Assembly (NCBI RefSeq): GCF_020165495.1
Contig: NZ_JAIUIE010000011.1
Coordinates: 1 to 64,000 of the forward strand
Direction: 5' to 3'
Source: Mesorhizobium sp. BR1-1-16
Lineage (GTDB): Bacteria > Pseudomonadota > Alphaproteobacteria > Rhizobiales > Kaistiaceae
DNA length: 64,000 nt
A program made the position numbers and the translations under genes. The notes under the pieces were generated by a model. It did not search any database. It was given only the letters and a program-made list of their open reading frames with translations, and had not been told where the DNA came from. This document shows, in pieces, positions 1 through 64,000 of this stretch. Numbering within the stretch: position 1 is the stretch's first letter; the number at the start of each line of letters is the position of its first letter.

Positions 1-106
1 GGGTCTCTCTGCGATTGAGGGAGCGGGGGCCGAGTACGGGGGGAAAGACTCTCAGCCGCCGTATACGTGGGACCTCTCACATAAGGCACCCCAAATTTGA
101 TTTAGC

Positions 107-1366
107 CTAGCTCCCACCTAGCTGAACGCCATTGCTTTCCGCATCAAGTCTCACATAGCCTCGCATTATGTTTTCCCGAAAGCCGAACCAACCGGCGCCG
201 TAGCCAACCACTATGTGGCCGTGGGACGCTTTCCTTAACGAGAGGAGCCGCTGGTTTAGTTTCTCCTTAGAGATTTGCACTCGACTTTCGCCCCGAGCGA
301 GCATTATTCGAGAATAAGACTGCTCATAGATGTCTCCAAGTTGGCGGCGATCTGACGAGCGATCAGCCAGCGACCAAAGAGCCTCTTCATAGTCGTTTGT
401 ATTTTTGGTCTTTTTGGTCGCTTGATTGAACTGCGCCTTTAGCAGCGGCTCGGTACGGCGGAGGGCGGTAGATATAGCTTCCTTGAAATGCTCGGATCGG
501 ACGGCGGATATCTGATCTTCGTCGTCAGCAGCCGCCCAGAAGAGAGACTCTCCAATTAGGTGGACGTAATGGGGAAAACCGTCACTAATTACGCCAATGC
601 GAATTAGCTTATCGCGATCGACCGTGACGCCCAGTTCATCGGCTGTCGTAGTGATGATCTTCCACAGTTCGTCGTGTCGGAGGCTGCTAAGCTCGACGGG
701 CTCAAAAGTTCTTCCAGTCGAAGGGTGGGCTCCGAGTATCTCTTGAATGTCATTCCCGATGCCGCAAAAGATGAACCTGATCCGGTCCGATGCAGTTGGC
801 ACTCCCTTTATAAACTCTGCGAACTTCATTCGATCGTGAGGGTCGTTAAGTCGCTCCATTTCGTCGACGATGACGACTCGCTTTGCGCCAGCCGACCGAG
901 ACTCAACGTATCGAACGATCTCAAGTGCCTCAGCCAGGTTTTGCGGGCGAGGGATGTTGAACTCTGTATTTGATTTCGGCCCGATGTTAACGCCGTTGCC
1001 CATGAGGCTCCCACCGAACGCTCTAGTCGTCGTCTTTTCAAAGGCGGCGGTGGGTGGAAGAGCTTGGCGCCCAATTGATTGCACGACATCTTCAAAGCCC
1101 GTCGCGGAACCGCAGTTTACCAAAATTGGGTCCGCATTGGCCGAGGTATGCAGGTAGGCCGCCGTCAAGGCTAAGGAGGTTTTCCCCACGCCCCTATCTC
1201 CGTAGATGAATATCTGTCGGCCGGGAGAACTCAACGCGCGATCGATAATTTGTAGACTCTTGTGCCGGCCGAAGAGCCGCTCAGGAGACTTTATCGTATC
1301 GGACGGGGTGAGATGACGGCCTAGGATTGCCTTAATGTCATCATCGCCCAAGTTACCTATCGTCAT
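107..1366 (-). CDS. AAA+ ATPase (Orc1/Cdc6- or TniB-like), possible island gene
   Basis: About 419 aa. I see a Walker A motif GDRGVGKTS at residues 56-64, a Walker B VVIVDEME at about 164-171, a sensor-1-like strand (FIFCGIGND) and a C-terminal segment that could be a winged helix. This is the architecture of P-loop AAA+ switches such as ExeA/TniB/Orc1; no nuclease or membrane domain is visible. An in-frame start exists at 1504, but it would run through low-quality, Arg/Pro-rich sequence, so the ATG at 1366 is chosen. Base composition is clearly less GC-rich than the neighbouring genes, and the gene sits just beyond the 3' end of tRNA-Ser, which suggests horizontal acquisition. The cellular role is unknown; a defence, transposition or plasmid/phage-related function is possible. 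The family call is fairly safe, the function is not. Confidence 0.75.
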   Translation of the reverse strand: MTIGNLGDDDIKAILGRHLTPSDTIKSPERLFGRHKSLQIIDRALSSPGRQIFIYGDRGVGKTSLALTAAYLHTSANADPILVNCGSATGFEDVVQSIGRQALPPTAAFEKTTTRAFGGSLMGNGVNIGPKSNTEFNIPRPQNLAEALEIVRYVESRSAGAKRVVIVDEMERLNDPHDRMKFAEFIKGVPTASDRIRFIFCGIGNDIQEILGAHPSTGRTFEPVELSSLRHDELWKIITTTADELGVTVDRDKLIRIGVISDGFPHYVHLIGESLFWAAADDEDQISAVRSEHFKEAISTALRRTEPLLKAQFNQATKKTKNTNDYEEALWSLADRSSDRRQLGDIYEQSYSRIMLARGESRVQISKEKLNQRLLSLRKASHGHIVVGYGAGWFGFRENIMRGYVRLDAESNGVQLGGS

Positions 1367-1535
1367 GCTGGCAATTCCCCCAACCCGACTCGCTAGCACT
1401 ATGCTAACGGATGAGGCGAATGGCCGCGAGCGCCGATGAGATACGCCCGGTGGGGGATAATGTGTGGGGCGTCGTGTGGGGTATGGTCGCCAGAAACGAG
1501 CCATAAACCATTGAAATATATAGCCTTAGGGCAGA

Positions 1536-1625
1536 TGGCGGAGAGGGGGAGATTCGAACTCCCGATACCCTTGCGAGTATGCCGCATTTCGAGTGCGGTG
1601 CAATCGACCACTCTGCCACCTCTCC
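1536..1625 (-). tRNA. tRNA-Ser (anticodon CGA)
   Basis: Read on the minus strand, the 5' acceptor arm GGAGAGG pairs with CCTCTCC near the 3' end, followed by discriminator G and an encoded CCA. The anticodon stem CCGCA/TGCGG encloses the loop CTCGAAA, giving anticodon CGA. A long variable arm (a hairpin around CTCGCAAGGGTA) marks it as a class II serine tRNA. The T arm is GGGAG-TTCGAAT-CTCCC. The 3' end points toward the low-GC ATPase gene, the usual geometry of an integrase attachment site, although no second copy of the 3' end is visible inside the window. Confidence 0.95.
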
Positions 1626-1789
1626 GCGGTGGCGCCGTTCGCGCGAAGCGGGTGATACATGGACGCGGGGGGGATGACAAGAGGTGGATGCGTGCTTTGA
1701 CGGGTCATCCACGCCTGCCTCGGGCCTAAGGCGTACGCTGCGGCCATGCGGGCGGCCGCGCTGCCCATCTTTGCAAGGCGTGGTGAGGA

Positions 1790-1975
1790 TCAGCGGGCGC
1801 TGAACAGGACGCCGCCGCGCGCCTTGCTCGACTTTGAGCTTTCGACGATCTGTACAACGACCTGTTCTGCCGCGACGCCGAAATTGCGTGTCACGGCGTC
1901 GGTGATGTCCTTGACGAGGCCGCGTTTCTGCTCAGTGGATCGGCCCTCGACGGCATAGACGATGATTTCGGGCAT
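1790..1975 (-). CDS. 4-oxalocrotonate tautomerase family protein
   Basis: 61 aa, the usual length of a 4-OT subunit. The start at 1975 gives Met-Pro-Glu-Ile-Ile, placing the catalytic amino-terminal Pro directly after the removed Met; a longer reading from 2008 would bury that proline. The family tautomerises enol/keto dicarboxylates and works as a small homo-oligomer in the cytoplasm. It lies 57 bp downstream of the esterase and ring-cleaving dioxygenase genes on the same strand, so it probably belongs to one operon and may isomerise ring-cleavage products. The true substrate cannot be read from the sequence. Confidence 0.88.
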   Translation of the reverse strand: MPEIIVYAVEGRSTEQKRGLVKDITDAVTRNFGVAAEQVVVQIVESSKSSKARGGVLFSAR

Positions 1976-2032
1976 GGGCAGGCTCCGCTCCGGCAAACGA
2001 AAGCGCAATCGGAGCCTGCCATGCCTCGTCCG

Positions 2033-2698
2033 TCAAGCCTCGGCGCCGAGGCCGGTCAGCATGGTCCGGACGAGACCGATCTCATCATCGTTCACGCCGT
2101 GGCTGGAGCCGGGATAGATCCGCTTCGTCACGCTGGCGCCGCTTGCCGCGAAGCGCTCGGCCGAAACCTCGACGCGGGACAGCGGAATATGCCCGTCGCG
2201 TTCCGAACAGCCGAGCAGCACCGGCGTTCCGGCGAGCCGCTTGTCGCCCTGCCAGAGCTCGGTTTCGGTGCCGATCAGCCCGCCAGACAGGGCCACGACG
2301 CCGCCATAGCGGGCAGGCCGCCGCGCGGCCGCCTCGAGCGCGAGGCAGGCGCCCTGCGAAAAGCCGAGCAGCACGATGCGTTCGTCGGGCAGCCCGGCGG
2401 CGTTGAGGTCATCGACGAGATTGCCGACCGTTTCGAGCGCCGCGCCGAGATAGGGCGCGTTGACAGCGCGTGGCTCGATGAAGCGCTGCGGATACCAGAC
2501 ATTGCCGGCTGCGGCGGGCGCCAGAAAGGCGAGATCGCCTTGGCGGAAATAGGCGGCGAGCGAGAGAATATCGTCTGCGCTGCCGCCACGGCCGTGCAGC
2601 ATGACGACGGCGCCGCGCGCTTCTTCCGGCGCGACCCCTGCGGCAAGGATGGGGCGGCCGCCATGCGGCGGCGCGCTGCGGGTCGAGGTGATGGACAT
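2033..2698 (-). CDS. Carboxylesterase/phospholipase family hydrolase (MhqD-like)
   Basis: 221 aa alpha/beta hydrolase. The oxyanion region VMLHGRGGS, the nucleophile elbow GFSQGA, the Asp in CSERDGHIP and the His in GSSHGV form the expected catalytic triad of the small carboxylesterase/phospholipase family. The start is taken at ATG 2698, because the longer reading adds a low-complexity Arg-rich stretch. It follows the VOC dioxygenase gene by 59 bp. This dioxygenase plus esterase pairing is the one known from methylhydroquinone-inducible mhq loci, where the products remove quinone and hydroquinone electrophiles. The symbol is left out because homology is inferred from family and context only. 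Confidence 0.88.
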   Translation of the reverse strand: MSITSTRSAPPHGGRPILAAGVAPEEARGAVVMLHGRGGSADDILSLAAYFRQGDLAFLAPAAAGNVWYPQRFIEPRAVNAPYLGAALETVGNLVDDLNAAGLPDERIVLLGFSQGACLALEAAARRPARYGGVVALSGGLIGTETELWQGDKRLAGTPVLLGCSERDGHIPLSRVEVSAERFAASGASVTKRIYPGSSHGVNDDEIGLVRTMLTGLGAEA

Positions 2699-2757
2699 GA
2701 TGATGATCCGATCGCGATGGAGAGGACGCGGCGCCGGCGAGGGCGCCGCGTGAAAGG

Positions 2758-3708
2758 CTAGAGCGGCTGCAGGCGGCTTTCGATCGAGGCGCGGCGCGGC
2801 TCGAGGAAAGGCGGCAGCGACAGGTGCTCGCCGAGCGTCTCCAGCGGCTCGTCGGCCGTGAAGCCCGGGACGTCGGTGGCGATCTCGAAGAGGACGCCGC
2901 CCGGTTCGCGGAAGTAGAGCGAGCGGAAGTAATAGCGCTCGACCTCGCCCGACGAGGGCATGCGGAAGCCGCGCACGCGTTCGGTCCACGCCGTCAGCCC
3001 CTCGTGATCCGGCGTGCGGAAGGCAACGTGATGAACGCCGCCGGCGCCTTCGCGCGCAACCGGGAGGTCTGGCTCGACCGCGACATGCAGTTCGGCCGAC
3101 GGCCCGCCTTCACCCATCGAGAAGACATGGACGCTGTTCGAGGAGATGGCGCTGACCGGATAGTCGCGCAGCTTCTGCATGTTCATGACGCGGGTCAGCA
3201 CCTGCTCGGTCGGCCCAAGCGCCGGCACGCTCATGGTGATCGGCCCGAGACCGAGGATCTGATGCTCGGGCGGCACAGTGCTCTTCTCCCAGGGATGGCG
3301 CGCGCCGATCCGCTCGTCGGCGACGAGGACGAGGCGCTGGCCTTCCGGATCCTCGAATGCGAGCGACAGGCGGCCGGTCGTCTCGTTCGGCTCGGTCATC
3401 TTGACGCCAGCGGCGGCCAGGTGATCGCGCCACCAGCCGATGCTGGCCGGATCGACGCGGAAGCCTGTGCGGGTGACCGAATGCGTGCCACGGCGGGCGG
3501 GCGCGGCCGGCCAGTCGAAGAAGGTGATGTCGGAGCCGGGCGTCGCGGCGCCATCGCCATAGAAGAGGTGGTAGGCGGTCGTGTCGTCCTGGTTCACGGT
3601 CTTCTTGACGAGGCGAAGGCCAAGCACGCGGGTGTAGAAATCGAGGTTGCCAGGCGCATTCGCGGTGATGGCGGTCAGGTGGTGGAAGCCTCCGAGGGTC
3701 AGGTCCAT
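2758..3708 (-). CDS. Ring-cleaving dioxygenase, VOC/glyoxalase family (MhqO-like)
   Basis: 316 aa with two vicinal-oxygen-chelate modules. The amino-terminal module begins [12 protein letters not shown] and the second contains [11 protein letters not shown] and GVLFEIATD; the His, His and Glu residues are the expected Fe(II) ligands of extradiol-type ring-cleaving enzymes. The length matches MhqO-type hydroquinone dioxygenases (about 310 aa). ATG 3708 is preferred to the upstream in-frame start at 3789 because the conserved fold begins right after it. It is the first gene of a minus-strand operon with the esterase and tautomerase, and it diverges from the glycosidase gene across a 166-bp spacer holding a palindromic operator candidate. 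Confidence 0.88.
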
Positions 3709-3793
3709 GGCGGCAGTCTCCCGTTTGAAGTTATTGTCTGACGCAAAGATCGGCTCTCGGGGGCGCGAAGACAATCGGCCGGCCGGCACAAGC

Positions 3794-3814
3794 TTGTCTA
3801 CACAGGGTGGACAA
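3794..3814. promoter_or_regulatory. Candidate operator: 21-bp inverted repeat between mhqO-like and GH1 genes
   Basis: The arms TTGTCnAC and GTnGACAA flank a 5-bp centre. Two further copies of the ATTGTC/GACAAT half motif lie at 3733-3738 and 3770-3775 in the same divergent spacer. The site is 86 bp upstream of the dioxygenase start and about 60 bp upstream of the glycosidase start. The cognate regulator is not encoded nearby, so assignment is open. Confidence 0.45.
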
Positions 3815-3874
3815 TCGAACTCGATTGATCAACGAATCCGAGCCGAAAGATGCTCGATCTCGGGGAGGAGCAGC

Positions 3875-5263
3875 ATGGCGAAGGACAGAACGGGGTTCCG
3901 CTGGGGTGCGGCCAGCGCCGCCTATCAGGTCGAGGGCGGCTGGCAGCTGGACGGCAAGGGCCTCAGCAATTGGGACGTCTGGACCAATATCGACCGCGTG
4001 ACCGAGCCGGTCTCTGGCAAGTTCGAGACCGGCAATGTCGCGATCAACGCCTATGACCGAACGCAGTATCTTGACGATATTGCCCTGATGAAGCGGCTCG
4101 GGCTCGATTGCTACCGCTTCTCGCTCGCCTGGTCGCGGCTGCTGCCGGATGGAACGGGGCGAGTCAGTGCGGCCGGTGTCGCCCATTACCAGCGCTTCTG
4201 CGACGAACTCATCGCCGCCGGCATCGAGCCGATCGTCACCTTGTTCCACTGGGACCTGCCGCAGGCGCTGCAGACGGAGGGCGGCTGGCACGACCGCCGT
4301 TCCATCGACTGGTTCCGCGAGTATGCCCGCGTGGCGCGCGAGGCGCTTGGCGAGCGCGTCTCGAAATACATCACCTTCAACGAGCCCTTTATCGATCTCT
4401 TCCTGATGGAGCCGATGATCGCCGCCATCAAGGAGGGCGGCGCGGTCACCGAGGCGATGCTCGGCCGGCAGGGCATTGCTCTGCATCACTGGATGGTCGC
4501 AAGCGCCGGCGTGATCGCCGATTTCCGTGCGGCGGGTTTCGCCGGCGAGATCGGCCTCGCGCTGCCGCTGATGCCGATGGTTCCCGAAAGCGGCGATACG
4601 GCCGATACGGAGGCCGCCGAGCGCGCCGACGCGATCATCAACCGCTGGTGCCTCGATGCGATGTTCAAGGGCCGCTATCCCGACGCCGTGATGGAGATCT
4701 TCGGACGCCTCGATCCGGACTTCTGCATCGACGATGCGGATTTCGCGCTGATGGCGGCGAACCATCCGGATTTCCTCGGCGTCAACTTCTACGCGCCGGC
4801 CTATATCCGCAGCGATGCGGCCGCGCCGTTCGGCTATCGCTGGTTCGACACCAATCCAGATCCCGAGCCGCAGGCCTTCAACGGGCCGGTGCGCCCCGAC
4901 GCGCTCAGGGCGCTGCTCGAACGCATCCGCGACGACTACGGCAATCCGCCCATCTACATCACGGAGAACGGCGCCGGCTTCGGGCCCGGCGACGAGGTGA
5001 TGGAGCGCGGGCAGATCGTCGATCCACTGCGCGCCGACTACCTGTCGCGCCACATCGCGGCGGCTCTCGAGGCGAAGCGGGACGGCGTCGATCTGCGCGG
5101 CTATATGGTCTGGAGCCTCTTCGATAATTTCGAATGGCTGTTCGGCTATGCACGGCGCTTCGGCATTGTGCATGTCGATTTCGAGACGCAGAAGCGCACG
5201 CCCAAGCTGAGCTTCGAGACCTATCGCGCGATCATAACCAAGGGCCTCGCTCAGGCGGGATAG
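3875..5263 (+). CDS. Beta-glucosidase, glycoside hydrolase family 1
   Basis: 462 aa, typical GH1 size. The TFNEP motif carries the acid/base Glu170 and YITENG the nucleophile Glu364; WSLFDNFEW near the C terminus is the aglycone/glycone-site signature. It hydrolyses beta-linked glucosides (or related glycosides) with retention of configuration. No signal peptide is seen, so it is probably cytoplasmic and acts on imported oligosaccharides. The start ATG 3875 is preceded by a purine-rich GGGGAGGAG ribosome-binding site. Its 3' end overlaps the convergent guanine deaminase gene by 13 bp. No sugar transporter gene is adjacent, so substrate preference is open. Confidence 0.95.
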   Translation: MAKDRTGFRWGAASAAYQVEGGWQLDGKGLSNWDVWTNIDRVTEPVSGKFETGNVAINAYDRTQYLDDIALMKRLGLDCYRFSLAWSRLLPDGTGRVSAAGVAHYQRFCDELIAAGIEPIVTLFHWDLPQALQTEGGWHDRRSIDWFREYARVAREALGERVSKYITFNEPFIDLFLMEPMIAAIKEGGAVTEAMLGRQGIALHHWMVASAGVIADFRAAGFAGEIGLALPLMPMVPESGDTADTEAAERADAIINRWCLDAMFKGRYPDAVMEIFGRLDPDFCIDDADFALMAANHPDFLGVNFYAPAYIRSDAAAPFGYRWFDTNPDPEPQAFNGPVRPDALRALLERIRDDYGNPPIYITENGAGFGPGDEVMERGQIVDPLRADYLSRHIAAALEAKRDGVDLRGYMVWSLFDNFEWLFGYARRFGIVHVDFETQKRTPKLSFETYRAIITKGLAQAG

Positions 5264-6588
5264 GCAAACGGGTCGCCGGCCCGGTCGCGATCATACACCG
5301 GCGTGCCGGCAACATAAGTCGCGCGGACGGCGCGGTCATCGCCAAGCGTCATCAGGACGGAGAGCGCTTCCGTCAGGTCGCGGCAGTAGGCGGTGCGGAA
5401 CTGGAGCAGCGGCGTCGCGGCCGGATCCAGAACGATGATATCCGCCTCGCGGCCGGGCTCGATGGCGCCGATGCGATCGGACAGATGCAGCGCCTCGGCC
5501 GCGCCCGTCGTCGCCAGCCACAGTGCCTCGGCGGTGGAAAGCGTTGTGCCGCCGAGCTTTGCCACCTTGTAGGCCTCGTTCATGGTCTGGAGCTGGGAAA
5601 AGCTCGTTCCGGCGCCGAGATCCGTGCCGAGAGCGACCTGGACTGGCCGATCGGCGCGCTTCGCCTCGAACAGGCGGAAAAGCCCGCTGCCGAGGAAGAG
5701 GTTAGAGGTCGGGCAATGCGCCAGCACCGAGCCGGTGCGGTGGCAACAGGCGAAGTCCGCTTCGCTCATATGCACGGCATGGCCGAAGATGGCGCGCGGT
5801 CCGGTCAGGCCGGCATGGTCGTAGACATCGAGATAGCTCGTTCGCTCGGGGAACAGCTCTGCGACCCAGGCGATCTCGGCTTTGTTCTCGCAAAGATGCG
5901 TCTGAACATAGGTGCCGGGATGGGCCTTCCAGAGCCTGCCTGCGGCTTCGAGCTGCTCCTCAGAGCAGGATGGCGCGAAGCGGGGCGTGATCGCATAGAG
6001 CTGGCGGCCCTTGCCGTGCCAGCGGGCAATCAGCGCCGCGCTTTCCTCGGTGCCGCTCGCTGCCGTGTCGGTGAGGTCGAGCGGTGCGTTGCGGTCCATC
6101 AGCACCTTGCCGGCGATCATGCGCGTGCCGAAGCGTTCGGACTCGGCGAAGAATGCATCGACCGAGTGAGGATGGACGGTGCAATAGACGGCGGCCGTGG
6201 TCGTGCCGGCGCGCAGCAATTCGCGCAGGAAGCGGCCGGCGACCTCGTCAGCATGCGCCGGATCGGAGAAACGCGCTTCGGCGGGAAACGTGAACGCATT
6301 GAGCCAGGCCAGCAGTTCCTCGCCGGCGGCGCCGATCATCTCCATCTGCGGATAATGGACATGGGCGTCGATGAAGCCGGGCGACAGGATGGCGCCGGGA
6401 TAGTGATCGACCGGCGTGCCGGGCGGAAGGCTGGCCAGCACGGCTTCGGCGGGGCCGACGCTGACGATCAGGCCATCTTCGATGACGACGAGGCGATCCT
6501 CCTCGAAGACAAGAGCCTCGCGTCCGGCCGCGCCGAAGGGGTCGCTTTGAAACCGCGCCACCGTGCCTCGGATCGCCCTTGCCGCCAT
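5251..6588 (-). CDS. guaD: Guanine deaminase
   Basis: 445 aa amidohydrolase-superfamily enzyme converting guanine to xanthine and ammonia in the cytoplasm. The metal-site elements are present in order: FIDAHVHYPQ (HxH), TVHPHS, QTHLCEN, FGHAVHMS and GTDLGAG (catalytic Asp). The TRAAAVY-like helix and the CPTSNLFLGSG segment are typical of GuaD. Start ATG 6588 has an AAGGGG ribosome-binding site; a TTG two codons upstream is possible. It overlaps the GH1 gene end to end. It fits the purine/pyrimidine nitrogen-salvage theme of the window but is transcribed away from the importer operon at 10.5 kb. Confidence 0.93.
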   Translation of the reverse strand: MAARAIRGTVARFQSDPFGAAGREALVFEEDRLVVIEDGLIVSVGPAEAVLASLPPGTPVDHYPGAILSPGFIDAHVHYPQMEMIGAAGEELLAWLNAFTFPAEARFSDPAHADEVAGRFLRELLRAGTTTAAVYCTVHPHSVDAFFAESERFGTRMIAGKVLMDRNAPLDLTDTAASGTEESAALIARWHGKGRQLYAITPRFAPSCSEEQLEAAGRLWKAHPGTYVQTHLCENKAEIAWVAELFPERTSYLDVYDHAGLTGPRAIFGHAVHMSEADFACCHRTGSVLAHCPTSNLFLGSGLFRLFEAKRADRPVQVALGTDLGAGTSFSQLQTMNEAYKVAKLGGTTLSTAEALWLATTGAAEALHLSDRIGAIEPGREADIIVLDPAATPLLQFRTAYCRDLTEALSVLMTLGDDRAVRATYVAGTPVYDRDRAGDPFAYPA

Positions 6589-6825
6589 CGCCAACCCCTT
6601 TTGAATGTGTCGAAGCCGACGATCCCGCGTCCTGCGGCGAATTGAAAGTGGGCTTGTCGCGGCTGGTCATCGCATGCCCGCTCTTCAAGAGGGCCGACAC
6701 TGCTTGAATTAGCCGCAAGGCCGATCGATGGACAGAAGCGGGCAGGGGCGGTAAAAGGGCGGCATCATCAACTACGGGAGCCGCGTCCGATCGCGTTGCA
6801 CTTCGAGGCGACGGGCTCATGTCTC

Positions 6826-8694
6826 ATGGCACAAACCGAAGTCAAAGCCGCCGAGGACACTCTGGCAGAAGCCATTCGTCCCTCCTTCCTCGTCCGGCGC
6901 TGGCAGTCGTTCCGAGCGGATCTCGCTGATCCCGACGGCACGGTGGCGATGATCGCGCGCATCCTGCGCGGCAACTACAAGGCGCACTGGAAGGGCTACA
7001 CGGTCTCCTTCTTCTTCCTGTTCATCGTCGCGGGCATGACCTCTCTGTCGGCCTGGATCATGAGCAGCGTCGTCAACCAGATTTTCGTCAAGCAGGACAA
7101 GGAGATGCTCGTTCTCCTCTCCTGTGCCGTCGTGGGCATCTTCGTCGTGAAGGGTGCGGCGACCTATGGGCAGATGGTCGTCCAGAGCCGGATCGGTAAC
7201 CGCATCGTCGCGGAGAACCAGAACCGCTTCTACGATCGAATCCTGCGTTTCGGCCTCAATTTCTACAATGAGCGCGCCTCGGGGGAGATGATCATGTCGA
7301 TCTCCGCCGGCGCCAACGGCATCCGTGTCGTGATCGATACGCTCGTGCTCAGCGTTGGCCGTGATTTCGTGACGCTGATCGGTCTCATCTTCGTGATGGT
7401 CTATCAGGCGCCGATCATGGCGGTCTTCGCGCTGGTGGTCGCGCCGGTGGCGATCATGTTCATCACGCGCCTTGTGAAGCGCATCCGGAACATCGCGCGG
7501 GCCGAGTTCACATCCGGTATCCAGATCATCTCGATCATTCAGGAAACCGTGCACGGGGCCAAGATCGTCAAGGCATTCGGCCTCGGCGATCATATGCGCC
7601 TGCGCATGTCCGATGCCGTCGGCTCCGTCGAGAAGCGCGCCAACAAGATCTCGCAGCTCCAGGCCCGCACCAGCCCGCTGATGGAAACGCTTGGCGGTGT
7701 CTCGATCGGTCTCGTCATCTTCTATGCCGGCTGGAGCACGATCTCGGCCGGCAAGACGCCGGGCGAGTTCATGTCGTTCATCACCGCGCTGCTGCTTGCC
7801 TACGAGCCGGCCAAGCGCCTTGCCCGTGTCCAGGTCGGCATGGCCGAGAGCCTCGTCGGCGTGCGGGCGCTGTTCTCGATCCTCGACCATCCGGTCAGCG
7901 TCACCGAAAACGACGAGAATCCGGCTCTGAAGCTGACGCGGGGCCGCATCGATCTCGATGACATCACGTTCGGCTATCGCCTCAATGAGCCGGTGTTGCA
8001 CGGCATCAACCTCTCGGTCGAGCACGGCAAGCGCCTTGCGCTTGTCGGCCCCTCGGGCGGAGGCAAGTCGACCATTCTGTCGCTCATCCAGCGCTTCTAC
8101 GATGTGCAGAAGGGGGCGATCCGGGTCGACGGCCAGGATATCCGCTCCGTCTCCATCGATTCGCTGCGGCGGCACATCGCCTTTGTCAGCCAGGACGTGT
8201 TCCTGTTCTCCGGCACGGCGCGCGACAATATCCGCATCGGCCGGCTCGACGCGACGGATGCCGAGGTCGAGCAGGCAGCGCGCGATGCCTTTGCCCATGA
8301 TTTCATCATGAACCTGCCGAACGGCTATGACAGCACGGTTGGCGAGAATGGCGTCCAGCTTTCGGGTGGCCAGCGCCAGCGCATCGCGATTGCCCGCGCG
8401 ATCCTCAAGAATGCGCCGATCCTGCTGCTCGACGAGGCAACCTCGGCGCTCGATTCGGAATCCGAACGGATGATCCAGGCCGCGCTGGACAAGCTGGTCG
8501 AGGGGCGCACGACGATCGTGATCGCCCACCGCCTTGCGACCATCCTGACGGCCGACGAGATCGCGGTGATCGAGCATGGCAGGGTGCTGGAAAGCGGCAC
8601 CCATGCCGAACTGGTGCGCAAGCAGGGCCTCTATGAGAAGCTCTACCGCTACCAGTTCGCCGAGGATCCGACGCTGGAGCGCCAGAGCGCGTAA
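6826..8694 (+). CDS. ABC transporter, fused permease-ATPase (MsbA/exporter type)
   Basis: 622 aa half-transporter that should act as a homodimer in the inner membrane. The N-terminal half has about six membrane helices (starting near YTVSFFFLFIVAGM). The C-terminal nucleotide-binding domain has Walker A GPSGGGKST, signature LSGGQRQR, Walker B ILLLDEATSALD and the H-loop IAHRLAT. This layout is shared by lipid A flippase MsbA and other lipid, peptide or multidrug exporters; the substrate is not decided by sequence. ATG 6826 is preferred over the in-frame TTG at 6796. It stands alone, with a stem-loop just downstream. Confidence 0.92.
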   Translation: MAQTEVKAAEDTLAEAIRPSFLVRRWQSFRADLADPDGTVAMIARILRGNYKAHWKGYTVSFFFLFIVAGMTSLSAWIMSSVVNQIFVKQDKEMLVLLSCAVVGIFVVKGAATYGQMVVQSRIGNRIVAENQNRFYDRILRFGLNFYNERASGEMIMSISAGANGIRVVIDTLVLSVGRDFVTLIGLIFVMVYQAPIMAVFALVVAPVAIMFITRLVKRIRNIARAEFTSGIQIISIIQETVHGAKIVKAFGLGDHMRLRMSDAVGSVEKRANKISQLQARTSPLMETLGGVSIGLVIFYAGWSTISAGKTPGEFMSFITALLLAYEPAKRLARVQVGMAESLVGVRALFSILDHPVSVTENDENPALKLTRGRIDLDDITFGYRLNEPVLHGINLSVEHGKRLALVGPSGGGKSTILSLIQRFYDVQKGAIRVDGQDIRSVSIDSLRRHIAFVSQDVFLFSGTARDNIRIGRLDATDAEVEQAARDAFAHDFIMNLPNGYDSTVGENGVQLSGGQRQRIAIARAILKNAPILLLDEATSALDSESERMIQAALDKLVEGRTTIVIAHRLATILTADEIAVIEHGRVLESGTHAELVRKQGLYEKLYRYQFAEDPTLERQSA

Positions 8695-8704
8695 GGTCCC
8701 TGAC

Positions 8705-8726
8705 GTTGCCGGGCGTGCCCGGCAAC
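8705..8726 (+). terminator. Stem-loop after the ABC exporter gene
   Basis: A 9-bp perfect stem GTTGCCGGG/CCCGGCAAC with a CGTG loop starts 11 bp after the stop codon. No U-run follows, so it may be a weak or Rho-assisted terminator or an mRNA-stabilising hairpin. Confidence 0.55.
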
Positions 8727-8804
8727 GCTTCGTCACAGAGCGGAGAGCCTGCCGTCTAGGACGGATCGACATTCATGTTCTGTCGCGCCGCCACTCCATC
8801 CCGC

Positions 8805-8835
8805 TGTCATTGCCGGGCTTGACCCGGCAATGACA
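8805..8835. repeat. Extragenic palindromic repeat (REP-like)
   Basis: A perfect 13-bp inverted repeat, TGTCATTGCCGGG and its complement, around a CTTGA loop, placed between the convergent exporter and FAH genes. The same core (CTTGACCCGGCAAT) recurs at 31315-31334. Such elements are common between genes in Rhizobiales; it may also stop transcription from both sides. Confidence 0.7.
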
Positions 8836-8887
8836 CGCGAACGAGAACGCGATCGCCAGCCTGCGCTCGGCTGAATATCGATCCGCC

Positions 8888-10063
8888 CTACAGCAGGCCG
8901 CGACCCGACAGGTTCTTCATCAGCGCGTTCGCGCCGAAGGTCCACGGCTCGGCGTCGGACGAGTACACGACGCGGTTCGACAACTGGCCGAGTTTCGGCG
9001 CGGCGATCGTCACGATGTCGCCGATCTTGTGCGTGAAGCCTTGGCCGGGGCCGTCGCGATCCTGCACCGGCGCGAACATCGTACCGAGATAGAGCACGAA
9101 GCCATCGGGATACTGATGGTTCTTGCCGACCGTCTGCTTGACGAGATCTTCCGGATCGCGGCTGATCTTCGACATCGCGCTGGAGCCGTCCATGAGGAAG
9201 CCGTCCTCGCCGGCGACCGTCAGGCGAACTTCGGTCTGCCTGACATCGTCGAGCGAGAATGACGCGTCGAACAGGCGGATGAACGGCCCGATCGAGGCGC
9301 TGGCATTGTTGTCCTTCGCCTTCGAGAGCAGCAGCGCCGAGCGCCCCTCGACATCGCGCAGATTGACGTCGTTGCCGAGCGTCGCGCCGACGATATGGCC
9401 GCTGGACGAGACCACGAGGACGACCTCGGGCTCCGGATTGTTCCAGGTCGAGATCGGATGGATGCCGACTTCGGCGAGATGGCCGACGCTCGACATCGGC
9501 TGCGCTTTCGAGAAGATCTCGGCATCGGGGCCGATCCCGACCTCGAGATATTGCGACCACATGCCCTTCTCGATCAGAAGGGCCTTGAGCGCCGCTGCCT
9601 GCTCGGAGCCGGGGCGGAGCCGCGCCAGATCGTCGCCGATCGTCGTCTGGATCTCCGAGCGGATCGCATTGGCCCGCTCGGGCAGGCCGCGCGCCTGCTC
9701 CTCGATGACGCGCTCGAGCATCGAGACCACGAAGGTGACCCCGGCCGCCTTCACTGCCTGAAGGTCGATCGGCGAGATCAGCCACGGCTTGGTACGGTCG
9801 CGCGTCGCGAGCGGCGTGTTGGCGAGAAGGTCGGCGAGGCTTCCGAGACTCTCGCCCGCCGCCATGGCTGCCACGCGGCCTGGATCCTCCATCTCGCAGA
9901 GATCGCGCATGGTGACGACCTCGGCAGTGATGTCGAGGACCTCGTCACCTCTCAGCGATACGATCGAGGGACCGTCGAGGTCGGGCCTGAACACCCGCCC
10001 GACCAGCGTGGCCTCGCCGGCATCCTGGGGCAGCGCAAAGGCAGGTGTCGTATCGAACGGCAT
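8888..10063 (-). CDS. Fumarylacetoacetate hydrolase (FAH) family protein
   Basis: 391 aa. The C-terminal FAH fold shows the metal-ligand pattern EVGIGPDAEIF, then NNPEPEVVLVV, and a downstream Asp in LGNDVNLRD. Members of this longer subgroup act on 2-oxo acids; sugar-acid dehydratases such as 2-keto-3-deoxy-arabinonate dehydratase and acylpyruvate hydrolases are the nearest known activities, but the substrate cannot be chosen here. The start ATG 10063 has an AAGAGGA ribosome-binding site; the 51-residue upstream extension is Arg/Pro-rich and unlikely. It diverges from the importer operon and shares a 428-bp regulatory region with it, so the same GntR regulator could control both. Confidence 0.85.
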   Translation of the reverse strand: MPFDTTPAFALPQDAGEATLVGRVFRPDLDGPSIVSLRGDEVLDITAEVVTMRDLCEMEDPGRVAAMAAGESLGSLADLLANTPLATRDRTKPWLISPIDLQAVKAAGVTFVVSMLERVIEEQARGLPERANAIRSEIQTTIGDDLARLRPGSEQAAALKALLIEKGMWSQYLEVGIGPDAEIFSKAQPMSSVGHLAEVGIHPISTWNNPEPEVVLVVSSSGHIVGATLGNDVNLRDVEGRSALLLSKAKDNNASASIGPFIRLFDASFSLDDVRQTEVRLTVAGEDGFLMDGSSAMSKISRDPEDLVKQTVGKNHQYPDGFVLYLGTMFAPVQDRDGPGQGFTHKIGDIVTIAAPKLGQLSNRVVYSSDAEPWTFGANALMKNLSGRGLL

Positions 10064-10491
10064 GGGGCGGTCCTCTTGGATTTTCGGGCGCCGGCGTCGA
10101 GGCCGGCGGGCGGGGGAATCTAGTACGAGGGGCGGGCCATGCCAACCGTCAGCAGGGTCCTGTCGGCGCATCGGCAGTGTCTTCTCTGCCGTATTTCTGG
10201 GCCTTGAGACTGGCACGATCAGACGGCTGTCTAAATTGTATGCAATGCTGCGCTATTGTATGCAATCTCAGGATATGCCCGCCGCCGGCTGAACGCGGCG
10301 GAGCCGATCGGGCGATCGGCGAGCGGAATCTCGCACGAAATTAACTCAACGAATTCAACCGGCTGCAAGGCCATGTGCGCCGGGGGCGGGCGGCTGGCCG
10401 CGCTTTGGCACATCTGTTGCGAGACAGGGGAACGGGAGCACCCCGGCGTGGGGAGGCCTGCGCCGATGTCCGTTGCAAGAGGTAACTGCCC
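10064..10491. other. Divergent intergenic region of 428 bp
   Basis: This lies between the FAH gene and the BMP-type importer operon. Apart from the twin operator at 10235-10266, no coding region with supporting features is seen. It should hold promoters for both directions. A GGGAGGCC run and an AAGAGGTAA purine block lie near the importer start. Confidence 0.7.
10235..10266. promoter_or_regulatory. Twin GntR-type operator, two copies of ATTGTATGCAAT
   Basis: Two identical 12-bp near-palindromes, 10235-10246 and 10255-10266, start exactly 20 bp apart, so they lie on one face of the helix. TTGTATnCAA resembles sites of FadR/FCD-subfamily GntR regulators (TTGTATACAA-like), and a GntR/FCD gene ends the operon at 21683. 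The sites are 172 bp from the FAH start and 226 bp from the importer start. Binding is inferred, not shown. Confidence 0.65.
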
Positions 10492-11607
10492 ATGTCCGCA
10501 TTCACACTCAATCGCAGGACGCTGCTGAAGAGCGCCGCGATCGGCTCGCTTGGCCTGACCACGGGCCTTTTGACCCAGCGTTCGGCCTTCGCGGCTGACC
10601 TGACGATCGGCATCATCTATGTCGGTTCGCGCGATGACTATGGCTGGAACCAGGCGCATGCCGTGGCGGCCAAGGCGCTCGCCGCTGTCCCGGGCGTCAA
10701 AGTCGTTGAGGAGGAGAACGTTCCTGAGACGGTCGCCGTATCCAAGACCATGGAATCGATGGTCGAGCTTGATGGCGCCGGCCTGATCTTCGCAACGTCC
10801 TTCGGCTACTACTCGCCCTTCATGGTCGATGCCGCCAAGAAATATCCCGATGTCCAGTTTCGCCATGCGGCGCCGCTGTGGACCGACAAGGACCCGAAGA
10901 ACGCCGGCAGCTATTTCGGCTATCTCGACCAGGCCCATTACATCGATGGCATCGCCGCTGGCCTCTCGACCAAGTCGAACAAGCTTGGCTTCGTCGCCGC
11001 CAAGCCGATTTCCTCGGTGCTCTCGAACATCAACTCGTTCACGATCGGCGCCCGCAAGGTCAATCCGAACGCCACCGTCCAGGTGATCTTCACCGGCGAC
11101 TGGTCGATGCCGGTGCGCGAGGCCGAGGCCACCAATGCGCTGATCGATGCGGGCTGCGACGTCATCACCTGCCATGTCGACAGCCCGAAGACGGTCATTC
11201 AGAACGCCGAGGCCAAGGGCGTCAAGTCCTGCGGCCACAATGCCTCGCAGGCTGATCTCGCGCCGAAGGGCTTCATCACCGGCGCCGAATACAAGTGGGA
11301 GACGATCTACAAGCAGTATGCCGACACGCTGACGAAGGGCGGTGAACTGCCGAACTTCCTTTCGGGCGGCTACGATCTCGACTTCGTGCAGAACACGCCC
11401 TATGGCGCCGGTGCGACGCCCGAGGCTATCAAGGCGGCCGATGCCGCCAAGGTCGAGATGAAGGCCAAGGTGCCGGTCTTTGTCGGGCCGCTCAAGGACA
11501 ATACCGGCAAGGAAGTCATCCCGGCCGGCACGTCGCATGCGCCTTACGATCCGTGGATCGACCAGATCAACTTCCTGGTCGAAGGCGTCACCGGCTCCAT
11601 CACCTGA
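10492..11607 (+). CDS. BMP family ABC transporter substrate-binding protein
   Basis: 371 aa periplasmic binding protein of the Bmp/PnrA (Med) family, which usually binds nucleosides or related heterocycles. The N terminus carries a twin-arginine type signal (NRRTLLKSAAIGSLGL, ending at AFAADL), so Tat export is likely. The mature part begins DLTIGIIYVGSRDDYGWNQA, typical for the family. ATG 10492 follows an AAGAGGTAA ribosome-binding site. It is the first gene of the long operon, and its two permease genes and ATPase gene lie downstream. The neighbouring hydrolases suggest a cyclic ureide such as cyanuric acid or a pyrimidine-like ring as ligand (inference). Confidence 0.92.
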   Translation: MSAFTLNRRTLLKSAAIGSLGLTTGLLTQRSAFAADLTIGIIYVGSRDDYGWNQAHAVAAKALAAVPGVKVVEEENVPETVAVSKTMESMVELDGAGLIFATSFGYYSPFMVDAAKKYPDVQFRHAAPLWTDKDPKNAGSYFGYLDQAHYIDGIAAGLSTKSNKLGFVAAKPISSVLSNINSFTIGARKVNPNATVQVIFTGDWSMPVREAEATNALIDAGCDVITCHVDSPKTVIQNAEAKGVKSCGHNASQADLAPKGFITGAEYKWETIYKQYADTLTKGGELPNFLSGGYDLDFVQNTPYGAGATPEAIKAADAAKVEMKAKVPVFVGPLKDNTGKEVIPAGTSHAPYDPWIDQINFLVEGVTGSIT

Positions 11608-11643
11608 TCGACCCCGCGCGGGCACGGCCCGCCGCAATAAAGC

Positions 11644-11669
11644 GCCGCCCCGGCTTTGGCCGGAGCGGC
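11644..11669 (+). promoter_or_regulatory. Intercistronic stem-loop after the substrate-binding protein gene
   Basis: An 11-bp stem with one mismatch (GCCGCCCCGGC / GCCGGAGCGGC) and a TTTG loop sits between the binding-protein gene and the first permease gene. Hairpins here are typical of ABC operons and favour higher levels of the binding-protein message by protecting its 3' end; that role is inferred. Confidence 0.5.
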
Positions 11670-11720
11670 ACGACGGGCGGCGCCGCCGCCTCTATCCCTT
11701 CTCTCTTCGGGAGCGTTTCC

Positions 11721-12839
11721 ATGGTGGATATTGCACAGCAGGACGCCGCGCCGGCGATCTCCGGCGGTTTCGCCGAGGCGCTCGACCGGGTGCGGCGATC
11801 GTCCGAATATGTCGTGATCCCGCTGTTCGCGCTCCTCGTGGCAGGGCTCCTGTTCTCGATCTTCCTGCTGGCGCTCGGCCAGTCGCCCGGAACGTTCTTC
11901 GCGCTGCTCTGGCGCGGTGGCTTCGGCACCGGGTTCTCGTGGCAAAACACGCTGGTGCGCGCGGCGCCGCTTATCCTCACGGCGCTCTGCGTCGCGATCC
12001 CGGCGCGTCTCGGCCTCGTCATCATCGGCGGCGAGGGCGCGCTGGTACTCGGCGGCTTTGCCGCCGCGGTGGCGTCGATCCCGCTGGTTCATGCCGGCGC
12101 GCCGAGCTTTGTGGTGCTGCCTGTGATGTGCCTCTGCGCCATCGCCGTCGGTGGATTGTGGATCGGGCTCGTCGGCGTGCTGCGGCACTACCGGGGCATC
12201 AACGAGACCATCGCCAGCCTGCTGATGTCCTACATCGCCATCGCGATCATGAATTTCTTCGTCGAGGGAGCGCTGCGCGATCCGGCCAACCCGAACAAGC
12301 CGTCGACCCAGGCGATCGGCGAGGCCAACATGATCGGCGATGTGCCGGGCCTCGGCGTGCATTGGGGCCTGCCGGTCGGCATCGTCGTCGCGATCCTGCT
12401 GTGGGTGCTGATGAACCGCACCACGTTCGGCTTCGCGGCGCGCGTCACCGGCGGCAATGTCCGCGCCGCGCGGGCGCAAGGGCTTCCCGTCGGGCGGCTC
12501 ATCGTCATTTCCTGCGCCATCGCGGGGGCCTGCGCGGGCCTTGCCGGCTTCTTCGAGGTCGCGGCGATACAGGGCAAGGCCAATGCGTCGCTCGCCGCCG
12601 GCTATGGCTTCACCGGCATCCTGGTCGCGTTTCTCGCCCGGCAGAACCCGCTCGCCATCGTGCCGGTGGCCATCTTCCTCGGCGGGATCGCGGCGGCCGG
12701 CGGGCTGATCCAGCGCCGCATGGGCATGCCCGACGCCACTGTGCAGGTTCTGCAAGGGTTGATGTTCGTCGTGCTCCTGGTCAGCGAGACGCTTTACGGC
12801 CGACTTCCGATCTTCCGGGCGAAAGGAGACAAGCGATGA
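11721..12839 (+). CDS. ABC transporter permease (BMP/nucleoside-type importer), subunit 1
   Basis: 372 aa inner-membrane protein with about eight to ten hydrophobic helices, beginning YVVIPLFALLVAGLLFSIFLLAL. The segment IGGEGALVLGGFAAA and later FTGILVAFLARQNP are family hallmarks of the BPD_transp_2 permeases that pair with BMP binding proteins. The start ATG 11721 is preceded by GGGAG; the long upstream reading frame from 11553 is Arg-rich and rejected. It ends in a 4-bp ATGA overlap with the second permease gene, a sign of translational coupling. Confidence 0.92.
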   Translation: MVDIAQQDAAPAISGGFAEALDRVRRSSEYVVIPLFALLVAGLLFSIFLLALGQSPGTFFALLWRGGFGTGFSWQNTLVRAAPLILTALCVAIPARLGLVIIGGEGALVLGGFAAAVASIPLVHAGAPSFVVLPVMCLCAIAVGGLWIGLVGVLRHYRGINETIASLLMSYIAIAIMNFFVEGALRDPANPNKPSTQAIGEANMIGDVPGLGVHWGLPVGIVVAILLWVLMNRTTFGFAARVTGGNVRAARAQGLPVGRLIVISCAIAGACAGLAGFFEVAAIQGKANASLAAGYGFTGILVAFLARQNPLAIVPVAIFLGGIAAAGGLIQRRMGMPDATVQVLQGLMFVVLLVSETLYGRLPIFRAKGDKR

Positions 12840-13762
12840 GCGGCACCGATATCGGCTTCTGGGGTGTTCCGCTTGCGATGTTCGCCGGCGCCATCCGCGT
12901 CTCGACGCCGTTCCTGTTCGTCTCGCTCGGCGAATGCCTCACCGAGAAGTCGGGCCGGATCAATCTCGGCCTTGAAGGTACGCTCGTCTTCGGCGCCATG
13001 TCGGGCTATGCCGTCTCCTATCTCACGGGTTCACCCTGGCTCGGCGTGCTGGCGGCCGGCATCTCCGGCATGTTCTTCGGCGCCATCCACGGCTATATCT
13101 GCAAGCTTCCCAAGGTGAACGACATCGCGATCGGCATCGCCATGATGTTGTTCGGGACGGGGCTCGCCTTCTTCTTCGGCAAGCCGTTCATCCAGCCGCA
13201 GGCGCCGCATCTGCCCTCGATCAATCTCGGCGGCTGGTCTGATTACCCGCAGATCCAGTCGGCGCTCGAGATCAATCCGCTCTTCCTGGTCGGCGCCGTG
13301 CTCGCGGTCGCGATGTGGTGGGCGTTCAAGAACACGCGTTGGGGCCTTATCATCCGCATGACCGGCGACAGCGCGCCGGCGGCCCTCGCGATGGGCTATT
13401 CGGTCGATCTCGTCCGCTTTCTCGCCACGACGGTTGGCGGCTTCTTCGCCGGCGTCGGCGGCGCCTTCCTGTCGCTCTATTATCCGGGCGCCTGGAGCGA
13501 GGGCCTTTCTTCCGGGCAAGGCCTGATGGCGGTCGCGCTCGTCATTTTCTCGCGCTGGAACCCGCTGCTCTGCTTCGGTGCAGCGCTCCTCTTCGGCGCG
13601 GCCGGCGCCATCGGGCCGGCGCTGCAATCGGTCGGGATCACGCAGGGCTACTATTTCTTCAACGCGGCGCCCTACCTCCTGACCCTCTTCATCATGATCG
13701 CCTCCGTCTCGCCGAAGCGCTCGCTGAAGGGCGCGCCGGGCGAACTGTCGATCACCAAGTAG
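12836..13762 (+). CDS. ABC transporter permease (BMP/nucleoside-type importer), subunit 2
   Basis: 308 aa with many membrane helices. The motif TEKSGRINLGLEGTLVFGA near residues 35-55 is the characteristic EAA-like start of this permease class, and the end PYLLTLFIMIASVSP is the usual last helix. The ATG at 12836 overlaps the stop of subunit 1, and an AAAGGAGA ribosome-binding site lies inside the end of that gene. It should form the heterodimeric channel with subunit 1 in the inner membrane. The formamidase gene begins 10 bp after its stop. Confidence 0.92.
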   Translation: MSGTDIGFWGVPLAMFAGAIRVSTPFLFVSLGECLTEKSGRINLGLEGTLVFGAMSGYAVSYLTGSPWLGVLAAGISGMFFGAIHGYICKLPKVNDIAIGIAMMLFGTGLAFFFGKPFIQPQAPHLPSINLGGWSDYPQIQSALEINPLFLVGAVLAVAMWWAFKNTRWGLIIRMTGDSAPAALAMGYSVDLVRFLATTVGGFFAGVGGAFLSLYYPGAWSEGLSSGQGLMAVALVIFSRWNPLLCFGAALLFGAAGAIGPALQSVGITQGYYFFNAAPYLLTLFIMIASVSPKRSLKGAPGELSITK

Positions 13763-13772
13763 GAGTATCGCC

Positions 13773-14804
13773 ATGAATGGATTGGGAGGCCTCAACAAGG
13801 CGCCCGAGGGCGTCGTCATCGGCCTTGTGCAGCTGCAACTGCCTGTCACCGTCACCAAGGGTGATCTTGCACGCCAGACGGCGCGGGTCGTCGAACTGGT
13901 CGGCAAGGCGCGGCGCAACAATGCCGGCATGGACCTTGTCGTCTTCCCGGAATATGCGCTGCACGGGCTGTCGATGGACATCAATCCCGAGATCATGTGC
14001 GATCTCGACGGTCCGGAGGTCGCCGCTTTCAAGGAAGCCTGCGCGACGCACAAGATCTGGGGCTGCTTCTCGATCATGGAGCGCAATCCCGGCGGCAATC
14101 CTTATAACTCCGGCATCGTCATCGACGATACCGGCGCGCTGAAGCTCTATTATCGCAAGCTCCATCCCTGGGTGCCTGTCGAGCCTTGGGAGCCCGGTGA
14201 CATCGGCATTCCCGTCATCGACGGCCCCAAGGGCTGCAAGCTGGCGCTGATCATCTGCCATGATGGCATGTTCCCGGAGATGGCGCGCGAATGCGCCTAC
14301 AAGGGCGCCGAGATCATGATCCGCACGGCGGGCTATACCGCGCCGATCCGCCAGAGCTGGCGCTTCACCAATCAGTCGAACGCCTTCTGCAATCTGATGG
14401 TCACTGCGAATGTCTGCATGTCGGGCTCGGACGGGACGTTCGATTCCATGGGCGAGGGGATGATCGTCAATTTCGACGGCGAGATCATCGCGCATGGCAC
14501 CAGCGGCCGTCCGGACGAGATCATCGCCGCCGAGGTTCGTCCCGATCTCGTGCGCGAGGCGCGCATCCACTGGGGCGTCGAGAACAACATCTATCAGTTC
14601 GGCCATCGCGGTTATGTCGCGGTGAAGGGCGGCGCGCAGGATTGCCCCTACACCTACATGACCGATCTTGCCGCCGGCCGCTATCGCCTGCCCTGGGAGG
14701 CCGAGGTGGTGCACACGGATGGCACTGCCTGCGGTTTTGCTGCGCCGACGCGGCTTCATGGCGAGCGCGCCGACGCGCCGGATGCCAAGCAGGCCGCGGA
14801 GTAG
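13773..14804 (+). CDS. Formamidase-like nitrilase-superfamily amidohydrolase
   Basis: 343 aa. The nitrilase-fold triad is visible: Glu60 in VVFPEYALHG, Lys129 in YYRKLHPW and Cys162 in ICHDGMFPE. These positions and the CHDGM-PE motif resemble AmiF-type formamidases and short aliphatic amidases. The enzyme would hydrolyse formamide or another small amide to ammonia in the cytoplasm. ATG 13773 has an AGGAG ribosome-binding site. It lies between the importer permeases and the biuret-hydrolase-like gene; a formyl-bearing intermediate or a small amide released from the imported ring would explain its presence, but this is a guess. Confidence 0.85.
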   Translation: MNGLGGLNKAPEGVVIGLVQLQLPVTVTKGDLARQTARVVELVGKARRNNAGMDLVVFPEYALHGLSMDINPEIMCDLDGPEVAAFKEACATHKIWGCFSIMERNPGGNPYNSGIVIDDTGALKLYYRKLHPWVPVEPWEPGDIGIPVIDGPKGCKLALIICHDGMFPEMARECAYKGAEIMIRTAGYTAPIRQSWRFTNQSNAFCNLMVTANVCMSGSDGTFDSMGEGMIVNFDGEIIAHGTSGRPDEIIAAEVRPDLVREARIHWGVENNIYQFGHRGYVAVKGGAQDCPYTYMTDLAAGRYRLPWEAEVVHTDGTACGFAAPTRLHGERADAPDAKQAAE

Positions 14805-14813
14805 GAGGTGGAC

Positions 14814-15542
14814 ATGGCTTCCGATACTCTCGACGAGCGCGTCGCCGCAGCTTTCGTTCACGAAGGCCGTACCATCGCCTCCGACCCCTATCCCTGGCCG
14901 TTCGACGGCAATCTGAAGCCTGACAACACCGCGCTCATCGTCATCGACATGCAGGTCGATTTCTGTGCGCCCGGTGGCTATGTCGACTCGATGGGCTACG
15001 ACATCTCGCTGACCCGCGAACCGATCGAGCCGATCCGCCGCGTGCTCGATGCGATGCGCGCCAAGGGCTATCACGTCATCCATACGCGAGAAGGCCATCG
15101 CCCCGATCTCGCCGATCTGCCCGCCAACAAGCGCTGGCGCTCGCAGCGGATTGGCGCCGGGATCGGCGACCAGGGCCCATGCGGCCGCATTCTGGTGCGC
15201 GGCGAGCCAGGCTGGGAAATCATCCCGGAACTGCAGCCGATCGCGGGCGAGGCGATCATCGACAAGCCCGGCAAGGGCTCGTTCGTCGCCACCGACCTTG
15301 AACTGGTCCTGCGCCAGAAGGGCATCCGCAACATCGTGCTCGCCGGCGTCACCACCGATGTCTGCGTTCACACCACGATGCGCGATGCGAATGATCTTGG
15401 CTATGAATGCGTGCTGCTCAGCGATTGCACCGCCGCCACGAAGCGCGAAAATCATCTCGCGGCCATCGACATGGTCAAGATGCAGGGCGGGGTCTTCGGC
15501 GCCGTTGCGACGTCTGATGCGCTGATCGCGGGGCTTGTCTGA
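14814..15542 (+). CDS. biuH: Cysteine hydrolase of the isochorismatase superfamily, probable biuret amidohydrolase
   Basis: 242 aa. The catalytic triad Asp45 (VIDMQVDF), Lys151 (IDKPGKG) and Cys184 (TTDVCVHT) is complete. N-terminal DPYPWPF, then [21 protein letters not shown]-like and [13 protein letters not shown] segments closely resemble the rhizobial biuret hydrolase that converts biuret to allophanate and ammonia. The start ATG 14814 follows a perfect AGGAGG; a GTG at 14808 lies within that ribosome-binding site. The stop overlaps the next ATG by one base (TGATG). It sits directly before the ring-opening hydrolase gene, as expected for a cyanurate-to-biuret-to-allophanate path. The symbol is given from recognised similarity and context, not from an alignment. 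Confidence 0.8.
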
Positions 15543-16678
15543 TGACACGCACGGCCTTTGTCCATCGCATCGCGGCCGCATCGCCGGACGATGTTTCGGG
15601 GCTTTCGGACGCGATCGCGTCGGGAGTGATCGATCCGCGTGGCATCACCGCGATCCTCGGCAAGACCGAGGGCAATGGCAACGTCAACGATTTCACCCGC
15701 GCCTTTGCCGTCCGCGCGCTCAAGGACGCATTGCGGCCGCATCTCGCGCCCGAGGCTGTCGAGGCGGTGTCCTATGTGATGTCCGGCGGCACCGAAGGGG
15801 CCATGTCGCCGCATTTCCTGGTGCTTGGCAGCAGCGAGACGGACAATGCTGGTCCCTCGCCGGCGCTGGCGGTCGGCGGCGCGCACACGCCGGCGATGCC
15901 CTTCGAGCAGCTTGGCCGACTCGGTCAGGTGGCACTCGTCGCCGAGGGCGTTCGCGCCGCCATGGCCGATGCCGGCATCACCGATGCTGCCGATGTCCAT
16001 TTCGTCCAGATCAAATGCCCATTGCTGACGGCGGAGCGCATCGCCGCCGTCGAGGCGAGCGGCGCCAGCGTCGCTACGCGCGATACTCTGAAATCCATGG
16101 GCCTCTCACGCGGCGCTTCGTCGCTCGGCGTTGCCGTCGCGCTCGGTGAGATTGCGCTCGAAACCTTCGATGAAGCCGCGATCGGTCGCGACGCGTCGCT
16201 GTGGTCGGGCCGTGCCTCGGCATCGGCCGGCGTCGAGCTCGCCAATCACGAGATCGTCGTGCTCGGCATGAGCCGCGACTGGTCGGGGCCGCTCGCCATC
16301 GACCATGCCGTGATGGCAGACGGCATCGATGTCGAACCCGTGCGCGCGGCGCTGCGTCGTCTCGGCTTCGCCGCCAACGGACAGCTGACGCCGGGCGAAC
16401 GGCCGGCGCTGGTTGCGCTGCTCGCCAAGGCCGAGGCCGGCACCAGCGGGCGCCTCCGCGGTCTCCGTCACACGATGCTCGATGATTCCGACATCTCGTC
16501 GACGCGTCATGCCCGCGCCTTTGTGGCCGGCAGCCTCGGGGCTCTTGTCGGCCATGCCGGCATCTATGTCTCGGGCGGCGCCGAGCATCAGGGCCCCGAT
16601 GGCGGCGGCCCTGTCGCGGTCATCGCCGATCGCCGCCTCATCCCATCGCTTGTCGCAGCAGAAGGATCGCCGTCATGA
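15542..16678 (+). CDS. Ring-opening amidohydrolase: cyanuric acid hydrolase or barbiturase
   Basis: 378 aa, the usual AtzD/TrzD/barbiturase length. The protein has three internal repeats, each with a Lys-Ser pair: Lys41 (GKTEGNG) with Ser81 (SGGTEG), Lys158 (VQIKCP) with Ser193 (SRGASS), and Lys296 (LAKAEA) with Ser344 (SGGAEHQGPDGGGP). The middle pair is the catalytic one in cyanuric acid hydrolases. The family hydrolyses cyanuric acid to carboxybiuret, or barbiturate to ureidomalonate. The AtzE/AtzG/biuret hydrolase neighbours favour cyanuric acid, but barbiturase cannot be excluded. The stop overlaps the next ATG (ATGA). Confidence 0.9.
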   Translation: MTRTAFVHRIAAASPDDVSGLSDAIASGVIDPRGITAILGKTEGNGNVNDFTRAFAVRALKDALRPHLAPEAVEAVSYVMSGGTEGAMSPHFLVLGSSETDNAGPSPALAVGGAHTPAMPFEQLGRLGQVALVAEGVRAAMADAGITDAADVHFVQIKCPLLTAERIAAVEASGASVATRDTLKSMGLSRGASSLGVAVALGEIALETFDEAAIGRDASLWSGRASASAGVELANHEIVVLGMSRDWSGPLAIDHAVMADGIDVEPVRAALRRLGFAANGQLTPGERPALVALLAKAEAGTSGRLRGLRHTMLDDSDISSTRHARAFVAGSLGALVGHAGIYVSGGAEHQGPDGGGPVAVIADRRLIPSLVAAEGSPS

Positions 16679-18216
16679 CCGCGTTCGCCGAACCGACAGG
16701 AGCCGTGCGTCGCGCGGTGGAACTGGAGACCGTCGGCATGACCAAGATCTTCGGATCGCTGGTCGCGCTGGAGGACGTCTCTGTTCATGTGAAGCCGGGC
16801 ACGCTGCATGCGCTGCTCGGCGAGAACGGCGCCGGCAAGTCGACGCTGGTCAAATGCATCATGGGTTTCTACCAGCCGACCCGTGGCACGGTCATGGTCG
16901 ATGGCAAGGAGGTCGTGATCGCGACGCCGCGTGACGCCCATGCCCATGGCATCGGGATGGTCTACCAGCATTTCACGCTGGTGCCCTCGCTGACGGCGGC
17001 TGAAAACCTCGTCATCAGCCGCGCCCATCCGCCGGCGGTGATCGACTGGAAGAAGGAGATCGCCGGGCTGGAGGAATTCCTGGAGCGGATGCCGTTCAAG
17101 GTGCCGCTGACGGTCCCGGTCGCGAGCCTTTCGGCCGGCGAGAAGCAGAAGCTTGAAATCCTGAAGCAGCTCTATCTCGACCAGCGCTTTCTGATCCTCG
17201 ACGAGCCGACCTCGGTGCTGACGCCGGGCGAGGCCGATGAGGTGCTCGGCCTGTTGCGCGGCATGACCGAGGCGGGCGACCTGACGATCCTGATGATCAG
17301 CCATAAGTTCCGCGAGGTCATGGCCTATGCCGATGACGTCACGGTGCTCCGGCGCGGACAGAAGATCGGCGGCGGCAAGGTCGGCGAACTCACCGTCGAC
17401 GACATGAGCCGCATGATGATCGGCGACACCAAGATCCGTGAACGCGCCGCCCGCAAGACGTTCACCGGTCAGAAGGTGACGCTGGAACTCGCCGGCATCT
17501 GCGCCGAGGACGATGGCGGCATGCCGGCGGTCGATGCCGTCAATCTCAAGGTCCATGCAGGCGAGATCGTCGGCGTCGCCGGCGTCTCCGGTAATGGCCA
17601 GTCGACGCTGATCGAGGTGCTGTCTGGCCAGCGCGACATGACCGAGGGCCAGCTTTTCATCGACGGGGAGAATTTCGAGCCGGTGCGCCAGCAGATGGCA
17701 AAGTTCAAGGTGTTCGGCCTGCCGGAGGAACCGCTGAAGAATGCCGCGGTGCCGCGCATGACCGTGGCCGAGAACATCGCCTTCCGCTCCTTCGACGAAC
17801 CGCCGATCGCCCGGCGCTTCGGCTTCATGTCGCCGAAGCCGATGCGCAAGCGCGCGCGCGAGCTCATCGCCGCCTATCGCATCAAGACGCCCTCGACCGA
17901 GGAGCCGATCGAGAATCTCTCGGGCGGCAATGTTCAGCGGGCGATCCTTGCGCGCGAGCTTTCCGGGCAGGTCGATGTGCTGATCGTCGCCAATCCCTGT
18001 TTCGGCCTCGACTTCGCGTCCGTGTCTGAAATCCGCTCGCAGATCATGGACCAGCGCAATCGCGGCGCTGCCGTGCTGCTGGTTTCGGAGGATCTCGACG
18101 AGGTGCTGGAACTTTCGGATCGTGTCGCAGTGATGTCGGGCGGCGGTATCCACTATGTCGTGCCGATCGCCGAGGCCGACCGCAATTCCATCGGCAAGGC
18201 GATGGCGGGGCATTGA
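16675..18216 (+). CDS. ABC transporter ATP-binding protein with two NBDs (BMP/sugar-type importer)
   Basis: 513 aa with tandem nucleotide-binding domains. The first has Walker [10 protein letters not shown], signature [11 protein letters not shown] and Walker [10 protein letters not shown]. The second has a degenerate Walker [10 protein letters not shown], signature LSGGNVQRA and a Walker B-like VLIVANPC without the usual acidic pair, as in RbsA/NupA-type importers. It powers the importer made with the permeases at 11721 and 12836 and the binding protein at 10492, from which it is separated by catabolic genes. It overlaps the ring-opening hydrolase gene by 4 bp. Confidence 0.93.
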
Positions 18217-18218
18217 GC

Positions 18219-18881
18219 ATGATCACTGTCGACGCCAAGCCGTTTCCCTATGCCTTTCCACCTGAAAAGACGGCGCTGATCGTTATCGACATGCAGCGCG
18301 ATTTCGTCGAGCCAGGCGGCTTTGGCGAATCCCTCGGCAATGATGTCTCGCTGCTCCGGGCCATCATTCCGACCGTCGCATCGCTGATCGGCCTCTTTCG
18401 CACCAAGGGGTGGCCGGTGATCCATACGCGCGAGGGTCACGAGGCTGATCTCTCCGATTGCCCGCCCAGCAAGATCCGCCGCGGCGCCCCGTCGATGCGG
18501 ATCGGTGATGTCGGGCCGATGGGGCGCATCATGGTGCGCGGCGAACCCGGCAACGCGATCATCCCCGAGCTTCAGCCTGTCGACGGTGAGATCGTGATCG
18601 ACAAGCCCGGCAAGGGGGCCTTCTATGCGACCTCGCTCGGCGATGATCTGGCGCGCCTCGGCATCACACATCTCGTCTTTGCCGGCGTCACCACCGAGGT
18701 CTGCGTGCAGACGACGATGCGCGAGGCCAATGATCGCGGCTTCGACTGTCTGCTGATCGAGGACGCGACCGAGAGCTATTTCCCGCACTACAAGGCCGCG
18801 ACCGTTTCGATGATCGCGGCGCAGGGCGGAATCGTCGGCTGCGTGACGCCGTTCACGTCGCTCGAAGCCGCGGCGGCGTGA
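18219..18881 (+). CDS. Second isochorismatase-superfamily cysteine hydrolase (biuret/triuret hydrolase-like)
   Basis: 220 aa, clearly a paralogue of the biuret-hydrolase-like protein at 14814. It keeps the triad Asp24 (VIDMQRDF), Lys129 (IDKPGKG) and Cys162 (TTEVCVQT) and the shared [10 protein letters not shown] and [15 protein letters not shown] segments, but lacks the N-terminal DPYPWPF stretch and the [12 protein letters not shown] region. Different substrate-pocket residues suggest another linear ureide, for example triuret, carboxybiuret or ureidomalonate; triuret hydrolases belong to this branch. ATG 18219 begins 2 bp after the ATPase stop; an in-frame TTG at 18213 is possible. The specific substrate is unknown. 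Confidence 0.82.
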
Positions 18882-18896
18882 GGAAAGGACGGAGTG

Positions 18897-19079
18897 ATGA
18901 AAGAGTTCGATGCGGCGGCCCATGTCGCGCATATGGAACAGGTGATGGGGCTCACGATCGACGAGGCCTGGCGGGCGGGGGTTGTCGCCAACATGGCAGC
19001 CACGGCGCGCGCCGCCGCGCTGGTGACCGAGTTCAAGCTCGATGATCATGTCGAGCCGGCGCCGGTGTTCAAGCCGTGA
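18897..19079 (+). CDS. atzG: AtzG-like small subunit (DUF4089)
   Basis: 60 aa acidic, helical protein: an N-terminal helix rich in His/Met (HVAHMEQVMGL), then TIDEAWRAGVVANMAATARAA and the end EFKLDDHVEPAPVF. The LDDHVEPAPVF tail is typical of AtzG, the small partner that wraps around and stabilises the AtzE amidase much as GatC does GatA. It sits directly before the AtzE-like gene with a 4-bp GTGA overlap, so the two should be made in equal amounts. A GTG at 18894 is an alternative start. Confidence 0.85.
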   Translation: MKEFDAAAHVAHMEQVMGLTIDEAWRAGVVANMAATARAAALVTEFKLDDHVEPAPVFKP

Positions 19080-20476
19080 GCGCCTTCGACATCCTGTTCC
19101 GACCAGGCCATGAGATCGCCGCCGACGTTCGCGCGCGCCGCATTTCCGCCCGGGAAGTGACCGAGGCGGCGCTCGATGCCATCGAGGCGCTTGACGGCAA
19201 GCTCAACGCCTTCACCGATGTAACGGCGGAGCGGGCGATCGAGGAAGCGAACCGTGTCGATGCCGCCATGATCGAGGGCAAGTCATTGCCGCTGGCGGGC
19301 GTGCCTTATGCCGTCAAGAATCTCTTCGACATCGAGGGCGTGGTTACCCGCGCCGGGTCCAAAATCAATCGCGACAATGCGCCGGCCACCGCCGATGCGA
19401 GCCTCGTGACGCAGATGCAGAAGGCGGGCGCCGTGCTGATCGGCGGCGTCAATATGGGCGAATATGCCTATGACTTCACCGGCGAGAACGTCCATGACGG
19501 TGCATCGCTCAACCCGCATGATCCGGCCCGCATGTCGGGCGGCTCGTCGGGAGGATCGGGCACGGCGGTCGCCTCCGGCATGGTCGCCCTGTCGCTCGGC
19601 TCCGACACCAATGGCTCGATCCGCGTGCCGTCGTCCTTCTGCGGCCTTTATGGTTTGAAGCCGACGTTTGGCCGCCTTTCGCGCGCCCGAACCTTTCCCT
19701 TTGTCGCCAGCCTCGATCATCTCGGGCCGATCGCACGCTCGCCGCGCGATCTCGCAGCCGCGTTCAACGCGCTGCAATTTCCTGATCCCGACGACCGTCA
19801 TCAGCTGGCGCAGCGTCCGTTGGATGTCGAGCGCGCACTTGGAACCGGCATCAGCGGCCTTCGCATCGCGGTTGCCGGCGGCTATTTCCGTGACCAGGCT
19901 GGCAGCGAGGCCCTGGCGGCCGTCGAGCATGTCGCGAAGGCCCTTGGCGCGAGCCAGGAAGTCACCCTGCCGGAGGTCCACCGGGCGCGCGCTGCCGCCT
20001 ATGTCATCACGACCAGCGAATCCTCGGCCCTGCATCTACAGCGCCTTCAGACGCGGGCCGGGGACTATGATCCCGACACGCGCGATCGTTTCCTCTCCGG
20101 CGCGATGGTGCCGGCGGCCTGGTACATGGCCGCGCAACGTTTCCGGACATGGTTCCGCGCCGAGATGGAGCATCTGTTCGAGACCGTCGACGTCATTCTC
20201 GCGCCTGCGACGCCGTTTCCAGCGCTCCTCTCTGGCACGAAAGAGGTGGAGCTTGCCGGCAACAGGGTTCCGGCCCGGCCCAATATCGGTATCTTCGCAC
20301 AGCCGATCAGCTTCATCGGCCTGCCGGTCGTGGCCGTGCCGGTCTGGCCCGCCGGCACGCATCTGCCCATCGGCGTGCAGGTGATCGCGCCTGCGTGGCG
20401 AGAAGACATTGCGCTTCGGGTTGCCGAGGCACTGCATCAGGCCGGCGCCACGGCGGCGCCCGTCGCTCCCCTATGA
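19076..20476 (+). CDS. atzE: AtzE-like amidase (1-carboxybiuret hydrolase family)
   Basis: 466 aa amidase-signature enzyme. The Ser-cisSer-Lys triad is Lys81 (YAVKNLFD), Ser157 (MSGGSSGG) and Ser181 (SDTNGSIR). In cyanurate pathways AtzE with AtzG removes ammonia from 1-carboxybiuret, the unstable product of cyanuric acid hydrolase. The start is GTG 19076, overlapping the stop of the AtzG-like gene; the sequence MSAFDILFRPGHEIAADVRA matches family N termini. The stop overlaps the next ATG (ATGA). If the imported ring is barbiturate, this enzyme would instead be expected to act as a ureidomalonate-type amidase. Confidence 0.88.
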   Translation: MSAFDILFRPGHEIAADVRARRISAREVTEAALDAIEALDGKLNAFTDVTAERAIEEANRVDAAMIEGKSLPLAGVPYAVKNLFDIEGVVTRAGSKINRDNAPATADASLVTQMQKAGAVLIGGVNMGEYAYDFTGENVHDGASLNPHDPARMSGGSSGGSGTAVASGMVALSLGSDTNGSIRVPSSFCGLYGLKPTFGRLSRARTFPFVASLDHLGPIARSPRDLAAAFNALQFPDPDDRHQLAQRPLDVERALGTGISGLRIAVAGGYFRDQAGSEALAAVEHVAKALGASQEVTLPEVHRARAAAYVITTSESSALHLQRLQTRAGDYDPDTRDRFLSGAMVPAAWYMAAQRFRTWFRAEMEHLFETVDVILAPATPFPALLSGTKEVELAGNRVPARPNIGIFAQPISFIGLPVVAVPVWPAGTHLPIGVQVIAPAWREDIALRVAEALHQAGATAAPVAPL

Positions 20477-21279
20477 ATGCTGAGATCATGACCACCGAAA
20501 CCGAACTCAACGCCCGCTGGGCCGGCCGCAACAACGACAAGGATCGGCTGCGCGACCGCATCTGGGCGAAGCTCAAGACTGACGGCGTCAATGTCGGGCC
20601 GGTTGACAGCCGCATCCCGAATTTTGCCGGTGCCGATCTCGCCGCGCTGCATCTCTCGCGGCTCGATGACTGGAAGAATGCACGCGTCGTCAAATGCAAT
20701 CCCGATCCGCCGCAGATACCGGTCCGGCTGCGCGCCCTCTATGACGGCAAGATCCTCTATGCGCCGGTGCCGGAGCTGACCAAGGGCTTTCCGTTCGTTC
20801 GTCTCGATCCAGCGGTGCTCGAGGCCAAGGGCGTGCAATTCGAACTCGCGGCCGTTTCGCAAGGCTTTGTCGAGCATGGCGAGCCGGTGGAATTCGAAGA
20901 GATGGAAAAACTCGATTTCGTTGTCGTCGGATGTGTCGCCGTCAGCCGCGCCGGCGGGCGCACGGGCAAGGGCGGCGGTTTTGCCGATCTTGAGCTCGGC
21001 ATCTTCCGCGAGCTTGGCAAGGTGACGCCGGAGACGCCGGTCGCGACGACTGTGCATTCGGTCCAGGTCGTCGACGACGCGCTGCTGCCGATGCAGCCGC
21101 ACGATTCACCCCTCGATTTCATCGCGACGGATCTCGGCCTGATCGAGACCGGCACCACCATGGCGCGGCCGACGGGAGTCGCCTGGGACTTCGTGCAGGC
21201 CGACCAATATGCCTCGATCCCGTTCCTCAACGATCTGAGGGCACGCATCGAGAACCGCGGGGGCCGAGCGGCATCATGA
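20473..21279 (+). CDS. 5-formyltetrahydrofolate cyclo-ligase-like protein (MTHFSD-type)
   Basis: 268 aa, longer than true cyclo-ligases (about 190 aa). The N-terminal part has DRIWAKLKTDGVN, RIPNFAGAD and VKCNPDPPQIPVR, followed by the motif GKGGGFADLE at about 166-175 and TTVHSVQVVDDALLP; these match the MTHFS-like domain of the MTHFSD family rather than classical MTHFS, whose motif is GxGxGYYDR. The biochemical activity of this branch is not established. It is embedded by 4-bp overlaps between the AtzE- and AtzH-like genes, so it should belong to the pathway, perhaps in one-carbon handling or ring-substrate binding. Confidence 0.8.
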   Translation: MNAEIMTTETELNARWAGRNNDKDRLRDRIWAKLKTDGVNVGPVDSRIPNFAGADLAALHLSRLDDWKNARVVKCNPDPPQIPVRLRALYDGKILYAPVPELTKGFPFVRLDPAVLEAKGVQFELAAVSQGFVEHGEPVEFEEMEKLDFVVVGCVAVSRAGGRTGKGGGFADLELGIFRELGKVTPETPVATTVHSVQVVDDALLPMQPHDSPLDFIATDLGLIETGTTMARPTGVAWDFVQADQYASIPFLNDLRARIENRGGRAAS

Positions 21280-21686
21280 CCATCGAGATCGATCATCCCG
21301 AGACCAAGGCGGAACTCGAAGAAGCCTTTGCCCGCTATGAGGCAGCGCTGGTCGCCAATGACGTCGCCGTCCTGGACGAGCTCTTTCTCGTTTCGCCGGC
21401 GACGATCCGTTATGGCGCGACTGAAAATCTCTACGGCTACAACGAGATTGCCGCGTTTCGCTCCGGCCGCTCGCCGGCTGGCCTCGCGCGGCGGCTCGCG
21501 CGAACCGTCATCACGACCTATGGCCGCGACTGCGGCGTCGCCTCGACCCTGTTCTATCGCGATAGCGCGCCGGGCAAGGTCGGCCGCCAGACGCAGACCT
21601 GGGTGCGCACGGTCGCGGGCTGGCGGGTCGCGGCGGCACATGTCAGCCTGATCGCTGATCCGGATGGCGGCGGGACTGGATCGTGA
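21276..21686 (+). CDS. atzH: AtzH-like protein (DUF3225, SnoaL/NTF2 fold)
   Basis: 136 aa. The pattern ELEEAFARYEAALVANDVAVLDELFLVSP followed by TIRYGATENLYGYNEIAAFRSGR and the final WRVAAAHVSL are typical of the DUF3225/AtzH family, a cone-shaped NTF2-like fold found beside AtzE genes. Its proposed role is in amide-bond chemistry of the carboxybiuret step, but it is poorly defined. Start ATG 21276 overlaps the previous stop, and its own stop overlaps the GTG of the regulator gene. Confidence 0.83.
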   Translation: MTIEIDHPETKAELEEAFARYEAALVANDVAVLDELFLVSPATIRYGATENLYGYNEIAAFRSGRSPAGLARRLARTVITTYGRDCGVASTLFYRDSAPGKVGRQTQTWVRTVAGWRVAAAHVSLIADPDGGGTGS

Positions 21687-22360
21687 GGGCGCGCGCGGCC
21701 GATCCGGGAGAGACACCCGTTCGCCGCACGCGGACCGAAGACCTGCGGCTGCAGCTTGCCGACGAGATCGTGCGCGGCGTATTTGCGCCCGGGGACCCGC
21801 TCGACGAAGCCGGGTTGGCGGCGCGCTATGGCGTGTCGCGGACGCCGGTACGCGAGGCGCTACGGCAATTGGCGGCGAGCGGGCTCGTCGAAATCCGCCC
21901 GCATCGCGGGGCCATCGTCACCCGGCCTTCCGAAAGCCGGCTGATGGAGATGTTCATCGTCATGGCCGAGCTCGAAAGCCTCTGCGCCGCGCTGGCTGCC
22001 GAGGCGATGAGCCTTCTCGAGCGGCGCGAACTGGAGCGGGTGCATCGTGTCCTCGGTGAATTGGTGAAGTCGGGTGATCCGCTGCGCTATGCCGAGGCCA
22101 ATGAGCGCTTCCACGGCGCCATCTATGCCGGAGCCCATAATGGCTACCTCGCCGAACTGACGCTGGCGACGCGGGCGCGGCTCGCGCCATTCCGCCGGGC
22201 ACAGTTCCGCCGCGTCGGGCGCCTGGCGGATTCCTTCGACGAGCATGACCGCATCGTCGAATCGATCCTGCGTGGCGATCGCGATCAGGCGACGCGCGAA
22301 ATGCGCTCCCATATCGGCACGGTCAAGGAAGCCTTCGACCGGTATATGGAAGGGCGCTGA
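21683..22360 (+). CDS. GntR family transcriptional regulator, FCD (FadR) subfamily
   Basis: 225 aa. The winged helix-turn-helix covers roughly residues 18-82 (LAARYGVSRTPVREALRQL) and the FCD ligand-binding domain follows, with the metal/ligand residues in ANERFHGAIY, EHDRIVESIL and MRSHI. It starts at GTG 21683, overlapping the AtzH-like stop. As the last gene of the operon it probably gives autoregulation; the twin ATTGTATGCAAT sites at 10235-10266 are the natural operator. The effector is likely the imported ring or its hydrolysis product (inference). It converges on mtgA with 9 bp between the stop codons. Confidence 0.9.
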   Translation: MRARAADPGETPVRRTRTEDLRLQLADEIVRGVFAPGDPLDEAGLAARYGVSRTPVREALRQLAASGLVEIRPHRGAIVTRPSESRLMEMFIVMAELESLCAALAAEAMSLLERRELERVHRVLGELVKSGDPLRYAEANERFHGAIYAGAHNGYLAELTLATRARLAPFRRAQFRRVGRLADSFDEHDRIVESILRGDRDQATREMRSHIGTVKEAFDRYMEGR

Positions 22361-22369
22361 GCCGAGGCG

Positions 22370-23143
22370 TCAGAGGCAGTCCACGTAAGGCCCGGCCTGT
22401 CGGGCCCGGCGCTCGATGATGCGGGCGGTGCCCTGCATGACGCGCGACGGTTTAGCCGGATTGCGGGCGATCGGGTTTGGCAGCGCCGCGGCGAGCAGTG
22501 CCGCCTGCCGCGTGGTGAGGTCGCGTGCCGGACGACCGAAATAGCGTTCCGACGCCGCCTCGACACCGAACAGGCCGGGTCCCCATTGCGCGATGTTGAG
22601 ATAGATCTCGATCAGGCGCCGCTTCGACCAGATGAAATCGGCGTAATAGGCGAGGGGAATCTCCAGTCCCTTGCGGATATAGCTGCGCGATTGCCAGAGA
22701 TAGAGATTCTTGACCGTCTGCATCGGAATGGTGCTGGCGCCGCGCGAGGGACCGCCCTTCGTAGCCATCACCAGGTTGAGCTGGTCCCAATCGACGCCGG
22801 CATGCTCGCAGAACCGGCCATCCTCCGACATGATCACCGAATTCACCATTGCAGGCGCGATGGCATCGAACGAGACCCAGTCGCGCTGCATGCCCTGGAA
22901 GGTGAGGCCCGACCAGAGCATCAGCGTCGAAACCGGCGGGACGATCCAGTAAATCGGCGTCAGCACGAGCGGCAGCGCGATGATGACGAGCGCGACTTTG
23001 CAGGCGAGGACGAGCCAGCGGCGACGGCGTCTTGCAACCGGCATGGCAGCCTCCGTCTCGGCATCTGACTCGGCATTCGGCGTCGCCGGAAACGCGGCCG
23101 CACGGTCGGAATCGGCAGCGGGATCACCGGCGGGAAACGTCAT
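22370..23143 (-). CDS. mtgA: Monofunctional peptidoglycan glycosyltransferase
   Basis: 257 aa. An N-terminal cytoplasmic Arg-rich stretch (ARRRRRWLVLA) is followed by one membrane anchor, then the GT51 domain: SEDGRFCEHAGVDW (catalytic Glu), GGPSRGASTIPMQTVKNLYLW, RKGLEIPLAYYADF and KRRLIEIYLNIAQWGPGLFGVEAA. It polymerises lipid II into glycan strands on the periplasmic side without transpeptidation. The start overlaps the oxyR stop by 4 bp (ATGA), so it is likely co-transcribed with oxyR, an unusual pairing for a cell-wall enzyme. Confidence 0.95.
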   Translation of the reverse strand: MTFPAGDPAADSDRAAAFPATPNAESDAETEAAMPVARRRRRWLVLACKVALVIIALPLVLTPIYWIVPPVSTLMLWSGLTFQGMQRDWVSFDAIAPAMVNSVIMSEDGRFCEHAGVDWDQLNLVMATKGGPSRGASTIPMQTVKNLYLWQSRSYIRKGLEIPLAYYADFIWSKRRLIEIYLNIAQWGPGLFGVEAASERYFGRPARDLTTRQAALLAAALPNPIARNPAKPSRVMQGTARIIERRARQAGPYVDCL

Positions 23144-24057
23144 GCTGCCGTCCGCGCCGGCTCGAGGGCGAAGCCGCCGAGGCAGCGGGCGAGCAGGCGG
23201 AAATCGGCCTCGCGGCTGGAGCCCTTGCGCCAGCAGAGAGCAAGGCTTCGCCGCGTCGGTCGCTGGTCGATGGTCATCAGCGCGATATCCGTGCCGGAGA
23301 GGATGCCGGCTTCGGTGGCGATGCGCGGCAGGAAGGTGATGCCAAGACCGTTATCGACCATCTGCACCAGTGTCGACAGGCTCGAGGCCTGAATGTCCTC
23401 GCTTTCGCGGGCGACAAGCTCGGGTGCAGCGGCGCGGATATGGTCGCTGAGGCAGTGGCCGTCCTCCAGCAGCAGCAGCGTCTCGGCGTCAAGCTCCGAG
23501 GCGGACACAGTCCTTCGCCCCGCCAGCTTGTGATCGCCATTCACGGCGAGCAGCAGGCTGTCCTCGGCGACGATGTCGATCATAAGCCCTTCGACCGGCG
23601 CCGGCAGCGCGATCAGCACGACGTCGAGCCTGCCACCGCGCAGGTCGTCGAGCATGGGGCGCGTCAGGTCTTCCCGCAGATGCAGCCGGAGATCGGGATA
23701 GAGGCGGCGGAGCTGCGGCAGCGCCCGCGGCAGGAAATAGGGGGCGATCGAGGGAATGACGCCGAGACGGATGCGACCGGCGAGCGGGGCATGCGATGCG
23801 CGCGCCGCATCGACCATTTCGCGTGCATCGACGAGGAGCGCCTTCATCCTCTCGAGGATCGCCTCGCCAGCGGCCGTCAACGCCACCATGCGATTGGAAC
23901 GGTCGACAAGGACCACCCCGACCGTCTCCTCCAGCTGACGGATGGCATCCGACAGCGTCGACTGCGTGACATTGGAGGCCGTGGCCGCGCGACTGAAGGA
24001 GCCGCTTTCGGCAAGCGCGACGAAATACTGCATCTGGCGGAGGGTCGGGAGTTGCAT
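23140..24057 (-). CDS. oxyR: LysR-type hydrogen-peroxide sensor OxyR
   Basis: 305 aa. N-terminal helix-turn-helix (MQYFVALAESGSFSRAA, TQSTLSDAIRQLEE) and a C-terminal effector domain. The peroxide-sensing segment LLLLEDGHCLSDH places the peroxidatic Cys at residue 202, equal to E. coli Cys199. The resolving Cys (E. coli Cys208) is Ala211 here; the other cysteines are further C-terminal (LALCWRKGS, LLARCLGG). ATG 24057 is chosen because the conserved domain starts there. It diverges from ahpC-ahpD, the classic target genes. The symbol rests on context plus the GHC motif. Confidence 0.88.
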   Translation of the reverse strand: MQLPTLRQMQYFVALAESGSFSRAATASNVTQSTLSDAIRQLEETVGVVLVDRSNRMVALTAAGEAILERMKALLVDAREMVDAARASHAPLAGRIRLGVIPSIAPYFLPRALPQLRRLYPDLRLHLREDLTRPMLDDLRGGRLDVVLIALPAPVEGLMIDIVAEDSLLLAVNGDHKLAGRRTVSASELDAETLLLLEDGHCLSDHIRAAAPELVARESEDIQASSLSTLVQMVDNGLGITFLPRIATEAGILSGTDIALMTIDQRPTRRSLALCWRKGSSREADFRLLARCLGGFALEPARTAA

Positions 24058-24091
24058 CGATCCTGCAATAACGGGGACGCCGATGATCAGC

Positions 24092-24121
24092 AATCGATAA
24101 ATCCGATCGTGGTGTTCGATT
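24092..24121. promoter_or_regulatory. Candidate OxyR-type site between oxyR and ahpC
   Basis: In the 178-bp divergent spacer the arms AATCGA (24092-24097) and TCGATT (24116-24121) form an inverted repeat around an 18-bp, locally A/T-richer centre containing GATCG. Position fits LysR control of both genes. The classic ATAG-N7-CTAT half-sites are not clearly present, so this is only a candidate. Confidence 0.3.
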
Positions 24122-24235
24122 TTAACGGTTTGACCGATGCGGTGCAGCATGGCACCTTCTCGCACATGCAGCAGCGCCTCTCCGGTTTTGCGTGCGCTGC
24201 CGAAACGCTTGCCTCAACACCCTCAGGAGTAAGAC

Positions 24236-24787
24236 ATGCTCGGCATCGGCGACAAGCTGCCTGAATTCTCGATCACGGGCGTCAAGCCCGGCTTCAACAA
24301 GCATGAGGAAAACGGCGAGAGCGCCTTCGAAGCGCTGACGGCTGCCTCGTTCCCCGGCAAGTGGAAGGTCATCTTCTTCTACCCGAAGGACTTCACCTTC
24401 GTCTGCCCGACCGAGATCGCCGAGTTTGCGCGTCTCGCCAGCGATTTCGAGGACCGCGACGCGGTCATCCTCGGCGGCTCGACCGACAATGAATTCGTCA
24501 AGCTGGCCTGGCGCCGTGACCACAAGGATCTCGACCGGCTGCCGATCTGGTCGTTCGCCGACACCAATGGCTCGCTGGTCGATGGCCTCGGCGTGCGCTC
24601 GCCCGACGGCGTTGCCTATCGCGTGACCTTCATCGTCGATCCGGAAGGCACCATCCAGCACGTCTACGCGACCAATCTCAATGTCGGCCGCAACCCGAAG
24701 GACACGCTGCGGGTGCTCGACGCGCTGCAGACCGACGAGCTTTGCGCCTGCAACCGCGAAGTCGGCGGCAACACGCTGGCGGCGTGA
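24236..24787 (+). CDS. ahpC: Peroxiredoxin AhpC (AhpD-coupled type)
   Basis: 183 aa 2-Cys peroxiredoxin. The peroxidatic Cys57 is in FTFVCPTE and the C-terminal resolving cysteines 170 and 172 are in ELCACN, the double-Cys pattern found in AhpC proteins reduced by AhpD rather than AhpF. It reduces hydrogen peroxide, alkyl hydroperoxides and probably peroxynitrite in the cytoplasm. The ATG is preceded by CAGGAGTAAGAC. It is the first gene of ahpCD and diverges from oxyR, so peroxide induction is expected. Confidence 0.95.
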   Translation: MLGIGDKLPEFSITGVKPGFNKHEENGESAFEALTAASFPGKWKVIFFYPKDFTFVCPTEIAEFARLASDFEDRDAVILGGSTDNEFVKLAWRRDHKDLDRLPIWSFADTNGSLVDGLGVRSPDGVAYRVTFIVDPEGTIQHVYATNLNVGRNPKDTLRVLDALQTDELCACNREVGGNTLAA

Positions 24788-24793
24788 TCGATC

Positions 24794-24825
24794 CGGCCGG
24801 CGCGCGACACTCGCGCGACCGGCCG
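24794..24825 (+). promoter_or_regulatory. Strong stem-loop between ahpC and ahpD
   Basis: A 14-bp stem (CGGCCGGCGCGCGA pairing with its complement except for one bulged A) closes a CAC loop 6 bp after the ahpC stop; a second small hairpin CTCCGG/CCGGAG follows near 24835-24850. No U-run follows, so it is more likely a processing or attenuation element that lowers ahpD relative to ahpC. Confidence 0.5.
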
Positions 24826-24884
24826 ACCCTCGCGCTCCGGTCCGCCGGAGTGCCTCCTCCTGACGCGAACGCGAAGAGCCCCTC

Positions 24885-25412
24885 ATGTCGATCGACAGCC
24901 TGAAGTCACGCATCCCTGATTTCGCCAAGGACGTTCGTCTGAACCTGTCGACGCTCGGCTCCGACGAGACGCTGACGCCACAGCAAAAATACGGCCTCAT
25001 GGTCGCCTGCGGCATCGCAAGCCGCAATCCCGAGGTGCGCGCTGCGCTCGAAGCCGAAGCCGCGCCGCATCTGACGCCCGCAGCGCTCGCCGCGGCCAAG
25101 TCGGCCGCCGCGATCATGGGCATGAACAATGTCTACTACCGCTTCACGCATCTGGTTTCGAACGGCGAATACCGCACGCTTCCGGCCAAGCTGCGCATGA
25201 ACGTCATCGGCAATCCCGGCGTCGAGAAGGTCGATTTCGAACTCTGGTCGCTGGCGGTTTCCGCGATCAATGGCTGCGGCATGTGCATGGACAGCCATGA
25301 GGCCGTGTTGAAGAAGGCCGAGGTGCCGACCGAGATCGTCCATACGGCGGTGCGCTTCGCCGCGATCATCCAGTCCGCGGCGATCGCGCTCGAGGCTGCC
25401 GAGGCCGCTTGA
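24885..25412 (+). CDS. ahpD: Alkyl hydroperoxide reductase AhpD (carboxymuconolactone decarboxylase fold)
   Basis: 175 aa, the usual AhpD size. The CxxC redox centre is [10 protein letters not shown] (Cys131, Cys134) with His138 in the conserved proton-relay position. AhpD takes electrons from dihydrolipoamide proteins and reduces AhpC. It lies 97 bp downstream of ahpC with hairpins in the gap, and a terminator follows at 25463-25488. The N-terminal half ([20 protein letters not shown]) also fits AhpD. Confidence 0.95.
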
Positions 25413-25462
25413 CGCCTTCGCGGCAAGCTGCCAATCCGGCAGCGCCCGACACGCATCGATGT

Positions 25463-25488
25463 GCTCCGGGTCCTGGCCCGGAGCTTTT
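25463..25488 (+). terminator. Rho-independent terminator of ahpCD
   Basis: An 8-bp stem GCTCCGGG/CCCGGAGC with a TCCTGG loop is followed by TTTT, 50 bp after the ahpD stop. It overlaps the first codons of the longest reading of the next gene, which argues for that gene's later start. Confidence 0.75.
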
Positions 25489-25491
25489 CGT

Positions 25492-26394
25492 TTGCAAGAC
25501 TTTGCCGACCGTCTTTCCGAGACCGCCCGCGACATCGAGGCGCTGCTTGCAGACCTCCTCGCGGAGACGACGCAGCCTGGCGAGATCGCGCGGCCGGCGC
25601 GGCTTTTGAATGCCATGCGCCATGCGATGCTGGGCGGTGGCAAGCGGCTTCGGCCGGCGCTGACGCTCGAAGTTGCGGCGCTTTTCGGCCGCGCGGATGC
25701 CGGCGTGCTGCGCACGGCTGCCGCCATCGAATGCCTGCATGGCTACAGCCTCGTGCATGACGATCTGCCGGCCATGGACGATGATGATCTCCGCCGCGGC
25801 CGGCCGACGGTGCACAAGGCCTTCGACGAGGCGACGGCGATCCTCTGCGGCGACGCGCTGCAGACGCTGGCCTTCGATATCCTCGCCGCGCCGGAGACCG
25901 ACGGCGATGCAGTCATCCGGGCCGAACTCGTGCTTGGCCTCGCCCGCGCCTCGGGCCTTGGCGGCATGGCGGGTGGCCAGATGCGGGATCTCGAAGCCGA
26001 GAGCAGCGCGCTTGGCGAGGCGGCGACGCTTGAGATGCAGGCCATGAAGACGGGCGCGCTGATCCGGTTTTCCTGCGAGGCGGGCGCCATCCTCGGCCGC
26101 GCCGATGCCGAGGCGCGCCGACGGATCCGCCGCTATGGCGAGATCATCGGGCTCGCCTTCCAGCTTGCCGATGATCTTCTCGACGCCACCGCGACTCCCG
26201 AGGCGCTGGGCAAGGCGACGGCCAAGGATCAGGCGCGCGGCAAGGCGACGCTCGTCGCGCTCTACGGCATTCAGGAGACGCGGGCCCGCCTCGCCAATCT
26301 CGTCGCCGAGGCGGAGGGGCTGCTGGCACCGTTTGGATCCGCCGCGGAGCCGCTGGCCGAGGCCGCGCGCTTCGTTGCCCTGCGCGAGAGCTGA
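25492..26394 (+). CDS. ispA: Farnesyl/geranylgeranyl diphosphate synthase (polyprenyl synthetase family)
   Basis: 300 aa from TTG 25492. The first Asp-rich motif is HDDLPAMDDDDLRRGRPTVH and the second is FQLADDLLD; the KRLRPALTLE and GGQMRDLEAE segments are also conserved. It condenses IPP with DMAPP and GPP to make farnesyl diphosphate in the cytoplasm. The ATG at 25459 would place the ahpCD terminator inside the coding region and add CSGSWPGAFRL, unlike the family; TTG 25492 with GGAG upstream is therefore preferred. Neither dxs nor xseB, its frequent partners, is adjacent. Confidence 0.88.
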   Translation: MQDFADRLSETARDIEALLADLLAETTQPGEIARPARLLNAMRHAMLGGGKRLRPALTLEVAALFGRADAGVLRTAAAIECLHGYSLVHDDLPAMDDDDLRRGRPTVHKAFDEATAILCGDALQTLAFDILAAPETDGDAVIRAELVLGLARASGLGGMAGGQMRDLEAESSALGEAATLEMQAMKTGALIRFSCEAGAILGRADAEARRRIRRYGEIIGLAFQLADDLLDATATPEALGKATAKDQARGKATLVALYGIQETRARLANLVAEAEGLLAPFGSAAEPLAEAARFVALRES

Positions 26395-26615
26395 AGCCTT
26401 CCGGCCGGTTCCTTCTTTCATCCGACGGCTCGCGCTGCGTTGTCGGCGGAGCCGGCGCCAGATGGCGCTGACACCATGATGCGGCGTGTGCAACGCGTCT
26501 GGACTTGTCTTTGTGGTGACACGCGGTTTCGGCTATGCGCAGGTCAACGGTTGCTTTGCAGCGGCCTTCCGCGCAAATCTCACTCACAGCCATCCACAAG
26601 GGGAGTTTCCCAAAC

Positions 26616-28115
26616 GTGTTTCCGAAACCCGTCGCCAAGCTTCTGCGCAATACCTACGAGTTCGAATCGAAGCCGATGGTCAAGCCGACGGGCTTCCGCG
26701 AATACGACGCGCGCTGGCTGTTCAACGACGAAATCAACCTGATGGGCGTGCAGGCGCTCGGCATGGGCCTCGGCACGCTGCTCGGCGAGATGGGCATCAA
26801 GCGCGAGATCGTGACCGGACACGACTATCGGTCCTATTCGGCGTCGATCAAGCTGGCGCTCGCGACGGGCCTGATGGCAGCTGGCTGCAAGGTGCACGAT
26901 ATTGGCCTCGCCGTGACGCCCATGGCCTATTTCGCGCAGTTCGAGCTCGACGTGCCGGCCGTCGCCATGGTTACGGCCTCGCACAACGAGAATGGCTGGA
27001 CCGGCGTCAAGATGGGCGCGGCGCGGCCGTTGACCTTCGGTCCGGACGAGATGAGCCGCCTCAAGGAAATCGTCCTTTCGGCCGCCTTCAACCTCTCCAG
27101 CGGCGGTTCCTACCAGTTCCACGACAATTTCCCGGCCATCTACATGGCCGACATGACCAATCGGCCGAAACTGTCGCGCCCCATCAAGGTGATTGCCGCC
27201 TGCGGAAACGGCACGGCCGGGGCTTTCGCGCCGAAGGTGCTGGAAATGATCGGTGCCGACGTCATCCCGATGGACGCCGAGCTCGACTACACCTTCCCGC
27301 GCTACAATCCGAACCCCGAAGACATGAAGATGCTGCACGCGATCCGCGATGCCGTGCTGGAGCATGGCGCCGAGGTCGGTCTCGGCTTCGATGGCGATGG
27401 CGATCGTTGCGGCGTCGTCGATGATACCGGCGACGAGATCTTCGCCGACAAGGTTGGCGTGATGCTGGCACGCGATCTCTCGGCGTTGCATCCGGACGCG
27501 ACCTTCGTCGTCGATGTGAAGTCGACCGGCCTCTTCGCGACCGATCCGGTGCTCAAGGCGAACGGCGTCGTCGCCGATTACTGGAAGACCGGCCACTCCT
27601 ATATCAAGCGCCGCGTCAACGCGCTGAACGCGCTCGCTGGCTTCGAGAAGTCGGGCCATTATTTCTTCAATAAGCCGGTCGGCCGCGGCTATGACGACGG
27701 CCTCGTCTCGGCGCTCGCGATCCTCGATATGCTCGATCGCAACCCCGGCAAGAAGATGTCGGAGCTGAAGAACGCGCTGCCCAAGACCTGGGGCTCGCCG
27801 ACCATGTCGCCGCATTGCGATGACGAGACGAAATATGGCGTCATCGACAAGGTCGTGAAGCGCTTCGAGGCGATGAAGGCGAAGGGCGAGCCGGTCGCCG
27901 GCCAGACCATCGTCGATCTCATCACCGTCAATGGCGTTCGCGTCGTAAACGAGGACGGCACCTGGGGTCTGGTGCGCGCTTCGTCCAACAAGCCGGAAAT
28001 GGTGGTCGTGGTCGAAAGCCCGGTCTCCGAGGCGCGGATGCGCGAGATGTTCCACGCCATCGACGGTGTTCTGCGCGAGAACCCCGAGGTCGGGGCCTAC
28101 AATCAGACGATCTGA
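26616..28115 (+). CDS. Phosphomannomutase/phosphoglucomutase
   Basis: 499 aa alpha-D-phosphohexomutase. The phosphoserine loop is VTASHNENGWTGVKM, the metal loop GFDGDGDRCG, the sugar-binding loop GFEKSGHYFF and the phosphate-binding loop RASSNKPEMVVVVES. It interconverts hexose 1- and 6-phosphates for nucleotide sugars and envelope polysaccharides. GTG 26616 with AAGGGGAG about 10 bp before is chosen over ATG 26676; both lie in frame. It follows ispA by 221 bp with no obvious gene between. The exact sugar (mannose or glucose) cannot be set from sequence. Confidence 0.92.
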   Translation: MFPKPVAKLLRNTYEFESKPMVKPTGFREYDARWLFNDEINLMGVQALGMGLGTLLGEMGIKREIVTGHDYRSYSASIKLALATGLMAAGCKVHDIGLAVTPMAYFAQFELDVPAVAMVTASHNENGWTGVKMGAARPLTFGPDEMSRLKEIVLSAAFNLSSGGSYQFHDNFPAIYMADMTNRPKLSRPIKVIAACGNGTAGAFAPKVLEMIGADVIPMDAELDYTFPRYNPNPEDMKMLHAIRDAVLEHGAEVGLGFDGDGDRCGVVDDTGDEIFADKVGVMLARDLSALHPDATFVVDVKSTGLFATDPVLKANGVVADYWKTGHSYIKRRVNALNALAGFEKSGHYFFNKPVGRGYDDGLVSALAILDMLDRNPGKKMSELKNALPKTWGSPTMSPHCDDETKYGVIDKVVKRFEAMKAKGEPVAGQTIVDLITVNGVRVVNEDGTWGLVRASSNKPEMVVVVESPVSEARMREMFHAIDGVLRENPEVGAYNQTI

Positions 28116-28123
28116 TCGCGGCG

Positions 28124-28146
28124 GGCGGCCGGGACGACCGGCCGCC
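28124..28146 (+). terminator. Stem-loop downstream of the phosphohexomutase gene
   Basis: A perfect 9-bp stem GGCGGCCGG/CCGGCCGCC with a GACGA loop begins 8 bp after the stop. There is no clear U-run, so termination strength is uncertain. Confidence 0.5.
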
Positions 28147-28230
28147 TGTCCACAGCCGTCGTTTCCAGCGTGGCGCGGCGCTTCTCCCTCGTCTATCGTC
28201 GGATGAAAGCAACTTGGGAGACGCCCTGCC

Positions 28231-29241
28231 ATGCCAGCCACACCCTTCGGCACGATGCCGGATGGAACCCCCGTCGAGGCCGTGACGATCGCGGCCGGTG
28301 GGCTCTCGGCCACCGTGATCACCTTTGGGGCGGTGATCCAGGACATCCGCCTCGAAGGCGTCCCACATCCGCTGGTGCTCGGGTTCCCGACGCTCGATAG
28401 CTATTTGCGCAATCCCAATTATTTCGGTGCCGTCGCCGGGCGCTATGCCAACCGCATCGCCGGGGGGCATTTCGCGCTGGACGGAACGCTGATCCAGCTT
28501 CAGCAGAACGAGGGCGTCAATCATCTGCATGGCGGCGCCGACGGTTTTGGCACGCGGGTCTGGACGCTGCTGCGCTCGGACGCATCGGGCGTGACGCTCG
28601 GCCTCGTCGATGAAGCGGGCACCAATGGCTATCCGGGCACGCTGACGGTCGAGCTGACCTATTCGATCGAAGCGCCGGCGACGCTCAAGACCAGCATCCG
28701 CGCCACGACCGACGCACCGACCATCGTCAATCTCGCGCAGCACAGCTATTTCAATCTCGCCGGCCATGGCGGCATTCTCGGCCACGAGTTGACCATTCCG
28801 GCCGAGACCTATCTGCCGATTGATGCGGGGAAGATCCCGACGGGTGAGCGGCGGCCGGTGGCCGGGACGGATTTCGATTTCCGCGCACCACGGCCGATCG
28901 GCCCAGTTGGCGGCGAGATCGTCGATACCTATGACCACAATTTCAACGTGACCGATGCGAAGACCGAGGCGCCGCACCTTCTGGCGCGCCTCGTCTCGGG
29001 CGAAAGCGGCGTCGCGCTCGAGGTGCTCTCGACCGAGCCGGGCGTCCAGTTCTATGGCGGGCAGATGATCACGGTCGCGGATGCCGGCATCAATGGCGAG
29101 GTTTATCGCGCCAATGCCGGTCTTTGCCTCGAGCCGCAGCTTTTCCCGGATGCGCCCAACCAGCCGGGTTTCCCGAGCGCGGTGTTGCGGCCGGGGGAGG
29201 TTTACCGGCAGGAAACTCTGTTCGCCTTCAGTCGAAGCTGA
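28231..29241 (+). CDS. galM: Aldose 1-epimerase (galactose mutarotase)
   Basis: 336 aa. GRYANRIAGG, NHLHGGADGFGTRVW, NLAQHSYFNLAGHG (catalytic His) and the C-terminal CLEPQLFPDAPNQPGFPS (catalytic Glu) are the expected GalM signatures. It interconverts alpha and beta anomers of aldoses. The ATG at 28231 follows a TTGGGAGA ribosome-binding site. It follows the phosphohexomutase gene on the same strand and could be co-regulated with it; no sugar-specific operon is visible. Confidence 0.93.
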   Translation: MPATPFGTMPDGTPVEAVTIAAGGLSATVITFGAVIQDIRLEGVPHPLVLGFPTLDSYLRNPNYFGAVAGRYANRIAGGHFALDGTLIQLQQNEGVNHLHGGADGFGTRVWTLLRSDASGVTLGLVDEAGTNGYPGTLTVELTYSIEAPATLKTSIRATTDAPTIVNLAQHSYFNLAGHGGILGHELTIPAETYLPIDAGKIPTGERRPVAGTDFDFRAPRPIGPVGGEIVDTYDHNFNVTDAKTEAPHLLARLVSGESGVALEVLSTEPGVQFYGGQMITVADAGINGEVYRANAGLCLEPQLFPDAPNQPGFPSAVLRPGEVYRQETLFAFSRS

Positions 29242-29337
29242 GCCTTGCGACGGAGCGCACAGGCGGGCTAACGGCAACAGGGCACATCGCTGGCGGGGCA
29301 GCGGAACGTTGGTTCGGAAGCTGAAAACGAGGGCAAA

Positions 29338-29850
29338 ATGATGGGGCGTAACATTCTTCTCCGCTTGGCCGGCTCGGCACTCGCCGTGCTCGCCGTCGCC
29401 AGCTGCGCGAGCACCTCGGTGGTGCCGCTGTCGGCGGACACGATCCAGGTGACGGCGCAGGCCGATCCTGATTGCGGGCCGCGCGGCGCGCAGCAGGCGG
29501 CGCTGAAGCGGGCGGCCGTCGAGACGCTGCGGCGCGGCTTCGACAATTTCGTCATTCTCGGCATCCAGCAGGCCAACAATACGCGCGTCGTCGGCTACAC
29601 GCCGGTGCAGGCGCAGACGACGTCCGATGCTGTCGGCACGGACTGGGGCAACTCGAGCTATGTCACGGGCCGGTCGACCACGACCTATTCCGGCGGCCAG
29701 GCGGTCGTTGGCGGCAGCTATGACCAGAACCTGACGGTCCAGATGTTCCGGCAGGGCGATCCGGGCTTCGACCGTGCCATTTCGGCCCGGGCGACGCTCG
29801 GCCCCAACTGGCAGAAGGCGGTCGCTTCCAAGGACGACGATTTCTGCTGA
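29338..29850 (+). CDS. Small putative lipoprotein of unknown function
   Basis: 170 aa. An N-terminal signal (NILLRLAGSALAVLAVASC) ends in a lipobox-like VASC at about residues 20-23, so it is probably lipidated and anchored in the envelope. The rest contains a Cys in PDCGPRGAQQAALKRAAVETLRRG, a Thr/Ser/Gly/Tyr-rich central part (VTGRSTTTYSGGQ) and a final Cys. Two adjacent ATG codons (29338, 29341) are possible starts. I recognise no function; the AAVETLRRGFDNFVI pattern recalls other short bacterial lipoproteins of unknown role. Confidence 0.75.
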   Translation: MMGRNILLRLAGSALAVLAVASCASTSVVPLSADTIQVTAQADPDCGPRGAQQAALKRAAVETLRRGFDNFVILGIQQANNTRVVGYTPVQAQTTSDAVGTDWGNSSYVTGRSTTTYSGGQAVVGGSYDQNLTVQMFRQGDPGFDRAISARATLGPNWQKAVASKDDDFC

Positions 29851-29866
29851 TCGTTGGTGGATGACC

Positions 29867-29901
29867 GGTTTCGCGGCTGCACGGCTAATGGCTGCGAAAC
29901 C
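29867..29901 (+). terminator. Possible stem-loop after the lipoprotein gene
   Basis: Arms GGTTTCGC (29867-29874) and GCGAAACC (29894-29901) pair around a 19-nt loop that can form a further small helix. No U-run; low confidence. Confidence 0.35.
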
Positions 29902-30029
29902 ACGCCTCCGGGCGTCAAGTAGGGTAGCGCTCCGGCCCGGTAGTGCACAATCTCCTTCCCTTCCTTCGTTGGCGACCCCATTCTCAGGGCTTCTACCAAC
30001 TGCCGGGTGCTCCCGGCCGGAAGCCTTCC

Positions 30030-31286
30030 ATGAGCAGCAATCGCTCGACCCATATTCGCCTGACGTCCCATCCCGGCGCGCAGGCGCCAGTCCGCTTTCC
30101 CATTCACTGGGGCGAGGCGGATCCCAGAAAGCGCGGCCCGGTGATCGGTACGGTGGTTCGTCCGGCCGATCGCAATGTCATCGGCACGCATGGCGGCTCC
30201 TATTCGCTCTATCGTGCGCTCGCGGTCTCCTCCGGCGCGCTCAATCCGATCCAGCGGCCGGACCTTCGCAACACGTCGCCCGTGATCGAGATCGGCCCGC
30301 ATCCCCAATGGTCGGCGCCGGGCAAGATCGTTTCGCTCGATCCGTTCGGCCATCGGGCAGCCCAGATCTTCGCCGACCGGATCGCCGAGGGCGTCGACAT
30401 CCGTCCGACCATCGCGATCACCAAGGCGCGGCTCACCATGGCCGAGCTGCATGAGGCGATCCGGCTGAAGCGCCTCGCGATCGACGGCGACATCGTGCAC
30501 GAGAACGGCGACGTCTCGGTGGTGAAGGCCGCGATCGATCCGGTCTGGCACCTGCCGGGCATCGCGGCGCGATTCAATGTTTCCGAGGACCAACTGCGGC
30601 GGACGCTGTTCGAGCAGACGGGCGGCATGTATCCCGAACTCGTCACCCGGCCGGACCTCGACGTTTTCCTGCCGCCGATCGGCGGTATCACGATCTATGT
30701 GTTCGGCGATCCCGCGGCGCTCAGCGATCCCCGGCGGACGCTGGCTTGCCGCGTCCATGACGAATGCAACGGCTCCGACGTGTTCGGCTCGGATATCTGC
30801 ACCTGCCGGCCCTATTTGATCCAGGGCATCGAGGAATCGATCAAGGAGGCGCAGAAGGGCGGCGTCGGGCTCGTCGTCTACAATCGCAAGGAGGGCAGGG
30901 CGCTCGGCGAGGTGACGAAGTTCCTCGTCTATAATGCCCGCAAGCGGCAAGAGGGCGGCGATCAGGCCGCGACCTATTTCGAGCGCACCGAATGCGTCGC
31001 CGGCGTCCAGGACGCCCGCTTCCAGGAGCTGATGCCCGATATCCTGCATTGGCTCGGCATCACGCGCATCGACCGCTTCATCTCGATGTCGGACATGAAA
31101 TATGACGCCATCACCCGCTCGGGCATCGAGATCGTCGAGCGCGTGCCGATCCCGGAAGACCTGATCCCGCCCGACGCGCGCGTCGAGATGGACGCCAAGA
31201 AGGCCGCCGGCTATTTCAGCCCCGCCCCGCCGCCTTCGGCCGAGGATCTGACGAAGACCGTTGGGCGACCGCTGGAGAAATATTGA
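30030..31286 (+). CDS. GTP cyclohydrolase II-like protein, URC1 type (uracil catabolism)
   Basis: 418 aa, about twice the length of RibA. The C-terminal part holds a GCHII-like zinc site, Cys246 (VHDEC), Cys257 and Cys259 (DICTC), and the YNRKEGRALGE and GIEIVERVPIP segments. The usual RibA pattern CDCG and NNPKK are altered (CTCRP, MSDMKYD), and a long N-terminal extension of about 200 residues is present. With the DUF1688/URC4 gene next door this marks the URC1 branch, which opens the pyrimidine ring of uridine derivatives in the URC uracil-catabolic route, rather than riboflavin synthesis. ATG 30030 is preferred over the start at 29943. Confidence 0.85.
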   Translation: MSSNRSTHIRLTSHPGAQAPVRFPIHWGEADPRKRGPVIGTVVRPADRNVIGTHGGSYSLYRALAVSSGALNPIQRPDLRNTSPVIEIGPHPQWSAPGKIVSLDPFGHRAAQIFADRIAEGVDIRPTIAITKARLTMAELHEAIRLKRLAIDGDIVHENGDVSVVKAAIDPVWHLPGIAARFNVSEDQLRRTLFEQTGGMYPELVTRPDLDVFLPPIGGITIYVFGDPAALSDPRRTLACRVHDECNGSDVFGSDICTCRPYLIQGIEESIKEAQKGGVGLVVYNRKEGRALGEVTKFLVYNARKRQEGGDQAATYFERTECVAGVQDARFQELMPDILHWLGITRIDRFISMSDMKYDAITRSGIEIVERVPIPEDLIPPDARVEMDAKKAAGYFSPAPPPSAEDLTKTVGRPLEKY

Positions 31287-31314
31287 TCCTTCTTTGTACC
31301 GGCATCGATCCCTC

Positions 31315-31334
31315 TGCCGGAGCTTGACCCGGCA
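31315..31334. repeat. REP-like palindromic element
   Basis: TGCCGG and CCGGCA flank AGCTTGAC, a degenerate copy of the element at 8805-8835 (shared core CTTGACCCGGCAAT). It lies in the 250-bp spacer between the URC1- and URC4-like genes. A second imperfect repeat (GGACCCCGCGTGGGAATGAC) follows near 31390-31410. Confidence 0.55.
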
Positions 31335-31536
31335 ATTCGGACTTCCTTTGTTGAGGGCAGCGAATTTGAACGGGCGCGGACTGGATTGACGGACCCCGCG
31401 TGGGAATGACAGACGGGGACATGTTCGCTGGCTCGGCTTTCCGCTGTCATGTGGATCGATCATCGAGCCTTGCGCTGTAAGGGCTTCACAGGGCGGCTAT
31501 CCGGACCGGTCGCCGTCAGTTCAAGGATTATCCGCT

Positions 31537-32760
31537 TTGGCTACCGCTTCTTCTCTCCTCACAGCCGCTGCCGTTCGCGAGCGCGCGCACCGGATCTATG
31601 AACTCGGCATCGAGGGCGAACTCGAACATTTCGATGTCCATCTGGAGAAGCTGCCGGCGACGGCGGATTTCGTCCTTGAGACGATGCGTACGAACTATCC
31701 CGAACTCGACATGCCTTTCCATTCGCGCTGGCGCCATTTCGAGGCCGGCGGGATCGCACGCTGGGCGGGGCTCGCGGAGGCTGCGGGGCTGACCGAGGAC
31801 CCGGTTCGCTTCGGTCGCGCGGCCTATGATCTCGCCATTGTCGGCGTCCTGCTCGACGCCGGCGCCGGTCCGGATTGGCGCTATGTCGAGCCGGCGACGG
31901 GCGAGACATTTGTCCGCTCCGAGGGCCTGGGTGTCGCGAGTTTCGCGATGTTCGCTTCGGGGCTTTTCTCAAGCGATCCGGCCGATCCGCTTCGCGCCGA
32001 TGCGGCGGCGCTTGCCGCCCTGACCGCCGAGGAGCTTGGCGACGGCTTCCAGGCGGGTCCCGACAACCCGATCGTCGGGCTCGAAGGCCGGGTCCAGCTT
32101 CTGAATGCGCTGGGCCGCGCTGTTGCCGAGCGAGCGGACATTTTTGGTGAAGATGAGGCGCGGCCGGGCGGATTGTTCGACAAGGTGCTGGAAGGTGCCA
32201 TCGACGGCAAGGTCGCGGCGCCGGATGTCCTGAAGCTCGTTCTCGATGGCCTCGGCTCGATCTGGCCAAGCCGCATCACGCTGGATGGCGTGTCGCTCGG
32301 CGATACCTGGCGGCATGCGAAGCTAGTCACCGACGACGAGACGACGCAACTGATGCCATTCCACAAGCTGTCGCAGTGGATGACCTATTCCCTGCTGGAG
32401 CCGTTGATCTGGACCGGTGTCGAGGTGGTCGATGTCGATGGGCTGACCGGGCTGCCGGAATATCGCAATGGCGGCCTCTTCATCGATATGGGCGTGCTGG
32501 TGCCACGCGCTGCCGATGCGGCCACGCGGCTTTGGCGTGCTGGCGATGAGTTTATCGTCGAATGGCGGGCGTTGACCGTGGCGCTGCTCGATCATACCGC
32601 CGACATGATCCGCGAACGCCTCGGTGTCGACAGCATCGCGCTGCCGCTTGCCAAGGTGCTGGAAGGTGGGACCTGGTCGGCGGGCCGGCGCATCGCGGCG
32701 CAGAAGCGCGAAGGCGGTGGCCCGCCGCTCCGCATCGAAAGCGACGGCACGGTGTTCTGA
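31537..32760 (+). CDS. URC4/Urg3 family protein (DUF1688)
   Basis: 407 aa. Family segments visible include RAHRIYELGIEGELEHFDVH, TNYPELDMPFHSRWRHF, FHKLSQWMTYSLLEPL and the end GGPPLRIESDGTVF. URC4 is required with URC1 to degrade uracil through the URC pathway; its exact reaction remains unclear. The start is TTG 31537 with AAGGA 9 bp upstream, because no ATG occurs before conserved residues. A uracil phosphoribosyltransferase gene, often the third member, is absent here; lspA follows on the other strand with 9 bp between stops. Confidence 0.88.
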   Translation: MATASSLLTAAAVRERAHRIYELGIEGELEHFDVHLEKLPATADFVLETMRTNYPELDMPFHSRWRHFEAGGIARWAGLAEAAGLTEDPVRFGRAAYDLAIVGVLLDAGAGPDWRYVEPATGETFVRSEGLGVASFAMFASGLFSSDPADPLRADAAALAALTAEELGDGFQAGPDNPIVGLEGRVQLLNALGRAVAERADIFGEDEARPGGLFDKVLEGAIDGKVAAPDVLKLVLDGLGSIWPSRITLDGVSLGDTWRHAKLVTDDETTQLMPFHKLSQWMTYSLLEPLIWTGVEVVDVDGLTGLPEYRNGGLFIDMGVLVPRAADAATRLWRAGDEFIVEWRALTVALLDHTADMIRERLGVDSIALPLAKVLEGGTWSAGRRIAAQKREGGGPPLRIESDGTVF

Positions 32761-32769
32761 GGCTGCCGC

Positions 32770-33270
32770 TCAGTCCTTCCGGCTGCCGATCAGATAGTGC
32801 CAGCCGAGCAGGATTGGTCCGATCGTCAGCGCGACATCGGCGAGATTGAACACGAAGAGGCCGCGCGCGCCGAGGTGGAGATATAGAAAGTCGACCACAT
32901 AGCCGAAGCGGATGCGGTCGATCAGATTGCCGATCGCGCCGCCGGCGATGAGCGCGAAGCCGATGGCCACGATGCGGCCGCCCTCGCTGGCCGTCGACCA
33001 GAGATAGAGCACGACAAGCGTGATCAGCGCTGTGCCGCCGACGATCAGCAGGCTGTCGAAGCCATGCGCGAAGGAGAAGGCGATGCCGGTGTTGTGGACG
33101 CGAAAAAGCGCGAGGATCGGCAGCAATTCGATGAACTGCTGGTAGGCAAGCTTTGCCTCGGCGACGGCCTTTGAAAGCTGGTCGATGATGACGACGGCGA
33201 TGACGATCGAGAGGCCAAGCCGGGAGAGCGGTCCGGGCGGCCGCGTGGCAGCGGACGAGGCGTCGGTCAT
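32770..33270 (-). CDS. lspA: Lipoprotein signal peptidase (signal peptidase II)
   Basis: 166 aa with four membrane helices. The catalytic aspartates are in GGAIGNLIDRI and VFNLADVALTIG; the VVIIDQLSKAVAE start and VHNTGIAFSF are also conserved. It cleaves diacylglyceryl-prolipoproteins in the inner membrane. The start overlaps the stop of the RNA methyltransferase gene by 4 bp, forming a three-gene minus-strand operon with it and the SAM methyltransferase gene. Confidence 0.96.
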   Translation of the reverse strand: MTDASSAATRPPGPLSRLGLSIVIAVVIIDQLSKAVAEAKLAYQQFIELLPILALFRVHNTGIAFSFAHGFDSLLIVGGTALITLVVLYLWSTASEGGRIVAIGFALIAGGAIGNLIDRIRFGYVVDFLYLHLGARGLFVFNLADVALTIGPILLGWHYLIGSRKD

Positions 33271-34106
33271 GCGAGCTTCAACCTGTCGCGGCGGATCTCG
33301 AACAGCATGACGCCGGTCGCGATCGCGAGATTGAGCGAATCCGCGCGGCCAGCCTGCGGGATCTTGACCAGCGTGTCGCAGGCCGCCGCGAAGCGGTCGT
33401 CGATGCCGGACTGCTCATTGCCCATCAGCAGCAGAACCGGCTTGTCATAGTCGACGTCGCGGTAGTCATGCTTGCCGGAAAGATGTGTGCCGACGACGAT
33501 GCCCGGCCAGCGCTTCCGCCATTCGAAGAATTCGGCCACCGACAGGCGGGCGAGCGGCATATGGAAGATCGACCCCATGGTGGCGCGCACGGCTTCGACG
33601 CCGAAGGGATCGACGGTATCGCCGATTAGGATCACGCCCTCGGCGCCGACCGCGTCGGAGGTGCGGATGATCGTGCCGAGATTGCCTGGATCCTTGATCC
33701 CTTCAAGCGCAACCCAGACGCCGGTTGCGCTTGGGCGGATCGTCGCCGGATTGGTCAGGCGTTGCTCGAACACGCCGACGACCATCTGCGGATTTTCGCG
33801 CCGCGTGATCTTGGCGAGCACGGCTTCCGAGACTTCGAGCACATCGCCGCCGCGCGCATGCGCCCTCTGGGCCACGCGCTGCACCACCGGATGGTTCGCG
33901 ACCTTGGCGCCATAGACGAGGATGCGGATCGGCCAATCCTCCTCGACGGCATCGGCGACCAGCTTCATGCCCTCGGTGACGAAGAGGCCGCTTTCCTTGC
34001 GGTATTTCGGCAGCGCGAGCGCTCGGATTTCCTTGATCGTTGGGTTGGTGAGGCTGGTCACCACGCGGATCTGGCCGGGAGTAGGGATCGACGCGTCGTC
34101 GGACAT
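33267..34106 (-). CDS. TrmH/SpoU family RNA 2'-O-methyltransferase
   Basis: 279 aa. An N-terminal substrate-binding domain (SLTNPTIKEIRALALPKYR, LFVTEGMKLVADA) precedes the knotted SPOUT domain, whose motifs are ALEGIKDPGNLGTIIRTSDAVGAEGVIL (motif 1), LLLMGNEQSGID (motif 2) and IPQAGRADSLNLAIATGVMLFEI (motif 3). It methylates ribose 2'-OH in rRNA or tRNA; the target is not resolvable. ATG 34106 is used because the longer frame is Arg-rich. It overlaps the upstream methyltransferase gene by one base (TGATG). Confidence 0.92.
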   Translation of the reverse strand: MSDDASIPTPGQIRVVTSLTNPTIKEIRALALPKYRKESGLFVTEGMKLVADAVEEDWPIRILVYGAKVANHPVVQRVAQRAHARGGDVLEVSEAVLAKITRRENPQMVVGVFEQRLTNPATIRPSATGVWVALEGIKDPGNLGTIIRTSDAVGAEGVILIGDTVDPFGVEAVRATMGSIFHMPLARLSVAEFFEWRKRWPGIVVGTHLSGKHDYRDVDYDKPVLLLMGNEQSGIDDRFAAACDTLVKIPQAGRADSLNLAIATGVMLFEIRRDRLKLA

Positions 34107-35074
34107 CAGGACCCTCTCGACCAGCGCGAGAACAACGAGGTCGACAGCACGCGGCCGCCGCCTTCCTCGCGAAGCAGCAGTTCGCCCGATTCGAGCGTGC
34201 CCGGCAATCCTCTGAGCGCCTCGGCCGAAAGCTCGTGCACGGCCATGAATGAGGCGCGGATCGAATAGGCCGAGAGGCAGAGGAAGAGCGCGTCGTCGGC
34301 GAGGAGCTGCCGGCAAAGCCGCATCATTTCCGGTAGCTTCTCGAAGATGTCCCAGACCTCGCCATTCGGGCCGCGCCCGAATTTGGGCGGGTCGAGAATA
34401 ATGCCGTCATAGCGCGAGCCGCGCCGAACCTCGCGCTGCACGAACTTCATCGCGTCGTCGACGATCCAGCGCACCGGCAGGTCGGCGATGCCCGACATCG
34501 TCTGGTTCTCGCGCGCCCAGCCGATGGCCTTCTTGGAGGCGTCGACATGGGTGACTTCGGCGCCGGAAAGCGCCGCCACGAAGGATGCGATGCCTGTATA
34601 GCCAAAGAGATTCAATACCTTCGGCCGCCGCGTCGCCTGCTTGCAGAGACGGGCGAACCAGGCCCAGTGCATCTCCTGTTCCGGGAAGAAACCGACATGG
34701 CGGAAGGCTGTGAAGCGGCCGAGAAAGCGGATCTCATTGTCACCGGTTTCGCGCGGCAGCTTCCAGGCCATCGGCCAGGTTTCACCGATCGGCTTCTTGT
34801 AGCGCCAGCGTCCGTCCGAATCCTCGTCCTTGGCGCCGGTGAACACCGCATCGGCGTTATCCCATTCGGCCTCGGAAAGCCGCGGTGTCCACAGTGCCTG
34901 CTCTTCCGGCCGGACGATCCGGTAGCGGCCATAGCGCTCGAGCTTGCGGCCGTGGCCGCTGTCGATGAGCGCATAGTCAGGCCAGCCCTCCGTCTCCAGC
35001 ATCAAGGGCCAGCGCGCGGCGGGACGGCCGTCACTGCGCAATTCGGGCATCTCGGCGGGCGAAGGGTTCTGCAT
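34106..35074 (-). CDS. Class I SAM-dependent methyltransferase (RlmI/RlmK-like C-terminal domain)
   Basis: 322 aa. VLNLFGYTGIASFVAALSGAEVTHVDAS carries the SAM-binding motif I, DDAMKFV is motif II-like, and GIILDPPKFGRGPNGEVW the DPPKF catalytic loop of 23S rRNA m5C/m2G-type methyltransferases. The PUA domain of RlmI is missing and the N terminus differs, so the RNA target is uncertain. It is the first gene of the minus-strand operon with the TrmH-family gene and lspA. Confidence 0.88.
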   Translation of the reverse strand: MQNPSPAEMPELRSDGRPAARWPLMLETEGWPDYALIDSGHGRKLERYGRYRIVRPEEQALWTPRLSEAEWDNADAVFTGAKDEDSDGRWRYKKPIGETWPMAWKLPRETGDNEIRFLGRFTAFRHVGFFPEQEMHWAWFARLCKQATRRPKVLNLFGYTGIASFVAALSGAEVTHVDASKKAIGWARENQTMSGIADLPVRWIVDDAMKFVQREVRRGSRYDGIILDPPKFGRGPNGEVWDIFEKLPEMMRLCRQLLADDALFLCLSAYSIRASFMAVHELSAEALRGLPGTLESGELLLREEGGGRVLSTSLFSRWSRGS

Positions 35075-35308
35075 GGCGGGTTCATAGTCCGCGGCCGCGC
35101 GAAAGCCAACCTTCTTCCCGATTATGGCCTTCTTCCCGGTTCAACGAGCGTGACCGGCCCGAGCCTCGCGACTTGTCGTTGCCCTATTCGCCGTGCCACC
35201 GTAAAGCTCTGCTGACGGCGACCGATGGATCGCCTGCGATGGTTTCGCCGTTATCAAGCTAGAAGCAGTGCCGGCGTATTCAGGCCCTGCAGAGGGAAGG
35301 GTGCTCCC

Positions 35309-35986
35309 ATGGAAATGAACGGCGAATACCAGATCCCCGCGCGCCGCGAGGTGGTTTGGGCCGCGCTGAACGATCCTGCGGTTCTCAAGGCCTGCATTCC
35401 GGGCTGCGAAGCCCTGACGCGCACCGAAGACGGCCGGATGAACCTGACCGTCAGGACCCGGATCGGTCCCACCGAAGCGGTCTTCGCTGGTACCGTGACC
35501 TTCGCCGATGTTCTGGAGCCTGAACGCTGCACGATGCTGGGGGAAGCCGATGGCGGGCCCGCCGGCGCCGTCAAGGGCGCCGCCGATGTCCAGCTCGTCG
35601 TTGCGGGCGAGGGGACGATCCTGTCCTATGCCCTCAAGGCACAGGTTGGCTCCCAGTTGGCACAGCTCGGATCCCGGCTTATCGATACGTCCGCCAAAAC
35701 TATGGCCAACGCCTTTTTCGCGGCCTTCGCCGCGCGCCTTGGAGGAGAACTCACTGTGATCGCGCCGCCGCTCGCCACCCCCGGCCCCGACGAAGCCGCA
35801 GAAGACGAACTTGTCGACCGCATCGAGCACCGCGTCGACGACGAGGCGGAAAACGTCTCCGAGATCGCGGAGGAGGTCGAGCAGGAGCTCGAAGTCGCGG
35901 CAGGACGCGGCGTTCTCGGCGGACCTTATGTCTGGGGCCTCATCGCTCTGCTCGTGGTCATCGTGGCGCTCGCCATCATGCGCTGA
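35309..35986 (+). CDS. CoxG-like SRPBCC protein with a C-terminal membrane anchor
   Basis: 225 aa. The first 145 residues match the carbon monoxide dehydrogenase subunit G (CoxG) family, a START/SRPBCC fold: MNGEYQIPARREVVWAALNDPAVLKACIPGCE and GSRLIDTSAKTMANAFFAAF. A linker rich in Glu/Asp and Val follows, then one membrane helix (YVWGLIALLVVIVALAIM) at the end. CoxG-type proteins help recruit molybdenum hydroxylases to the membrane. No CO dehydrogenase genes are in the window, so this is an orphan member; its partner is unknown. ATG 35309 is selected over the frame start at 35225. Confidence 0.85.
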   Translation: MEMNGEYQIPARREVVWAALNDPAVLKACIPGCEALTRTEDGRMNLTVRTRIGPTEAVFAGTVTFADVLEPERCTMLGEADGGPAGAVKGAADVQLVVAGEGTILSYALKAQVGSQLAQLGSRLIDTSAKTMANAFFAAFAARLGGELTVIAPPLATPGPDEAAEDELVDRIEHRVDDEAENVSEIAEEVEQELEVAAGRGVLGGPYVWGLIALLVVIVALAIMR

Positions 35987-36111
35987 GCCGGTGCGACGCC
36001 CTTGGGATGTTGGGGCGCTGATCATCCGGTGGTGGCCGAACGGTGCCGGAAGCCCTATGTTGACCGGCAGTTTCCACTTTGCCGCTCAGCGCAGCGCCTG
36101 AAGAACCGTTC

Positions 36112-36363
36112 ATGATCGTCTGTTCCTGCAACTTCCTCTCCAAGGCCGACATTCTCGCGGCGGCGGAAATGCTCCAGCGCGAGCAGCCCGGCCGGCCGCT
36201 GACTCCGGCGCGGATCTATCGCGTGCTCCAGGTCCGCGCACAGTGCACCGTGTGCTTCGCGCTGGTCCGCCGGCTCGTGATGGAGTCGGGCCTTGCCGTT
36301 ACCTGCCCCGAGCCGCTTGGTTCCGGATCAGAGGACGAGCGCGATCCTGCGCTGTTCGCGTAG
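36112..36363 (+). CDS. bfd: Bacterioferritin-associated ferredoxin
   Basis: 83 aa. The BFD-like [2Fe-2S] domain has MIVCSCN at the start (Cys-x-Cys) and QCTVCFALVRRLV for the second Cys pair. Bfd delivers electrons to bacterioferritin to release iron. It lies 93 bp upstream of bfr on the same strand. The ATG is chosen at MIVCSC; the longer frame from 36079 adds a non-conserved leader. The C-terminal 20 residues are acidic and variable. Confidence 0.92.
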   Translation: MIVCSCNFLSKADILAAAEMLQREQPGRPLTPARIYRVLQVRAQCTVCFALVRRLVMESGLAVTCPEPLGSGSEDERDPALFA

Positions 36364-36427
36364 CGGCCTGCGCCGCCCGCCTGCCAGATTGACCATTTGA
36401 CCCCTGGCGCCGCGCGCCCTAGCTTCG

Positions 36428-36444
36428 TCTGGAATCATTCCAGA
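36428..36444. promoter_or_regulatory. Candidate Irr box (iron control element) in front of bfr
   Basis: A perfect 17-bp palindrome, TCTGGAAT-C-ATTCCAGA, lies 12 bp upstream of the bfr start and abuts the ribosome-binding site. It resembles the ICE motif bound by the haem-responsive Irr regulator of Rhizobiales (TTTAGAAnnnTTCTAAA-like), which represses bfr in iron shortage. Binding is inferred. Confidence 0.6.
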
Positions 36445-36456
36445 AGGAGAGCCGAC

Positions 36457-36942
36457 ATGAAGGGTGACGCGCGGGTCATCGAGCATCTTAACCGGGCGCT
36501 GCGGCTGGAGCTGACGGCGGTCAACCAGTACTGGCTCCATTACCGGTTGCTCGAGGACAAGGGTTTCATCAAGCTCGCCAAGAAGGAGCGCGCGGAATCC
36601 ATCGAGGAAATGCACCATGCCGACCGGCTGGTGGCCCGCATCATCTTCCTCGAGGGCTTCCCGAACATGCAGGTGCTCGATCCGCTCGAGATCGGGCAGA
36701 CGATCGAGGAGATCCTCGAGGCGGACCTGCGCGGCGAATACACGGCCCGCAACTACTACAAGGAAGCGCGCGACGGCTGCCACGAGGCGGGCGACTATGT
36801 CTCGATGAAGCTGTTCGAGGAGCTGATGATGGACGAGGAGGGGCATATCGACTTCCTCGAGACCCAGCTCGACCTCCTGCGCGAGATCGGCAAGGAACGC
36901 TACGCCCTGCTCAATGCGGCTCCAGCCGACGACGCCGAATAG
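36457..36942 (+). CDS. bfr: Bacterioferritin
   Basis: 161 aa, the normal Bfr subunit size. Di-iron ligands Glu18, Glu51, His54, Glu94, Glu127 and His130 are all present, and Met52 is the expected haem-b ligand. It forms 24-subunit iron-storage shells with ferroxidase activity. ATG 36457 has GAAGGAG upstream. It follows bfd and is followed by a clear terminator at 36971-36996; the palindrome at 36428-36444 suggests direct Irr control. Confidence 0.97.
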
Positions 36943-36970
36943 GCTTCCCGACAGGATCGCGACAACATCG

Positions 36971-36996
36971 AACGGCCGCCTTCGCGCGGCCGTTTT
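36971..36996 (+). terminator. Rho-independent terminator after bfr
   Basis: Stem AACGGCCG/CGGCCGTT with an 8-nt loop and a final TTTT, 28 bp after the bfr stop codon. Confidence 0.75.
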
Positions 36997-37116
36997 CTGT
37001 GGCACCCTGCCTGTTCTTTGGGGTGGCCGCACACCATCCGATTGCTTGACGTGGCGCCGAGCCGCCGCCTAGTTTCGGCCGCCTGTCTCTCCTCATCCCG
37101 CAAGGATTCCGGTCTC

Positions 37117-38085
37117 ATGCCCAAGAAACTCATTCTCGACGTCGACACCGGAACCGACGATGCCGTCGCGATCATGCTCGCGGCGCTGCATCCCGAAATT
37201 GACCTCGTCGGCGTCACGACCGTGAACGGCAATGTCGAGGTCCAGTATTGCACGGACAATTCGCTGCGCGTTCTCGACCATATCGGCCGCTCCGACATCC
37301 GCGTCTACCAGGGCGCCGATCGCCCTCTGGTGCGGACGGGCCATCCGATCGCCAAGCGTTATGAGGATGGCGGCGAGAAATACCATGTCGAGCAGCTGCC
37401 GATCCCGGATGCGACGTCACGGAAGGCCGAGAAGACGGCCGTCGAGTTCCTGATCGAGACCTACCGCGCAGCGACGGATCCGATCGTGCTGATGCCGGTT
37501 GGGCCGCTCACCAATATCGCAGCGGCGCTGGCCGCCGATCCGGGCTTCGTCAAGCGCGTGCCGGAATTGATCATCATGGGCGGCGGCTATGCCTTCGGCA
37601 ATGTCACCGCGACCGCCGAATTCAACATCTGGGGTGATGCCGAGGCGGCGGCGCGTGTGATGAATTCGGGTTTCGAGAAGATCACGCTGGTGCCGCTCGA
37701 CGCGACGCATCAGGCGCTGATGACGATTGCCGATTGCGATCGTCTCGCCGCGCTCGGCACGCCGGCTGCGACCGCCACGGCGGAGATCGTTCGTTTCCGC
37801 ATCGATGTACACGACAAGTACCAGAAGATGGGCGAGGATGGCGGCGCGGCGCCGGTGCATGACGCTGTCTGCGTCGCCTATCTCGTCGATCGCGATATCC
37901 TCGCGACGCGTCCCTATTTTGTCGAGGTCGAGACGGCGAGCCCGCTGACGGTCGGCACGACGATCGTCGATACGCAGCGCCGCACGGGCTTTCCGGCGAA
38001 TGTCGACCTCGCGCTCACAGCCGATCCGCGCCGCTTCGTCGACATGCTGGCCGAGACCTTCGCAAAGCCGCATGGCGGCCGCTGA
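37117..38085 (+). CDS. Inosine-uridine preferring nucleoside hydrolase
   Basis: 322 aa. The Ca-binding DVDTGTDDAVAIMLAAL motif starts near residue 8, and the active-site segments VGPLTNIAAAL, IIMGGGYAFGNVTATAEFN and PVHDAVCVAYL are present. It hydrolyses ribonucleosides to base and ribose in the cytoplasm. ATG 37117 is preferred to the frame start at 37018. With guanine deaminase and the URC1/URC4 pair nearby it would feed free bases or ribosylurea-type products into salvage; a formal link is not proven. It converges on tadF-like genes with 5 bp between stops. Confidence 0.92.
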   Translation: MPKKLILDVDTGTDDAVAIMLAALHPEIDLVGVTTVNGNVEVQYCTDNSLRVLDHIGRSDIRVYQGADRPLVRTGHPIAKRYEDGGEKYHVEQLPIPDATSRKAEKTAVEFLIETYRAATDPIVLMPVGPLTNIAAALAADPGFVKRVPELIIMGGGYAFGNVTATAEFNIWGDAEAAARVMNSGFEKITLVPLDATHQALMTIADCDRLAALGTPAATATAEIVRFRIDVHDKYQKMGEDGGAAPVHDAVCVAYLVDRDILATRPYFVEVETASPLTVGTTIVDTQRRTGFPANVDLALTADPRRFVDMLAETFAKPHGGR

Positions 38086-38090
38086 CGGCC

Positions 38091-38684
38091 TTAGCAGGTC
38101 GGCCCGGTGATCGTCTTGCCGAGCCGGGGCTGCTGCAGGATGCTGTCGCTCATGTTGAAGGTGCCGGTCAGCACATAGCCGATCTTCGGCGTGAAGGCAT
38201 AGCTCGCATTGACCATCACCAGGAAGCCGTTGGCGACGGCCAGGTTGGCCGGCACGGCTGCCGCGCTGCCCTTGGCCGGGCAGGCGGCGCCGTTATACCC
38301 CCGTGCCCAGGCGACGGTAGGCTTCTTTTTCGCATCCATGGTGACGCCGATGACGGTCGCCTTCATCAGCGACGTCTCATAGGGCTCGAGGATCGATTGG
38401 CCGGCATTGAAGATGTCGGCGACGTTCGTCGCAGTGAGATTTTGGCTCGATTGCGCGACGAGGTCGGCCATGGCCGCCGTAGCGTGGTTGAGCTTGCGCT
38501 TGATGCTGACGGCGTCGTTGACCTCCACGCCGCCAACATAGAGCGTCAGCATCATTGGCAGGATCAGCGCGAATTCGAGCGCCGCGAGCCCGGATGTCGA
38601 TCTGAGGAAGCGCGACCGGACGGGGCCCGTCATGGCTGCGGTGAAGCGGCTGAAAAGGGCGATCTGCATCGGTCCTGTGCTCAC
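38091..38684 (-). CDS. TadE/TadF-like pseudopilin (tad locus)
   Basis: 197 aa. The N-terminal region RSTSGLAALEFALILPMMLTLYVGGVEV has the TadE-like prepilin motif (G-x-AALEFALILP) followed by a membrane helix. The remainder is a soluble domain with Cys residues near the end. Pseudopilins of this type are processed by TadV and support Flp pilus assembly. GTG 38684 overlaps the stop of the neighbouring TadE-like gene by 4 bp; ATG 38669 is an alternative. It is co-oriented with the next two genes but opposite to the main tad cluster. Confidence 0.82.
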   Translation of the reverse strand: MSTGPMQIALFSRFTAAMTGPVRSRFLRSTSGLAALEFALILPMMLTLYVGGVEVNDAVSIKRKLNHATAAMADLVAQSSQNLTATNVADIFNAGQSILEPYETSLMKATVIGVTMDAKKKPTVAWARGYNGAACPAKGSAAAVPANLAVANGFLVMVNASYAFTPKIGYVLTGTFNMSDSILQQPRLGKTITGPTC

Positions 38685-39229
38685 CAGTTGAAAGGTTCGT
38701 TGCGGAAGGCGACGACGGCGTTGAGCAGCTTCGTCTTGCCGTTCGATCCGGTGCCGAGGGTCGCCAGCCGGTTGAGCACGATCGGCCAGTCGTAATAGAC
38801 GCGCACGACGACGATGTCGGAACCATGGCCAGGGCTGTAGGCGAAATTGCTGTCGTCGAGCGATCCGTCCGCCTTCACCGGCGTGGCGAGAGCCATGGCG
38901 CCGAAGCTGGCGGCTGTGCGCACATCGACCTTGATCTTCGCGCAGTCGAACAAGCCGTTCGCCTCGGAGCAGACGCTGTCCCGAAAGGTGCTGATGCTGA
39001 AATTCTTCTGCTGCGCCTGGCCGGTGCGGATCAGGCGGGCGGCGCTATTGGTCGCCGTGTCGAGCGCGCTGTCGGCGAACATCATGATGCCGGTTTCCAG
39101 CATGCCCGCGACGAGGCCGAAGAACGGCAGCGCGATCAATGCGAACTCGACCGCAGCCGTGCCACGGGTGTTGCCCCAAAAACGGCGGCGCAAGCGGTCT
39201 GGCTGTGCCCCAGCGGTCAGAGCGGCCAT
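38681..39229 (-). CDS. TadE-like pseudopilin (tad locus)
   Basis: 182 aa. NTRGTAAVEFALIALPFFGLVAGMLETGIMMF is the TadE signature: Gly before the cleavage site, Glu at +5 and a hydrophobic helix. The C-terminal domain contains two Cys (SVCSEANGLFDCAK). It is probably an outer-membrane-directed minor pilin of the Flp pilus, processed by the prepilin peptidase encoded at 40819. The ATG at 39229 begins after a purine-poor stretch, so the ribosome-binding site is weak. Confidence 0.85.
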   Translation of the reverse strand: MAALTAGAQPDRLRRRFWGNTRGTAAVEFALIALPFFGLVAGMLETGIMMFADSALDTATNSAARLIRTGQAQQKNFSISTFRDSVCSEANGLFDCAKIKVDVRTAASFGAMALATPVKADGSLDDSNFAYSPGHGSDIVVVRVYYDWPIVLNRLATLGTGSNGKTKLLNAVVAFRNEPFNW

Positions 39230-39376
39230 GAACAGAAGCTCCCCAGCGAGCGCGCGCCATGCGCGCCCTTTGCCTCGCCTTGAGCTACCAGCGAGGCGTT
39301 GAGGAATGTTTGTCCGCTTTGTCGAAAATTCGGCCCGCTACGGCAAGGTGCTGTTAACCCTCCCCGTGCGGGTGGA

Positions 39377-39889
39377 TCAGTTCGGCTGGCCGGTGGCCCC
39401 CTGCACGATCGCATTGCGGCCGGCGAGTTGTGACTGTGCGTCGGCGAAGGCGCCATTGGTATCGCCGAGCGTCAGCACCGGCTGGCAATCCGGCGCACAG
39501 GAGAAGCTGCGACGGTCGGCGCCGGAATAGACGGTGACCATCTGATCGTCGGAGGCGGAAACGGTCAGCAACTCGTCGGCGATCGGCTCTCCGGCCTCGT
39601 CGAGCACAATGAGATTGGTCGTACCGAAGCTGCGGCCGGTGATGATCAGGGTCTGCCGATCCTGGATGGTCGCATCGGCGATGGCCGGATTGCCGACCAC
39701 GACCGTCGCGGCAGGGCGCGAGACGCGCATGACCTTGGCGCGGTCCATCTTGATCGCCAGCGCGTCGCTGGCATGCGCGATCCCGCTCGCCGCAGCCAAC
39801 GCCAGCGGGACACAGAGCACAAGCGCCGCGCAACGTGCGCGCGCCGTGAGGCGGCGCGGATGGGCGGCGGTGCACCGGTTCATCAGCAT
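39377..39889 (-). CDS. Pilus-assembly protein with CpaC N-terminal-like domain
   Basis: 170 aa from ATG 39889 (ATG 39883 also possible). A signal peptide (ARCAALVLCVPLALAAASGIAHA) precedes the short domain DALAIKMDRAKVMRVSRPAATVVVGNPAIADATIQDRQTLIITGRSFGTTNLIVLD, which matches the N0-like domain at the start of RcpA/CpaC secretins, here as a stand-alone protein. A Cys pair (SFSCAPDCQP) lies near the end. It may act as a periplasmic adaptor for the CpaC channel. It is transcribed away from flp. Confidence 0.8.
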   Translation of the reverse strand: MLMNRCTAAHPRRLTARARCAALVLCVPLALAAASGIAHASDALAIKMDRAKVMRVSRPAATVVVGNPAIADATIQDRQTLIITGRSFGTTNLIVLDEAGEPIADELLTVSASDDQMVTVYSGADRRSFSCAPDCQPVLTLGDTNGAFADAQSQLAGRNAIVQGATGQPN

Positions 39890-40507
39890 GGCTCGGGAAG
39901 TCCTCGTGTCGCGGCGCGGCGCGGCAGGCGCCCAGTCCTCGTCGGAAGCATGGCCGAGGATGGTGAATGAAGCCTTAAGCGACAGGCTCGACCGTGTGGC
40001 CGGCATCGAGAAAAAGGCGAGCGGCAGCGCCTTACACGCGCATACGCGCATGCGTTCATGACCGCCTGCAGGTGGACCAAACGGCGATGTTGCCGCGGCT
40101 GCCGGCGCCGTGGCTGGCCATGCCCACGCGTTAACGGGGAATTCCACCCTCCCGGCCGGCGCCGTGCCCCGAAACGGCGAACACGGTGCGTGCATTGGCG
40201 TCGCTCAGGCTGCCTCCGGGAAAGCGACTTCCGGGCATCCTGAATGCCGGGTTAAGGGGCATGATTAACAAGTCGACAACAAAAGAACAGCGATTTGAAA
40301 AAGCGATAAATTACAATTGTCTCCAGTTTCGCCGGGGAATTCTGGTTAATTTTCAGTAGAAAGATACGGGATTTACTCCAATTTGATTTAACTAAGGCTC
40401 AGGAGGTGCCTGTTAAGTTGATCCTCGTTGAGGGCCACGAACGAACACGCAGTGAGCCTCAGAAATTCAAGTTCAAATCGTCATCATCCAAGTATCGGGG
40501 AAATACC
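39890..40507. other. Divergent intergenic region of 618 bp upstream of flp
   Basis: It contains an A/T-richer block at about 40250-40400 that likely holds the flp promoter. TTAA motifs occur at 40252, 40265, 40346, 40388 and 40413, but no TTAA-N7-TTAA CtrA site is complete. An AGGAGG at 40401-40406 has no supported gene after it. No other gene is seen. Confidence 0.6.
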
Positions 40508-40699
40508 ATGAAGTCTCTCTTCGTCCGTTTCGTGAAGAACGAGTCCGGCGCCACCGCCATCGAATACGGCCTGATCGCCGCGCTGATGGGCGTTGCCATC
40601 ATCGCTGCCGTGGCAGCGCTGAGCCCCAAGCTCCTCACCGCTTTCACTGACATCGGCACGGGCCTGACCAACAATACTGCCAAGATGGCCGGCGGCTGA
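40508..40699 (+). CDS. flp: Flp family type IVb pilin
   Basis: 63 aa. The sequence NESGATAIEYGLIAALMGVAIIAA has the Flp prepilin site (cleavage after Gly, then ATAIEYGLI with the +5 Glu) and one long hydrophobic helix. It is the major subunit of the adhesive Tad/Flp pilus. Start ATG 40508 has GGGGAAA upstream. The gene stands first in the plus-strand tad cluster, before the prepilin peptidase. Longer frame starts upstream are not supported by homology. Confidence 0.95.
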   Translation: MKSLFVRFVKNESGATAIEYGLIAALMGVAIIAAVAALSPKLLTAFTDIGTGLTNNTAKMAGG

Positions 40700-40818
40700 C
40701 GCGGCGCTTCTTCAACACCAGGTCATCACGGCCGCGACAGGACCGTGATCCATTGCATCCCGCCATCGCGCGCCTTCAGGCCAGCGCGATGGCGAGATAC
40801 CATAACGGACGGCACATC

Positions 40819-41337
40819 ATGAGCGCGTTTCTCGAAACCTGCCTTTACTTCGCGTTTCCTGTAGCCGTGGTCGCTGCGGCGTTTTCAGATCTCGTCACAA
40901 TGACGATCCCAAACCGGCTTTCAGCCGCTCTCGCACTCATATTTCCGTTCGCCGCTCTGGCTGTCGGCATGCCCCTTGCGGTGTTTGGAATGCACATTGT
41001 CGCCGGTCTTCTCGTGCTCGGCGTTGGCATCATCATGTTTTCGCGCGGCTGGATTGGCGGCGGCGACGCCAAGCTTGCGGCGGCCATCGCGCTCTGGCTG
41101 GGATTTGACCAGCTTCTCGTTTTCTTCGTCTATGCGAGCCTTTTCGGCGGCATGCTGACGCTTGGAATTCTGGCCTTCCGCTCGCGCATGGTTCCCGCCT
41201 TTGCGCTGCGCCAGGAATGGCTGATGCGGCTGCACGACAGGGATGCCGGAGTGCCCTACGGCATCGCGATCGCTGCCGGTGCCATGATGATCTATGCCGA
41301 GACGCCGTTCATGGCGCTTTCGGGAAGCTTGATCTGA
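40819..41337 (+). CDS. tadV: A24 prepilin peptidase (TadV/CpaA)
   Basis: 172 aa integral membrane protease. The two catalytic aspartates are in AAAFSDLVTMTIPN and WIGGGDAKLAAAI; about four to six helices are visible. It removes the leader from Flp and the TadE-like pseudopilins. The start ATG 40819 is preferred over 40753. It follows flp by 119 bp and precedes cpaB by 116 bp, with a TTAACCAT element in that second gap. Confidence 0.93.
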   Translation: MSAFLETCLYFAFPVAVVAAAFSDLVTMTIPNRLSAALALIFPFAALAVGMPLAVFGMHIVAGLLVLGVGIIMFSRGWIGGGDAKLAAAIALWLGFDQLLVFFVYASLFGGMLTLGILAFRSRMVPAFALRQEWLMRLHDRDAGVPYGIAIAAGAMMIYAETPFMALSGSLI

Positions 41338-41355
41338 AGTCTCGGTAAGACTTTG

Positions 41356-41387
41356 TTAAGCAATAATTCTCACCTCTCGTTAACCAT
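41356..41387. promoter_or_regulatory. Candidate CtrA-type sites upstream of cpaB
   Basis: TTAA-N7-TTCT at 41356-41370 (6 of 8 consensus positions) and TTAACCAT at 41380-41387, both typical of CtrA-bound promoters in alphaproteobacteria. Pilus genes are CtrA-controlled in several relatives. They lie 66-98 bp before the cpaB start. Inference only. Confidence 0.4.
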
Positions 41388-41453
41388 AGATATACCACTT
41401 TCGGGCGAGATTGCGCCATCAACTGAACTACTCCCCTCAAAGGAAATCTCACC

Positions 41454-42266
41454 ATGAAGACGGCGCGTGTCGCAGTGATTGGCGTTGCCGTAGTGGCAGG
41501 CCTGGCGGCCGCTCTTCTGGCGAGGCAACTGCTCAACCGGCCCACTCCCGTCGCCACCGCTGCTGCGGCTCCAGTCATCGCCTCGGCCGATGTGCTGGTC
41601 GCGAGCCGGGATCTGCCGATGGGCACCGCTCTCGATGCATCCGCGTTCAGGTGGCAGAACTGGCCAAAGGACGGGGTGTCCGCCGGCTACGTCACGCGCG
41701 ACGTCAAGCCGGGCGCCGATACCGAGCTGACCGGCTCGATCGCGCGCACGAGCTTCGTGGCAGGCGAACCGATCAACGAGGCGAAGCTGATCCGTTCCGA
41801 CCGCGGCTTCATGTCGGCGATCCTGCCGGCCGGGCAAAGGGCCGTCGCCACCGCAATTTCGGCCGATACATCGGCGGGCGGCTTCATCCTGCCGAACGAT
41901 CGTGTCGACGTCATCATGACGCGAAAGCTCGACAACGGCGGCGGCGCGCAGGACCGCTTTACCACCGAGACGGTCCTTTCCAACGTCCGCGTGCTGGCGA
42001 TCGACCAGACGATTGGCGAGAAGGACGGCGAGAAGGTCGTGGTCGGCCAGACAGCGACCCTCGAACTCTCGTCCGAGCAGGCGCAGATCCTGACGGTGGC
42101 GCAGCAGATGAGCCAGAACCAGAAGCTGACGCTGGCCTTGCGCAGTCTCGCCGACGCGACGGCGACCGCCGATCCTGACGCGGTGCATCTTATCCAGAAT
42201 GGCGGTGGGCGCGGGGCCGTGCGCATCGTTCGCAACGGCGTCACCCAGCAGGTGGAAACCCGATGA
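41454..42266 (+). CDS. cpaB: Flp pilus assembly protein CpaB (RcpC)
   Basis: 270 aa. An N-terminal membrane segment (VAVIGVAVVAGLAAALLARQLL) precedes the SAF-like domain DVLVASRDLPMGTALDASAFRWQNWP, and the later part has the RVDVIMTRK and VLAIDQTIG segments of RcpC/CpaB. It stabilises the pilus channel in the periplasm and links to the secretin. The stop overlaps the cpaC start by 4 bp. The A/C-rich region before the ATG contains the candidate CtrA motifs. Confidence 0.93.
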   Translation: MKTARVAVIGVAVVAGLAAALLARQLLNRPTPVATAAAAPVIASADVLVASRDLPMGTALDASAFRWQNWPKDGVSAGYVTRDVKPGADTELTGSIARTSFVAGEPINEAKLIRSDRGFMSAILPAGQRAVATAISADTSAGGFILPNDRVDVIMTRKLDNGGGAQDRFTTETVLSNVRVLAIDQTIGEKDGEKVVVGQTATLELSSEQAQILTVAQQMSQNQKLTLALRSLADATATADPDAVHLIQNGGGRGAVRIVRNGVTQQVETR

Positions 42267-43804
42267 TTTCGAAGCCTGTCGCGACGTTCGTGGGGAAGCC
42301 GATGATGATCACTCTCGGCCGCGCATCGGCGTTTGGCCGCTTCGCGATGGCTGCGACCATTGCGGCGAGCCTCGCCTGCATGCCGGCCATGGCGCAGGCC
42401 GCAGGCAGCGATTCCACCGTGTCGCTGCCGATGGGCGCCTCGCAGACCCTCTCGCTCGGCTATCACAAGTCGAAGATCATCGACCTGCCGAAATCGGCCC
42501 GTGACGTGATCGTCTCGGATCCGCGCATCGCAACGGCCGTGCTGCGCGACTCGCGCCGCATCTTCCTGACCGGCGTCACCGTCGGCCAGGCCGACCTCTT
42601 TGTGCTCGACCAGGGCGGACAGCAGATCCTCCATCTTTCGCTGCTCGTCGAGCGCGACACGGGGGCTCTGCAGACGATGCTCAACCGCTTGATCCCGGAC
42701 TCCAGGATCCATGTCGAGCTGATGAACGACAACATCGTGTTGACCGGCACGGTGAAGAACGCCAGCGACGCCAACAAGGCGCAGCAGCTGGCCGACATGT
42801 TCGGCAATGGCAGCCAGAACACCGGCACAAGCGTCAGCGAGTCGAGCGCGAACAGCGGTGGCAGTGGTGGTGGCATAGCCAGTTCGTCGGATGGCGATGC
42901 CCGCAAGAGCAATGTGCTCAATCTCCTCACCATCGAAGGCGAGGACCAGGTCCAGCTCAAGGTGACCGTCGCCGAGATCGATCGCAATGTCGCCAAGCAG
43001 CTCGGCGTCAACATCACCGCGGTTGGCGGGCAGATCGCGGCGCTCGCGACCAACAATCCCTTTGCGATCGCCGGCCCGCTGTTCTCACCCGTCAACCGGG
43101 CAGTCGTCGCCTCGGCCGGCGGCGGTTCGGGGGTCACGGCCGAGCTTCAGGCCATGGAGCAGAACGGCACGGTGCGTATTCTGGCCGAGCCAACGCTGAC
43201 CGCCATTTCCGGCGAACCGGCGACGTTCCTCGCCGGTGGCGAGTTCCCGGTTCCGACCGGCTATGACGCGACCAACAATCAGCTCACCGTCTCCTACAAG
43301 TCCTACGGCATTTCGCTCGGCTTCACGCCGATCGTGCTTTCAGAGGGCCGGATCAGCCTCAAGGTGAAGACCGAGGCGTCCGACATCTCCAATGAGGGGG
43401 CGGTGTCGATGGGGCAGTACAAGATTCCGAGCCTCAAGGTGCGGCGCGCGGAGAGCACGATCGAATTGCCGTCAGGTGGCTCGCTGGTGCTCGGCGGGCT
43501 GTTGCAGGACAACATCCAGCAGGCCCTCACCGGCTTTCCCGTTCTGATGGACGTGCCGATCCTCGGCTCGCTGTTCAAGAGCCGCGACTTCAAGCGCAAC
43601 CAGACCGAACTAGTGATCATCGTCACGCCCTATATGGCGAAGCCGGTCGCGCGCACCGCGCTGGCCCGCCCCGACGATGGCTTCGAGACACCGAGCGATG
43701 CATCGGTGACGTTCCTCGGACGGCTCAACCGGATCTACGGCACGGTCGGCCATCCGGTGCCGCGCGGAAATTATGCCGGCAATTACGGCTTCATCTACGA
43801 TTGA
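42263..43804 (+). CDS. cpaC: Type II/III secretin CpaC (RcpA) of the Tad pilus
   Basis: 513 aa. A long signal region ends at MAQAAGSDS; the N-terminal domain is DLPKSARDVIVSDPRIATAVLRDSRRIFLTGVTVGQADLFVLD, followed by a BON-like repeat and the secretin core (VRILAEPTLTAISGEPATFLAGGEFPVP, PVLMDVPILGSLFKSRDF, TELVIIVTPYM). It forms the outer-membrane channel for the Flp pilus. The ATG overlaps the end of cpaB; a later ATG at about 42302 could also serve. A glycine/serine-rich linker lies near residues 190-215. Confidence 0.94.
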   Translation: MISKPVATFVGKPMMITLGRASAFGRFAMAATIAASLACMPAMAQAAGSDSTVSLPMGASQTLSLGYHKSKIIDLPKSARDVIVSDPRIATAVLRDSRRIFLTGVTVGQADLFVLDQGGQQILHLSLLVERDTGALQTMLNRLIPDSRIHVELMNDNIVLTGTVKNASDANKAQQLADMFGNGSQNTGTSVSESSANSGGSGGGIASSSDGDARKSNVLNLLTIEGEDQVQLKVTVAEIDRNVAKQLGVNITAVGGQIAALATNNPFAIAGPLFSPVNRAVVASAGGGSGVTAELQAMEQNGTVRILAEPTLTAISGEPATFLAGGEFPVPTGYDATNNQLTVSYKSYGISLGFTPIVLSEGRISLKVKTEASDISNEGAVSMGQYKIPSLKVRRAESTIELPSGGSLVLGGLLQDNIQQALTGFPVLMDVPILGSLFKSRDFKRNQTELVIIVTPYMAKPVARTALARPDDGFETPSDASVTFLGRLNRIYGTVGHPVPRGNYAGNYGFIYD

Positions 43805-43819
43805 TCGGGCGGGGACATC

Positions 43820-44593
43820 ATGATTTCGCTGCATCGGCTTAGTTTCGGCAGGTTCCTGCCGGCCGCCGCCGCGCCGCGCTCGAAGCGCGTGCTGGTGCCG
43901 CTCGCGGCCCTGGTTCTCGTCTCGGCGCTCGCGGGCTGTGCCAACACCACCTATGACGTGACCGGCGCGGTTCTTGGGCCGGACGACTATCGCTATCGTC
44001 ATCCGATCCTGATCGACCAGCAGCTGGCGACGCTCGACGTGCCTGTCGGGATCGAGGTGCCGAAGCTTGCGCCGCGCATGGTGGGCAATATCACCGGCTT
44101 CGCGCAGAAATACCGTGCCTCCGGCGCGGGCACGATGGCGATCATCGTTCCGAGCAACAGCCCTGATACAAGCAGGGCGCAGAGCATCGCGCGCCAGACC
44201 GCCGACGCGCTTGTCGCTGCCGGGGTTCCGCGCCGTCAGATCGATGTCCGCACCTATCCGGCCGGTGCCGAGGAAGTCGGGGCGCCTGTTCGTCTCGCCT
44301 TCGCGCGGATCGGCGCCCATGTCGATGGTTGCGGCCAATGGCCGATGGAAGACCAGAAGATGTGGATGAAGACCGAGAACCGCAGCTATTACAATTTCGG
44401 ATGCGCGACGCAGCAGAACCTCGCGGCGACAACGGCCAATCCGCTCGACCTGCTCTATCCCCGCGGCATGACCCCGGCCGACGCGACGCGCCGCATGGCG
44501 GTCCTCGGCAACTATCAGCAGGGCACGAATCCGTCTGCAACGTATGCCGGGCTCGACAATATCAACACGATCTCGGGCCTCGGAGGAAACTGA
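43820..44593 (+). CDS. cpaD: Tad pilus lipoprotein CpaD
   Basis: 257 aa. The lipobox LAGC at about residues 36-39 follows a signal sequence (VLVPLAALVLVSALAGC); PDDYRYRHPILIDQQ, IVPSNSPDTSRAQSIARQ and GCATQQNLAATTANPLDLLYPR are the family hallmarks. It helps assemble the CpaC secretin in the outer membrane. It starts 16 bp after the cpaC stop, and its stop overlaps the cpaE start by one base. Confidence 0.93.
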   Translation: MISLHRLSFGRFLPAAAAPRSKRVLVPLAALVLVSALAGCANTTYDVTGAVLGPDDYRYRHPILIDQQLATLDVPVGIEVPKLAPRMVGNITGFAQKYRASGAGTMAIIVPSNSPDTSRAQSIARQTADALVAAGVPRRQIDVRTYPAGAEEVGAPVRLAFARIGAHVDGCGQWPMEDQKMWMKTENRSYYNFGCATQQNLAATTANPLDLLYPRGMTPADATRRMAVLGNYQQGTNPSATYAGLDNINTISGLGGN

Positions 44594-45882
44594 TGCTCAG
44601 CCTGGCGCTCGACAACGCGGCTGCCGAACCGGCGCTGCAGGCGGAGGCGACCTCGCTCGTCGATGTCAGGCCGATCCCGCGGATTTCGATCCAGGTCTTC
44701 TGCGAGTCGGCCGATCTCGCTGCGATCATGGAACTTGCGGCGGCCGACCGGCGCATGGCACGGGCGCATGTCAAGGTGCAGATGGGTGGGCTCGCGGCAG
44801 CAGGCGAATTCTATCGCCAGGCGCCGACGCCAAACCTCATCATGGTCGAGTCGCGCCAGACCGGCGATCGGCTGATCGCCGAACTCGATCATCTCGCCGA
44901 AGTCTGCGACAGCGGCACCAAGGTGGTGGTGATCGGCCATGCCAATGATGTCGAGCTTTATCGCCGCCTGATCCGGCGCGGCGTCAGCGAATATCTCGTC
45001 GTCCCGCTCGATATGGGACGGGCCATCAAGACGGTCGCCGACCTTTATCTCGACAGCGCCAAGGCGCCGCTCGGCCGCTCGATCGCCTTTATCGGCGCCA
45101 AGGGCGGTGCGGGCTCGTCGATGATCGCGCACAATGTCGGCTGGGCGATCGCCAAGGCGTTCCAGAGCAATGTCGTGATCGCGGATCTCGACGTCGCCTT
45201 TGGGACGGCCGGTCTCGACTTCAACCAGGATCCCGCCCAGGGCATCGCCGATGCGCTGGGCGCGCCGGAACGGCTGGATGACACGTTCCTCGAACGGCTG
45301 CTCGCGCGCTGCTCGGATCACCTCAGCCTTCTCGCGTCGCCGGCGACGCTCGACCGCACCTGCGATTTTGACGAAACCGTCTTCGAAGGGATCGTCGAGG
45401 TGGCGCAGGCGGGTGTGCCGGCGCTGGTGCTGGATGTTCCGCATGTCTGGACGGCCTGGGCGCGGCGAACGCTGATCTCAGCTGACGAGATCGTGCTGAC
45501 CGTCGAACCGGACCTTGCCAATCTTCGCAACGCCAAGAACCTCATGGACCTCCTGCGGCAGTTGCGTCGCAGCGATGCGCCGCCGCGGCTCGTGATCAAC
45601 AAGCAGGGCGTGCCGAAACGGCCGGAGATCAAGGTGGCCGATTTTGCCGCCGCGCTCGCCATCGAGCCGATCGCGGTCATCCCGTTCGAGCCGCAACTCT
45701 TCGGCACCGCCGCCAATAACGGCCAGATGATTGCCGAGACCGATCCGAAGAGCGGCGCGGCTGCCGCCTTCGAGCAGATCGCGCAGCTCGTCACCGGACG
45801 TGCCGAGGCGAGACACAAGAAAGCCGGCGCGCTCGCGCCGCTTCTCGCCAAGCTGCGCGGCAAGAAGAGCGGAGCCGCGTGA
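44593..45882 (+). CDS. cpaE: Tad pilus localisation ATPase CpaE/TadZ
   Basis: 429 aa. An N-terminal receiver-like domain (IMELAAADRRMARAHVKVQMGG; LIMVES; VVVIGHANDVELYRRLIRRGVSEYLVVPL) precedes a MinD/ParA-like P-loop domain with FIGAKGGAGSSMIAHNVG (deviant Walker A) and VVIADLDVAFGTAGLDF. It places the pilus machine at the cell pole. The ATG at 44593 overlaps the cpaD stop (TGATG). A C-terminal Lys/Ala-rich tail ends at the cpaF start. Confidence 0.92.
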   Translation: MLSLALDNAAAEPALQAEATSLVDVRPIPRISIQVFCESADLAAIMELAAADRRMARAHVKVQMGGLAAAGEFYRQAPTPNLIMVESRQTGDRLIAELDHLAEVCDSGTKVVVIGHANDVELYRRLIRRGVSEYLVVPLDMGRAIKTVADLYLDSAKAPLGRSIAFIGAKGGAGSSMIAHNVGWAIAKAFQSNVVIADLDVAFGTAGLDFNQDPAQGIADALGAPERLDDTFLERLLARCSDHLSLLASPATLDRTCDFDETVFEGIVEVAQAGVPALVLDVPHVWTAWARRTLISADEIVLTVEPDLANLRNAKNLMDLLRQLRRSDAPPRLVINKQGVPKRPEIKVADFAAALAIEPIAVIPFEPQLFGTAANNGQMIAETDPKSGAAAAFEQIAQLVTGRAEARHKKAGALAPLLAKLRGKKSGAA

Positions 45883-47318
45883 TGTTCGGCAAGCGCGGTG
45901 GCACGACAGACAAGGCGGTCGCGCGGCCGCTCGGCGTCGTCGCCAGCGGGCCCGCCGCGCCGCCCGAACGCGTGGCCCAGATCGTTGCGCCGTCGATCAT
46001 CGACGAGCGCGGCGGACGATCGGACGACTTCTACGCCACCAAGGCGACCATCTTCGCCGCGCTGATCGAATCGATCGATCTCGGCCAGCTCGCGAAGCTC
46101 GATCTCGATTCGGCCCGCGAGGAAATCCGCGACATCGTCGGCGACATCGTGTCGCTGAAATCGATGGTGATGTCGATCTCCGAGCAGGAGGACCTGCTCG
46201 AGGACATCTGCAACGATGTGCTCGGCTATGGACCGCTCGAACCGCTGCTGGCGCGCGACGACATCGCCGACATCATGGTCAATGGCGCCGGTCGCACCTA
46301 TATCGAGGTGCAGGGCCGCGTCCAGCTGACGCCGATCCGCTTCCGCGACAACACCCAGTTGATGAACATCTGCCAGCGGATCGTCAGCCAGGTCGGCCGC
46401 CGCGTCGATGAATCGAGCCCGATCTGCGATGCGCGCCTGCCCGACGGCAGCCGCGTCAACGTCATCGCGCCGCCGCTCGCGATCGACGGCCCGACGCTGA
46501 CCATCCGCAAGTTCAAGAAGGACAAGCTGACGCTGCCGCAACTCGTGCGCTATGGCACGATCACGCCGGAGGGTGCCACGATCCTCGAGGTGATCGGTCG
46601 TTCGCGCTGTAATGTGCTGATCTCGGGCGGCACGGGCTCAGGCAAGACCACGCTGCTCAACTGCCTGACGGCCTCGATCGAACAGACCGAACGCGTCATC
46701 ACCTGCGAGGATGCGGCGGAGCTGCAATTGCAGCAGCCCCATGTCGTGCGGCTGGAGACGCGGCCGCCCAATCTGGAAGGCGAGGGCGAGGTCACCATGC
46801 GCGACCTCGTCAGGAACTGCCTGCGCATGCGGCCCGAGCGGATCATTGTCGGCGAGGTGCGCGGGCCCGAGGCGTTCGATCTGCTGCAGGCGATGAACAC
46901 CGGCCATGACGGCTCGATGGGCACGCTGCATGCCAACAGCCCGCGCGAGGCGTTGTCGCGCATCGAATCCATGATCACGATGGGCGGCTTCAGCCTGCCG
47001 TCCAAGACGCTGAAGGAGATGATCGTCAACTCGATCGACGTCATCATCCAGGTCATGCGCCTGCGCGATGGTTCGCGCCGCATCACCCATGTCACCGAGG
47101 TGCTCGGCCTCGAAGGCGACGTCATCACGACGCAGGACATCTTCCTCTACGACATCCTCGGCGAAGACCAGAACGGCCGCATCATCGGCCGCCATCGCTC
47201 GACCGGCATCGGTCGCCCGAAATTCTGGGAGCGCGCCCGCTACTTCAACGAAGAGAACCGCCTTGCGGCCGCGCTCGATGCGGCCGACGCGGGCGAGGAT
47301 GCCGTCGGAGCGGCCTGA
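45882..47318 (+). CDS. cpaF: Tad pilus secretion ATPase CpaF/TadA
   Basis: 478 aa. Walker A is ISGGTGSGKTTLLN, the Asp box and Walker B region are CEDAAELQLQQPHVVRLETRPPN and LRMRPERIIVGEVRGPEAFDLLQAMNTGHDGSMGTLHANS (His box). It powers Flp pilus extension as a hexamer at the inner membrane. ATG 45882 is selected; a GTG one codon earlier (45879) would also work. It overlaps cpaE by one base and is followed by tadB 4 bp later. Confidence 0.95.
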   Translation: MFGKRGGTTDKAVARPLGVVASGPAAPPERVAQIVAPSIIDERGGRSDDFYATKATIFAALIESIDLGQLAKLDLDSAREEIRDIVGDIVSLKSMVMSISEQEDLLEDICNDVLGYGPLEPLLARDDIADIMVNGAGRTYIEVQGRVQLTPIRFRDNTQLMNICQRIVSQVGRRVDESSPICDARLPDGSRVNVIAPPLAIDGPTLTIRKFKKDKLTLPQLVRYGTITPEGATILEVIGRSRCNVLISGGTGSGKTTLLNCLTASIEQTERVITCEDAAELQLQQPHVVRLETRPPNLEGEGEVTMRDLVRNCLRMRPERIIVGEVRGPEAFDLLQAMNTGHDGSMGTLHANSPREALSRIESMITMGGFSLPSKTLKEMIVNSIDVIIQVMRLRDGSRRITHVTEVLGLEGDVITTQDIFLYDILGEDQNGRIIGRHRSTGIGRPKFWERARYFNEENRLAAALDAADAGEDAVGAA

Positions 47319-47322
47319 TCAG

Positions 47323-48327
47323 ATGCTGGGATCGACAGGGCTGATCGCCGCCATCGCCGTGCTCACCATGCTGAGCGTCGGCAGCATCGCCTATGTCATC
47401 CTGGCCGGCCGCATTCGCGACGAGAACCAGATCGAGAACCGGCTCGCCGGCCTTCAGGCCAAGTCTATGGCGGTAGCGGCGGCGGGGCGGACGAGCGACG
47501 CGACGAAACGGCGCAAGACAATCCAGGAAACGCTCGAGGAGATGGAGCGCAACCAGAAGGCACGGCAGAAGCGCACGGACTCGCCGCCGCTGATGCTGCG
47601 GCTGCAGCAGGCGGGGCTCAACTGGACGCGCCGCACCTTCGTCGTCATCAGCATCGTGGCTGCGCTCGTCATCGGCGTGATCGCCTTTTTCGCGGGGCTG
47701 CCGCTCTATGCCGTCGCGGCCGCGACGATCGGCGCCGGGCTCGGCCTGCCGCGCTGGATTGTCGGCCGTCTGCGCAAGCGCCGCTTCAAGCTGTTCATGG
47801 CCGAGTTTCCAAATGCGGTCGACGTCATCGTGCGCGGCATCAAGTCGGGCCTGCCAGTCGGTGATTGCCTGCGCATCATCGCGACCGAGGCGAAGGAGCC
47901 GGTGCGCAGCGAATTCCGGCTGATCGTCGACGAGCAGCAGGGGCTCGGGCTGCCGCTCGCCGAAGCGGTTGCCCGGCTGCCGGAACGGGTGCCCGTCACC
48001 GAGGCGAATTTCTTCGCCATCGTCATCGCCATCCAGCAGCGCGCTGGTGGCAATCTGTCCGAGGCGCTTGGCAATCTCTCGCGGGTCCTGCGCGAGCGGG
48101 CCAAGATGTCGGGCAAGATCCAGGCGATGAGCATGGAGGCCAAGGCTTCGGCCTGGATCATCGGCGTGCTGCCCGTCGGCGTGATGGCCGTCACCTTCGT
48201 GAGCAGCCCGAAATACATCATGCTTCTCTTCACGGAGCCGCTCGGCAACGTCATCCTCGGCTGCTCGGCCGTCTGGATGCTGATCGGCATCCTGGTGATG
48301 CGGAAGATGATCGACTTCAAAATCTAG
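47323..48327 (+). CDS. tadB: Tad pilus inner-membrane platform protein TadB
   Basis: 334 aa. An N-terminal membrane helix (LIAAIAVLTMLSVGSIAYVIL) and a type II secretion F domain: FPNAVDVIVRGIKSGLPVGDCLRIIATEAKEPVRSEFRLIVDEQQGLGLPL, then LSRVLRERAKMSGKIQAMSMEAKASAWIIGVLPVG and a C-terminal helix pair. It forms the assembly platform with TadC. The start at 47323 has GATCAG upstream and no strong ribosome-binding site, so translation may be coupled to cpaF. Confidence 0.92.
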   Translation: MLGSTGLIAAIAVLTMLSVGSIAYVILAGRIRDENQIENRLAGLQAKSMAVAAAGRTSDATKRRKTIQETLEEMERNQKARQKRTDSPPLMLRLQQAGLNWTRRTFVVISIVAALVIGVIAFFAGLPLYAVAAATIGAGLGLPRWIVGRLRKRRFKLFMAEFPNAVDVIVRGIKSGLPVGDCLRIIATEAKEPVRSEFRLIVDEQQGLGLPLAEAVARLPERVPVTEANFFAIVIAIQQRAGGNLSEALGNLSRVLRERAKMSGKIQAMSMEAKASAWIIGVLPVGVMAVTFVSSPKYIMLLFTEPLGNVILGCSAVWMLIGILVMRKMIDFKI

Positions 48328-48336
48328 GCGGGCGTT

Positions 48337-49311
48337 ATGCTGCAGACCTTCATCCATATGCTGACCGATCCGCAGGTGTTGATTGCCGCCTTCTCGGCGA
48401 TCACCGTCGCCGCAACGGTGATCGGCATCGCGCTGCCGCTGATTGATCGCGACCGGCTGCCGGCCCGGATGAAATCGGTGGCGGTGGAGCGGGAGCGCAT
48501 CAGGGCGCGCGAGCGCGCCAAGCTCGAGCGCAACCGCATTTCGCTGCGCACGGAGCCGCGCGCCTATATGCGAAGCGTGGTCGAACGCTTCAATCTGCGC
48601 GAGGCCCTCGTCGACGAGAATACGATCAGCCGCCTGCGCATGGCAGGTTATCGCGGCCAGGCTCCGCTGACCGTGTTCCTGTTCTTCCGGTTCATGCTGC
48701 CGTTCGTCGTCTTTGCAGGGGCGCTCGTCTATTTCTTCGTGCTTTCTCAGTCCGAGCAGCCTTTCTTCGTGAAGATTTGCTATGCGCTGCTCGCCGGCGG
48801 AGTGGGCTTCTACCTGCCGGTCATCTTTATCACCAACAAGGTGCAGAAGCGGCAGACCTCCATCAGGCAGGCCTGGCCGGATGCGCTCGATCTCGTACTG
48901 ATCTGCGTTGAAGCCGGCATGTCGGTGGAGGCGGCGTTCCGCAAAGTGGCGGAAGAGATCGGCAGCCAGTCACCGCCGCTCGCCGAGGAGCTGCTGCTGA
49001 CCACCGCGGAGCTCTCCTATCTGCCGGATCGACGGCAGGCCTATGATAATCTGGCGCTGCGCACGGGTATCGATCAGGTCAAGAGTGTCGTGATGGCGCT
49101 GACGCAGGCCGAGCGCTACGGCACGCCGCTGGGGCAATCGCTGCGCGTCATGGCGCAGGAAAGCCGCGACCAGCGCATGAACGAAGCGGAGAAGAAGGCC
49201 GCTGCGCTGCCGCCGAAGCTGACCGTTCCGATGATTCTCTTCTTCCTGCCGGTGCTGTTCGCGGTGGTCGCAGGCCCGGCCGCGATCCAGATCATGCAGG
49301 TTCGCCACTAG
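48337..49311 (+). CDS. tadC: Tad pilus inner-membrane platform protein TadC
   Basis: 324 aa. It has hydrophobic segments at both ends and in the middle, and the T2SF domain WPDALDLVLICVEAGMSVEAAFRKVAEEIGSQSPPLAEEL with RYGTPLGQSLRVMAQESRDQRMNEAEKKAAALPPKLTVPMILFFLPVLF. It pairs with TadB. Start ATG 48337 lies 9 bp after tadB. It is the last gene of the plus-strand tad cluster and converges on tadD with 37 bp between stops. Confidence 0.92.
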   Translation: MLQTFIHMLTDPQVLIAAFSAITVAATVIGIALPLIDRDRLPARMKSVAVERERIRARERAKLERNRISLRTEPRAYMRSVVERFNLREALVDENTISRLRMAGYRGQAPLTVFLFFRFMLPFVVFAGALVYFFVLSQSEQPFFVKICYALLAGGVGFYLPVIFITNKVQKRQTSIRQAWPDALDLVLICVEAGMSVEAAFRKVAEEIGSQSPPLAEELLLTTAELSYLPDRRQAYDNLALRTGIDQVKSVVMALTQAERYGTPLGQSLRVMAQESRDQRMNEAEKKAAALPPKLTVPMILFFLPVLFAVVAGPAAIQIMQVRH

Positions 49312-49348
49312 GGAAAGCGCCGCCGCCCTGTGTCGGACGAATAGTAGT

Positions 49349-50185
49349 TCAGCCAGCGCTCTGGACCGGCGGCATCGGCTGCGCAGTCGTCCTTGTCGGC
49401 TGTGCGATCTGCTTCTGTCGCGCCAGCATGGCCTGGAGATAGGCGACGTTTTCGTCTGCCTGCTGCGGCGATATTTCGGTGCGGGCGATCTGCTGCGCCT
49501 CGGCGAAGCGGCCCTGCAGGCCGACCACCAGAGCAAGGTTCTGGCGGATGCGGCTGTCGGCGCCCGGCTGGGCCACGGCGACGCGCAGCACCTTCTCCGC
49601 ATCCGGCAACTGGCTGGTCAGCACATAGGAAATGCCGAGATTGGAAAGGACCGTCGGATCGTTCGGCTTGATCGCCAGCGCCTTCTGATAGAGCGCCCTC
49701 GCATCGTTGGGATGGCCGAGCTGGTCCAGGATGGCGCCCTCGGCCGAGAGCAGCCGCCAATCGGGCTGGTCCGGGGTCTGCGCGCGGCGGACAGCGTCGA
49801 GCGCCTGCTCGAACTGGCCGTTGGAGGCCAGCGCCTTGCCATAGGCGGCGAGCACTTCGCGGTCGGTCGAATAGCGGATGGCCGCCTTCTGCAGCACCGC
49901 GACGGCCTGGTCTGTGTTGCCGACCCGGCGCAGCGCGGCGGCGTAGTTGATTGCATTCTGCTTGTTGGCCGGATCCTTGGCGTAGCGGGCGCTCCAATAG
50001 GAGACGGCCTGCTGGAAGTCCGCCGCTGTCAGCGGCTTGCCGACCGATCCGGTCGTCCCGCGATCGACGCCGGACCCCGTCGTGCAGCCGGCGAGCGCCA
50101 GTTGGGCGACCAGCATCGCACTGGCGAGCGGCCAGCCAAACCGTCGGACAACGGAGCGTTCGGAGCGGGAAACGGCAAGCGGCAT
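49349..50185 (-). CDS. tadD: Tetratricopeptide lipoprotein TadD
   Basis: 278 aa. A signal with lipobox LAGC (VAQLALAGC) precedes several TPR units: NAINYAAALRRVGNTDQAVAVLQKAA, EVLAAYGKALASNGQFEQALDAVRRA, GAILDQLGHPNDARALYQKALAIKPND and LSNLGISYVLTSQLPDAEKVLRVA. TadD supports secretin assembly. ATG 50185 is used; the longer frame from 50266 crosses the inverted repeat upstream. It is transcribed opposite to the main cluster with its own promoter region. Confidence 0.9.
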   Translation of the reverse strand: MPLAVSRSERSVVRRFGWPLASAMLVAQLALAGCTTGSGVDRGTTGSVGKPLTAADFQQAVSYWSARYAKDPANKQNAINYAAALRRVGNTDQAVAVLQKAAIRYSTDREVLAAYGKALASNGQFEQALDAVRRAQTPDQPDWRLLSAEGAILDQLGHPNDARALYQKALAIKPNDPTVLSNLGISYVLTSQLPDAEKVLRVAVAQPGADSRIRQNLALVVGLQGRFAEAQQIARTEISPQQADENVAYLQAMLARQKQIAQPTRTTAQPMPPVQSAG

Positions 50186-50237
50186 GGCGGGGACCCGAGG
50201 ATGCGTATCGACGCGGGGAACTGCCGTGAAGCAATAA

Positions 50238-50266
50238 TTGGTTAACCCTAATGACTGGTTAACCAA
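50238..50266. repeat. Inverted repeat built from two GGTTAACC palindromes upstream of tadD
   Basis: TTGGTTAACC and GGTTAACCAA form a perfect 10-bp inverted repeat around CTAATGACT; each arm is itself palindromic (GGTTAACC). It sits 53 bp upstream of tadD and 105 bp before the aminopeptidase gene. TTAACC fits CtrA-like half sites in both orientations, but the regulator is unknown. Confidence 0.55.
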
Positions 50267-50370
50267 CGCAATCGCCCGGCCGTCCGGCCCTGTCCAATGG
50301 ACGCATTGCCGGGCGGGAGAGGGTGGTCCATGATCGCGGCCTTCCTTTTGCCTAACCGCGGGTCAGTGCA

Positions 50371-51759
50371 TTGCCAGATAGCCTCATCGAAGGTTCGGAC
50401 GTCTCCGTTCCGGTTCACGCCGTCCCGACTGAAGGCCTCGACGCAATTCTCTCAACGCTGTCCGACGTTGAGGCGAGCTGGGCCCGCGCGACAGGTTTCG
50501 ACGCGGCGATGGGCGCGGTCACCATCATCGCCGATGCCAAGGGCGGCATCGGCCGCGTGCTGTTCGGACTTGGAAAGACCGATGCCTGGCGGCGGGCGCC
50601 GCTCGGGATCGGCAAGCTGCCGGCGATCCTGCCGGCCGGTGACTATGAGTTCGTGACGAATCTTCCGGATCCGGCGCTTGGCGCGCTTGGCTGGGCGCTC
50701 GGCAACTATGCCTATAGTCGCTACAAGACGACGCGGCAGCCGACGCCACGGCTGGTGATCCCGCGCGGCGTCGAGATCGCTGCGGCCCGCAGCCTCGCCC
50801 GGTCGGTCACGCTGGTGCGCGACCTCGTCAATACGCCGGCCAATGACCTCGGACCGGCCGAGCTGTCGCTGCAGATCTTCGCTCTGGCCGAGCGGCATGG
50901 CGCCAAGGTTTCGGAAATCGTCGGGCCGGCGCTGCAGGCGGCGAATTTCCCGCTGATCCATGCTGTCGGCCGCGCCGCGTCGGAAGACCGCCAGCCGCGC
51001 CTCGTCGATCTCGTCTGGGGCAATACCGATCACCCCAAGGTGACGCTGGTCGGCAAGGGCGTGACCTTCGACACCGGCGGCCTCGATATCAAGCCGTCAA
51101 GCGGCATGCTTCTGATGAAGAAGGATATGGGCGGCGCTGCCAATGCGATCGGCCTCGCGCAACTGATCATGGAAGCGGGACTGCCGATCCGCCTGCGCCT
51201 GCTCGTGCCAACCGTCGAGAATGCGATTTCCGGCCCCTCCTTCCGTCCCGGCGATGTGCTGCGCTCGCGGGCCGGCCTCACGGTCGAGATCGGCAATACC
51301 GACGCCGAGGGCCGTTTGATCCTCGCGGATGCGCTGACGCTCGCGGCCGAGGAAAAGCCCGACCTGCTGGTGGACCTTGCAACGCTGACCGGCGCTGCGC
51401 GTGTGGCACTCGGCCCGGACATTCCGCCCTTCTATACGCATGACGACAGCCTTGCGGCCGATCTCGCCCGCCATGCCGAAGAGGTCGGGGACCCGCTATG
51501 GCGGCTGCCGCTCTGGGCGCCCTATGAGGCGATGATCGATTCGAAGATCGCCGATATCAACAATGCCGGGCAGGGCGGTTTCGCCGGGTCGGTGACGGCG
51601 GCGCTCTTCCTTGATCGCTTCGTGCCGCGCAGCGTGCCCTGGATCCATGCCGACATCTACGCGTGGAACCCGATGTCGCGCCCCGGACGGCCGGAAGGCG
51701 GTGAGGCGCAGTCGATCCGCGCGCTGTTCAGCCTGATCAGCGAGCGGTTCGTGACATAG
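50371..51759 (+). CDS. Leucyl aminopeptidase family protein (M17)
   Basis: 462 aa. The M17 signature NTDAEGRLILADAL and the metal-binding segments GKGVTFDTGGLDIKPSSGMLLMKKDMGGAA are present; the C-terminal domain holds the two-metal site. It removes N-terminal residues from peptides in the cytoplasm. The only suitable start is TTG 50371; no ATG lies before the conserved region. It heads a three-gene run with the MarR-type regulator and NlpC/P60 gene that is common in rhizobia. Confidence 0.9.
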   Translation: MPDSLIEGSDVSVPVHAVPTEGLDAILSTLSDVEASWARATGFDAAMGAVTIIADAKGGIGRVLFGLGKTDAWRRAPLGIGKLPAILPAGDYEFVTNLPDPALGALGWALGNYAYSRYKTTRQPTPRLVIPRGVEIAAARSLARSVTLVRDLVNTPANDLGPAELSLQIFALAERHGAKVSEIVGPALQAANFPLIHAVGRAASEDRQPRLVDLVWGNTDHPKVTLVGKGVTFDTGGLDIKPSSGMLLMKKDMGGAANAIGLAQLIMEAGLPIRLRLLVPTVENAISGPSFRPGDVLRSRAGLTVEIGNTDAEGRLILADALTLAAEEKPDLLVDLATLTGAARVALGPDIPPFYTHDDSLAADLARHAEEVGDPLWRLPLWAPYEAMIDSKIADINNAGQGGFAGSVTAALFLDRFVPRSVPWIHADIYAWNPMSRPGRPEGGEAQSIRALFSLISERFVT

Positions 51760-51819
51760 GTCGTGCACGCTCCTTGCGGTCGGGCTCGGCCTCTGGCTAA
51801 ATAGAACGGTTCCGAAACG

Positions 51820-51849
51820 ATTGCGTATCGCGTGATTGCGTATCGCGTG
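51820..51849. repeat. Perfect tandem duplication of 15 bp upstream of the MarR-type gene
   Basis: ATTGCGTATCGCGTG occurs twice in direct, gap-free repeat, ending 14 bp before the regulator start at 51864. It could be a recent replication slip or a paired binding site; the sequence itself is close to the regulator's ribosome-binding site. Confidence 0.8.
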
Positions 51850-51863
51850 AGCTGGAGCCGGCG

Positions 51864-52214
51864 ATGCCCACGAGTTTGCGCCCGTCCCAGGCGCTGCGTC
51901 TCTGGCATGACGTCACCTTCGATCTGGTGCGCGACGGCGAGCATGATCTCTCCGCGCGCCAGATGGCTGTTCTGCTCACGGTCTATCTCGAAATGCCGCC
52001 GCATACGGTTCGCGGCCTTGCTGCCAAGCTTGGCGTCACCAAGCCGGCGATCACCCGCGCGCTCGACACGATGGGCCGGCTCGGGCTGGTCAGCCGGCAT
52101 CGCGACGCAGCGGATCGCCGCAATGTCGTGGTGCAGCGGACCGTTGCCGGCGCGCTGGCCGTCGAACGCCTCGGCGATCTGATCATCGCCCGTCACAAGG
52201 AACTGCCACCATGA
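51864..52214 (+). CDS. MarR-type winged-helix transcriptional regulator
   Basis: 116 aa, a compact member. The helix-turn-helix is MPPHTVRGLAAKLGVTKPAITRALDTMGRLGLVSRHRDAADRRNVVVQ, including the wing (RRNVVVQRT). No separate effector domain is present. It overlaps the NlpC/P60 gene start by 4 bp and is preceded by a 15-bp tandem repeat. A role in controlling the flanking peptidase genes is possible but not shown. Confidence 0.82.
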   Translation: MPTSLRPSQALRLWHDVTFDLVRDGEHDLSARQMAVLLTVYLEMPPHTVRGLAAKLGVTKPAITRALDTMGRLGLVSRHRDAADRRNVVVQRTVAGALAVERLGDLIIARHKELPP

Positions 52215-53098
52215 CCGTTCTTTCGCTGCTCGATCCGCGCAGCCATGCCTTTCGGGCGGATCTTGCCGATGCGCGGCTCAAAGGGCGCGTCGAGGCTGAA
52301 CGTTTCGTCGAGGGCGTCCTGAAGCGCGTCACGGCGGCATCGACGCCGATCCGCAGCGCGCCGCGGACGGATGGCGGCATCGCCAGCGAGGCGCTGCATG
52401 GCGAAGTCGTGCGCGTCTTCGAGGATACCATCGAGGGCTGGGCATTCCTCCAGCTCGAGACCGACGGCTATGTCGGCTATGTCTCTTCCGATGCGCTCGG
52501 CCCCCTCGATCCGGCGCCGACCCACCGCGTCACGGCGCTGCGCACCTTCATCTATCCCCAGGCCGATCTGCGGCGTCCGCCGCTCGGTCTCCTGTCGTTC
52601 GGCTCGGCCCTGGCGCTCGGCGGCGAGGCCGTGACGCGCGGCACGCCCTACCGGCTGCTCAAGAACGGCATGGGCGCGGTCGTCGCAACGCATGTCGCGC
52701 CGATCGACGATGCGCCGGCGCTCGACTTCGTTTCGGTTGCCGAGCGCTTCATCGAGACGCCCTATCTCTGGGGCGGCCGCACCAGCCTCGGGCTCGACTG
52801 CTCAGCGCTGGTGCAGCTTTCGCTTGCCGCCGCGGGCATCAAGGCCCCGCGCGACAGCGACCAGCAGGCGGCTGCGCTCGGCGATGTCCTGCCCGAAGGG
52901 CTCGCAGGAACGCGGCTGCGCGGCGATCTCGTATTCTGGCCGGGCCATGTCGGCATCCTCGCCGACCCCGAGACGCTGCTGCATGCGAGCGGCTACCAGA
53001 TGGAGGTCGTCGCCGAGCCCCTCGACGAGGCAGTGGCGCGGATTGCTGTCACGGCCGGGCTGCCGAGCGTGGTGCGGCGGATCGCGTTCGATCAATAA
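52211..53098 (+). CDS. NlpC/P60 family cell-wall peptidase with SH3-like domain
   Basis: 295 aa. An SH3-like N-terminal half (GEVVRVFEDTIEGWAFLQLETDGYVGYV) precedes the papain-like NlpC/P60 core: TPYLWGGRTSLGLDCSALVQLSL (catalytic Cys), FWPGHVGILADPETLLHASGYQ (His). It cleaves peptidoglycan stem peptides or related amides. No signal peptide is visible, so it may act on recycled muropeptides in the cytoplasm. ATG 52211 overlaps the regulator stop; its 3' end overlaps the convergent ghrA-like gene by 7 bp. Confidence 0.88.
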   Translation: MTVLSLLDPRSHAFRADLADARLKGRVEAERFVEGVLKRVTAASTPIRSAPRTDGGIASEALHGEVVRVFEDTIEGWAFLQLETDGYVGYVSSDALGPLDPAPTHRVTALRTFIYPQADLRRPPLGLLSFGSALALGGEAVTRGTPYRLLKNGMGAVVATHVAPIDDAPALDFVSVAERFIETPYLWGGRTSLGLDCSALVQLSLAAAGIKAPRDSDQQAAALGDVLPEGLAGTRLRGDLVFWPGHVGILADPETLLHASGYQMEVVAEPLDEAVARIAVTAGLPSVVRRIAFDQ

Positions 53099-54051
53099 CC
53101 CCGCTTCGGATCGATCAGATTCGACAGCGGCTTGCCGGCTTCGAAATCGAGGATCGCGCGGCGGATGCCGTCCGCCAGAACGGCAGCGTCGCTGGTCGCG
53201 GCGACATGCGGCGTGATCACGACGTCAGGACGCGACCAGAGCGGGCTTTCCGACGGCAGCGGCTCTTTCTCGAACACATCGAGGCTGGCGCCGATCAAGG
53301 CGCCGGTCTCAAGCGCCTCGACGATGTCGGCTTCGACCTGCAGGGCGCCACGGCCTGCGTTGATCAGCACGGCACCGCCGAGCGCGCCGTCGCGCGGCAG
53401 TTTCGCGAAGAGGGCGCGATTGAGGATGCCGCGTGTTTCCGGTGTTGCCGGCAGCAGCACGACGAGAATGTCAGTGCGTGCGAGAAAGGGTTCGAGCCCA
53501 TCCGTGCCAGAGAAGCACGTGACGCCCGGCACTGTCCTTGGCGTTCGGCTCCATCCGGCGACATCGAAGCCAAGGGACCGCAGCACGCGCGCCGAGGCCT
53601 GGCCGAGTTCGCCGAGGCCCATCAGCCCGACCCGTACATCGCGCGCGACCGGCTGACCGATTTCCTCCCAGCGATGCGCCGCCTGTTGCCGCAGATAGGC
53701 AAGCTGCCGGCGATGATGCAGCAGCACCTGCAGCACCACCCATTCTGTCATGCGCATGGTGAGATCGGGATCGACGATGCGCACGACCGGAACGTTTGGC
53801 AGCGCCGCCTTGCCAAGGATGTGATCGACACCCGCGCCGAGCGAGAAGATCGCCTTGAGGTTGGGAAGGCCCAGAAAGGCCTCGGGCGGCGGCGCCCAGG
53901 CGAGCACATAATGGATGGCGGCCGGATCGGTCACCTTCGGCCAGACCATCACGGGACGGCCGGGATCGGCGCGGAAGGGCAACGCCCAGGGTTCGGGGTC
54001 CCAATGGCCGGACGCGACCAGAACGCCGGGAAGCGTTGCGTCGGCCGTCAT
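53092..54051 (-). CDS. ghrA: Glyoxylate/hydroxypyruvate reductase A-like 2-hydroxyacid dehydrogenase
   Basis: 319 aa. The NAD(P)-binding motif GLMGLGELGQASARVLRSLGFDVAGWSRTPR and the catalytic Arg/Glu/His segments (LINAGRGALQVEADIVEALETG, DVFEKEPLPSESPLW, ITPHVAATS) are present; GAGVDHI marks the N-terminal domain. It reduces glyoxylate or hydroxypyruvate in the cytoplasm. It is the last gene of the peptide-importer operon, starting with a 4-bp overlap with the ATPase gene. The exact substrate within the family is a guess from similarity to GhrA. Confidence 0.85.
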   Translation of the reverse strand: MTADATLPGVLVASGHWDPEPWALPFRADPGRPVMVWPKVTDPAAIHYVLAWAPPPEAFLGLPNLKAIFSLGAGVDHILGKAALPNVPVVRIVDPDLTMRMTEWVVLQVLLHHRRQLAYLRQQAAHRWEEIGQPVARDVRVGLMGLGELGQASARVLRSLGFDVAGWSRTPRTVPGVTCFSGTDGLEPFLARTDILVVLLPATPETRGILNRALFAKLPRDGALGGAVLINAGRGALQVEADIVEALETGALIGASLDVFEKEPLPSESPLWSRPDVVITPHVAATSDAAVLADGIRRAILDFEAGKPLSNLIDPKRGY

Positions 54052-55691
54052 TGCGAGACGACGCCCTCCGGTGCGGTTTCGATCGCGAAGGCGGCTGCCA
54101 TCAGCGCGCGGGTATAATCGTCCTCGGGCGCAGCGAAAATGCGCTCGGCAGGGCCATATTCGATCATTTTGCCGGCGCGCATGACCAGGACATCATTGGC
54201 GAGTGCCCGCACGACCTTCAGGTCGTGGCTGATGAAGAGATAAGCAAGGCCGCGCTTTTGTTGCAGGTCGCGCAAGAGATCGACCACCTGCGCCTGCACC
54301 GACATGTCGAGCGCCGAAGTCGGCTCGTCGAGCATCACGAATTCCGGCTCCAGCACCATGGCACGGGCGATCGAGATGCGCTGGCGCTGGCCGCCTGAGA
54401 ATTCGTGCGGATAGCGATGGCGGCTGGCCGGGTCGAGGCCGACTTCCTCCAGCGCATGCGCGACCTTCGCCTCGCGCTGGCGAAAGGAGAGGGTGGGCTG
54501 GTGGACGCGGAGGCCTTCGGCGACGATCTCACCGACCGACATGCGCGGGCTGAGCGAGCCGAACGGATCCTGGAACACCACCTGCATGTCGCGGCGCAGC
54601 GGCCGCATCTGGTCAAAGCCGCGCGCGTCAATGCGCTCGCCCTTGAAGCTGATGGCGCCCTTCGATGAGATCAGCCGCATCATGGCGAGGCCGAGTGTCG
54701 TCTTGCCGGAGCCGGATTCGCCGACGACGCCAAGCGTCTGGCCGCGCCTTACGGTGACGTCGATACCGTCGACGGCCTTCACATTGTCGACGGTGCGGCG
54801 GAAGAGCCCGGCCTTGACGGGAAACCAGACCTTCAGATCCTCGGCCACCATGACCGCAGGCGCGCTGGCATCGGACGCGGGCGGCTTGCCGCGCGGCTCC
54901 GCGGCGAGCAGGTGGCGCGTATAGTCGTGCTGCGGATGGGCGAAGACATCGGCGGTGTTGCCAGTTTCGACGATCTTGCCCTTGGTCATGACGCAGACGC
55001 GGTCGGCGATCTTCCGGACGATGCCGAGATCATGCGTGATGAACAGCAGCGCCATGCCGCGCCGGACCTGGATTTGCTTCAGGAGCTTCAGGATCTGCGC
55101 CTGCACGGTGACGTCGAGCGCCGTGGTCGGCTCGTCGGCGATCAGGAGTTCGGGCTCGTTCGCCAGCGCCATGGCGATCATGACGCGCTGACGCTGGCCC
55201 CCCGAAAGCTGATGCGGATAGGAGCCAAGCCGCTTGGCGGCATCGCGAATGCCGACTTCCTCGAGCAGCTCGATGATGCGCTTGCGGGCGCCCTGTCCGC
55301 CAAGACCCTGATGGATCGAGAGGATTTCGCCGATCTGCTGCTCGATCGTGTGCAGCGGATTGAGCGAGGACATCGGCTCCTGGAAGATCATGGTGATCTT
55401 GTTGCCGCGCACGCGGCGGAGTTCGCTATCCGATGCGGCGAGCAGATCCTCGCCTTGCATGAGGATGCGGCCGGTAGGGTGCTCGGCGGCCGGGTAGGGC
55501 AGCAGCTTCAGGATCGAAAGTGCCGTCACCGATTTGCCCGAGCCGGATTCGCCGACTAATGCCACGGTCTCGCCGGCGCCGATCGTGAACGAAATGCGGT
55601 CGACCGCCACGGATCGGCTGTTGCCCTGCACGAAATGGATCGAGAGATCGTCGACGGCGAGAAGGGGGTGCATCGAATGGGCTGCCATCAT
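54048..55691 (-). CDS. yejF: Peptide ABC transporter ATP-binding protein with two NBDs (YejF-like)
   Basis: 547 aa. Two complete cassettes: VGESGSGKS with LSGGQRQRV and LLIADEPTTALD (first), and VGESGSGKT with FSGGQRQRI and FVMLDEPTSALD (second). This fused DppD-DppF arrangement with the permease pair upstream is that of the YejABEF importer for peptides and microcin C-like compounds. It starts with two ATGs; 55691 overlaps the yejE stop. An FVQGNSRSV insertion near residue 20 is family-typical. Confidence 0.92.
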   Translation of the reverse strand: MMAAHSMHPLLAVDDLSIHFVQGNSRSVAVDRISFTIGAGETVALVGESGSGKSVTALSILKLLPYPAAEHPTGRILMQGEDLLAASDSELRRVRGNKITMIFQEPMSSLNPLHTIEQQIGEILSIHQGLGGQGARKRIIELLEEVGIRDAAKRLGSYPHQLSGGQRQRVMIAMALANEPELLIADEPTTALDVTVQAQILKLLKQIQVRRGMALLFITHDLGIVRKIADRVCVMTKGKIVETGNTADVFAHPQHDYTRHLLAAEPRGKPPASDASAPAVMVAEDLKVWFPVKAGLFRRTVDNVKAVDGIDVTVRRGQTLGVVGESGSGKTTLGLAMMRLISSKGAISFKGERIDARGFDQMRPLRRDMQVVFQDPFGSLSPRMSVGEIVAEGLRVHQPTLSFRQREAKVAHALEEVGLDPASRHRYPHEFSGGQRQRISIARAMVLEPEFVMLDEPTSALDMSVQAQVVDLLRDLQQKRGLAYLFISHDLKVVRALANDVLVMRAGKMIEYGPAERIFAAPEDDYTRALMAAAFAIETAPEGVVSQ

Positions 55692-56827
55692 CCGAAGGCC
55701 TTGCGGGGATCGAAGGCATCGCGCACCGCTTCGCCGACAAAGACCAGCAGAGAGAGCGTCAGCGAAATGACGATGAAGCCGGTGATGCCAAGCCAGGGTG
55801 CCTGAAGGTTATTCTTGCCTTGGCTCATCAGTTCGCCGAGCGAGGGCGAGCCGGGCGGCAGGCCGAAGCCGAGGAAATCGAGCGATGTCAGCGTCACGAT
55901 CGAGCCGTTGAGGATGAAAGGCAGGAAGGTCAGCGTCGCGACCATGGCATTGGGCAGCACATGGCGGACGATGATCGTGGCGTTCCGGACGCCGAGCGCC
56001 CGCGCCGCGCGGACATATTCGAAATTGCGCGCGCGCAGGAATTCGGCGCGCACCAGTCCGACCAGTCGCACCCATGAGAACAGCAGGAGGATTCCGAGCA
56101 GTACCCAGAAGCCCGGCACCAGGATCGAAGCGATGATCAGAAGGATGTAGAGCTCGGGCAGCGAGGTCCAGATTTCGATGAAGCGCTGGAAGAAGAGATC
56201 AATCCAGCCACCGAAATAGCCCTGAATGGCGCCCGCGGCGATGCCGACCGCCGAGGACACGATGGTCAGGATAAAGCCGAACAGGATCGAGATCCTGAGG
56301 CCATACATCACGCGCGCGAGGACGTCGCGGCCCTGGTCGTCAGTGCCGAGCCAGTTGAAATTGCCGAGCGTGCAGTTGGGATCTTCAGCACCGAGCGGAT
56401 AGGCGCGACAGCGTTCGTCGGCTGGAATTAGCCACCACGGCGCCGCAGGAGCGGGGGTGGCGATCTCGTTGTTGACCGTGTCATAGGAATAGCGCACCGG
56501 CGGCCAGACCATCCATCCATGCGCGTTGATCTCCTCCTGGATGAAGGGATCGCGGAAATTCGTCGTTGCGAGGAAGCCGCCGAATTTTTCCTCCGGGTAA
56601 TCGGCGAGGACCGGAAACAGGATCTCGCCCTTGTAGGAGGCGATCAGAGGACTGTCGTTGGCGATGAAGTTGGAGCACATCGTCACGGCAAACAGGGCAA
56701 GGAACAGCCAGAGCGACCAGGCGCCGCGCTTGTTGCGCAGGAAATTCTGCCAGCGGCGCCGGTTCAGCGGGGATAGCGTGAAACGGCGCGGCTCGGCCTC
56801 GGCGGCGTCAAATGCGATGTCGACCAA
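55688..56827 (-). CDS. yejE: Peptide ABC transporter permease (YejE-like)
   Basis: 379 aa with an unusually long periplasmic segment between the first and second helices (GEILFPVLADYPEEKFGGFLATTNFRDP, then GTDDQGRDVLARVMYGLRIS), typical of YejE. The EAA loop is RAARALGVRNATIIVRHVLPNA. Start is TTG 56827 on the minus strand, 3 bp after the yejB stop; no ATG is nearby. It forms the membrane channel with YejB. Confidence 0.91.
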   Translation of the reverse strand: MVDIAFDAAEAEPRRFTLSPLNRRRWQNFLRNKRGAWSLWLFLALFAVTMCSNFIANDSPLIASYKGEILFPVLADYPEEKFGGFLATTNFRDPFIQEEINAHGWMVWPPVRYSYDTVNNEIATPAPAAPWWLIPADERCRAYPLGAEDPNCTLGNFNWLGTDDQGRDVLARVMYGLRISILFGFILTIVSSAVGIAAGAIQGYFGGWIDLFFQRFIEIWTSLPELYILLIIASILVPGFWVLLGILLLFSWVRLVGLVRAEFLRARNFEYVRAARALGVRNATIIVRHVLPNAMVATLTFLPFILNGSIVTLTSLDFLGFGLPPGSPSLGELMSQGKNNLQAPWLGITGFIVISLTLSLLVFVGEAVRDAFDPRKAFG

Positions 56828-56830
56828 GGC

Positions 56831-57961
56831 TCAGACCTCCCGCTTCTCGAAATCGATGCGTGGATCGACCCAGGTGTAGGTCAGGTCCGAGATCAGGCCG
56901 ATGACGAGGCCGAGCAGCGAGAAGATGTAGAGCGTGGCGAACACGACCGGATAATCGCGGTTGATGACGGATTCGAAGCCGAGCAGGCCAAGGCCGTCGA
57001 GCGAGAAGATGGTCTCGATCAGCAGCGAGCCACCAAAGAACGCGCCGATGAACGCGCCCGGAAAGCCGGCGATGACGATCAGCATCGCGTTGCGGAAAAC
57101 GTGATGATAGAGCACGCGGTTTTCGGTGAGGCCCTTGGCGCGCGCCGTCACGACATATTGCTTGCGGATCTCGTCGAGGAACGAATTCTTGGTCAGCAGC
57201 GTCGTCGTCGCAAACGCCGACAGGGCCATCGCAATCACTGGCAAGGTGATGTGCCAGGCATAATCGGCGAGCGCAGCCGGGCTGGTGACCCACTGCCAGA
57301 ACGGCATCGATGCATATTGATCGGACCAGAGCCCGCGAAGCGGAAACCAGTCGAGGAAGCTGCCGCCGGCAAAGAGAACGATCAGCATCACCGCGAACAG
57401 GAAGCCCGGAATGGCATAGCCGACAATGACGACGGCCGAGGTCCAGACGTCGAAGCGCGAGCCGTCGCGCACGGCCTTGGCGATGCCGAGCGGGATCGAG
57501 ATGCCATAGGAGATCAGCGTCATCCAGAGGCCGAGCGAAATCGAGACGGGCAGCTTTTCCTTGATCAGGTCGATGACGCTGATATCGCGGAAATAGCTCT
57601 GGCCGAAATCGAAGCGGGCATAGTTCCACAGCATCAGGCCGAAACGCTCGAGCGGCGGCTTGTCGAAGCCGAACTGCCTTTCGAGCTTGGCGATGAATTC
57701 GGGATCGAGGCCCTGCGCGCCGCGATATTTCGAATTGAGGGGTCCGCCGCCGCGCCCGGTCTGATCCTGCGCACCCATGCCGGCATCGCCGCCGCCGCCA
57801 GAAATGCGCGCCGTCGCCGAGACGTCGTTGCCCTGGAGCTGAGCGATGACGCGCTCCACGGGGCCGCCCGGTGCGAATTGCACCACGATGAACGAAAGCG
57901 TCATGATGCCGAGAATGGTCGGGATCATCAGCAGCAGGCGTCGGATGATATAGGCGGCCAT
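56831..57961 (-). CDS. yejB: Peptide ABC transporter permease (YejB-like)
   Basis: 376 aa. N-terminal [33 protein letters not shown] is the DppB/YejB signature, and the EAA loop is [22 protein letters not shown] Gly/Asp-rich hydrophilic insert ([21 protein letters not shown]) follows the first helix. ATG 57961 is used; the frame to 58054 overlaps the upstream binding-protein gene. It lies 22 bp downstream of the second binding-protein gene. Confidence 0.91.
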
Positions 57962-57983
57962 GAGCGCGTCGAAATCCTTCCCG

Positions 57984-59873
57984 TCAGCCCTGCTTGCCGA
58001 TGGCGGCAGCGCGCTCGCGGTCGTACCACCACGTGGTCTCCGGAGAGAAGCCATAAGCAGGCTTCGCCTCCGGCCAGGCGAAGATATCCCAGCATGCGAC
58101 GCGATGCGCCCCAGGCAGCCATGCCGGAATCCAGATTTCGCGCGCCCGGAGCACGCGGTCGAGCGCGCGCATCGACGTGATCAGCGCGTCGCGGCTCTCC
58201 GAACGGCCGGCGGTCGCGATGAGGCTGTCGACGATCGGATCCTTCAGTCCGGCGAGGTTCGAGCCGCTGCTGACATCGGCAGCCGCGGATCCGAAGATCT
58301 GCTCTATCCCGTCGATCGGCGTCGCGTCGAACATGGTCCGGCTGGCGATGATGTCGAACTGGAAGTCGCCCCTCCGACGCTGATACTGCGCCGCATCGAC
58401 CAGCCGCATCGACGCATCGACGCCGATGGCCTTAAGATTGGCAAGATAAGGCGTCAGCACGCGCTCGAAGGCGGGCGACTGGATCAGGAATTCGATCGCC
58501 AGTGGCTCACCTGCGGCGTTGACGAGCCGGTTGCCTTTGGGTTGCCAGCCAGCGTCGCGAAGGAGGCCCACCGCGACCTGCATGAGCTTGCGATCGCGGC
58601 CACTGCCATCGGCAAGCGGCGGCATCACCGGCGGCCCGTCCAGAAAGCCGGGCGGCAATGTCTCGGCGAAAGGCTGCAGCAAGGCGACTTCGGCCGGGCT
58701 TGGCAGCCCGGTTGCCGCAAAATCGGAGCCTTCGAAGAACGATGTGCTGCGCTGGTAGAGGCCGTAAAAGAGGTTCTTGTTGGTCCAGGTGAAATCGAAC
58801 ACCATGCCGATGGCCCGCCGGGTGCGTGGATCGGCAAATTTCGCGCGGCGCAGATTGAAGAACCAGCCATACATGTCGGCGCGGCGCTCCGAGGGGAAAT
58901 CCGGTTTCTTGACCTTGCCTTCGCGCACGGCTGGGAACGTATAGCGCGTCGCCCAGTTCTTCGAGGCCTGCTCCTCACGCCAGGTCACCGCGCCCTTGGC
59001 AAAGGCCTCGAACTCGACATCGGGGTCCTGATAGAACTCGACGCGGATGTGGTCGAAATTGTAGCGCCCGCGCGTGACCGGGAGATCCTTCGCCCAATAA
59101 TCGGCGACGCGCTCAAAGGCGATGGACCGGCCGGGACTGACCGCGCCGATACGGTAGGGGCCGGAGCCAAGTGGCGGCGTCATGGTCGCCGCTTCGAAAT
59201 TGCGGCCGGCATAGAAGGCCGTTGAGAAGATCGGCAGCGTTCCGGCGACGATCAGCGGCTCCTTGACCGATTGCTCGCCCGTGAATGTGACGATGACACG
59301 GTGATCGCCATCGGCGGTCACGGATGACATCTGCCGGATCGACTGAGAAATGTCGGGATGACCATGCTGCTTCAGCGTTTCGAATGAAAAGACCACGTCG
59401 GCTGATGTCAGCGGCGTGCCATCATTGAAGCGGGCTTCCTCGCGCAGGTCGAAGGTGAAGCGGTTGCCATCCTCCGAAACCGAAACGCTCTTCGCAACAA
59501 GGCCGTAGAGCGAATCAGGCTCGTCGAGCGCCGGCACCATCAGCGTGTCGAACACGAGCTCGATGCGCGGCGGCCCGTCGCCCCGGAAGGTGTAGCCGTT
59601 CAGCGTATTGAACGTGTTTGGGCTCTGATTGTAGTACCAGTTCGGCGCCGCGAAAACGAAGCTGCCGCCCTTCGGCGCGTCCGAGTTTACATAGTCAAAA
59701 TGGCTGAAATCAGGCGGATATTTCAGTTCTCCGAACACGGAGAGCCCGTGCAGGCCGCTTTTGCCCGCAACGCCTGCGAGCGAGGTTGCGAGCGCCTGCG
59801 ATGCCGGCCCGAGGAATGCGCTGGCAATGCCGCTGAGAAGAACGGAGCGTCGCGAGGGCCGCCAGACAGTCAA
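57984..59873 (-). CDS. Peptide-type ABC transporter substrate-binding protein, second copy
   Basis: 629 aa SBP_bac_5 (DppA/OppA-like cluster C) protein. The N-terminal [26 protein letters not shown] resembles a twin-arginine signal, unlike the first copy. [26 protein letters not shown] and [21 protein letters not shown] are typical of YejA-type proteins. Start is TTG 59873, overlapping the stop of the first copy (TTGA); the longer frame from 59924 lies inside that gene. Two tandem binding proteins likely widen the substrate range. Confidence 0.87.
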
Positions 59874-61783
59874 GGCGCGGCTCCCGGCGTCACGCTTGCG
59901 GCAGGCTTGGCCGCATCGATCCACCAGGAGTTGGTGTCGATACCGCTGTAGTCGGGCTGCTTCGGAGGGATGCCAAACTTGTTCCAGTAGGCCACGTTGA
60001 TCGTGTCGTTGTACCAGTTCGGCACGACGTAATAATTCCAGAGCAGCACGCGATCGAGCGCATGGGTTGCTGCGACGAGGTCGTCACGATTGGTCGCAAA
60101 CACGACGCGATCGACAAGCTTGTCGACGGCCGGGTTCTTGATGCCGATGACATTGCGGCTGCCGGGAAGATCGGCCGACGACGACGTCCACATCTCGCGC
60201 TGCTCGTTGCCGGGCGACTGCGACTGCGGGATCACCGACGAGATCATGTCGAAGTCGAAACTGTTGACGCGGTTCTGATACTGCGCCGGGTCGACCGTGC
60301 GGATCGTCATGGTGACGCCGATGCGTCTCAGGTTCTGCAGATAGGGGGTCACCACGCGTTCGAAGGTCGGATCATTCAGCAGGAACTCGATCGTGAAGGG
60401 CTCGCCCTTCGCGTTGACGAGGCGATTGCCCTTCAGCGTCCAGCCGGCCTGCTGCATCAGCTCGACTGCCTTGCGGAGATTATCGCGCAGCGCCTGCGGT
60501 GTATCGTTGACCGGCAGATGGAAGGGCTGTGTGAACAGTTCCGGCGGAACCTCGTCCTTCACGCTCTGCAGGATCTCGAGTTCCTTGCCTTCGGGCAGTC
60601 CGCTCGATGCGAGGTCGATGCCCGCGAAATAGCTTTCGATGCGCTTGTATTTGTCGAAGAACAGCGTGCGGTTCATCGTCTCGAAATCGAAGGCGTAATT
60701 GAGCGCCTGCCGGACGCGGATGTCCTGGAACTTCTCGCGGCGCTGGTTGAGCACGAAGCCCTGCATGCGGCCGGCGGCGTGATAGGGGAAGGAGCGCTTG
60801 ATCACATCGCCGCGCGTGACGGCAGGGAACGTGTATTCGGTCTGCCAACGCGCGATGCGGTTTTCCAGGCGGATATCGTCGAGACCGCCTTTCTTGAACG
60901 CTTCCCAACTCGCCGATGGATCGCGGAAATAGGTGTAGACTTGGCTGTCGAAATTGTTGCGCCCAACCATCGTCGGCAGATCCTTGGCCCAATAGTCTGC
61001 GACCCGCTTCCAGACGATGCGGTTGCCGGGCGAGAAGCTCTCGATCTCGTAGGGCCCTGAACCGAGCGGCGGTTCCAGCGTCGAGCGTGTGACATCGCGC
61101 TTCTTGCCCGAGGGGTCGGTTCCTTCCCACCAGTGCTTCGGCAGCACGACGAGATCGCCGAGGATGTTGGGCAGTTCGCGATTGCCAGGCTTGTCGAAGG
61201 TGAAGGTCACCTCGCGTTCGCCGGTCTTCTCGGCCTTCACGACATTGGCGTAATATTTGTTGTAGAGCGGGCTTTGCGCCTTCAGCGTGTTGAACGACCA
61301 GATGACGTCATCGACCGTGATCGGCTGTCCGTCATGCCAGCGCGCCGCCGGATTGATACGGAACCTGGCCCAGGCGAAATCGGCCGGGTAGCTGATCGCT
61401 TCCGCGATCAGGCCGTAATTCGTGCCGGCCTGGTCGGTTGCCTGATCCATGAGTGTGTCATAGAGCAGCCCACCGCCAAACGCCGCGAAGCCAGCGGCCG
61501 GATTGCCCTGGATGACGTAGGGATTGAAGCTGTCAAAGGTGCCATCGGCTGCCGAATTCAGCGTGCCGCCCTTGGGGGCTTCCGGGTTGACGTAGTCGTA
61601 GTGCTTGAAGCCGTCTGGATAGTTCGGCTCGCCGATCAGCGAGGTCGCATGGCGCCAGGGTGCGTCCGATTTCGGCGCGTCGGCTGTCGTCGCGGTTGCG
61701 GTCGCATCTTCGGCGAAGCTCGGCGCCAGGGGCGGCAGCAGGGCTAGACCGGCGAGGAGGGCTGCGAAGGCGGCTCTGAGCAA
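59870..61783 (-). CDS. yejA: Peptide-type ABC transporter substrate-binding protein (YejA-like), first copy
   Basis: 637 aa periplasmic binding protein with a Sec signal (LRAAFAALLAGLALLPPLAPSFA). [29 protein letters not shown] and NNFDSQVYTYFRDPSASWEAFKKG match cluster-C peptide binders such as YejA. The start is TTG 61783 with GGAGA upstream. It is the first gene of the operon running to ghrA. Its C terminus is rich in Ala/Pro ([12 protein letters not shown]). Confidence 0.89.
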   Translation of the reverse strand: MLRAAFAALLAGLALLPPLAPSFAEDATATATTADAPKSDAPWRHATSLIGEPNYPDGFKHYDYVNPEAPKGGTLNSAADGTFDSFNPYVIQGNPAAGFAAFGGGLLYDTLMDQATDQAGTNYGLIAEAISYPADFAWARFRINPAARWHDGQPITVDDVIWSFNTLKAQSPLYNKYYANVVKAEKTGEREVTFTFDKPGNRELPNILGDLVVLPKHWWEGTDPSGKKRDVTRSTLEPPLGSGPYEIESFSPGNRIVWKRVADYWAKDLPTMVGRNNFDSQVYTYFRDPSASWEAFKKGGLDDIRLENRIARWQTEYTFPAVTRGDVIKRSFPYHAAGRMQGFVLNQRREKFQDIRVRQALNYAFDFETMNRTLFFDKYKRIESYFAGIDLASSGLPEGKELEILQSVKDEVPPELFTQPFHLPVNDTPQALRDNLRKAVELMQQAGWTLKGNRLVNAKGEPFTIEFLLNDPTFERVVTPYLQNLRRIGVTMTIRTVDPAQYQNRVNSFDFDMISSVIPQSQSPGNEQREMWTSSSADLPGSRNVIGIKNPAVDKLVDRVVFATNRDDLVAATHALDRVLLWNYYVVPNWYNDTINVAYWNKFGIPPKQPDYSGIDTNSWWIDAAKPAASVTPGAAP

Positions 61784-61873
61784 GGACGATTCTCCGAAAG
61801 GCTGGCAGCATTCTCAGCGTTGAATGCCGCGAGGGCAACCATGCTGCGAAGAAGCTTGGGCAATTCGGGCATG

Positions 61874-61900
61874 AAAAAGGCCGGAGCGTTGGCTCCGGCC
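61874..61900 (-). terminator. Rho-independent terminator of the cytochrome c gene
   Basis: On the minus strand a perfect 9-bp stem GGCCGGAGC/GCTCCGGCC with a 4-nt loop is followed by TTTTT, starting 33 bp after the cytochrome stop. Confidence 0.8.
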
Positions 61901-61932
61901 CAAGCTTTCCAAGATTTAATGAAGCGCCGCGT

Positions 61933-62610
61933 CTACTGAGCCGCGGGAGCCGGGGCTGCGGGCGCTGCCGGGGCGGCAGGCGTGGGAGACGCCGGAGCCG
62001 TCGGGGCTGAATTCGGGGCAGCCGGGGCCGCGTCAGGAGCCGCGGGCGCAGGAGCAGCTTCCGGCGCCGGCAGCGGCTCGGGCGTCGCGGCCAGGGTGCG
62101 CAGATAGGCAATGACGTTGGCGCGATCTTCAGGCTTCGCCAATCCGGCAAAGCCCATCGCGGTGCCCGGCATGTCGGCGCTCGGCTTCTTCAGGAAGTGG
62201 TAGAGGTGCTCATAGGTCCACTTGTCGCCGGCCTCATGGGCCTTGGCGAAGGCGGCCGAATATTTGAAGCCCTGCATATCGCCGATCGGCCTGCCGATGA
62301 CCCCGTAAAGATCGGGACCCACCTTAGTGCCGGCGCCTTCGACGAAATTGTGGCAGGCGGCGCACTTCTTGGCGACGGCCTCGCCGGCGGAAGCGCTGGC
62401 GGTCTGGAGCAGCGTCGCGATCGGCGGATCAGCGGCAACGGGGGCCGCGGCGGCGCCGGCAGCCGGTTCTTCCGCGACCGCGATCTCGAAGCCCGGCTTC
62501 TCCGCCTCGGCTGGCGAATAGATCGCCTCGGAGACAATGCTGAGCGACATCACCATCAAAAGGGTGAACAGGACCGCGCCCAGTATCTTGTTGACCTCGA
62601 AGGAATCCAT
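61933..62610 (-). CDS. cycM: Membrane-anchored cytochrome c (CycM-like)
   Basis: 225 aa. One N-terminal helix (VNKILGAVLFTLLMVMSLSIV) anchors the protein; the haem-binding CAACH motif lies near residues 87-91 and the distal Met in ADMPGTAM. The fold is a class I cytochrome c, as in CycM, which passes electrons to terminal oxidases in Rhizobiales. The last 50 residues form an Ala/Pro-rich tail, longer than usual. ATG 62610 is used, since the upstream frame is not conserved. It diverges from kdsB over 175 bp. Confidence 0.9.
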   Translation of the reverse strand: MDSFEVNKILGAVLFTLLMVMSLSIVSEAIYSPAEAEKPGFEIAVAEEPAAGAAAAPVAADPPIATLLQTASASAGEAVAKKCAACHNFVEGAGTKVGPDLYGVIGRPIGDMQGFKYSAAFAKAHEAGDKWTYEHLYHFLKKPSADMPGTAMGFAGLAKPEDRANVIAYLRTLAATPEPLPAPEAAPAPAAPDAAPAAPNSAPTAPASPTPAAPAAPAAPAPAAQ

Positions 62611-62785
62611 CGGTCCCGGCCCCAGTCGCAATAAAAATAAGGACTTGGCGCGCCCGCCGGATGACGGGGGCCAAAGCATGTGGCGCGGAAACTACAAGCT
62701 TTCGCACAAGCCGCGCAATACGTATGAAGGTCGCGCCGTTGAGACTTTTTGACACCCGCGGCGTGAACGGGGCGGAGCCAAGCGA

Positions 62786-63550
62786 ATGAGCGTGACAAGA
62801 GAGGCGCTGGTTATGGTGCCGGCCCGCATGGCTTCGACGCGGCTGCCGGGCAAGCCGCTGGCCGATATTCACGGCGAACCGATGATTGTGCATGTCTGGC
62901 GCCGCGCTGCTGAGGCGGGAATCGGGCCGGTTTTCGTCGCGACCGACGATGCCGACATCGCGGACGCAGTGCGACGGGCCGGCGGCGAGGCGGTGATGAC
63001 GCGCGCCGACCATGAGAACGGTTCTTCCCGCATTCATGAGGCCATCGGCCTCATCGATCCCGCTGGTCACTACGATCTCGTCGTCAATGTCCAGGGTGAC
63101 CTGCCCACCGTCGAGCCGTCTTCGGTCGCAGCCGCCTTCGCGCCACTCGCCGATCCGGAAGTCGACATCGGCACCATCGCCGCGGTCATCACCGACGAGG
63201 CCGACAAGGTCAATGACAGCGTCGTCAAGATCGTCGCCTCGCCCAAGACGATCGGGGGCGTGCTGTCCGAGCGGCAGCTGCGGGCGCTCTATTTCACGCG
63301 TGCCACCGCGCCGTGGGGCGCCGGGCCGCTCTATCATCACATCGGGCTCTACGCCTATCGCCGCGCGGCGCTCGAACGCTATGTCGCGCTGCCGCCGTCC
63401 CCCCTCGAAAGGCGCGAGCGGCTGGAACAGCTGAGGGCGCTCGAGGCCGGCATGCGCATCGATGTCGAGGTCGTTGACGCTGTGCCGCTCGGTGTCGATA
63501 CTCCGGCCGATCTTGAAAGGGCGCGCCTTCTGCTCGCTCGCAAAACCTAG
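62786..63550 (+). CDS. kdsB: 3-deoxy-manno-octulosonate cytidylyltransferase (CMP-KDO synthetase)
   Basis: 254 aa. [20 protein letters not shown] holds the CTP-binding motif, [13 protein letters not shown] the metal-binding Asp region, and [36 protein letters not shown] is the KdsB signature. It activates KDO for lipopolysaccharide synthesis. ATG 62786 lies after a GGGGCGGAG block. pheA follows 51 bp later, the order seen in many Rhizobiales. Confidence 0.95.
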
Positions 63551-63601
63551 CCTGACCAAAGGCTTCGTCGCGCTGGCGACGTTCGGAAGTGACCCTATCC
63601 C

Positions 63602-64000
63602 ATGAAGAAGATCGTGTATCAGGGTGAGCCTGGCGCCAATTCCCACATCGCCTCGCATGCCGTCTATCCCGACTATGAGGCTGTGCCGGCGCCGACCTTC
63701 GAGGATTGCTTCCAGGCGATGTCGCGCGGCGATGTCGATCTCGCGATGATCCCGATCGAGAATTCGCTCGCCGGCCGTGTGGCGGACATCCACCATCTCC
63801 TTCCCGATTCCGGCCTGCACATCATCGGCGAATTTTTCCTGCCGATCCGCTTCCAGTTGATGGCGCCGCATGGCGCGACCCTCGAAACGATCAAGACGGT
63901 GGAGAGCCATGTGCACGGCCTCGGCCAGTGCCGGCGCATTCTGCGCGAGCACGGCTATCGCGCCGTCGTCGCCGGCGATACGGCGGGTGCCGCGCGCATC
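63602..64000 (+). CDS. pheA: Prephenate dehydratase, partial (3' end outside the window)
   Basis: The first 133 residues are visible; the gene runs past the window edge. KKIVYQGEPGANSHIA, FEDCFQAMSRGDVDLAMIPIENSLAGRVADIHHLL and HLIGEFFLPI-like text (HIIGEFFLPIRF) are diagnostic of the PheA prephenate-binding domain. It converts prephenate to phenylpyruvate for phenylalanine synthesis. A C-terminal ACT domain is expected beyond 64000 but not seen. Confidence 0.93.
   Translation, partial: MKKIVYQGEPGANSHIASHAVYPDYEAVPAPTFEDCFQAMSRGDVDLAMIPIENSLAGRVADIHHLLPDSGLHIIGEFFLPIRFQLMAPHGATLETIKTVESHVHGLGQCRRILREHGYRAVVAGDTAGAARI

Follow-up and report, generated by a model that had tools for sequence, protein, structure and literature searches.

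The analyzed window, a stretch of DNA 64,000 nucleotides long, contains an operon of 13 co-directional genes on the forward strand (positions 10492-22360), which encode a four-part ABC importer, a formamidase-like nitrilase, two isochorismatase-family hydrolases, an AtzD-family ring opener, AtzG-, AtzE- and AtzH-like proteins, a COG0212-type protein and a GntR-family regulator. The host is a Kaistia-like soil bacterium. A preliminary description of the locus had counted eleven genes, whereas its own parts total 13; the extent of the operon, its single strand and the gene families were confirmed. The description also reported overlaps of 1-4 bp at most junctions; we found such overlaps, always of either 1 or 4 bp, at 8 of 12, and gaps of 3, 10, 12 and 113 bp at the remaining four. 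Folding of the 113-nt gap gave no support for an RNA element (z -1.13), and an Rfam search across positions 8000-24000 returned nothing at gathering score. In the profile search, all 13 genes scored above a Pfam gathering cut-off. Five proteins also exceeded NCBIfam cut-offs (formamidase, BiuH, AtzD, AtzE and, with the HpxZ model, the AtzH-like protein). The second isochorismatase, the COG0212-like protein, AtzG, the four transporter proteins and the GntR regulator fell short of theirs. Since the order of the core genes is seen again in other genera, it is not due to chance. A divergent gene of the FAH superfamily lies beside the operon on the reverse strand (8888..10063; PF01557, 38 bits); it occupies the same position in loci L003, L004 and L016, and is perhaps co-regulated with the operon.

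The importer consists of a BMP/PnrA-type substrate-binding protein (10492..11607; PF02608, 121 bits), two permeases matching PF02653 (11721..12839, with an ATG at 11721, and 12836..13762) and an ATPase with two ATP-binding domains (16675..18216; PF00005 in two stretches). The nearest solved relative of the binding protein is AtzT (6pi5, 165 bits), in which Glu165 contacts the bound purine; the protein studied here has Ser in its place. This Glu is kept in none of 64 binding proteins from TrtA operons and is also absent from other BMP proteins of the same genome, and the pocket, as read from its residues, rules out no specific ligand. The preliminary description had placed the import step beyond the described pathway, which did not hold: Pseudomonas ADP is reported to have a transporter, AtzS-W, that includes the BMP-type protein AtzT (PMC6834077), a 2025 study described nitrifier contigs that carry bmpA-nupABC, biuH, trtA, GntR and FAH genes (PMC12625717), and a Rhizobium plasmid carries a similar set. 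Thus import itself is not new, and importer-biuH-trtA clusters have already been published.

The two isochorismatases could be told apart by similarity and by active-site residues. The first (14808..15542) scored 413 bits with the BiuH model NF050097 (cut-off 370), is 77.5% identical to the solved biuret hydrolase 6azo, keeps the catalytic Asp, Lys and Cys, and has Tyr, Tyr, Asp and Val at TrtA positions 35, 41, 160 and 205; by these matches it is biuret hydrolase, BiuH. The second (18213..18881) fell below the BiuH cut-off (257 of 370 bits) and is 64.8% identical to TrtA (6xix) versus 47.5% to BiuH. It matches all four published discriminating residues (Phe35, Asn41, Glu160, Ile205) and keeps catalytic Asp24, Lys129 and Cys162, plus Gln202, which together identify it as triuret hydrolase, TrtA. 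This assignment would make the acyclic compounds triuret and biuret the core substrates. Chemical oxidation of urate is named as a source of both triuret and cyanuric acid (PMC7948467), and the earlier idea of a link to urate oxidation is thus possible. A search for TrtB by way of a Herbaspirillum genome found matches to the solved TrtA in 48 of 398 genomes of the family; the best reached 72% identity, and none of the genomes was recognizable as the source of TrtA.

The ring opener (15542..16678) exceeded the cut-offs of both PF09663 (468 versus 25 bits) and NF052395 (549 versus 360 bits). It is 67.0% identical to the cyanuric acid hydrolase of Azorhizobium (4nq3), its nearest solved relative at 458 bits, as compared with 249 bits to the barbiturase 5hwe, and retains all seven named active-site residues (Ser79, Lys156, Ser226, Ser333, Arg52, Arg188, Arg314). 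The position of Arg188 is reported to be Gln in barbiturases (PMC4051656). By sequence, the protein is a cyanuric acid hydrolase; of the ring substrates proposed in the preliminary description, barbiturate is disfavored by Arg188 and by the greater similarity to 4nq3. A barbiturase feeding oxidative pyrimidine catabolism would belong to the same protein family, and pyrimidine products are the substrates of RutB, a related isochorismatase, but the match to RutB is weak (126 of 378 bits) and the two isochorismatases carry the residues of BiuH and TrtA, respectively. We consider the barbiturate route scarcely tenable and rejected it on Arg188 and the similarity scores.

In a sample of 80 TrtA loci from other organisms, the near-constant core consists of the BMP importer and BiuH. 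AtzD is present in only 8 of the 80, and its 7 carriers on the TrtA tree require 6 changes, a scatter no lower than that of shuffled labels (mean 6.8 changes). Conversely, 26 AtzD-family regions taken from other genomes of the class, some of them truncated by contig ends, showed no importer-BiuH-TrtA core. One of these regions (L130) has a TrtA-like ORF (66%) nearby, two (L127, L135) have a distant BMP-type transporter (binding protein 23-25%), and L135 and L136 hold AtzE-like (48-51%) and AtzH-like ORFs. The rarity and scatter of AtzD in TrtA loci and the lack of the core in the 26 regions suggest that cyanuric acid may play a minor part among the substrates. Taken further, triuret and biuret would be the sole real substrates, and the ring opener a passenger or an enzyme of other activity. 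This is unlikely in view of the intact active site, the overlap of atzD with both flanking genes (by 1 and 4 bp) and the presence of the ring opener in K. soli (91% identity) and K. hirudinis (76%).

Downstream of trtA lie genes for an AtzG-like subunit (18894..19079; PF13318, 66.6 bits), AtzE of the 1-carboxybiuret hydrolase family (19076..20476; NF006631, 670 bits, cut-off 461; nearest solved 6c62, 494 bits) and, further on, an AtzH-like protein (21276..21686; PF11533, 182 bits). The latter has AtzH 6bjt as its nearest solved relative, keeps Tyr22 and Arg46, and clusters with AtzH of Pseudomonas ADP and other AtzE-associated copies. These family matches agree with the original proposal of a dedicated ureide uptake-and-breakdown operon built on AtzD-, AtzE-, AtzG- and AtzH-type enzymes. 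The same three proteins might instead serve as HpxX-HpxY-HpxZ, with oxalurate or another urate-derived ureide as the main substrate: the AtzH-like protein passes the HpxZ model (190 versus 135 bits), AtzGEH clusters are known from other nitrogen-compound contexts (PMC6219798), and a guanine deaminase gene lies upstream. However, AtzG misses the HpxX cut-off (28.7 of 70 bits), the gamma-glutamyltransferase-like HpxW was not recognized among the 13 genes, AtzE and AtzH side with the AtzE models and AtzH copies named above, and TrtA and BiuH share the transcript, which makes the oxalurate reading very unlikely. The full atzDGEHF set is represented in the operon by D, G, E and H, while AtzF is not part of it; an allophanate hydrolase is encoded on contig C27, adjoining urea carboxylase.

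The nitrilase (13773..14804) scored 569 bits with the formamidase model NF009803 (cut-off 406), has the formamidase 5g3o as its nearest solved relative (362 bits), and by these scores belongs to the AmiF family. Across TrtA loci, AtzF accompanies 13 of 25 formamidase carriers versus 24 of 34 non-carriers, and thus no link between the two was found. The COG0212/MTHFSD-type protein (20473..21279; PF01812, 77.8 bits) is 5-FCL-like and falls short of the 5-formyl-THF cyclo-ligase model TIGR02727 (MTHFS_bact; 30.1 of 84.9 bits). A PF01812 gene with a stronger score sits on contig C23, and no solved relative was found by sequence. The protein occurs in 15 of the 80 TrtA loci. Its two closest other copies (70-72%) among 385 genomes of the class both lie directly 3' of the ATPase gene in operons of the importer-formamidase-BiuH type, where neither TrtA nor AtzE was detected by blastp. 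Among 59 TrtA loci, AtzE is present in 9 of 12 that carry COG0212 and in 9 of the 47 that do not (Fisher p 0.0005), with too few supported independent pairs on the tree for a test. In the same number of loci, a cupin gene occurs in 23 and an AtzH-like gene in 32, both together in none and neither in 4; this alternation was dropped as repeated evidence of shared function, because a single change on the TrtA tree accounts for it.

COG0212 5-FCL-like proteins are described as members of the Pfam family of 5-FCL, like the protein here, and 5-FCL activity was not detectable for a plant member (PMC3223725, PMC4120688). Their reported context is thiamin, in contrast to the ureide operons found here. 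Our literature search, which covered few subscription papers, found none that links COG0212 to an operon for biuret or triuret. As a tentative proposal, the protein might be an enzyme dedicated to breaking down ureides, for example by an ATP-using reaction with a ureide that is carboxylated or formylated, which might account for the recurrent formamidase as well. If this were true, the orphan COG0212 family, loosely tied to thiamin, would gain its first defined chemical setting.

Upstream of the first gene we identified a predicted sigma-54 promoter, TGGCACATCTGTTGC (10406..10420, forward strand), the sole exact match within the window. A site of this type is exact in 26 of 61 relatives versus 0.16% of shuffles when the wider upstream region is scanned (21 of 61 in a narrower scan, which missed L003 and L016 owing to over-extended ORF starts), and a site of 9/10 or better is absent in 27 of 61. 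The NtrC-type motif GCAC-N5-9-GTGC was found in none of six upstream stretches, two of which (L003, L016) derive from over-extended ORF starts. Further upstream is a paired ATTGTATGCAAT, the predicted GntR operator (10235..10266), with copies at 10235-10246 and 10255-10266, 20 bp apart. Exact ATTGTATNCAAT occurs only at these two places in the 5.2-Mb genome, and the pair is kept, with one exception, in those relatives whose GntR is most similar. The candidate regulator is the last gene of the operon, a GntR/FCD-family protein (21683..22360; PF07729 and PF00392).

Among the closest known systems is the atzD-biuH-trtA cluster of Rhizobium leguminosarum pRL9b3 (NZ_CP050100.1; PMC5806882), whose genes 1-8 have the identical order (binding protein, two permeases, formamidase, BiuH, atzD, ATPase, TrtA). 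That stretch lacks AtzG, AtzE, COG0212 and AtzH, ends in a cupin gene, and has its GntR gene upstream and divergent. The atzDGEHF/atzRSTUVW system of Pseudomonas sp. ADP (PMC6219798, PMC6834077) shares AtzD, AtzG, AtzE, AtzH, a BMP-type importer and sigma-54 promoters, reported there and predicted here. It differs in the separate divergent operon of the importer and in having AtzF and a LysR regulator rather than GntR; TrtA and BiuH are not named in that pathway. The triuret/biuret clusters of Herbaspirillum and nitrifiers (PMC7948467, PMC12625717) have TrtA and BiuH in common with the operon, and those of nitrifiers also bmpA-nupABC, GntR and FAH, but atzF is described inside these clusters, trtB in part of them, and the nitrifier genomes, as reported, are without atzD. 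The operon is a hybrid variant of known pathways, in which the sigma-54-type promoter, the genome-unique paired operator, the binding pocket without the AtzT Glu and the recurrent COG0212 protein are new.

Altogether, we interpret the locus, with a probability of roughly 80%, as a nitrogen-scavenging operon for ureide import, two entries (triuret and cyanuric acid) and breakdown to ammonia under sigma-54/GntR control. The importer would bring in small flat ureides. Based on the reactions as reported (PMC7948467, PMC6219798), TrtA would convert triuret to 1-carboxybiuret and ammonia, and AtzD would open the ring of cyanuric acid to yield the same 1-carboxybiuret, giving two entries that meet ahead of two exits. 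By the first exit, carboxybiuret would pass to 1,3-dicarboxyurea (AtzEG) and then to allophanate (AtzH); by the second, it would decay to biuret, from which BiuH would form allophanate. The allophanate hydrolase encoded elsewhere in the genome could then release ammonia and CO2, while the role of the formamidase is perhaps to salvage an amide taken up alongside or a by-product of formamide type. The operon is predicted to depend on sigma-54 for its transcription when nitrogen is limiting, with fine control by the GntR protein it encodes, acting at the paired operator.

Most of these parts are known, and the points of interest are their combination, the predicted nitrogen-starvation switch and the orphan enzyme. 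The triuret and cyanuric acid routes and both fates of carboxybiuret are joined with an importer in a single gene string, and one organism could therefore reveal whether AtzEG-AtzH and BiuH serve as alternative routes or as a safeguard. Triuret and biuret are fertilizer impurities and possible products of urate oxidation. The predicted sigma-54 control supports a role for them in nitrogen starvation, and would extend to triuret and biuret use across many proteobacteria, while the COG0212 orphan family is placed in a defined chemical neighborhood.

The thirteen-gene operon at 10492-22360 combines ureide pathways already known in a hybrid form, and is located in the initial 64 kb of contig C3 in a genome of 5.2 Mb. 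Its genes, all on the plus strand, are predicted to encode in order a BMP-type binding protein (10492..11607), two permeases, a formamidase, biuret hydrolase (BiuH), cyanuric acid hydrolase (AtzD), an ATPase, triuret hydrolase (TrtA), AtzG, AtzE, a COG0212-like protein (20473..21279), AtzH and a GntR regulator. Eight of the twelve junctions are overlaps of 1 or 4 bp, and the others are gaps of 3, 10, 12 and 113 bp. The preliminary description of a one-strand operon holds after corrections, among them the count, given as eleven genes. The predicted formamidase is a strong family match. Upstream of the operon is a divergent FAH-superfamily gene, which three compared stretches (L003, L004 and L016) also have. 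Further upstream, some 4 kb from the operon, is a guanine deaminase gene (5251-6594, minus strand; 568 bits, cut-off 375), and the interval contains an ABC exporter-like ORF. Elsewhere in the window, ARAGORN predicts a tRNA-Ala(ggc) (53412-53510, plus strand), which at 99 nt is unusually long.

Both isochorismatases were aligned to solved TrtA and solved BiuH. At the four discriminating positions the first matches BiuH (Tyr, Tyr, Asp and Val), and it is 77.5% identical to the Rhizobium enzyme. The second matches TrtA at these positions (Phe35, Asn41, Glu160 and Ile205) and is 64.8% identical to TrtA versus 47.5% to BiuH. This split is kept in 80/80 TrtA and 70/70 BiuH relatives, which is a sign of consistency rather than independent proof, since both sets were chosen at 60% or higher identity to the window proteins. 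TrtA is described as ultraspecific for triuret in PMC7948467. The earlier reading of ureide uptake and breakdown was correct in outline but overlooked triuret, to which the second isochorismatase points.

The TrtA query of the species-genome collection returned at least 594 stretches, at least 557 of them confirmed, and the best 80 were kept and all analyzed. Among these best 80 loci, the nearest TrtA is that of Kaistia soli (92%), which places the host in or near Kaistia. The operon of L016, a Bosea sp. MAG, is mostly 81-96% identical to that of the window, with the exception of TrtA (70%), AtzG (67%) and AtzE (74%), a possible recombination patch. At 9907-12643 (minus strand) of L092 (G000:C7:68000-82057), another stretch of the host genome, a second BiuH-like isochorismatase (269 bits, cut-off 370) adjoins an allophanate-hydrolase-like ORF of 518 aa close to a contig end.

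The ring opener is, as judged by alignment, of the cyanuric acid hydrolase type, with 67.0% identity to the Azorhizobium enzyme and 7/7 named residues retained. Position 188 is Arg, where the barbiturase subgroup is described as having Gln (PMC4051656). Counting partial contigs, AtzD occurs in 8 of the best 80 of at least 557 confirmed TrtA loci. In L003, L004, L011, L019 and L079 its neighbours are BiuH on one side and the ATPase on the other, and probably also in L016, where ORF ends are over-extended; the L005 contig stops before BiuH, and in L053 AtzD follows TrtA. At 4645-13671 of L091 (G000:C3:100000-119999), in the same genome, a second AtzD-family gene, 45% identical to the first with 7/7 residues kept, is preceded by an ECF transporter, whose S component (PF09819) we take to be of the YkoE thiamin/HMP family, and followed by FAD monooxygenase and amidase genes; its product possibly acts on a different ring substrate.

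In published work, TrtA and AtzD share the product carboxybiuret (PMC7948467, PMC6219798), which decarboxylates to biuret with a half-life of about 20 min in vitro (PMC7948467) or is alternatively converted to allophanate by AtzEG and AtzH (PMC6219798). The window AtzH retains both residues reported as needed and clusters, in a quick tree, with AtzH of Pseudomonas ADP and of AtzE-bearing loci. Allophanate hydrolase is absent among the operon's genes; one scoring above its cut-off adjoins urea carboxylase on contig C27 of the same genome. A small ChrR-type cupin, queried with the copy at 9662-10015 of the Rhizobium plasmid L096 (not among the 59), is present in 23/59 fully flanked TrtA loci from the best 80 of at least 557 confirmed, and together with an AtzH-like gene in 0/59 of them. 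The cupin is a candidate for carboxybiuret handling, although the split between the two is a single event on the TrtA tree.

Import, previously presented as a step beyond the described pathway, is already known in such ureide systems, and its novelty was overstated. An ABC transporter operon adjoins atzDGEHF in Pseudomonas ADP (PMC6834077), and nitrifier contigs reported in 2025 carry varying sets of bmpA-nupABC, biuH, trtA, trtB, atzF, GntR and FAH genes (PMC12625717). Plasmid L096 has genes 1-8 of the window operon in identical order, and a plasmid of Pseudomonas luteola combines genes for AtzF, an importer, formamidase, BiuH, the ATPase, TrtA, HpxZ and GntR. Residues of the binding protein were mapped onto AtzT, the BMP-type protein of Pseudomonas ADP, with residue spacing verified. 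Ser97, Phe98 and Trp194 are kept, Tyr45 is replaced by Trp, Asn218 and Asn220 by His and Asp (a pair shared with 3s99, which was modelled with adenine), and the purine-contacting Glu165 by Ser. Glu165 is absent from 64/64 binding proteins of TrtA operons (Gln in 44, Ser in 12, Thr in 8). Among eight other BMP proteins of the genome, taken as a control, Glu occurs at this position in two, L177 (65% to 3s99) and the more distant L181, and is missing in six, including L180, the orphan 63% paralogue, which has Leu. The pocket would fit a flat ligand not read like a purine, and does not single out a specific one. At 8368-10343 of L186 (G000:C26:264000-283999), an orphan BMP gene whose product is 63% identical to that of the operon adjoins an ORF of weak GntR similarity, with a fused hydantoinase A/B gene further upstream.

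The predicted promoter, TGGCACATCTGTTGC at 10406-10420, is the sole exact match in the window to the -24/-12 consensus, which we take to identify a sigma-54-type site; with one mismatch allowed, four sites occur, a chance number. Counterparts in L003, L004, L015 and L016 align with it. In a scan from about -420 to +180 around the binding-protein ORF start, a 10/10 site was found in 26/61 loci (0.16% of shuffles) and a site of at least 9/10 in 34/61 (2% of shuffles), the loci being related and not independent. The predicted GntR operator, 140 bp upstream of this promoter, consists of two copies of ATTGTATGCAAT starting at 10235 and 10255, 20 bp apart, and the ATTGTATNCAAT form has no other occurrence in the genome. 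Mismatches to the pair track GntR similarity (0, 1 and 2 at 97, 88 and 82%; 4 at both 67% and 62%), with L020 as a clear exception (7 at 71%); among 610 shuffles, the closest match still carried 5 mismatches.

The COG0212 protein scores below the cut-off for 5-formyl-THF cyclo-ligase, for which the genome encodes a stronger candidate, and a search by sequence found no solved relative. A plant relative is described as lacking detectable cyclo-ligase activity and linked to thiamin (PMC3223725, PMC4120688). Across 385 genomes of the class, six matches besides that of its own genome reached E 1e-40 or better. Two of these, at 70-72% (L196, L197), directly follow the ATPase in importer-formamidase-BiuH operons, and four, at 40-42%, have other settings, three of them alike; the L199 setting includes a Pfam-confirmed FAH-family gene. 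With partial contigs counted, COG0212 occurs in 15 of the best 80 of at least 557 confirmed TrtA loci.

For gene content, we used the 64 of these best 80 loci that have at least 7.8 kb upstream, counting genes on the TrtA strand; some counts are lowered by identity thresholds and ORF ends. The two permeases were found in 64 and 64, BiuH in 63, the binding protein in 59, the ATPase in 56, formamidase in 27 and AtzD in 6, and all five core genes together in 50/64. Among the 59 of the best 80 with both flanks, AtzF was found in 37, AtzH-like genes in 32, formamidase in 25, the cupin in 23, AtzE in 18, COG0212 in 12 and AtzD in 7. On a quick tree of TrtA, in which few branches have strong support, the numbers of changes versus the mean of 100 shuffles were 6 vs 6.8 for AtzD, 14 vs 19.2 for formamidase, 7 vs 11.1 for COG0212 and 7 vs 15.6 for AtzE. 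Together, these changes and the gene counts show that TrtA loci combine a steady core with movable additions.
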